Virus record (IMG/VR): IMGVR_UViG_3300025890_000193
Coordinates: 1-21,130 of that record
Direction: 5' to 3' (one strand)
Source of the DNA: a virus
Length of the DNA stretch: 21,130 nt
The translations under genes were made by a program, and so were the position numbers. Positions 1 through 21,130 of the stretch are shown here, piece by piece (position 1 is the first letter of the stretch; every line of letters begins with the position of its first letter). The notes under the pieces were generated by a model that saw nothing but the letters and a program-made list of their open reading frames with translations, made no database searches and had not been told where the DNA came from.

Positions 1-47
1 GGAAACAAATTACCAGAATGGTAGTAAGACATCAAAGTATAATATGA
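1..47 (+). CDS. C-terminal end of upstream gene, probably gpK-like tail protein (partial)
   Basis: Reading from base 3, an open frame enters from the left edge and ends at TGA 45-47. Its last residues are KQITRMVVRHQSII. The TGA overlaps the ATG at 44 in an ATGA junction, the usual layout of co-translated phage tail genes. In lambdoid phages the gene just before the I homologue is K, an NlpC/P60-type peptidase of the tail tip, and a basic 'RH' tail end is compatible with that. The identification rests on gene order only, because just 14 residues are visible. The other two frames fit less well: one stops at 22-24, and the other is in frame with the next gene. Confidence 0.4.
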   Translation, partial: KQITRMVVRHQSII

Positions 48-916
48 GAAAAATTTATTTAGAAGGACAACTAGGAGAAAAGTTTGGGTCAGAGTGGAAC
101 CTAGCAGTTAACTCGCCCGCAGAAGCACTTACAGCTATTATGGCACAACGCCCTGGTATGCGTCAATTTCTTACTTCATCTGAAGGAATACAAGGCTACG
201 AAGTACTAGTAGATAATGAAAGTATTGATATGCTGGAAGAGCTAGTAATACAATGCCCAAGTATGGAGCAGTCCTATACTTTTGTACCAGTAATTGGTGG
301 TTCAAAAAGCTCAGGACTCATGATGGTACTCGGGGTAGCTTTAATAGCTGCAACAGGTGGTTTCGCAAGTTTTGGTATTACAGGATTTATGGGAAGCGGT
401 GGAGCAATAGGAGCAGCAGGTAGTACTACTAGTTTAGTTGCTGGTTCAGCCGCACATACAGCCGCACTAGGAGCAGGACATATAACAGCTGCAGGTGTAG
501 TTACAAATGCAGGAGCAGTAGCAGGAACACTCGCGGGTATGGGTACAAGTGCCGCATTAGCTACTCAAGGACTAGGGTTTTTAGGTTCAGCACTTCTGCT
601 AGGAGGAGCCGCAATGATGCTAGCCCCAGATGTACCAGACGGAACTTCATCAGAGAAAGCAGAAAACTACTTATTCAGTGGACCAGTCAACACAGTCAAA
701 CAAGGCCAAGCAATTCCTCTTGTATATGGAAGAGCAATTGTTGGCTCAAAAACTATATCAGCATCAGTCTTTACAAATACATCAAGACAAAAACTAACAG
801 CAGGAAGAAAAATGGTAGGTATACCAAACTTTAGAACAGATGGAAGTAAATCAGGACAAGGAGCAAATACTACTAGTTATGTAAATTCTTGGGGAATTGG
901 TAATATAGGACTTTAA
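44..916 (+). CDS. Tail assembly protein, lambda gpI-like
   Basis: This 290-aa protein matches the layout of the lambda gpI family. Residues 1-85 form a compact alpha/beta domain opening with a 'KIYLEGQLGEKFG' strand-turn, in which the MRQF and IQGYEVLVDN segments are typical. A long Gly/Ala-rich hydrophobic stretch follows (about 88-210), where gpI proteins carry apparent membrane-like segments. The final part (about 215-290) contains GPVNTVKQGQAIPLVYGR, the segment usually found where gpI meets the tip complex. It is longer than lambda gpI. The family is needed to assemble the tail tip with gpK, gpL and gpJ. ATG at 44 is chosen for its ATGA overlap with the upstream stop; the frame is open further upstream to the window edge, so a start outside the window cannot be formally excluded. 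No strong Shine-Dalgarno is visible, consistent with translational coupling. One base separates it from the next gene. Confidence 0.85.
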   Translation: MRKIYLEGQLGEKFGSEWNLAVNSPAEALTAIMAQRPGMRQFLTSSEGIQGYEVLVDNESIDMLEELVIQCPSMEQSYTFVPVIGGSKSSGLMMVLGVALIAATGGFASFGITGFMGSGGAIGAAGSTTSLVAGSAAHTAALGAGHITAAGVVTNAGAVAGTLAGMGTSAALATQGLGFLGSALLLGGAAMMLAPDVPDGTSSEKAENYLFSGPVNTVKQGQAIPLVYGRAIVGSKTISASVFTNTSRQKLTAGRKMVGIPNFRTDGSKSGQGANTTSYVNSWGIGNIGL

Positions 917-917
917 T

Positions 918-3900
918 ATGAAAAAGAATCAACACTTAATATCAATACGAGGAGCCAAAGGAAAGGGCGGTGGCGGAAGCACATTTGAAGCAGATGATAA
1001 CATGTTTGCAAGACAGTCTGCTGCGTTTATTGACGCTCTGTGCGAAGGTCCAATTAAAGGACTAGTCTATGGGGACGCGTCAATTTTAATTGATGAAGTA
1101 CGTCTTAGAAATGTAAACCAGAGTACTGGACGTATTAGTCAAAAAGCTAACTTTAATAACTTTACTGTAATCACAAAAAATGGAGATGCAACACAGGTAG
1201 TTGATGCAGATTTTTTTGCTGAGTACCCCAGTGCAGCTACAACCAAAGATATAGGTAGTGCAGAACTACTAGAAAACGAACCTCAATACTTTACTATATC
1301 TAGTGGTACTTTTGAAAAAAGAGAAACAGACTATATAAAAATTACTGTATCTACTACTGGTATGTCTGCTATTACAAAAACAGGAGACAACAAGGGAGAT
1401 ATAAATACTACAGTTGTTTATTTTCATATTGATTTCAACTGGGTAGATAATTCTGGTGTTCATCATACAAGACAAATGTTTGATACAGGCTTTAGTGGAA
1501 AAGTTAGTGGTAAGTACGCACATACATTTGGTTTTAATATTGAAACAATTAAAGAAACTTCTACTATTAACGATTGGTCTGTAAGAGTAACTAAACTAAC
1601 TGCTAGTCCAGAAAGTTCGGATAGTAAAGAAGTTCAAAACGCTATTTATGTAGATAGCATTGAAGCTGCAATCGCTGATAAACTAGAGTACCCTTATACT
1701 GCTTATGTAGGTGGAGTTATAGATGCAGAAGCATTTAACAGCGTCCCTGCTAGAGGTTATGAAATTGATGGTAAGTTAATAAACATTCCAACTAATATGT
1801 ACCCTTGTGACTACAATGGTCGCAAACTTACTCTATCTTCAGCTTCAGGATTTTCTGTTGGTGACGTAATTAGTCAGACATTAAGTATAAGTAGTCTTAC
1901 AGCAGCGGGTAACGACGAGGAAGGGTATACTGCAACAGCAACAGTACCAGCACACGGAGTGGCAACTGGAGAGACTTTCAAAGCAACAATAGCAACTACT
2001 TCAGCTACAGATGAAGAACATTGGGAAGGAGAGTTTGTTTGTGTAGCAGCTTCCGCAACCACATTTACTTACACACTAAATAAGCCTTTTGATGACCTTG
2101 CAGATGCGTATAAAATTCTTGCTGGGGGAACTACCTGTGGAGGCACAAAAACCGCAGTTATGTTTAGTGGAGGTTTAGTTGATAAGATAGCAGGCAATAC
2201 ACTTTATCTTAGAAATGTAGCAGGTTCAACAAGTGCAGTTAATGGTACTATTTCAAATGGCACTACTACTGGAACTGTTACTTCACAATCACAAGTATTT
2301 ATACCTGCTAACTATAGAAGGATTAAATCTACAGAAAAACCTGGCACAGCCGAACAAGATTGGGACGGTACATACTATTTAAGCTGGTGTAATAATCCAG
2401 CATGGGTATATCACGACCTTATAGTAAATAAAATATACGGGCTAGGAAATTATGTGGAACAGTCCCAAGTAAACAAGTGGGAACTATTCCAAATTGGAAG
2501 ATACTGTGATGAGTTAGTACCTGCAGGTGTTGCAGCAGCAGACTTACTAAGCATACATTGCACAGCAGATACCAACTATATTCCGAGTGGATCGAGTGGA
2601 GAGCACGAACCAAGATTTAGTGCTAACTTAGTAATTAGTGGAAAGCAAGAAGCCTATAAAGTACTTAATGATGTTTCTAGTATATTTAGAGGTATGGCTT
2701 ACTGGTTAAATGGAGAAGCCTTCGTAGTACAAGATTCAGAAAAAGATCCTGTGTACCAATTTACAAACGCTAACGTAATAAACGGAGAGTTTAAGTACGA
2801 AGGAACAGGTAATAAAACAAGAACAAATTCTATTATGGTTAATTGGAACAATCCCCAAGACTATTATAGAAGTAGAACAGAAATTGTAGAACTAGAAGAA
2901 AGTTTACAAAAAGATACTGAGTTTGTAAAAGCAGAGGCAACCACAGCATTTGGTTGTACTTCAAGAGGTCAAGCAAGAAGGTTGGGTAAATGGAAGTTAC
3001 TCACTAATAATTGGAACACCAATACTGTAACGTTCGAAACTTCTTTGAACGCAGCCTTTTTGCGACCTGGCGATATAGTACAAGTCATTGACCAACACAA
3101 AGAAGGTAAATCATGGGGTGGAAGAATCTCTTCTAGCTCTAGTACTACAGCAATCAATATAGATAGAAAACCAAGTGGCTTTGGTAATACAAGCGCAGAA
3201 TCTGGTTATGCTGTAGGAGACTATAGACTTACATTAAGTTATGTAGGGTATAAAGCAATTCTTGCACAAGATACTGCTACTATTAGTAGCACAGCATACG
3301 TAAGAGGAGCACACCTTACTAGTATAACTACTGAGGAAGCTGCAGCCAGATTACAAGATGATAGCGGAAACTTAGTGTTTGTACAATGGACACCTTTTAC
3401 TTTCACAGAAACAAAAACAGTATCAGGAGTATCAAATAATGGAAAAACACTTACAGTTTCTTCTGCTTTTAATACTGCACCTACTCAAGAACAGGTCTGG
3501 ATATTATCAAGAGCAGCTCTAGCTACAGGTAAAACGAAAAAAGAAGCCAAGCTCTTTAGAATGGTGGGTATGGTTGAGAAGGATAAAAATCTTTACGAAA
3601 TCACAGCACTCGAATACAATTCATCTAAATTTGATGCAGTTGATAAAAATGAGGCACTAACACAGTACAGGGAAATATATTTACCCGATAGTTTTAAAGA
3701 GGTTCCTGCTGTAACGAATTTAGATGTAGAACCAAGAATTAGAGCTACAGGTAGTGGAGGCACCGTAAATTCATTAGTAGTAGACTGGGATCCAGCTACA
3801 AATAGTGATGGTACACTATACAATTCTGTCAGGCACTATGAAGTTGAGTTCTCACAAGATGGAGAAAAGTGGCATAAAGCAGGAACAAATCAAAGTACTG

Positions 3901-6900
3901 ACTTTGAGATAACTGATGGTACTGTAGGGGATATTGCAATACTTAGTGGTACTTACTACTTTAAAGTATATTTAGTAAGCTTAAACGGGATAAGAAGTCC
4001 TGTAACTGAAAGCGGTGCAAAAACTATAGACTTCAACAGAGCTGTAGGTCCCGCAGAAGGTAGTATAGGTACTACTAGCCATTTTATTAACTTTATTGGA
4101 AATATTAGTGGAGACTTTAGTCTTGAAGCGGGTAAAGTAACATTTAGCCCACAAAATCTTTTTCATAATGACGGAAGAAACGAACATGCAGTCACTAGTC
4201 AAGCTCAGCTTGATTTTACAGGATTAGACCATACTTCTACAACAGGTGGAAATGAAGGTTATGTTTATTTTGATCACAGTGCTGATGCCTTTATAGCCGT
4301 TGCTTTCGATGTAACTTCAGGACAATTTTATCCTGTAGGAAGTAGTGTATTTGCTACTGCAACAGGTACACTTACCTCTGCAAATCGAAAAACCTGGACA
4401 GGATTAGATAGTACTAATTTTGATGGGGATTTGTCAAAAGGTAATGTATTTAAGTTTACTCACAGTAGAAGCGGAAGTTCCATAGACTACTATCACAGAG
4501 TAAAAGAAATTATATCTGACTCTGAAATGCTATCCTTTGTGTCGTCAAACCAAACTATAACTAACATAGATAATCAAGCATTTTCAAAACCTAACTTTTT
4601 AGCGGACTTCGTAACTGATACTATTATGGGTAAGGTTACAAAGACAGGAGCGAGTACTTACACTTTACAGAAGTATGGGTCGTCTCAGGGCGAATCTGCT
4701 TATGGTGTAGGCGCTACAAATCTAAACTTTACATTTGACGCTAATCTTGATGGAACAGTAACAAATGAAAGTGCCTATAGTTGTGACTTCATTATTAGAA
4801 AAGGGGGTCAGGATTATACTTTTGCAAGTAGCGGTACAACTCAACATACCTTTGGATTATCTTTACAAGCAAGAACTGGCTTTGATAATGATAGTGATAT
4901 AGTTATTAACTCGTCAACTGGACAAGTAACAATCGGCGATGGGGATATGGACGCCCATACTGCAGCCACTGCAACAATACGAATATTTGATAGAGGACGC
5001 TCAGACTTACTAATTGAAGATAAGATATTATCTTTTACAAAGTCTTCACAAGGAACGGCAGGGGAAGATGCAAAACTTGTAGTTGTAACTCCTAGTTCTC
5101 AGATAATGACAAAAGAGGTGTTCCCAGAGGATTATGGATCGACGTCTACTTTCTTCCACCCTACAAGTATAACAATTACAGCACAATGTACAAATACGAC
5201 ACAAAATGGAACATGGTCAAACTCTGGAGGTAGTATAACTTCTAGCAATACCATTACAAACGGGAAAGCTACTGCCACAGTAAATTCTACTCAACTTGTA
5301 GATGATATGACAATTACATATACATTACATGCAGACGATGGCGGTGCTTCAGATACTACTCAACTCCATTTACTAGAAATGTTTGCTGGCTCAGTGCAGC
5401 CAATTCTTTCTAATCCTGCTCATGTGCTTCCAGCAAGTAAGGCAGGAGTAGTGAGCGACTATACTGGTAGTGGTACACGTATAGAAGTGTACCAGGGAAC
5501 AAATCGATTAGACTATGATGGAGTAGGTACTGCTGCAGGACATTGGAAAGTAACTGTAGGGAATGTAGGAGATATTACAGAAGGCACCGCAACCTCTGCA
5601 GGAACAAATGGCGGCAGATACGCAAATATCGGAGATCATTCCGGCATGTCCAATTCTGTAGATTTTAAAACAATTACCTACACTATTACAGGTAAGGCCA
5701 CAGATGGTACTGCATTTAGTTTTGCACAGCCCCAAACAATTACAAAAAGTAAAACAGGGCAAGACGGTACTGCTGGGCAAAGTGTAAAACACGAAACTAT
5801 TTTTAGAAAGAATGTCAGTACTATCGACGACGACGTAGGTACTTTTGCTAGTCCTCTTACAGGTAATAGTGATTGGTCTCTTTCAATGCCCGCCCTTACA
5901 GCAAATGGAGATATAGCATACGCATCCTCTAGAACTTTTACTTCAGATGGAGCGTCTCCCCAAGATGCAACTTGGTCAACGCCTATAGCCGCACTTACGA
6001 GAACAAATGGTACAAATGCTACTCCATTAACAATTACTGATACTGACACCTCAGTTGCAGGTGAAACTACACTTACCTTTAGTGATGACTCTACCTTTAC
6101 AATAAATGATGGAGACAACGGTGACGATGGAGATGGTATAGATGTAATTTATCAAAATTCAAGTACAGCCCTTACAACCGCTCCAGCTGATTCAGCAGGT
6201 GCACCAACTGGTTGGTCATTCACCGCTTCGGCTCCTTCGACTAACGAAAAGACTTATATTTCAATTGGGGTACGAACACAAAATACAGGTTCATATGATT
6301 GGTCAGTTCCTTCTGCAATAACAGCATTTGACGGGGATAACGGAGCAGGAGTAAACTTTGTATTCGCGAGAAGCGCTACTAAACCAAACACTCCTACAGC
6401 AAACGGACTCAACATTCCTAGTCAGGACATACAATGGTATGATGATCCCCCAAGTGGAACTACTACTTTATGGTCTTCAAAAGGTACAGTAGGAGTTAAC
6501 GGAACAGCATATGCATGGGGCGCAGTATTCCAAGTAGAAGGAAGCGCAGTAGCGGAATTAAAATGCTACTCGGATGTTGTAGCAAATAATGGAGCTTCTC
6601 CTACTAAACCTGGTACTTCTACTTATAATGCAACTAATTCTACTCTTACACTTAACGACACAGATTGGAATCTTACTCCTCCAAGTGTAACAAACAATGG
6701 AGATACTGTATATTCTTGTACTGTTCTTGTAAGTGGGTCACCTAACGCTACCGCTATAGCTATTGGTACCGGCTGGTCAACGCCAGTAATACATACTAGA
6801 AAAACAGATGGAGCAACAGGAGACCCCGGTAAACTAGTACAAGAACTCAGACTCTATAAATTACAAAGTAATTGGACAGCTACCGGCACTACTGTAGCAA

Positions 6901-8678
6901 ATACAGCACCTACGTCAGGTGTTTATACTTTTAGTACAGGAGCCTTAGCATCTATAGCTAGTGGCTGGTCGCAAACAAGACCTGCAGTAACTGCTGGATA
7001 CTTTGTTATAGAATCAGCAGCCTTGGCTACAGAATCTAGTTCAGGAAGTGATACGTCTTCAGCGCTAACTTGGAGTACTGCATCTGTAAGCTCAGAAGGT
7101 GTTCAGTTTACTAATTTTATATTCTTAAATCATAACGGTAGTCCAGGAACTCCAACTGCAACAGCATACCCAGATTTACCAACAAACAACCCCAACTCTG
7201 GAGATAACTGGAGTGACAGTCCACCAGCCGCAGTATCAGGAAAACAATTATGGTCTTCAAAGGGCGTGGCTAAACTTGCAGGAAGTTTCCCTACTTTTAC
7301 ATTTAACTATACGTGGGAAACTCCAGTAGTTCATGTACAAAACAAGGCGGATGTAGGTCTAGGCTCCGTAACAGACGGTGCGGACGTTACTGCAAATAAT
7401 ACAGCTAACAATGTTTCAAATGTAGGAAACCAAACTGTAGCAAATGCTCAAGATGGAGTAGCAAGAGCTAGAGCAGGACTAAATGCAGACGGAGATGTTC
7501 AGAGAGAAGTTCCACAAAATAAAGGCGGAACAGGTCTTACTTCGGCAGGAGCTGCTATTCAAAATAGTAAAATCACAACAAATGCAAATGGCACGCTTAA
7601 CTATGATGGTACTACCGCTGCTGCTCCATCTTTAGCAAGTATAAGCGGAACACTCCCAAGAACAAAAGGTGGGTTTGGTATAGATATAGATGCTCTAGTA
7701 GGTAACGCAGCAAAAATTCCAAGATGGAATGGCTCTGCTTGGGTAGCAGATACACCTACTGCATTCAGAGGAACTATTGGAGCTGGTACATCAAACTTTA
7801 GTGGAAGCTATGCAGACTTGTCAAATATTTCTATTACTGATGCACAATTAGCAGGTAGTTCTACAATTACAAAAGAAGGGGACTTTGAGTTTAATAGTAT
7901 TGGTGTATCTAGCGGTTCGGCAGCTAGTTCCTTCAGCACAACAGACGGCTCTAGCTATACTGCAAATAACACAACAGGTACAATCACAGTTGACCACCCA
8001 TTAGATAGTGTGTCTTCTCAAAGTTGTACTTATACATGGCTTAGAGATGGCGACAATATTCGAGCAAATACAGGCTCGGGTAGTGAAGGATTTGCACTTA
8101 CAAATACAGGCACAGGAGCAGATGCATGGACATTTAGTCCCGCTACCTTTACTGCTGCAACAAGTAAAACTGTTACTGTTACACATACCCAAAGTGGGCT
8201 TACAATTACAATGAGTTGTTTTGTTATTGATACAAGTTCTTCTGGAGGCGGAGGCGGCGGAGGTGGAGGCTGTTTCCTTCCTGGCACTCTCGTAGACTTA
8301 GAAGAAGGACAACAAGCTATCGAAAGTTTAAAAGTAGGACAAAAGATAAAGGGTGCTACAGTTACTAAGAAAGAATCATTTGAAGTTGATTATTGGTACA
8401 AGCTAAATGATATACAGATTACAGCAGGACACCCAGTATGGATAGAAGATAAAGGCTGGTCTTGTATTGACCCAGGAGAGTACTATAGGGAACATCAGTT
8501 ATTTGGTCATAAAATAGAACTAGAGCCTAAACAAATAGAAATAGGCGATATGACTACTAATGGTTCTATAGATATAATTAACAGAATTGATGAAAAACAA
8601 ACTGTATGGAATATTACAGTTGATAACGAACACACCTATTATGTAGACGGCATGTTAGTACATAATAGTAAACAATAG
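918..8678 (+). CDS. Giant tail-tip / host-specificity protein, lambda gpJ-like, with C-terminal Hint (mini-intein) domain
   Basis: This 2586-aa protein is about twice the length of lambda gpJ (1132 aa). Residues about 30-65 (SAAFIDALCEGPIKGLVYGD) are the gpJ family N-terminal signature. Residues about 500-610 hold the conserved 'YGLGNYV..KWELFQIGRYCDELVP' and 'GMAYWLNGEAFVVQD' segments. About 928-1040 looks like a fibronectin type III domain (WDPA..., HYEVEFSQDG, YYFKVYLVSLNG). Then come Ig- or lectin-like modules separated by short Gly-X-X linkers (GTAGED about 1380, GQDGTAGQS about 1614, NGDDGDG about 1733, GDNGAG about 1805, GATGDPG about 1965). At least one module is duplicated: compare DDPPSGTTTLWSSKG and DSPPAAVSGKQLWSSKG. 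An NKGGTGLTSAG fibre motif lies near 2204. Gly2443-2451 leads straight into an intein-like domain (2452-2583), annotated separately. gpJ is the central tail tip that contacts the host receptor. The start is an ATG one base after the previous stop, with a weak AGGA upstream. Confidence 0.9.
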   Translation: MKKNQHLISIRGAKGKGGGGSTFEADDNMFARQSAAFIDALCEGPIKGLVYGDASILIDEVRLRNVNQSTGRISQKANFNNFTVITKNGDATQVVDADFFAEYPSAATTKDIGSAELLENEPQYFTISSGTFEKRETDYIKITVSTTGMSAITKTGDNKGDINTTVVYFHIDFNWVDNSGVHHTRQMFDTGFSGKVSGKYAHTFGFNIETIKETSTINDWSVRVTKLTASPESSDSKEVQNAIYVDSIEAAIADKLEYPYTAYVGGVIDAEAFNSVPARGYEIDGKLINIPTNMYPCDYNGRKLTLSSASGFSVGDVISQTLSISSLTAAGNDEEGYTATATVPAHGVATGETFKATIATTSATDEEHWEGEFVCVAASATTFTYTLNKPFDDLADAYKILAGGTTCGGTKTAVMFSGGLVDKIAGNTLYLRNVAGSTSAVNGTISNGTTTGTVTSQSQVFIPANYRRIKSTEKPGTAEQDWDGTYYLSWCNNPAWVYHDLIVNKIYGLGNYVEQSQVNKWELFQIGRYCDELVPAGVAAADLLSIHCTADTNYIPSGSSGEHEPRFSANLVISGKQEAYKVLNDVSSIFRGMAYWLNGEAFVVQDSEKDPVYQFTNANVINGEFKYEGTGNKTRTNSIMVNWNNPQDYYRSRTEIVELEESLQKDTEFVKAEATTAFGCTSRGQARRLGKWKLLTNNWNTNTVTFETSLNAAFLRPGDIVQVIDQHKEGKSWGGRISSSSSTTAINIDRKPSGFGNTSAESGYAVGDYRLTLSYVGYKAILAQDTATISSTAYVRGAHLTSITTEEAAARLQDDSGNLVFVQWTPFTFTETKTVSGVSNNGKTLTVSSAFNTAPTQEQVWILSRAALATGKTKKEAKLFRMVGMVEKDKNLYEITALEYNSSKFDAVDKNEALTQYREIYLPDSFKEVPAVTNLDVEPRIRATGSGGTVNSLVVDWDPATNSDGTLYNSVRHYEVEFSQDGEKWHKAGTNQSTDFEITDGTVGDIAILSGTYYFKVYLVSLNGIRSPVTESGAKTIDFNRAVGPAEGSIGTTSHFINFIGNISGDFSLEAGKVTFSPQNLFHNDGRNEHAVTSQAQLDFTGLDHTSTTGGNEGYVYFDHSADAFIAVAFDVTSGQFYPVGSSVFATATGTLTSANRKTWTGLDSTNFDGDLSKGNVFKFTHSRSGSSIDYYHRVKEIISDSEMLSFVSSNQTITNIDNQAFSKPNFLADFVTDTIMGKVTKTGASTYTLQKYGSSQGESAYGVGATNLNFTFDANLDGTVTNESAYSCDFIIRKGGQDYTFASSGTTQHTFGLSLQARTGFDNDSDIVINSSTGQVTIGDGDMDAHTAATATIRIFDRGRSDLLIEDKILSFTKSSQGTAGEDAKLVVVTPSSQIMTKEVFPEDYGSTSTFFHPTSITITAQCTNTTQNGTWSNSGGSITSSNTITNGKATATVNSTQLVDDMTITYTLHADDGGASDTTQLHLLEMFAGSVQPILSNPAHVLPASKAGVVSDYTGSGTRIEVYQGTNRLDYDGVGTAAGHWKVTVGNVGDITEGTATSAGTNGGRYANIGDHSGMSNSVDFKTITYTITGKATDGTAFSFAQPQTITKSKTGQDGTAGQSVKHETIFRKNVSTIDDDVGTFASPLTGNSDWSLSMPALTANGDIAYASSRTFTSDGASPQDATWSTPIAALTRTNGTNATPLTITDTDTSVAGETTLTFSDDSTFTINDGDNGDDGDGIDVIYQNSSTALTTAPADSAGAPTGWSFTASAPSTNEKTYISIGVRTQNTGSYDWSVPSAITAFDGDNGAGVNFVFARSATKPNTPTANGLNIPSQDIQWYDDPPSGTTTLWSSKGTVGVNGTAYAWGAVFQVEGSAVAELKCYSDVVANNGASPTKPGTSTYNATNSTLTLNDTDWNLTPPSVTNNGDTVYSCTVLVSGSPNATAIAIGTGWSTPVIHTRKTDGATGDPGKLVQELRLYKLQSNWTATGTTVANTAPTSGVYTFSTGALASIASGWSQTRPAVTAGYFVIESAALATESSSGSDTSSALTWSTASVSSEGVQFTNFIFLNHNGSPGTPTATAYPDLPTNNPNSGDNWSDSPPAAVSGKQLWSSKGVAKLAGSFPTFTFNYTWETPVVHVQNKADVGLGSVTDGADVTANNTANNVSNVGNQTVANAQDGVARARAGLNADGDVQREVPQNKGGTGLTSAGAAIQNSKITTNANGTLNYDGTTAAAPSLASISGTLPRTKGGFGIDIDALVGNAAKIPRWNGSAWVADTPTAFRGTIGAGTSNFSGSYADLSNISITDAQLAGSSTITKEGDFEFNSIGVSSGSAASSFSTTDGSSYTANNTTGTITVDHPLDSVSSQSCTYTWLRDGDNIRANTGSGSEGFALTNTGTGADAWTFSPATFTAATSKTVTVTHTQSGLTITMSCFVIDTSSSGGGGGGGGGCFLPGTLVDLEEGQQAIESLKVGQKIKGATVTKKESFEVDYWYKLNDIQITAGHPVWIEDKGWSCIDPGEYYREHQLFGHKIELEPKQIEIGDMTTNGSIDIINRIDEKQTVWNITVDNEHTYYVDGMLVHNSKQ
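8271..8666 (+). other. Hint / mini-intein (bacterial intein-like) domain at the end of the gpJ-like protein
   Basis: Residues 2452-2583 (132 aa) carry the full set of Hint signatures. Block A starts at Cys2452 with CFLPGTLVDLEEG and continues IESLKVGQKI. Block B is T2502-A-G-H2505 followed by PVWI. Block F has NEH(2572)TYYVDG, and block G is MLVH2582-N2583. The next residue is Ser2584, a valid +1 nucleophile, followed only by Lys-Gln and the stop. The length is that of a mini-intein or BIL-type domain; no homing endonuclease fits. In this family Cys1 attacks the peptide bond before it, and cyclisation of the terminal Asn cuts the bond after it. With a three-residue C-extein, the natural result may be splicing to Gly-run-SKQ, or cleavage that releases the Hint domain. 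Which occurs is inference. The preceding nine glycines would become the exposed end of the tip protein. Confidence 0.88.
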
Positions 8679-8686
8679 GAGATAGC

Positions 8687-9325
8687 ATGGCAACAACAAC
8701 AATATGCACAGCAAGTAATGGGTGGAAGTTTAGACCCCTTACAGAAACTGCGTCAGATCAAGACTTCTTTATGAGATGTTGGAAAGACTTTCCACAAGGA
8801 AGTAAAACATACATAGCAAGACTAAATAGATTTAGTAGAATGTTATTAAACAATGACAACTTCAATGAAACAAATATACATACATATACAGGAGAGAATC
8901 TCCAAATAGCAACTTATGTTTCAGAAAAAGACGGAACAGCCGTAGGAATTAGCACTTGGGTATTCGGAGCAGAAGCAGGTAAGATGAATGTAAGATTTGG
9001 AATAATTGACCCTCTACATAGAGGTAACGGATATTTCTCAGACCATAATATAATGACACTAGGAATGATGGAGAGATGGAATCTTACACATATAAACGCG
9101 TGGTTTCAAGCCCCTGGTAACGCTGGGCACAACACCGCAGTATCTTCAACAAGAACAAAATGGGACGACTTAGGGTTTGATTTAACAGGAACCACAACAA
9201 CAAGTCCGGGCGACTTTCACTTAGAAGCTCAAAATCTAGAATACAACGAAGCTACTATAGCACAATATAGAACTTTGAAAGCGGGAGACTCAGACTGGGC
9301 TTCAGTAACTTGGACATACTCTTAA
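8687..9325 (+). CDS. GNAT-fold acetyltransferase-like protein
   Basis: This 212-aa protein has an alpha/beta layout resembling GNAT N-acetyltransferases. A central strand (TAVGISTWVFG, about 85-95) and a second strand (MNVRFGIIDP) lead into D108-P-L-H-R-G-N-G-Y-F. The R-G-N-G within it (residues 112-115) matches the motif A acetyl-CoA pyrophosphate loop (R/Q-x-x-G-x-G/A), followed by a helix (HNIMTLGMMERW). The DPLHRG lead-in is typical of the family. A strong Shine-Dalgarno (AGGAG, 8677-8681) stands 5 nt before the ATG and overlaps the stop of the gpJ-like gene, so the two are co-transcribed and coupled. The target is unknown; it could be a virion protein, host surface sugar or a host protein. 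It is also possible that it is a non-catalytic structural relative. The C-terminus (DWASVTWTYS) gives no further clue. Confidence 0.7.
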   Translation: MATTTICTASNGWKFRPLTETASDQDFFMRCWKDFPQGSKTYIARLNRFSRMLLNNDNFNETNIHTYTGENLQIATYVSEKDGTAVGISTWVFGAEAGKMNVRFGIIDPLHRGNGYFSDHNIMTLGMMERWNLTHINAWFQAPGNAGHNTAVSSTRTKWDDLGFDLTGTTTTSPGDFHLEAQNLEYNEATIAQYRTLKAGDSDWASVTWTYS

Positions 9326-9425
9326 TCTAGAGAAAAACACCACCACTAATTTTTGGTTATGTTTCTGAGAATTGAATAAGCAGAGCTATACCAAACCAAT
9401 CAAATATACCTTCCAAATTTAGTTC

Positions 9426-9454
9426 TTGACATGACCTATGATTTTTGTTATAAT
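9426..9454 (+). promoter_or_regulatory. Consensus sigma70 promoter with extended -10
   Basis: A perfect -35 hexamer TTGACA (9426-9431) is followed by a 17-bp spacer and a perfect -10 hexamer TATAAT (9449-9454). The -10 is preceded by TGt (9446-9448), an extended -10. Transcription would begin near 9461, about 20 bases before the ATG at 9482. It lies in the single larger gap of the window and points into the appendage genes. Perfect consensus at ideal spacing in a non-coding gap is unlikely by chance. Its use in vivo is inferred. Confidence 0.85.
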
Positions 9455-9462
9455 TTAACAAT

Positions 9463-9467
9463 AGGAG
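9463..9467 (+). promoter_or_regulatory. Ribosome binding site AGGAG for the BppU-like gene
   Basis: AGGAG lies 14 nt before the ATG at 9482, longer than the usual 5-9 nt. There is no better start nearby in the same frame, so the ATG is kept. With a transcription start near 9461 the leader would be extremely short, and the site would sit almost at the mRNA 5' end. Confidence 0.5.
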
Positions 9468-9481
9468 TATAATATTCAATT

Positions 9482-9820
9482 ATGGCAGCAGGAACTTACG
9501 ATATAGTTATTGACCAAGGATCTGATTTCTCTATTCAAGTAGCGATATCAGAAGACGGCACAGCCGTGCCTGTCGCTACACATACAGCGAGAGCGCAACT
9601 GCGCCCTTCGCCTACATCAGCAACCAAGACAGCAGATTTTGTTTGTACAATTGTTGATGCAAGTGGTGGTAAAATAAATATGCAGTTAAGCAATTCAGTT
9701 ACTGCAGGTATTGCGTCAGGTAAATATTATTACGACTTAGAACTAGTAAACACTAATAACGGTACAGTAACAAGATTACTACAGGGTGTGGCAAGAGTCA
9801 CTCCAGAAGTCACTAGATAA
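9482..9820 (+). CDS. Small virion protein, BppU N-terminal (Ig-like) domain type
   Basis: This 112-aa protein opens with MAAGTYDIVIDQGSDFSIQV, then a strand pattern (HTARAQLRPSP..., KINMQLSNSVTAGIASGKYYYDLELVN, RLLQGVARVTPEVTR). This is the arrangement of the single Ig-like domain at the N-terminus of baseplate upper proteins (BppU/DUF2479), a common small protein beside fibre genes in phages. In such systems the domain anchors receptor-binding proteins to the tail tip. It is the first gene after the strong promoter, and its stop overlaps the next start (TAATG), so translation is coupled. The Ig-like fold and virion role are likely; the precise attachment partner is inferred from position only. 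Confidence 0.65.
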   Translation: MAAGTYDIVIDQGSDFSIQVAISEDGTAVPVATHTARAQLRPSPTSATKTADFVCTIVDASGGKINMQLSNSVTAGIASGKYYYDLELVNTNNGTVTRLLQGVARVTPEVTR

Positions 9821-10200
9821 TGGCAACTCAATTAACGATTACACCCCAAACTACTTCCATAGGAGTAACTAATCAAACTACTACTCTTACTATTTCATCA
9901 GCTATTGCTGGTGCGGCTACAGATGCCCAGGGTATTACTTTTCAAAATGCTGCGAGAACTATCTCCGGCGCTTCCACAGTTGAACAAGCACTTTTACAGT
10001 TAGCTGATCAATTTTGGAATCAAACAACGGCACCTACTGCAGGAACAACTAATCTAGCAGAAGGTGACTTTTATTATGATACTGACGATAATCAGTTAAA
10101 GATCTATAGAGAGACGTCGACGGGTACTTTTGAATTTGTTCCTGTAATGATAGGAAACACTTCAGCAGACTCAGACACTATAGACGCAGGGAGCTTTTAA
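9820..10200 (+). CDS. Small phage structural protein, unknown family
   Basis: This 126-aa protein starts at an ATG overlapping the previous stop by one base. Residues 1-35 are rich in Thr/Ser/Ile in alternating strand-like order. The middle (IDs such as ISGASTVEQALLQLADQFWNQ, about 48-68) looks like a short amphipathic helix. It is followed by AEGDFYYDTDDNQLKIYRET, a strand-turn motif common at the tips or joints of phage fibres, where 'FYYDTDDNQL' marks a beta-hairpin unit. I cannot place it in a named family. Its position between an Ig-like adaptor and a fibre gene suggests a connector or collar component of the appendage. A weak hairpin (GAGCT pairs, 10191-10204) covers its stop codon. Confidence 0.6.
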   Translation: MATQLTITPQTTSIGVTNQTTTLTISSAIAGAATDAQGITFQNAARTISGASTVEQALLQLADQFWNQTTAPTAGTTNLAEGDFYYDTDDNQLKIYRETSTGTFEFVPVMIGNTSADSDTIDAGSF

Positions 10201-10219
10201 GCTCATATAGGAATAAATA

Positions 10220-11755
10220 ATGGCACAAACAATTAAAATTAAACGAAGTTCCAGTACTTCCGCACCGGGTTCACTTGGTGCAGGTGAGTTAGCGTATTCT
10301 TCGAATAGTAATAAGCTATTTATTGGTCACCCTTCCTCTAGCGCTGTAACTGCAATCGGCGGTGCTCTATACGTTGAAATGTTAGACCACGCAGCTGGTA
10401 CACTAACAGCTAGTTCAGCAGTAATTACAGACGCTAATAATAAGATTGATCAATTAAAGACAGGCAACATAGTTGTAACTGGCTCTAGCAACACAATATC
10501 GACTTCTTCAGGAAATCTAACTTTAGCCGCTACAAGTAATTTAGTAGTTACTCATGGTGGAACAGTTGATTTATCTGGACAAGCAAATACAGTCACAATG
10601 CCCGATAACAATGCGGCAGCAATTGACTTCAAAGAAGCAGGAAACTCATATCTTAAATTCGTAACTACTAACTCTAGCGAGAAAGTAATTGTAGGAAAAG
10701 ATATGGACACAGGTACAATAAATGTAACTAGTGGAAACTTCTTAGTAGGCACAGACAAATTTACAGTAGCTTCCGGAGACGGAGATACAGTAGTTAAAGG
10801 TACAATGAATGTACAAGACGCAGTTGATTTAGATTCTACACTTAATGTAGATGGCAATACAACTCTAAACGGTAATGTTACTTTAGGTAACGCAGGTAGT
10901 GATACCGTTACTGTTACAGGTACTGCAACATTCACTCCTTCAGCAGACTTTGACGGAGGCTTTACAGTCGCTGGCTCACAAACTGTTGATATGGGTACTA
11001 ACAGAGTAACTAACGTAGGTACTCCAACAGCAAGTACAGATGCAACTACAAAAGGATATGTTGATAGTGTAAAACAAGCACTCGACATTAAAGATTCAGT
11101 AAAGTTAGGTTCAACAGCAAATATTGCAGCAACCTATAACAATGGTGCTGGAACTCTTACGTATGACGCTACAGGCGTTCAAGCACTTGATGGTGTTAAC
11201 TTAGCTCTAAACGATAGAGTTCTTGTTAAGAATCAAACAACAGCAACACAAAATGGTATATACAAAGTTACAACTGCTCCAGCAGTAGGTGTAGCAGGTG
11301 TACTAACAAGAGCAGTAGACGCCGACTCTAACGCAGAAGTTACAGGCGGAATGTTCTGTTTTATAGAAGCAGGCTCAACTAACGCGGATAACGCATTTGT
11401 TCTTACTTCAATAACAGGAACAGCAACTCTTGGCACCAGTACTTTAACATTCACACAGTTCTCAGGAGCTGGACAAATTGATGCAGGTAATGCCCTTACA
11501 AAAACAGGGAATACTATTGCAGTAGATGTAGACAACAAAACAATTTCACATAATAGTGGAGTAAACTTAAGTTTAAAAGGCATCTCTGCAACTGCAAACG
11601 GTGACATACTTTTTGGTGCTAATGGTGCTAATGGTGGTTACTCAAAACTTTCAATTGGCTCATATGACTCAACAAATAGTGTAGGACAGATACTTCAAGT
11701 AGGATCGTCCTCTACAGTCACATGGTCTAATACACTAGACGGGGGTACATTCTAG
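10220..11755 (+). CDS. Tail fibre protein
   Basis: This 511-aa fibre starts with MAQTIKIKRSSSTSAPGSLG followed by GELAYSSNSNKLFIG. This N-terminal attachment module is frequent in tail fibres of marine phages. Residues about 50-270 are a run of short hydrophobic beta repeats (NGNVTLGNAGSDTVTVTG, NTTLNG...) that suggest a trimeric shaft. Near 275 the motif TPTASTDATTKGYVD, then KDSVKLGSTANI and LNDRVLVKNQTT.QNGIY, form a conserved fibre domain (about 275-410) also found in T4-like and prophage fibres. The C-terminal part (about 420-511) has ALTKTGNTIAVDVDNKTI. An AGGA stands 8 nt before the ATG. The stop TAG shares its G with the GTG start of the next gene. The tip probably binds the host surface, but no receptor can be named. 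Confidence 0.8.
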   Translation: MAQTIKIKRSSSTSAPGSLGAGELAYSSNSNKLFIGHPSSSAVTAIGGALYVEMLDHAAGTLTASSAVITDANNKIDQLKTGNIVVTGSSNTISTSSGNLTLAATSNLVVTHGGTVDLSGQANTVTMPDNNAAAIDFKEAGNSYLKFVTTNSSEKVIVGKDMDTGTINVTSGNFLVGTDKFTVASGDGDTVVKGTMNVQDAVDLDSTLNVDGNTTLNGNVTLGNAGSDTVTVTGTATFTPSADFDGGFTVAGSQTVDMGTNRVTNVGTPTASTDATTKGYVDSVKQALDIKDSVKLGSTANIAATYNNGAGTLTYDATGVQALDGVNLALNDRVLVKNQTTATQNGIYKVTTAPAVGVAGVLTRAVDADSNAEVTGGMFCFIEAGSTNADNAFVLTSITGTATLGTSTLTFTQFSGAGQIDAGNALTKTGNTIAVDVDNKTISHNSGVNLSLKGISATANGDILFGANGANGGYSKLSIGSYDSTNSVGQILQVGSSSTVTWSNTLDGGTF

Positions 11756-11964
11756 TGGCACAAGTAATTAAAATTAAAAGGTCGGAAAGTTCCGGAGCAG
11801 CCCCCAGTACTAGTGACTTAGCTACGCATGAAATTGCTATGAACGTTAACGACCAAAAGATTTATACTAAAGACTCGAATGGTAATATAGTAACAGTAGC
11901 CTCTCATTCAGAAGCTATTGCTACAGAAGATGATATTCTAGCCTTTACTATAGCATTAGGATAG
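11755..11964 (+). CDS. Short protein with the fibre N-terminal module (GTG start)
   Basis: This 69-aa protein starts at GTG 11755-11757, overlapping the previous TAG by one base. Its first residues, (M)AQVIKIKRSESS, copy the start of the 511-aa fibre just upstream (MAQTIKIKRSSST). The following HEIAMNVNDQKIYTKDSNG aligns with GELAYSSNSNKLFIG in that fibre. It thus consists of the attachment module alone, with a short acidic-hydrophobic tail and no shaft. It may be a capping or competing subunit, or an adaptor for another fibre. Less likely, it is the remnant of a truncated fibre. The GTG is the only start that keeps the conserved AQxIKIKRS segment. Confidence 0.75.
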   Translation: MAQVIKIKRSESSGAAPSTSDLATHEIAMNVNDQKIYTKDSNGNIVTVASHSEAIATEDDILAFTIALG

Positions 11965-11968
11965 CAAC

Positions 11969-12301
11969 ATGGCATCAGCATTTAAATCAGCAACAGCAAT
12001 AAATGTAGGTACGTCTTTAACAACGATCTACACCTGCCCTGCTAACACAACAGTCACAATAATTGGACTATACTTGTGTAATCAGAGCGCAGGAGCAATC
12101 AATGGTACGGTCGAATTTTACGACTCTAGTACGGGCAATCATGCTGGTATCTTATCTGCCTCTCCAATTCCAGACGGGTCAACCGTAGTAGCAATTGGTG
12201 GAGAAGGAAAAGTTGTTTTAAACGCAGGTGATGCTATAAAGATACAATCAAACGTTGCAAGCTCGATAGACGTGGTTCTATCGTATCTGGAGCAGACATA
12301 A
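11969..12301 (+). CDS. Small beta-rich virion protein
   Basis: This 110-aa protein has alternating strands throughout (TTIYTCPANTTVTIIGLYLCN, GTVEFYD, GEGKVVLNAGDAIKIQSN, SIDVVLSYLEQT). The pattern suggests a jelly-roll or beta-sandwich. Proteins of this size and pattern, starting with MASAFKSATA, are common among fibre genes of marine phages, but no biochemical role is known to me. An AGGA (11958-11961) 7 nt before the ATG supports the start. Its neighbours on both sides are fibre genes, so a small receptor-binding or decoration domain is plausible. Two Cys (CP..., LCN) could be paired or buried. Confidence 0.65.
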   Translation: MASAFKSATAINVGTSLTTIYTCPANTTVTIIGLYLCNQSAGAINGTVEFYDSSTGNHAGILSASPIPDGSTVVAIGGEGKVVLNAGDAIKIQSNVASSIDVVLSYLEQT

Positions 12302-12302
12302 C

Positions 12303-15083
12303 ATGGCACTCATAGGAAAAGAAAACGCGCTAGTCTCCACGCTTGAGGCAAACGCAGTAGGAACAACAGAAATAGTAAGTAATTCAATTACTGCAAGTGA
12401 GATAGCAGCAAACGCTGTTGGCTCTAGTGAGATTGCCGAAAACTCTGTCGGAACATCAGAAATATCTACTAATGCTGTTAGTGCGACACAACTACAATCA
12501 TCAGCAGTAACATCAGTCGCAGACGGGTCTATTGATTCAGACGCCTTGGCTGCAAATTCAGTGGATAGTGCAGAACTAGTAACTGGTTCAATAGATACTA
12601 TTCATATAGCAGCGTTGCAAGTAACAGCAGCTAAACTGGCACTTAACTCTGTAATTACAGCAAAAATTGCCGATAACGCAGTTACTGCAGCTAAAATAGC
12701 AGAGAATACAGTTGGAACATCAGAACTTGCTAATAACTCTGTAACTGCTACACAGATTCCAAGCGGAACTATTACAGCAGACTTAATGGGGTCAAACTCA
12801 GTAGACTCTGACGAGTTAGTAGACGGCAGTATCGATACTAGTCACTTAGGTAACTTACAGGTTACAGCTGGAAAAATTGCAGTAAACTCAATTACTTCTA
12901 CTAAAATTGCACAGAATCAAGTAACGGCTCATCATATAGCTGACGGTAGTATTACTGTTACACAACTAGGAGCAAACTCAGTAGATACCGCAGAATTAGT
13001 ATCTGGCTCTATTGACACTTTACATATAGGAGCAGCTCAGGTTACTGGAGCTAAGATAGCAAATAACGCTATTCAAACTCAACACATTGACGATAACCAA
13101 ATTACAGCGGATCAAATAGCCGCAAACTCAGTAGACAGCGCAGAACTAATATCTGGGTCTATTGATGCTATACACTTAGCAAGTGATGCAGTTATAACAA
13201 CAAAAATACTAGATGCTAATGTAACTACAGCAAAGATAGCAGATAACGCAGTTACTGCAGCTAAAATAGCAGACGGAAGTATTACTAGCACACAATTAGG
13301 TGCTAACTCAGTAGATAGCGCGGAACTTGTTACTGGTAGTATAGATACTATCCATATCGGCGCCTCACAAGTTACAACTGCTAAAATTAACGACGATGCA
13401 GTAACAAATGGGAAAATTGCAACAAATGCCGTTAATGCAGATAGCATAGCAGCTAATGCTGTTTCAGCAGCAGAACTTAAGTCAGATGCACTAAGCGGAC
13501 AAACAATGTCAGGTAACGTTACTTTCTCAGGAGACGTAACAGTATCAGGTACTTCATTCGCAGCTTCAGCTACTACAATTACTACTGGTGATTCTTTAAT
13601 CTCAATGGCAACAGCTAACAACAGCTCAGATGCAGTTGATATTGGTTTTTATGGATTATATGATACATCAGGCTCACAAGATTTATACTCTGGTATATTC
13701 AGAGACGCAAACTCTTCTGGAAAATGGAGACTTTTTAAAGACTTACAAGTACAGCCTACCACAACAGTAAATACTGGTGGAACAGGGTACACAGTTGCTA
13801 CATTAGTAGCCAACTTAGAAGGTGCCGTTACAGGTAATGCTACAACAGCAACTACACTATCTACAGGTAGAACAATCGGAATGACAGGAGATGTTGTTTG
13901 GACATCAGCTTCTTTTACAGGTGGTGGAGACGTAACAGGCACAGCAACAATTCAAGCAAATGCTGTAGAATCAGCAATGATAGCTGAGAATAATATTACG
14001 GCTAGAGAGATTGCAACAAATGCAATTACTAGTTCACTTATTGCTCAGAACTCTATTTTGACAAAACATATAGATGACGCACAGGTTAATACTGCACAAT
14101 TAGCAGGTAACTCTGTAACAGCTGCAAAGATACAAGCAAACGCTGTAGCAGCTTCAGAACTAGCACAGAACTCTATTGGAGTAATTCATATTCCAGATGG
14201 ACTAATTACAGCAACTCAATTAGCTGCAAACTCAGTAGATAGTGCAGAACTAATTACAGGTAGTATTGATGCAATACACCTTGCCAATGATAGTGTAACA
14301 GCAGATAAAATAGGAACTAATGCAGTTACAGCTGATGGGATAGCTGCAAATGCCGTAGGTAGTTCAGAGATTGCACAAAACGCAGTAACAGCTACACAAA
14401 TTCCTAGTGGTACAATAACCGCAGATCTTATGGGGGCTAACTCAGTAGATAGCGCAGAGCTAGTAACTGGTTCTATTGATAGTATTCATTTAGATACTGG
14501 TGTAGTAACAAACGGTAAGATAGCAGCTAACGCAGTTAATGCAGCTAAGATTTCAGCAAACGCTGTTGGGTCAAGTGAGATTGCAAATAACTCTGTAACA
14601 ACTACACAATTATCAAGTAGTGCTTTAGACGGCAAAACCATGACAGCAAGTTCTGGAGTAGTTATAGGTGCAACAACTCTTGGCTCAGGTGCAACAAATG
14701 TGAATGGAAATCTAGGAGTACAAGACTCTAATCCACCACAAAAAATTCATCTAGACGAAGTAGCTGGATTTGACGTCTCTACCCTTTCTAGTTCTTCTAC
14801 AGGACAACAGACAGTAGACACTTTTAGTGCTACTGCTTTTAGAACTGCAAAGTACTTGATTCAAATAACAAATAGTAGTGATTCTGACTACCAAGCATTA
14901 GAACTATTATTATTCCATGATGGTTCAACAGTATATTTAACACAGTATGCCTCCATATTCGATAATGGAGCGCAAGCTACTTTTGACGCTGATATTAACT
15001 CAGGGAATGTAAGACTAAGAGTTACTCCAGCTTCAACAGACACAATGACTATTAAAGTCTTAAGACAAACAATCGAGGTATAA
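12303..15083 (+). CDS. Long repetitive tail fibre (NSVDSAEL / NAVTAAKI repeats)
   Basis: This 926-aa fibre is built mainly from short repeats. Seven copies of NSVDSAELxxGSIDxxHx occur: five in residues about 75-350 and two more near 640 and 715. They alternate with NAVTAAKIADxxI / NSITSTKIAQNQV type units of about 10-12 residues with a strict hydrophobic rhythm, as in beta-helical or coiled trimeric fibre shafts. Residues about 390-550 break the pattern with a globular insert (SGNVTFSGDVTVSGT, SSDAVDIGFYGLYD, GKWRLFKDLQVQPTTTV, TGYTVATLVANLEGAVTGN), a domain frequent in cyanophage-type fibres. The C-terminal about 130 residues form a distinct domain (HLDEVAGFDVSTL, AKYLIQITNSSDSDYQALELLL, NVRLRVTPAS, IKVLRQTIEV), probably the knob. 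The start is an ATG one base after the previous stop, with GGAG 10 nt upstream. Confidence 0.85.
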   Translation: MALIGKENALVSTLEANAVGTTEIVSNSITASEIAANAVGSSEIAENSVGTSEISTNAVSATQLQSSAVTSVADGSIDSDALAANSVDSAELVTGSIDTIHIAALQVTAAKLALNSVITAKIADNAVTAAKIAENTVGTSELANNSVTATQIPSGTITADLMGSNSVDSDELVDGSIDTSHLGNLQVTAGKIAVNSITSTKIAQNQVTAHHIADGSITVTQLGANSVDTAELVSGSIDTLHIGAAQVTGAKIANNAIQTQHIDDNQITADQIAANSVDSAELISGSIDAIHLASDAVITTKILDANVTTAKIADNAVTAAKIADGSITSTQLGANSVDSAELVTGSIDTIHIGASQVTTAKINDDAVTNGKIATNAVNADSIAANAVSAAELKSDALSGQTMSGNVTFSGDVTVSGTSFAASATTITTGDSLISMATANNSSDAVDIGFYGLYDTSGSQDLYSGIFRDANSSGKWRLFKDLQVQPTTTVNTGGTGYTVATLVANLEGAVTGNATTATTLSTGRTIGMTGDVVWTSASFTGGGDVTGTATIQANAVESAMIAENNITAREIATNAITSSLIAQNSILTKHIDDAQVNTAQLAGNSVTAAKIQANAVAASELAQNSIGVIHIPDGLITATQLAANSVDSAELITGSIDAIHLANDSVTADKIGTNAVTADGIAANAVGSSEIAQNAVTATQIPSGTITADLMGANSVDSAELVTGSIDSIHLDTGVVTNGKIAANAVNAAKISANAVGSSEIANNSVTTTQLSSSALDGKTMTASSGVVIGATTLGSGATNVNGNLGVQDSNPPQKIHLDEVAGFDVSTLSSSSTGQQTVDTFSATAFRTAKYLIQITNSSDSDYQALELLLFHDGSTVYLTQYASIFDNGAQATFDADINSGNVRLRVTPASTDTMTIKVLRQTIEV

Positions 15084-15085
15084 TT

Positions 15086-15304
15086 ATGGGTCAAAAATTA
15101 CAATTTAATATTGAAGATTCGGGGTTGAGTATTGACGGTACAGAAATCGTTAATAGTAGCAGAACGATTACCAATTTGGACGTTCCAGGTACAAAAATGT
15201 CAGGTACAATTGCAGCAGCAAGACTACCCTACAGCATTACTACCACTGCTCCAACTTCCACTAGTGGAACATCAAGCGGACACGTTTGGTACGTGTATTC
15301 ATAG
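15086..15304 (+). CDS. Short fibre-like protein
   Basis: This 72-aa protein has MGQKLQFNIEDSGLSIDGTE at its start, then the fibre motif TKMSGTIAAARLP, and a C-terminal Ser/Thr-rich tail ending HVWYVYS. The 'sGTIaaARLP' stretch is common in repeat regions of larger phage fibres, here present alone. A GAGG (15075-15078) 7 nt before the ATG and two-base spacing from the upstream fibre gene support it as a real gene. An aromatic C-terminus (VWYVYS) recalls the ends of subunits that pack into a trimer tip. Function is unknown; a tip, cap or assembly partner for one of the flanking fibres is likely. Confidence 0.65.
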   Translation: MGQKLQFNIEDSGLSIDGTEIVNSSRTITNLDVPGTKMSGTIAAARLPYSITTTAPTSTSGTSSGHVWYVYS

Positions 15305-15314
15305 GAAAACTTAA

Positions 15315-18300
15315 ATGGCAATTTATGTAAATGACGGGGGTACACTTCGTACAATCCGCTTTATTGCGGTTAATGATGGCGGCACGATTCGTCGTGTCCA
15401 TCACGTTTATGTAAATGACGCGGGAACTTTAGAAGGCCCCTTTGATGCTATACATAATACTGCTAGAAGTACTAATACTCAAACTACATTTGTATCTGGA
15501 ACGCAGGAGACTTCGTTTAGTACAACTTGTACATTTGAAACAAACATAGATACTGCTACAACTTTCTTAACTGTAAAAGCAACAAATACAGTATTTGATA
15601 CTAGTAGAAGTACAACTTGTACTTTTACTACTGCTAGATCAACAACCACAACGTTTAATACTACTACGAACTTTACGACTACTACAGCGTATAATACTAC
15701 TAGAGATACAACGACTACTTTTAATACAACTACAAACTTTACTACAACGACTGTATATAATACAACGAGGGCAACTACAACCACGTTTGATAGTACTACA
15801 ACATATACAACTACAACCACGTTTGATACTACTAAAAGTACTACAACTGTATTTAATACAACTACAAACTTTACAACAACAACTACGTATAACACGACGC
15901 GTACGACAACGACTGTATTTAATACAACAACTAACTTTACAACTACAACTACATTTGAAACAAGTAAGGCAACTACTACTGTCTATGACACTACAACAAC
16001 CTTCAACACTTCATATGATACAACAATAAATACCAGTAGGTCTACAGGATTTACAAACAGTACTACAAATAATACTAATACTTGTTACAATACAACCTTT
16101 ACAAATTCTACTACTAGAAATACTAGTACTTCGTATAATACGACCTTTACAAATAATACAGCAAGAAATACAACTACTTCGTATAATACGAGCTTTGCAA
16201 ATGATACGACGAGAAGTTCAAACACTTCTTTCATAGTAGCTACAAATACAAGTTTTAGTACAAACACAGCAAGAACTACTGATAATGTAATTGTAAGTAC
16301 AAATACAAGTTTTAGTACAAACACAGCAAGAACTACTGATTTAGTAATCGTAGCTACAAATACTTGTTACAGTACAAATACTTCATATGCTTGTGCATTT
16401 ACAGTAGCTACAAATACTTCTTACAGTACAAACACAGCAAGAACTACTGATAATGTAATTGTAAGTACAAATACAAGTTATAGTACTAATACTTGTAGGG
16501 GTACGAATACTAGTTATAATACAAGTTTTACAAACAATACAACTAGAAATACGAATACAAGTTACCAAAGTACGTTTACAAACAACACTGGTGCCCATAC
16601 GAATAACACCAATACTTCGTATACTACAAACTTTACAAATAATACTGGTGCGCACACAAATAATACGAATACTTCTGCGATTGTAGCAACAAATACAGCA
16701 AGAAATACAAATACATGCTTTATAGCAAGTACAGGTTTTACAAATAATACTGGTGCTCATACAAATAACACCAATACAAGTTATCAGAGTACCTTTACAA
16801 ATAATACTGGTGCTCATACGAATAATACCAATACAAGTTATCAGACTACCTTTACAAATAATACTGGTGCTCATACGAATAATACCAATACAAGTTATCA
16901 GACTACCTTTACAAATAATACTGGTGCTCATACGAATAACACGAATACTTGTGCTATTATTTCAACTGGCTTTACAAATAATACTGCAGCAGCAGCAAAT
17001 AATACGAATACTTGCGCGATTGTAGGAACAAATACAGCAAGGGGTACTGCTCTAGCTGCTGTAAATACAAATACAGCGTGGTCAACAACTACATCGTATG
17101 CTACTCAGTTTACAAACAATACTCAATGGTTTATTGATGCAGAATTACCTTTAGGTACTCGAGCTACCAATACTTCTAGAAATACTCAGGGAGCCGCTGT
17201 AAATACTGCGGGAACTAATAGTACAAATACTTCTAGAAGTACAGGTTTTACAAATAATACAAATACATGCTATATTGTAGCAACGAATACTTGTTACAGT
17301 ACTAATACAGCAAGAAATACAAATACTAGTTATATTGCATCTACAAATACTTGTTATAGTACGAATACTTCTTATGCTTGTGGATTTATTGTAGCAACGA
17401 ATACTTCTTATAGTACGAATACTTCTTATGCTTGTGCATTTATTGTAGCAACGAATACTTCTTATAGTACGAATACTTCTTATGCTTGTGCATTTATTGT
17501 AGCAACGAATACTTGTTATAGTACTAATACAGCAAGAAATACAAATACTTCTGCGATTGTAGCAACTGGCTTTACAAATAATACAAATACATGCTATATT
17601 GTAGCAACGAATACTTGTTATAGTACTAATACAGCAAGAACTACTGATAATGTAATCGTAGCTACAAATACTTGTTACAGTACTAATACTTCTTATGCTT
17701 GTGAGTTTATAGTTAGTACTACATATTCTACTAATACTTCGAGAACAACTGACAATGTAATTATTTCAACTGGGTTTACCAATAACACAGGTCAGCATAC
17801 GAATAACACCAATACTTCGTATACTACAAACTTTACAAATAATACTGGTGCTCATACAAATAACACCAATACAAGTTATCAGAGTACCTTTACAAATAAT
17901 ACTGGTGCTCATACGAATAACACAAATACTTCGTTTACTACTTCGTTTACAAATAATACAGGTCAGCATACGAATAATACAAATACTTCGTTTACTACTT
18001 CGTTTACAAATAATACAGGTCAGCATACGAATAACACCAATACATGTGCGACTGCAAATACTACGTACTCGACAAATACAAGTAGACTAACTAATGTAGA
18101 CTCAATTGCTACAAGTTATAGTACTAACACTAGTAAAGTAACCCATGTAGACTCAATATCTACTAGCTATAATACGAATACTAGCAGACTAACAGATGAT
18201 GTTATTGTATCCACAACTTTTAATACAAATACTGCTAGAACTACAACGTACGAAACTACATTTGCAACGTCTAGGTCTAGTTCAAGAGCTACTTCAACGA

Positions 18301-18926
18301 GTAGAAGTACAACTACTGTTTATAATACAACCACTACAACAGCAAGTTCAAGGTCTACTTCAACAAGTAAATCTACAGTATGTACTTTTGAAACAAATAC
18401 AACAACAGCAAGTTCAAGAGCTACTCTTACGAGTAGATCTACAGTTTCAGTGTATGCAACAACACTTGGAACAATTACAAGTAGAGCTACTGCAACAAGT
18501 AAATCTACAGATACTACGTTTAATACGTCAACAACAACAGCAAGTTCAAGAGCTACTTCAACAAGTAAATCTACAACTTGTACGTTTGAAACGACAACAA
18601 CAACAGCAAGTTCAAGAGCTACTTCAACAAGTAAATCTACTGCAACTTACTTTGATACTACTAGAGATACCTCGACAGTCTTTGAGACAAGTAGTTCAAC
18701 AGGGTCTGTCTTTAATACTACCAGAGACACTTCAAGTGTTTACAATACTACTAGAGCAACAGACACCACAATCACAACTGAACATTTGACGACTATTGCA
18801 ACTGCAACAGACACAAATATTTTTGAAAGAATAACAGCCTCTCAAGCTGGGACTATATTCGATACTGAAGTATCAAGCGCTTCTGATGTCGGAGCCTCCT
18901 ATTGGGACGGTTCATCATGGAGCTAA
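15315..18926 (+). CDS. Giant Thr/Asn/Ser-rich repeat fibre
   Basis: This 1203-aa protein is one continuous frame. Three VNDGGT-type repeats with a 14-residue period (residues 5-10, 19-24, 33-38) form an attachment-like N-terminus. The body is almost entirely Thr, Asn and Ser with spaced aromatics. Residues about 110-219 are five 22-aa units (TTTTFNTTTNF..., with Arg/Lys near the end). About 235-960 mixes 18-aa units (ATNTSYSTNTSYACAFIV), 19-aa units (FTNNTGAHTNNTNTSYQST) and shorter NTARTTDNVIV units. About 987-1118 has six 22-aa units (SSRATSTSKST...). The last about 50 residues are unique and end YWDGSSWS. About two dozen Cys occur at set repeat positions, in place of Ser (NTNTC) or in YAC(A/G/E)F. 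There is no signal peptide or membrane segment. AGGA lies about 8 nt before the ATG. A long beta-solenoid or brush-like fibre is inferred; I recognise no named family. Confidence 0.8.
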   Translation: MAIYVNDGGTLRTIRFIAVNDGGTIRRVHHVYVNDAGTLEGPFDAIHNTARSTNTQTTFVSGTQETSFSTTCTFETNIDTATTFLTVKATNTVFDTSRSTTCTFTTARSTTTTFNTTTNFTTTTAYNTTRDTTTTFNTTTNFTTTTVYNTTRATTTTFDSTTTYTTTTTFDTTKSTTTVFNTTTNFTTTTTYNTTRTTTTVFNTTTNFTTTTTFETSKATTTVYDTTTTFNTSYDTTINTSRSTGFTNSTTNNTNTCYNTTFTNSTTRNTSTSYNTTFTNNTARNTTTSYNTSFANDTTRSSNTSFIVATNTSFSTNTARTTDNVIVSTNTSFSTNTARTTDLVIVATNTCYSTNTSYACAFTVATNTSYSTNTARTTDNVIVSTNTSYSTNTCRGTNTSYNTSFTNNTTRNTNTSYQSTFTNNTGAHTNNTNTSYTTNFTNNTGAHTNNTNTSAIVATNTARNTNTCFIASTGFTNNTGAHTNNTNTSYQSTFTNNTGAHTNNTNTSYQTTFTNNTGAHTNNTNTSYQTTFTNNTGAHTNNTNTCAIISTGFTNNTAAAANNTNTCAIVGTNTARGTALAAVNTNTAWSTTTSYATQFTNNTQWFIDAELPLGTRATNTSRNTQGAAVNTAGTNSTNTSRSTGFTNNTNTCYIVATNTCYSTNTARNTNTSYIASTNTCYSTNTSYACGFIVATNTSYSTNTSYACAFIVATNTSYSTNTSYACAFIVATNTCYSTNTARNTNTSAIVATGFTNNTNTCYIVATNTCYSTNTARTTDNVIVATNTCYSTNTSYACEFIVSTTYSTNTSRTTDNVIISTGFTNNTGQHTNNTNTSYTTNFTNNTGAHTNNTNTSYQSTFTNNTGAHTNNTNTSFTTSFTNNTGQHTNNTNTSFTTSFTNNTGQHTNNTNTCATANTTYSTNTSRLTNVDSIATSYSTNTSKVTHVDSISTSYNTNTSRLTDDVIVSTTFNTNTARTTTYETTFATSRSSSRATSTSRSTTTVYNTTTTTASSRSTSTSKSTVCTFETNTTTASSRATLTSRSTVSVYATTLGTITSRATATSKSTDTTFNTSTTTASSRATSTSKSTTCTFETTTTTASSRATSTSKSTATYFDTTRDTSTVFETSSSTGSVFNTTRDTSSVYNTTRATDTTITTEHLTTIATATDTNIFERITASQAGTIFDTEVSSASDVGASYWDGSSWS
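15642..15971 (+). repeat. Five 66-bp (22-aa) tandem units, protein-conserved
   Basis: Units begin at 15642, 15708, 15774, 15840 and 15906. Each encodes TTT(T/V)F(N/D) - TTTNF - TTTTxY/F - xTxK/R. The encoded residues are conserved, but the Thr and Asn codons differ freely among units (aca, acc, acg and act are mixed). This points to old copies held by selection on the protein rather than recent DNA duplication. Confidence 0.85.
16582..16914 (+). repeat. 57-bp (19-aa) repeats, FTNNTGAHTNNTNTSYQ
   Basis: Copies anchored on the NTGAH codons begin at 16582, 16639, 16744, 16801 and 16858; a further partial one begins at 16915. Spacing is 57 bp except for a 105-bp step from 16639 to 16744. The units at 16801-16857 and 16858-16914 are identical over all 57 bases, showing a recent duplication. 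More copies of the same unit lie at about 17780-18040. Confidence 0.9.
16737..17920 (+). repeat. 89-bp exact direct repeat pair
   Basis: Bases 16737-16825 and 17832-17920 are identical by direct comparison. The copies are offset by 1095 bp, exactly 365 codons. Recombination between them would remove or add 365 codons without shifting the frame. Confidence 0.85.
17391..17552 (+). repeat. 54-bp (18-aa) tandem units, ATNTSYSTNTSYACAFIV
   Basis: Units begin at 17391, 17445 and 17499 at the codons for VATNT; the third diverges after about 25 bases into an NTARNTNTSA segment. The first two differ from each other by very few bases. The unit also appears in older, scattered form around 16350-16420, 17280-17390 and 17590-17710. 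Confidence 0.85.
18273..18668 (+). repeat. Six 66-bp (22-aa) tandem units, SSRATSTSKST
   Basis: Units begin at 18273, 18339, 18405, 18471, 18537 and 18603. Each encodes (T/A)SSRAT-STSKST-xxxF/Y, with Arg and Lys six residues apart. Units 18537 and 18603 are nearly identical in DNA; the others are diverged. The period equals that of the first repeat block (22 residues), though the residues differ. Confidence 0.85.
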
Positions 18927-18929
18927 AAT

Positions 18930-19124
18930 ATGGCACAGCCAAAAGAAGATAAATCTCACAATTATAGAAATAGTGATATAACAGCTGATTATGTTAACAA
19001 AAAAATGGAAGGACTAATGTCTGCCCTATTTGATACAATCGGCGAAAATGAAGAAAGAATAAAAGACTTGGAAATGCAAGTTTGGAAGTTAACTGAGCAA
19101 GTAGAGGGCAGAAATGTCTCTTGA
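18930..19124 (+). CDS. Small coiled-coil protein, unknown
   Basis: This 64-aa soluble protein has a basic, polar N-terminus (MAQPKEDKSHNYRNSDITAD) and then a helix (about 22-60). Its heptad-like hydrophobics (VNKKMEGLMSALFDTI, IKDLEMQVWKLTEQV) predict a short coiled coil. GGAG (18919-18922) lies 7 nt before the ATG, and the gene begins 3 bases after the repeat-fibre stop. It overlaps the next gene by 11 nt. Given its place it may trimerise or chaperone the fibre, or assist the next enzyme. No family is recognised. Confidence 0.7.
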   Translation: MAQPKEDKSHNYRNSDITADYVNKKMEGLMSALFDTIGENEERIKDLEMQVWKLTEQVEGRNVS

Positions 19125-20016
19125 TCAGTTATCAATAAATGAAAAGTTAGGGGACGTCCCTACTCACTTCATGAAATCAGGTAGCTGTATGCCACCAAAA
19201 GCTAGATTAGATATACTAGCAAAATTTCGTGAAGAAACTGTACCTGAAGAATATAATGGGTGTTCATTTGAATATGACCTTTGGTATAATACTAATGAGT
19301 TACATACTATTAGAACATTTTTGTATACAGATTTTTTAGGGGGTGGAATATTCTACCGAGTAAATAGTGTAAAGATAAACGATGCAGTTATGCACAGTAT
19401 TGCTAATTCAGATATAAAGATTGATGAAGAAAGAATACAAAAAATAATTGATAGTTTAGGCAACAAGTACCAATTAAAGTTTAATAGAGCTACACATGAT
19501 AAAGTAGTCTTCCCTCCAGGAAGCAACTTAATACAAGGTGGCAAAAATGTACTTGATTGGAAAAAGCTAGACCATATGGTTAATAATGAGGGGTATGTAA
19601 TTAAACCACACCCCATTACAGCGCACATTTGGTGTGCTAAGTATCGAGAAAGATACGGAAAAGATAAAGTATTAGATAAAAAGATTGGAGGACATGAGGT
19701 TCTTCAAAGATGTACGGATATGGCATTTTGTCCTAATAGTCAGATGGGCTTTGAAGCCTTACTGCTAGGGAAAAATATCCATTCAGTAGCTACTCCTAGA
19801 GTTGCTAGAGAAAAGAATCATCTTACTTATGAAGCAATATATCAAGGAATCGCAGGAAAAGCGTGTGGTTCAAGAACGGCTCTCATGAAAATCTTATCTA
19901 GTAAAAGATCAGGCATAGTTTTTCATTTTGATGAAGATGCAAATGAAAGAGTAGAAAGGTATTTAGAACAATTTTGGGAATTTACTTTTAAAGGAAGAGA
20001 AAAGGTATTTAAATGA
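19114..20016 (+). CDS. Capsule (KpsC/KpsS-like) glycosyltransferase-like protein
   Basis: This 300-aa soluble protein shows features of the GT-B capsule polysaccharide synthesis family that includes the Kdo transferases KpsC and KpsS. The clearest are IKPHP (K164-P-H-P167), then S209-Q-M-G-F-E-A-L-L-L-G-K followed by a strand and ATP(R)V. In that family the 'KPHP' and 'S.GFEALL.GK' pair line the nucleotide-sugar site. The region between (GHEVLQRCTDMAFCPN) fits the strand-helix order of a Rossmann half. The N-terminal half is unlike any domain I know. The start ATG at 19114 overlaps the previous gene by 11 nt and has GAGGG 5 nt upstream. It ends in an ATGA overlap with the next gene. A sugar-transfer role is fairly likely; the acceptor (host surface glycan or the phage fibre) is unknown. 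Related capsule enzymes in host genomes suggest possible acquisition. Confidence 0.7.
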   Translation: MSLDQLSINEKLGDVPTHFMKSGSCMPPKARLDILAKFREETVPEEYNGCSFEYDLWYNTNELHTIRTFLYTDFLGGGIFYRVNSVKINDAVMHSIANSDIKIDEERIQKIIDSLGNKYQLKFNRATHDKVVFPPGSNLIQGGKNVLDWKKLDHMVNNEGYVIKPHPITAHIWCAKYRERYGKDKVLDKKIGGHEVLQRCTDMAFCPNSQMGFEALLLGKNIHSVATPRVAREKNHLTYEAIYQGIAGKACGSRTALMKILSSKRSGIVFHFDEDANERVERYLEQFWEFTFKGREKVFK

Positions 20017-21002
20017 TAGATATAGTAATTTTATGTGAAGAAATAAACACACAATTAACTCTGAGTTCTTTATTGAACAATTCGGAGAACTTCCGCTTGC
20101 ATTTATTTTGTAGAAGGGAACAAGCCTACGACAAGCTTAAACCTACTATGGACTGGGCTATTAAAAACTTTAGAGAAGTTCATGTATACCAATCCCCTTT
20201 TAAACACAGAGGTGAAGGCTCCCAAAAACTTGCCAGAACTATTTTACAATTTAGAGAAAAATGGAAAGACAAAAACCCTCCTGGAGGGCCAATAGAGAGA
20301 GTTATTGTGCATACCCAAGGTGCAAGAATATTTAATGCACCATTTAGAGGCAATGTTCCTACTGTAAAACAGATGGGGGACAACTTAGTATTTTTCTCTA
20401 GAAAGAATCAGTACTTTGACCACCCATTTTATGGAAACTACTACAAAATTTTAGATTTACCAGCTACTAAAGATGAGAAAAACGAACAATTCTTACTATT
20501 GAATTGGAAGTTATTTAAAGACTTTAGTCCTCAACATTATTTCTTAAATGGAAAGCCAAGCAGAGTCGTAGATAAGACTAGTGAAACACCTAAATACTTA
20601 CATGATACAGATTCATTTATTTTATCTGCTAATAGCGCTCAGCTAATTGTTAATCTTAAGAAAAGAAAATATGGTTGGATGCCGCTGTACTTTGATATGC
20701 AAGTTGATGAACTAATAAAGAAAGAGGCAATCGGCCCTAAAGATGTAGTAAATCACAATACAATGATGCGAAAATCTTTTTCTATGTGTGCTACTACAAA
20801 TGACTTATATGCAAATTATTTTGATATGCCTACACTACATTATATGGCGATTCCTTGGGACTTATGGGCAAATAAAATTGATGATATTCCCTTACCAATT
20901 AGATATCAAGGATTTAACGAAAAACTATTGACAAAAGCAGATAAGCAGAAAAAGTACTTAAGAAAAGTATATGAAGCTGGGTACTTGCTAGGAAAAATCT
21001 AA
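20013..21002 (+). CDS. Unrecognised 329-aa protein, possible sugar-transfer partner
   Basis: The start ATG overlaps the previous stop as ATGA, so the two genes are translated together. The protein is soluble and starts with a hydrophobic strand (MIDIVILCEEINTQ) and a helix (LTLSSLLNN), then a second strand (FRLHLFCRRE). This resembles the opening of a nucleotide-sugar binding fold, but no clear DXD or other catalytic motif is present; H-D-T-D-S (about 197) is the only candidate. The middle has many aromatic and basic residues (NQYFDHPFYGNYYK). The end is Lys-rich. Position next to a KpsC/S-like protein suggests a joint pathway. I do not recognise a family, and the sugar link is inference. Confidence 0.65.
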   Translation: MIDIVILCEEINTQLTLSSLLNNSENFRLHLFCRREQAYDKLKPTMDWAIKNFREVHVYQSPFKHRGEGSQKLARTILQFREKWKDKNPPGGPIERVIVHTQGARIFNAPFRGNVPTVKQMGDNLVFFSRKNQYFDHPFYGNYYKILDLPATKDEKNEQFLLLNWKLFKDFSPQHYFLNGKPSRVVDKTSETPKYLHDTDSFILSANSAQLIVNLKKRKYGWMPLYFDMQVDELIKKEAIGPKDVVNHNTMMRKSFSMCATTNDLYANYFDMPTLHYMAIPWDLWANKIDDIPLPIRYQGFNEKLLTKADKQKKYLRKVYEAGYLLGKI

Positions 21003-21130
21003 TGTTCCGCAGTATTCAGTTGATATCTCAGCTAATTAGATACAAACCCAATCAACCAGATAATGCAGACCTAATAGCTAAGGTTGTATTACACTTCACA
21101 GGAAACTCAATCGATCACCAAATAGAACTC
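21002..21130 (+). CDS. Unknown gene, 5' end only
   Basis: An ATG overlaps the previous TAA by one base (TAATG). The frame is open for 43 codons to the window edge, starting MFRSIQLISQLIRYKPNQP and going on to VVLHFTGNSIDHQIEL. It continues the co-translated chain, so it is probably a real gene. Nothing can be said of its role from this fragment. Confidence 0.55.
   Translation, partial: MFRSIQLISQLIRYKPNQPDNADLIAKVVLHFTGNSIDHQIEL

Follow-up and report, generated by a model that had tools for sequence, protein, structure and literature searches.

Mirror-complementary halves of a threonine-rich phage protein point to a tail fibre folded as a giant beta-hairpin

Here we report on a 1203-aa protein encoded by a marine phage in IMG/VR (record IMGVR_UViG_3300025890_000193, positions 1 to 21,130; this whole 21,130-nucleotide stretch is called the window). 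We consider it likely, with a probability of roughly 0.77, that the protein is a tail fibre consisting of one giant antiparallel beta-hairpin, attached to the virion by its two ends and bearing a receptor-binding tip in the middle of the chain. We observed a mirror register between the two halves of the protein, a code for which residues face each other, insertions and deletions that occur in pairs, a turn at the centre, purifying selection, and a tail-gene context. Since the two halves match in mirror order, the chain probably doubles back to form a single, very long hairpin fibre. We refer to the gene as the hairpin gene, after this proposed fold.

The hairpin gene and its neighbourhood

The open reading frame lies at 15315-18926 on the plus strand, opens with ATG, and is preceded by AGGAAAA a few bases 5' of this codon. 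Thr, Asn, and Ser account for 59% of the protein (T 34%, N 14%, S 11%; F+Y 9%), and 93 N-x-S/T sequons are present. Its autocorrelation peaks at lags 38, 19, 22, 6, 28, and 16 (chance identity 0.16) and its aromatic residues are spaced chiefly 4, 6, 10, 12, and 8 apart, hence the 18-, 19-, and 22-residue units are real; a 16-residue unit was found beside them. Position, composition, and autocorrelation thus agree with the first-pass annotation, which had described a 1203-aa frame built of Thr/Asn/Ser units of 18, 19, and 22 residues. The strict mirror register between the two halves did not feature in that description. The parts of the protein and of the locus are as follows.

918..8678, plus strand: J-like central tail fibre/host-specificity protein (phrog_1727, E 3e-134; phrog_31, E 6e-129; PF13550, E 2e-23)
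12303..15083, plus strand: 926-aa tail-fibre protein with repeats of another type (phrog_892, tail fiber protein, E 5e-84), syntenic
15086..15304, plus strand: 72-aa gene directly upstream, always adjoining the hairpin gene (synteny)
15315..15458, plus strand: N-terminal domain, aa 1-48, with three VNDGGT-like motifs
15459..16109, plus strand: outer N leg, aa 49-265, mostly 22-residue units (F-6-F-6-Y-4-R-6-F), partner aa 956-1172
16110..17096, plus strand: inner N leg, aa 266-594, units of 16, 18, and 19 residues
17097..17186, plus strand: tip, aa 595-624, AlphaFold2 hairpin and non-repetitive patch
17187..18179, plus strand: inner C leg, aa 625-955, pairs with the inner N leg
18180..18830, plus strand: outer C leg, aa 956-1172, 22-residue units in mirror order (Y-10-R-6-K-6-F), pairs with the outer N leg
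18831..18926, plus strand: C-terminal stretch, aa 1173-1203 and stop, ends in WDGSSWS and anchors the mirror register
18930..21002, plus strand: three downstream genes (18930-19124, 19114-20016, 20013-21002), conserved next to the hairpin gene in the majority of loci

The J-like protein sets the tail context of the locus, and its matches are too general to point to a host. Family searches with the 72-aa gene gave no match, nor did the three downstream genes match anything in PDB or NCBIfam. Glycosylation by these downstream genes was considered and rejected: a weak Capsule_synth match appeared in one of 19 members, with no PDB match. In all 28 loci inspected, the hairpin gene occupies a fixed place in the tail-gene block, which comprises LtfC/BppU_N-like and fibre-like genes, the genes of the 926-aa fibre and the 72-aa protein, and the hairpin gene.

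Both ends of the protein are conserved across relatives, including the N-terminal VNDGGT and C-terminal WDGSSWS motifs to which the first-pass annotation had drawn attention. The N-terminal domain is 69-90% conserved among the 14 relatives compared, and the last 96 aa are 72-88% identical among relatives. Together with the fixed place in the tail block and the purifying selection described below, these ends support the earlier suggestion of an attached virion-type protein rather than a random frame. The N-terminal domain would be the virion-attachment end, and we infer that the protein is present in virions.

Mirror register and pairing code

Relatives with conserved repeats, the absence of which had been named as grounds for doubt, exist by the dozen in viral metagenomes and are of very different lengths (742-1578 aa among the representatives). 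We took w as the position of the tryptophan of the C-terminal WDG, and defined the mirror rule as residue i facing residue (w+23)-i. Among 31 representatives spanning 742 to 1578 aa, w+23 was the best single mirror register in 27; in the remaining four it came second or was near-tied. In every one of the 31 it outperformed all rotations of the second half. The best register was again w+23 in a second clade, whose N-terminus is unrelated (58 versus 30 and 40 versus 17 for the next register). In the window protein, aa 18-48 of the N-terminal domain also lie within the register, facing the C-terminal stretch.

The code places an aromatic residue, F or Y, opposite R, Q, or K. We counted 1786 complementary and 61 same-type pairs, versus ~226 expected (31 proteins, rotation control). 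A table of 10,354 facing pairs from 21 representatives contained F:R 400 times, Y:R 262, F:Q 190, R:Y 170, Q:F 147, R:F 133, and F:K 53, and the same-type pairs F:F 8 times, R:R 8 times, and Y:Y not once. The mutual information of facing residues in the 21 representatives was 0.71 bit in register versus 0.19-0.42 at other shifts. At 25 leg positions, relatives show both orientations, with the aromatic on the N leg or on the C leg. His opposite Cys is enriched in the window's subfamily. Paired positions, or rungs, are all of one parity, and the remaining residues on the rung face are 84-87% Thr. The steps between rungs are always even, chiefly of 4 or 6 residues, and follow one another in many orders; one family has units of 16, 18, 19, 20, and 22 residues, and unit length varies freely along one leg. 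The register sum S is odd in about half of the proteins.

In the window protein, the rule was clean over aa 55-262 when tested out of sample: the N leg has 38 F/Y/W/R/K/Q residues in aa 56-262, of which 26 lie opposite a complementary residue and none opposite one of the same type. The out-of-sample score was 105 versus -146 ± 37 for rotations (maximum -20), and the parallel control reached -10 at best. A rigid register fails in the inner legs (aa 266-594), where one-residue bulges are needed for pairing; the GAH motif of the inner N leg adds one such bulge. Gapped pairing of the inner legs scored 155 versus a mean of 15 for rotations and 13 for the parallel arrangement, with a scoring matrix refined on the same subfamily and with one rotation close at 117, the maximum. 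By bulk correlation over the whole leg, w+23 ranks third (0.20 versus 0.22 for the best register). By the mirror rule, the chain has its mid-point between aa 610 and 611.

Length changes follow the same rule. In diverged relatives, indels occur as equal pairs at mirror positions. Between L037 and L036, the N leg has changes of -20, +18, +6, and +2 at 449, 524, 534, and 545, and the C leg has -20, +18, +6, and +2 at 437, 525, 537, and 545. An unpaired one-unit indel separates some near-identical contigs. Two origins of the mirror within the gene itself were rejected. A DNA palindrome is not the source, as the inverted repeats of the gene are only short and imperfect and a reverse-complement copy would not put Thr opposite Thr, and mirror duplication was ruled out because facing residues are complementary instead of equal.

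The mid-chain tip and selection

Structure prediction, a check proposed in the first-pass annotation, was uninformative for a full-length relative and gave a hairpin for the central fragment. In the central 112 aa of the window protein, AlphaFold2 predicted a beta-hairpin with a pLDDT of ~91 at the turn, and only the central ~30 residues of the model are confident: strand 595-605, turn 606-613 (DAELPLG), and strand 614-624. Its pair sums are 2 less than the mirror rule gives. Foldseek of this model against BFVD returned no match with E < 0.3, as expected of a small hairpin. The full-length relative, L060 (776 aa, 5-row alignment), had a mean pLDDT of 28.6 and stayed below 50 throughout, a value that is uninformative and is no evidence of disorder. 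Along the legs, rung parity is constant; the confident model covers the tip only. This strict two-residue parity and the predicted tip hairpin suggest that beta strands may extend all along the legs.

A non-repetitive patch lies at 0.51 of the length in the window protein and at 0.49-0.51 in nearly all relatives, and in 30 proteins a PExG-type turn motif lies no more than 6 residues from the centre. Identity among relatives is ~0.99 far from the centre and 0.74-0.86 within about 105 residues of it, and its lowest values lie no more than about 120 residues from the centre; the profile thus has the conserved attachment end and variable distal end that mark a tail fibre. The legs are under purifying selection (dN/dS 0.09-0.39), so the frame is not a random low-complexity one, and dN/dS was higher in the tip than in the legs in all seven pairs for which it could be computed.

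Proposed architecture, alternatives, and precedents

We propose that the first half of the chain would extend out from the virion as a strand, turn at the exact middle, and return alongside itself as the second half, so that both termini would sit at the virion with the tip mid-chain. Side chains would alternate between two faces. The rung face would carry rungs 4 or 6 residues apart with Thr between, each pairing an aromatic of one leg with an Arg, Gln, or Lys of the other; Thr, Ser, Asn, and Ala would form a polar coat on the opposite face. Several hairpins, most likely three with six strands in total, probably assemble so as to bury the rung face, and host-receptor binding is most likely the role of the fast-changing tip. 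The predicted reach of the window protein is ~190 nm with strands along the axis, or ~150 nm at a tilt of 40 degrees.

Other arrangements were weighed against this hairpin. Two extended chains lying head to tail as an antiparallel homodimer, with residue i facing S-i of the other chain and the patch in the middle of the fibre, would be expected to produce an identical mirror code and identical paired indels. We nevertheless regard this as improbable, given the turn motif (PExG or DAELPLG type) at the centre and its confident intrachain model; the centre is also the fastest-evolving part, as expected of a tip, and with the odd register sums of about half of the proteins, a strand continuous through the centre would lose its parity there. 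A hairpin that serves, instead of receptor binding, as a passive spacer, a tail or head decoration, or a surface-adhesion whisker is also unlikely, if less so: the J-like protein and the 926-aa fibre of the same block may be the receptor binders, against which stands a tip that is the most variable part, with a dN/dS above that of the legs, as is typical of receptor-binding ends.

The first-pass annotation had offered a beta-solenoid, a mucin-like brush, or a sugar-binding surface, none of which our results support. Neither a plain solenoid nor a brush requires residue-exact mirror complementarity or paired indels between halves. Two solenoid legs side by side, with coils of 16-22 residues, would account for the units of 16, 18, 19, and 22 residues, and Thr-rich solenoids exist. 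However, the regular coil length of a solenoid was not found along the chain, as unit length changes freely within one leg and successive rungs lie an even number of residues apart, chiefly 4 or 6; distant coils would have no need for residue-exact complementarity or for indels of 2 and 6 residues in pairs. Prediction usually works well for solenoids, whereas the full-length relative remained below a pLDDT of 50. We therefore hold this arrangement to be very improbable. Hardly credible is an intrinsically disordered or glycosylated brush, despite the Thr/Asn/Ser-rich composition, the sequons, and the low-confidence full-length model, since a brush would not conserve which residue faces which over 1000 residues; the capsule-synthesis match of the neighbouring gene (E 0.038) is below the cut-off and recurs in none of 18 relatives.

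Among known systems, the giant hairpin would resemble the trimeric long tail fibres T4 gp34/gp37 and T5 pb1 in being long, thin, beta-rich, and encoded in the tail module, with a variable receptor-binding tip. By contrast, these fibres have the N-terminus at the virion and the C-terminus at the tip, whereas the hairpin fibre would have its tip mid-chain and both ends at the base, and a shaft set by mirror complementarity. The chain of CdiA runs outward, and its receptor-binding region lies mid-chain at the distal tip. FHA/CdiA-type filaments (two-partner-secreted adhesins) are bacterial beta-solenoids, with no detected homology to the hairpin protein, and we know of no residue-by-residue complementarity between their halves. 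Thrombospondin type 1 repeats (TSRs) and WSXWS motifs form cation-pi ladders, in which aromatics of one strand pack with Arg of the neighbouring strand. The hairpin protein would be alike in this packing; those ladders are local, of three to six residues within a small domain, whereas the hairpin protein has ~580 residues per leg and pairs F/Y with R/Q/K. The TSR Trp/Arg ladder is among the subjects of PMC6954052. By analogy only, RNA stem-loops also have a mirror-complementary code in which compensatory changes and paired indels preserve a long hairpin; the hairpin fibre would differ in being a protein whose gene lacks a matching DNA inverted repeat.

It is somewhat more probable than an even chance that the family represents a new fibre class and fold as a whole: a multimer of giant beta-hairpins that reach >1500 residues at their longest, with a receptor-binding tip at the exact middle, held by a code (aromatic opposite Arg/Gln/Lys, Trp opposite Gly, His opposite Cys) that would be inherited through compensatory substitutions and paired indels much as in nucleic-acid stems. 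If so, a simple rule would suffice to read the long-range contacts of a protein of >1000 residues from a single sequence, a task in which no predictor used here succeeded (pLDDT 28.6). Abundant uncultivated marine phages would have a fibre architecture that places the host-binding tip mid-chain, and fibre design would gain a natural template whose length can be programmed. The variable tip would be a handle on the host range of phages seen only in metagenomes. The origin of equal insertions at two mirror positions separated by hundreds of codons would then be an evolutionary puzzle.

Searches for precedents covered several collections. The 1203-aa protein had no match in PHROGs, Pfam, or PDB sequences, and neither it nor the profiles of its ends matched a described fibre family by sequence; the N-terminal profile had only weak matches, to designed Pizza proteins. 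No homologue was found with either end in 84,980 bacterial and archaeal genomes, no precedent for a hairpin fibre in Pfam, PHROGs, PDB sequences, or 50,697 phage records, and no cultivated phage with a hairpin gene in phage-record searches. In the papers searched, neither a Thr-rich phage fibre nor one built as a hairpin was described. Queries of INPHARED phages with the whole protein, its ends, and its inner repeats, where low-complexity filtering may hide repeat matches, returned a single exception, the N-terminal motif in Pectobacterium phage ZF40. Its gp68 opens with a similar 43-aa stretch (35% identity to the N-terminal domain), and the gp68 gene lies directly after two annotated tail-fibre genes.

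A repetitive open reading frame among tail genes

The open reading frame at 15315–18926 is intact and encodes 1203 residues with the repeat composition claimed in the first-pass annotation. A composition count gives Thr 34%, Asn 14% and Ser 11%; its aromatic residues are spaced 4, 6, 10 or 12 residues apart. The best-supported model for its product is a tail fibre, a known functional kind, built from giant beta-hairpins. Both termini would sit at the virion, the first and second halves of the chain (N leg and C leg) would be zipped together by rungs in which an aromatic on one leg faces Arg, Gln or Lys on the other, and a mid-chain tip would bind the host. We found no match to this architecture in Pfam, PHROGs, NCBIfam (neighbours only), PDB sequences or open-access papers; an earlier description in preprints or subscription journals, which lay outside this scope, is possible.

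Features of the window (an IMG/VR virus record of 21,130 bases)
12303–15083: second fibre, 926 aa, with parallel 'AVTAAKIADNAVT' repeats
15315–18926, + strand: gene for the proposed hairpin fibre (hairpin gene), 1203 aa
16110–17096 and 17187–18179 (aa 266–594 and 625–955): His-Cys pairing region
19114–21002: two genes directly 3′ of the hairpin gene, kept beside it in most loci

The hairpin gene is preceded on its 5′ side by lambda I- and J-like tail genes, an LtfC/BppU_N-like gene and the gene for the 926-aa tail-fibre protein, whose 'AVTAAKIADNAVT' repeat type is common to cyanophage and roseophage tail proteins. As far as the loci reach, the hairpin gene kept its order and neighbours at all 28 loci inspected. 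The two genes at 19114–21002 had no match in PDB or NCBIfam. The J-like open reading frame (918–8678) ends in a Hint/intein-like stretch (8259–8675) that starts with CFLPGTLV, ends with VHNSKQ and weakly matches Intein_splicing, Hint_2 and PT-HINT. Because just three residues follow VHN, the protein may end in a self-cleaving element and not in a splicing intein.

Searches with the whole protein and its two ends revealed numerous relatives in viral contigs. Bacterial and archaeal genomes (84,980 searched) yielded none, and 50,697 phage records yielded only the N-terminal motif, in Pectobacterium phage ZF40. There, gp68 (L171:3001–3570), whose gene adjoins tail-fibre genes, has a VNDGGT-like domain at its N-terminus and, after it, an ordinary, non-repetitive one. 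This suggests that the N-terminal domain is a reusable attachment module. Between close pairs of relatives, the legs are under purifying selection (dN/dS 0.09–0.39). Together with the relatives and the conserved gene order, this establishes the open reading frame as a functional protein, and the earlier view that it is not a random frame holds.

Mirror pairing of the two legs

We compared each residue i with residue S−i, where S = w+23 (0-based) and w is the Trp of the last WDG. In this register, bulky residues face bulky ones, with correlations up to 0.87. Among 160 registers it ranked first in 27 of 31 representatives, second in two, and third or near-tied in the window protein and one relative, L003. 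Across 10,354 pairs from 21 representatives, Phe faced Arg (400), Gln (190) or Lys (53) and Tyr faced Arg (262); the reverse orientations also occurred (Q:F 147, R:F 133, R:Y 170), same-type pairs were rare (F:F 8, R:R 8, Y:Y 0), and Trp lay opposite Gly. Mutual information was 0.71 bit in register vs 0.19–0.42 at other shifts. When one leg was rotated against the other, which preserves local repeats and composition, no rotation reached the observed complementary-pair count in any of the 31 proteins (in total 1786 complementary pairs, about 226 expected, and 61 same-type). The register was again best in L165 (58 vs 30 for the runner-up) and L167 (40 vs 17), members of a second clade whose N-terminal domain (MALKIWDGD...) is unrelated. 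In this clade, a collagen-like run of Gly-Glu-Arg type triplets is encoded 3′ of the hairpin gene (L163:8100–8650).

In diverged relatives, insertions and deletions are balanced between the legs. Two relatives that are 85% identical, L036 and L037, differ by −20, +18, +6 and +2 residues at distances 449, 524, 534 and 545 on the N leg, and by the same four steps at distances 437, 525, 537 and 545 on the C leg; leg totals also balance in L128/L131 (+2/+2) and L137/L138 (+10/+10). Furthermore, 25 leg positions carry the aromatic on the N leg in some relatives and on the C leg in others. Such balanced indels and orientation swaps correspond, in protein, to the compensatory changes of an RNA stem. 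Sometimes, between very close contigs (96–99%), one repeat unit (19–30 aa) differs on a single leg only (L048/L051, L081/L082, L062/L063, L018/L019), which may reflect recent change or assembly collapse.

Steps between rungs were 6 (989), 4 (506), 10 (198) or 8 (64) residues and almost never odd, hence the rungs of each leg would share one face of an extended chain. Non-rung residues on this face are 84–87% Thr; the opposite face consists of Thr, Ser, Asn and Ala and is almost devoid of F, Y, R and K. Orientation was swapped at 409 of 484 rungs 4 apart and retained at 691 of 940 rungs 6 apart.

To score aa 56–262 of the window protein against their mirror partners, we trained a pair matrix from which this protein and its near subfamily were left out. 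The outer legs scored 105 vs a mean of −146 for 206 rotations (s.d. 37, maximum −20), and a parallel control reached −10 at most. Among 38 core residues on this part of the N leg, 26 lay opposite a complementary residue and none opposite the same type; every 48-residue segment within aa 51–266 chose register 0. A rigid register fails in the inner legs (aa 266–594), where gapped pairing sets 19-residue GAH units on one leg against 18-residue units on the other, with a one-residue bulge per GAH. This pairing scored 155 vs up to 117 for rotations, a weaker result than that for the outer legs, since the same subfamily had served to refine the matrix. In the window subfamily, the His of the GAH/GQH motif lies opposite a Cys of the other leg (29+27 pairs); these could be candidate metal sites if the protein is a trimer.

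The proposed mid-chain tip

In nearly all relatives of 742–1578 aa, the only stretch poor in Thr, Ser and Asn lies at 0.49–0.51 of the length; in the few exceptions, our simple detector chose a different stretch. Because this patch stays mid-chain while length doubles, the two halves must stay equal. AlphaFold2, given the central 112 aa and 24 aligned sequences, predicted strands at aa 595–605 and 614–624 joined by a turn at 606–613 (pLDDT about 91 at the turn, <50 past the first strands). The predicted pairs sum to 1219−2 (0-based, mirror-rule numbering), within two residues of the mirror rule, and in 30 proteins a PExG-type motif lies at most 6 residues from the predicted centre. Far from the centre, relatives share an identity of 0.99, which drops to 0.74–0.86 within about 105 residues of the centre, and dN/dS was higher at the tip than in the legs for each of the seven pairs that allowed its calculation.

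Proposed fibre assembly

The main rival to the hairpin is an antiparallel homodimer of extended chains. Such a dimer accounts for the mirror pairing but does not explain the central turn, the fast evolution of the centre or the break in parity at odd S. The giant beta-hairpin draws on the observed register, pairing code, balanced indels, central turn, selection and genomic context. We infer that the legs run as continuous beta strands, that the protein is present in virions and that it binds a receptor. It would probably assemble as a trimer. An AlphaFold2 monomer of a full-length relative gave no usable model (pLDDT 28.6), a failure that would fit a rung face becoming buried only on multimer formation. 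The predicted fibre length is about 150–190 nm. The longest relative, L125:2–7171, is truncated at the N-terminus and still exceeds 2390 aa; if the mirror rule holds there, it would form a fibre far longer than the rest.

Follow-up and report, generated by a model that had tools for sequence, protein, structure and literature searches.

A putative glycosylation cassette behind a threonine-rich repeat fibre of a marine phage, and its recurrence beside threonine-periodic proteins in other phages

What do glycosyltransferase-like genes do directly behind the gene of a phage fibre? The question is raised by a 21,130-base IMG/VR virus record, which was analysed as a whole and is termed the window here. 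The record carries a tail module of the lambda-J type, and behind this module, at the end of the window, lie a repeat fibre and a compact set of three further genes. The initial annotation offered two readings of these genes, either that they glycosylate the fibre or that they alter the capsule or LPS of the host. The gene order and coordinates that it gave (fibre, coiled coil, a KpsC/KpsS-like and an unrecognised protein, in overlapping or closely spaced frames) are exact; 3 nt separate the fibre from the 64-aa ORF, and the following junctions overlap by 11 nt and then 4 nt. The features of the locus are listed below.

15315..18926, + strand: Thr-rich repeat protein of 1203 aa, 34% Thr; putative distal fibre and proposed acceptor (ORF, composition, tandem repeats)
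18930..19124, + strand: coiled-coil-like protein of 64 aa, kept between the fibre and gp300 (HMM of 43 distinct copies)
19114..20016, + strand: gp300, 300 aa, PHROG 26179, predicted GT-B fold, CMP-sugar-transferase-like (PHROG E 1.1e-41, AF2 pLDDT 88.5, structural matches to KpsC-N and WbbB)
19603..19614, + strand: KPHP, the (K/R)xHP CMP-binding motif at residues 164-167 of gp300 ([KR]xHP in 35/35 and 18/18 sequences)
19732..19749, + strand: PNSQMG segment of gp300, HMM-aligned with the SSQMG segment of KpsC (weak match, E 0.52)
20013..21002, + strand: gp329, 329 aa, predicted GT-A fold, GT8/GT24-like, no DxD (AF2 pLDDT 89.9, structural matches)

In the fibre gene, 407 codons specify Thr, 168 Asn and 137 Ser. 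Its Thr fraction of 0.338 is the highest among the ORFs of the window, the next being 0.198, and its Thr codons are mixed (ACA 0.41, ACT 0.40, ACG 0.13 and ACC 0.06); therefore, the fibre is not a run of one codon. The tandem repeats were confirmed as real, and the fibres of the marine relatives keep their N- and C-terminal ends and vary in repeat length. The spacing of Thr is strongly non-random. An aromatic or basic residue is situated two positions before Thr at a frequency of 0.268, about twice the 0.138 ± 0.013 of shuffled sequences, and the patterns [FYW][DNE]T and [RK][DNSA]T occur 30 and 33 times against 6.7 and 6.3 expected from shuffles. The Asn-x-Ser/Thr sites, which had drawn attention to the fibre in the initial annotation, are indeed abundant, but the 93 sites are near the 75.7 ± 5.8 found in shuffles of the same composition and are therefore largely compositional; it is the Thr spacing instead that is common to the lineages described below. 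N-glycosylation at sequons, considered as the main idea, was rejected in view of these near-compositional counts and of the few sequons (5, 3 and 1) held by the Caulobacter repeat proteins. At the sequence level, the shared acceptor-like feature is regularly spaced Thr rather than Asn-x-Ser/Thr. In the marine phages the protein is encoded just after the final tail genes, which suggests a distal fibre as the substrate there.

Sequence searches with gp300, gp329 and their profiles returned no significant PDB match, and structures were therefore predicted; the AF2 models were built from 35 relatives of gp300 and 40 relatives of gp329. The predicted structure of gp300 is the two-domain GT-B-type fold of the CMP-sugar (Kdo/sialic acid) transferases. 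Foldseek matched the model to WbbB with E 1.1e-4, and VIA gave KpsC-N (Z 9.8), WbbB (9.6), KrkA (8.6) and polysialyltransferase (8.4), where the rows of KpsC, WbbB and KrkA range from Z 9.8 to 8.1 and those of proteins other than these and polysialyltransferase do not exceed 7.7. The (K/R)xHP motif, described in PMC12887879 and PMC10148158 as a CMP-binding motif common to retaining Kdo transferases and sialyltransferases, is present in all 35 marine gp300 sequences (A3) and in all 18 sequences from five phage groups (A6). Across these five groups D55, N138, K164, H166 and T169 are invariant. Both sources also describe a QXXXD nucleophile motif common to retaining Kdo transferases, and this motif is not kept in gp300: any Q...D within the 50 residues before KxHP is found in only 7/35 (A3) and 5/18 (A6) sequences, and the invariant columns include no Q or D from the stretch before KxHP. 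Because the QXXXD of KpsC and WbbB is absent, gp300 as modelled is a relative of the CMP-sugar transferases rather than KpsC. The earlier description as KpsC/KpsS-like is supported by the predicted fold; it does not extend to QXXXD, and the Pfam Capsule_synth match, at 13.9 bits, stays below the threshold of 20. The predicted folds and the kept KxHP together point to glycosyltransferase folds, and make it very likely that gp300, as predicted, binds a CMP sugar. A scan of bacterial genomes with gp300 confirmed no relative, and a viral scan with the gp300 homologue of phage Lullwater as query found Lullwater itself only. No membrane segment was found in gp300 or gp329.

The last gene, previously left as unrecognised, can now be placed, since the model of gp329 has a clear GT-A, GT8/GT24-like fold, though one without DxD. 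Foldseek matched it to UGGT with E 1.6e-6, and in VIA the first matches are LgtC (Z 15.0, 227 residues aligned, 3.9 Å), GlyE (14.9) and UGGT (14.6); the rows of GT8/GT24 GT-A enzymes (LgtC, GlyE, glycogenin and UGGT) mostly lie between Z 13 and 15, with 211 to 233 residues aligned. The DxD expected after beta-4, its position taken from secondary structure, is absent in 40/40 members. A D-x-D at residues 198-200 is present in some members, in which only D200 is invariant across the family. The Pfam scan of the window proteins gave no match for gp329, and Glyco_transf_8 had none in the window or among the 40 family members (A4). Comparison of gp329 with KVP40.0257 (hhalign E 0.044, probability 1.2%) and with DLP6 gp003 (E 0.085) gives weak matches that do not establish homology. 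Among viral structures, gp329 matches best a protein of 250 aa, a length equal to that of DLP6 gp003.

Is the link between the enzyme-like genes and the fibre kept in relatives? The alignment scan with gp300 yielded 135 relatives, of which the best 80 were kept as 80 loci, and the scan with gp329 yielded 84, of which the best 80 were kept as 79 loci; the lowest identity to the window protein is 50% among the gp300 relatives and 30% among those of gp329. Linkage was counted over 57 distinct gp300 sequences, of which the 54 of at least 250 aa were used and three shorter ones left out. gp329 lies directly behind gp300 in 54/54, and a Thr-rich ORF is present upstream in 48/48 whose contig extends 700 bases or more on that side, and in 49 of the 54 in all. 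The reverse scan with the C-terminus of the fibre alone found 203 relatives, of which the best 80 were kept; among the 75 loci newly fetched in this way, gp300 is located within the next four ORFs in 74/74 readable ones, and the remaining locus is cut at the contig end. The coupling to a fibre, proposed initially as a matter for a survey of other genomes, is real and extends further than anticipated; it is found in every marine locus that could be read and recurs, with a Thr-rich protein as partner, in Vibrio phages and Caulobacter podophages. The marine counts come from a single lineage whose members have their structural module in common, and are not independent evidence of function.

Further glycosyltransferase-like genes are found downstream of the marine cassette on the other strand. 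A GT29-like gene and a GT-A-like gene are each present in 44/44 gp300 loci with more than 4.5 kb of downstream sequence; GT29 is above the Pfam cut-off in 11/11 copies scanned, and the GT-A-like protein shows D-x-D in the five sequences aligned. In L002, a contig near-identical to the window, the GT29 sialyltransferase-like gene is at 4170-4841 (-), beyond the window end, and is of the CMP-sugar type like gp300. The GT-A-like protein (217 aa, PHROG 28018, L002 7022-7675, -) contains the stretches LFCDGDFLW and HFTDGGPW and has homologues in DLP6 (43%), Pelagibacter phage Mosig, S-SCSM2R and Caulobacter jumbo phages. The ORF that is cut at the window end (21002-21130) corresponds to a Coq4-family ORF in this contig (3508-4173; 33.5 bits, cut-off 22.9), seen in 14/44 marine loci, and radical SAM and SDR-like genes (L002 4820-7086, -) are located downstream of the cassette. 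We also note that the J-like tail protein ends in a weak Hint/intein-like domain (window 8100-8675); an unannotated DLP6 ORF, which crosses the record ends and was read as two parts, resembles it at its end by eye only.

Cultured phages hold 45 records with gp300 homologues, namely 35 of Vibrio, 9 of Caulobacter and 1 of Stenotrophomonas phages. Seven KVP40-type phages among the 35 Vibrio records were examined (KVP40, D479, F86, QD01, 6E35.1a, VS2 and PVA8), and all seven have a Thr-period-4 ORF just upstream. The order in the annotated records is Thr-rich ORF, small ORF, gp300 homologue and a protein of 210-215 aa; VS2 is unannotated and was checked for the Thr-rich ORF alone. Among 270 ORFs of at least 100 aa in KVP40, KVP40.0254 has the highest Thr fraction (0.294, next 0.145), and an aromatic or basic residue is found two positions ahead of Thr at 0.48 against 0.21 when shuffled. 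The KVP40 cassette is located outside the tail gene block, and the Vibrio substrate may for this reason be another virion protein rather than a fibre. The Thr-rich ORF of F86 (L143 4840-5448) is unannotated in its record, and its counterparts in related phages are labelled hypothetical or "cell wall mannoprotein". Downstream of the KVP40 cassette is a radical SAM gene, together with QueC-like and phosphoribosyltransferase-like genes (L138 9113-12776).

In the Caulobacter phages, the seven records with the repeat ORF are the same seven podophage records that have gp300. In Lullwater, gp41 has the highest Thr fraction among 36 ORFs (0.260, next 0.124), with a Thr autocorrelation of 0.49 at lag 4 and an aromatic or basic residue two positions ahead of Thr at 0.60 against 0.24 when shuffled. 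The sister podophages Percy and KSC possess neither the repeat ORF nor gp300. Their fibre measures 1013 and 1054 aa, against 408 aa in the cassette phages, with a common N-terminus, which suggests that the repeat protein there replaces the distal fibre and that the distal fibre is the substrate. According to PMC11053796, KSC, BL198 and ERS belong to one proposed genus, and its host table gives for Percy and KSC the host CB15, the same as for phages with both genes.

Stenotrophomonas phage DLP6 is a looser case of the pairing, and Caulobacter phage Cr30 is a weak candidate only. In DLP6, the coiled-coil homologue adjoins the gp300 homologue, and gp265, ~15 kb from gp300 across the record ends, consists in much of its C-terminal half of a Thr-tetrad repeat; in this segment an aromatic or basic residue stands two before Thr at 0.46 against 0.18 when shuffled. 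In Cr30, a Thr/Tyr-rich ORF of 116 aa is situated directly upstream and has no period 4; its Thr fraction is the highest among the 86 ORFs of the 94 kb that were covered. The HMM of the 64-aa protein matches DLP6_001 (E 1.4e-6), KVP40.0255 (8.7e-5) and Cr30_252 (1.4e-3), of which the first two are in the cassettes of their phages. Searching cultured phages with the C-terminal 50 aa of the fibre gave four chance-level matches (E 0.8). The repeat region as query gave no match there, and the DLP6 repeat found only itself; since low-complexity sequence is masked, these searches are a weak test of how often Thr-periodic proteins occur in phages that lack gp300.

From these observations, we regard it as moderately probable that 18930-21002 is a phage glycosylation cassette and that its substrate is the adjacent Thr-rich repeat protein. 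The computed elements of this reading are the predicted glycosyltransferase folds, the invariant CMP-binding motif of gp300, the strict fibre link in the marine loci and the recurrence beside Thr-periodic proteins in unrelated phages. Gram-negative hosts make Kdo for LPS. Late in infection, gp300 would transfer a CMP-activated acidic sugar, possibly Kdo or another nonulosonic acid, and gp329 would transfer a second sugar; one of the two enzymes would initiate O-glycosylation at the Thr of the [aromatic/basic]-x-Thr repeats, and its partner would lengthen the chains. The coiled coil might hold enzymes and fibre together or aid fibre assembly, and in relatives the opposite-strand GT29-like and GT-A-like genes could add further sugars. 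A charged fibre with a coat of sugar would result. Several observations count against such a cassette: the lack of DxD in gp329 and of a conserved QXXXD in gp300, the place of the KVP40 cassette outside the tail block, the distance of the DLP6 repeat, the missing period in Cr30, the single lineage of the marine loci, and the weak matches between gp329 and the proteins that close the Vibrio and DLP6 cassettes, which do not establish homology.

The same genes might act on the host rather than on the virion, altering its LPS or capsule and thereby blocking superinfection or re-adsorption of progeny, with adjacency to the fibre arising from co-evolution of receptor and fibre. The nearest structures make capsule or O-antigen, the additional opposite-strand GT-like genes adjoin ribonucleotide reductase and exonuclease genes, and in PMC7824862 glycosyltransferase clusters of jumbo phages are read as capsular polysaccharide modification systems. 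We nevertheless consider action on the host surface unlikely, as it leaves unexplained why the partner is always Thr-periodic in unrelated phages and why Percy and KSC, which share the host CB15, are devoid of both repeat and gp300. The lack of a membrane segment in either enzyme-like protein is weak evidence in the same direction.

Both proteins are devoid of a canonical catalytic motif, and a position directly behind the fibre gene is usual for fibre chaperones, which would fit glycosyltransferase-derived proteins that no longer catalyse and now help the repeat fibre to fold or assemble. This reading appears less likely still, since a chaperone does not need a nucleotide motif, whereas KxHP and the five invariant residues are kept in five phage groups, as they would be if the site were active or if it at least bound CMP. 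That the cassette was merely inherited with the structural module, with no functional link to the repeat protein, gains something from the fact that most marine loci are one lineage, so that 48/48 does not represent 48 independent events. It is nonetheless highly improbable, given that the pairing recurs in two or more additional groups of unrelated phages, that the most Thr-rich ORF of the genome is one or two genes upstream of gp300 in those groups, and that repeat and gp300 are jointly absent in Percy and KSC.

The glycosylation reading can be carried one step further, to a proposal that we make tentatively and hold with less confidence than the cassette itself. Phages may have mucins of their own, proteins in which roughly one residue in four is a regularly spaced Thr and which would be O-glycosylated by a phage CMP-acidic-sugar transferase of the gp300 family and its partners, while repeat protein, coiled coil and enzyme would move as a cassette between unrelated phages. 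If so, a charged, glycan-coated fibre could serve adsorption, shielding or stability, and the cassette would provide a sequence signature for finding glycosylated fibres as well as an annotation for PHROGs 26179 and 30602, both of unknown function. Virion glycosylation is so far known in a few mycobacteriophages, and a dedicated cassette that recurs in unrelated phages, next to a substrate recognisable by its Thr period, would show it to be widespread among phages as a strategy. In the literature searched, which covered a minority of subscription journals, the cassette is not described.

Several known systems come close to the cassette. The retaining beta-Kdo transferases KpsC (GT107), WbbB (GT99) and KrkA (GT140) resemble gp300 in the two-domain fold over most of the chain and have (K/R)xHP in common with it. 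They differ in their QXXXD and in their role, as they build capsule or O-antigen, whereas gp300 is situated beside a Thr-rich phage protein. The GT8/GT24 GT-A enzymes LgtC, GlyE, glycogenin and UGGT have the fold predicted for gp329, which differs from them in the absence of DxD and of a Pfam GT8 match. In mycobacteriophages (Che8 and relatives), as cited in PMC11256854 and PMC12619734, phage-encoded glycosyltransferases likewise modify virion proteins. The glycans there are carried by capsid and tail tube subunits, in contrast to the present candidate, a Thr-periodic repeat protein with CMP-sugar-type enzymes. The glycosylation loci of serine-rich repeat adhesins (SRRP) in Gram-positive bacteria likewise have a long Ser/Thr-rich repeat adhesin beside soluble glycosyltransferases; in the present cassette the glycosyltransferases are assigned by predicted fold only. 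GlyE, which has a role in an SRRP-type glycosylation locus, is among the nearest folds of gp329. GtfA and GtfB are the initiating enzymes of SRRP-type loci, and no family of this type was found in the nine window proteins scanned or in the eight downstream proteins of L002. The cassette described here differs from the SRRP loci in consisting of phage genes, in its CMP-sugar-type enzyme and in the 4-residue spacing of Thr.
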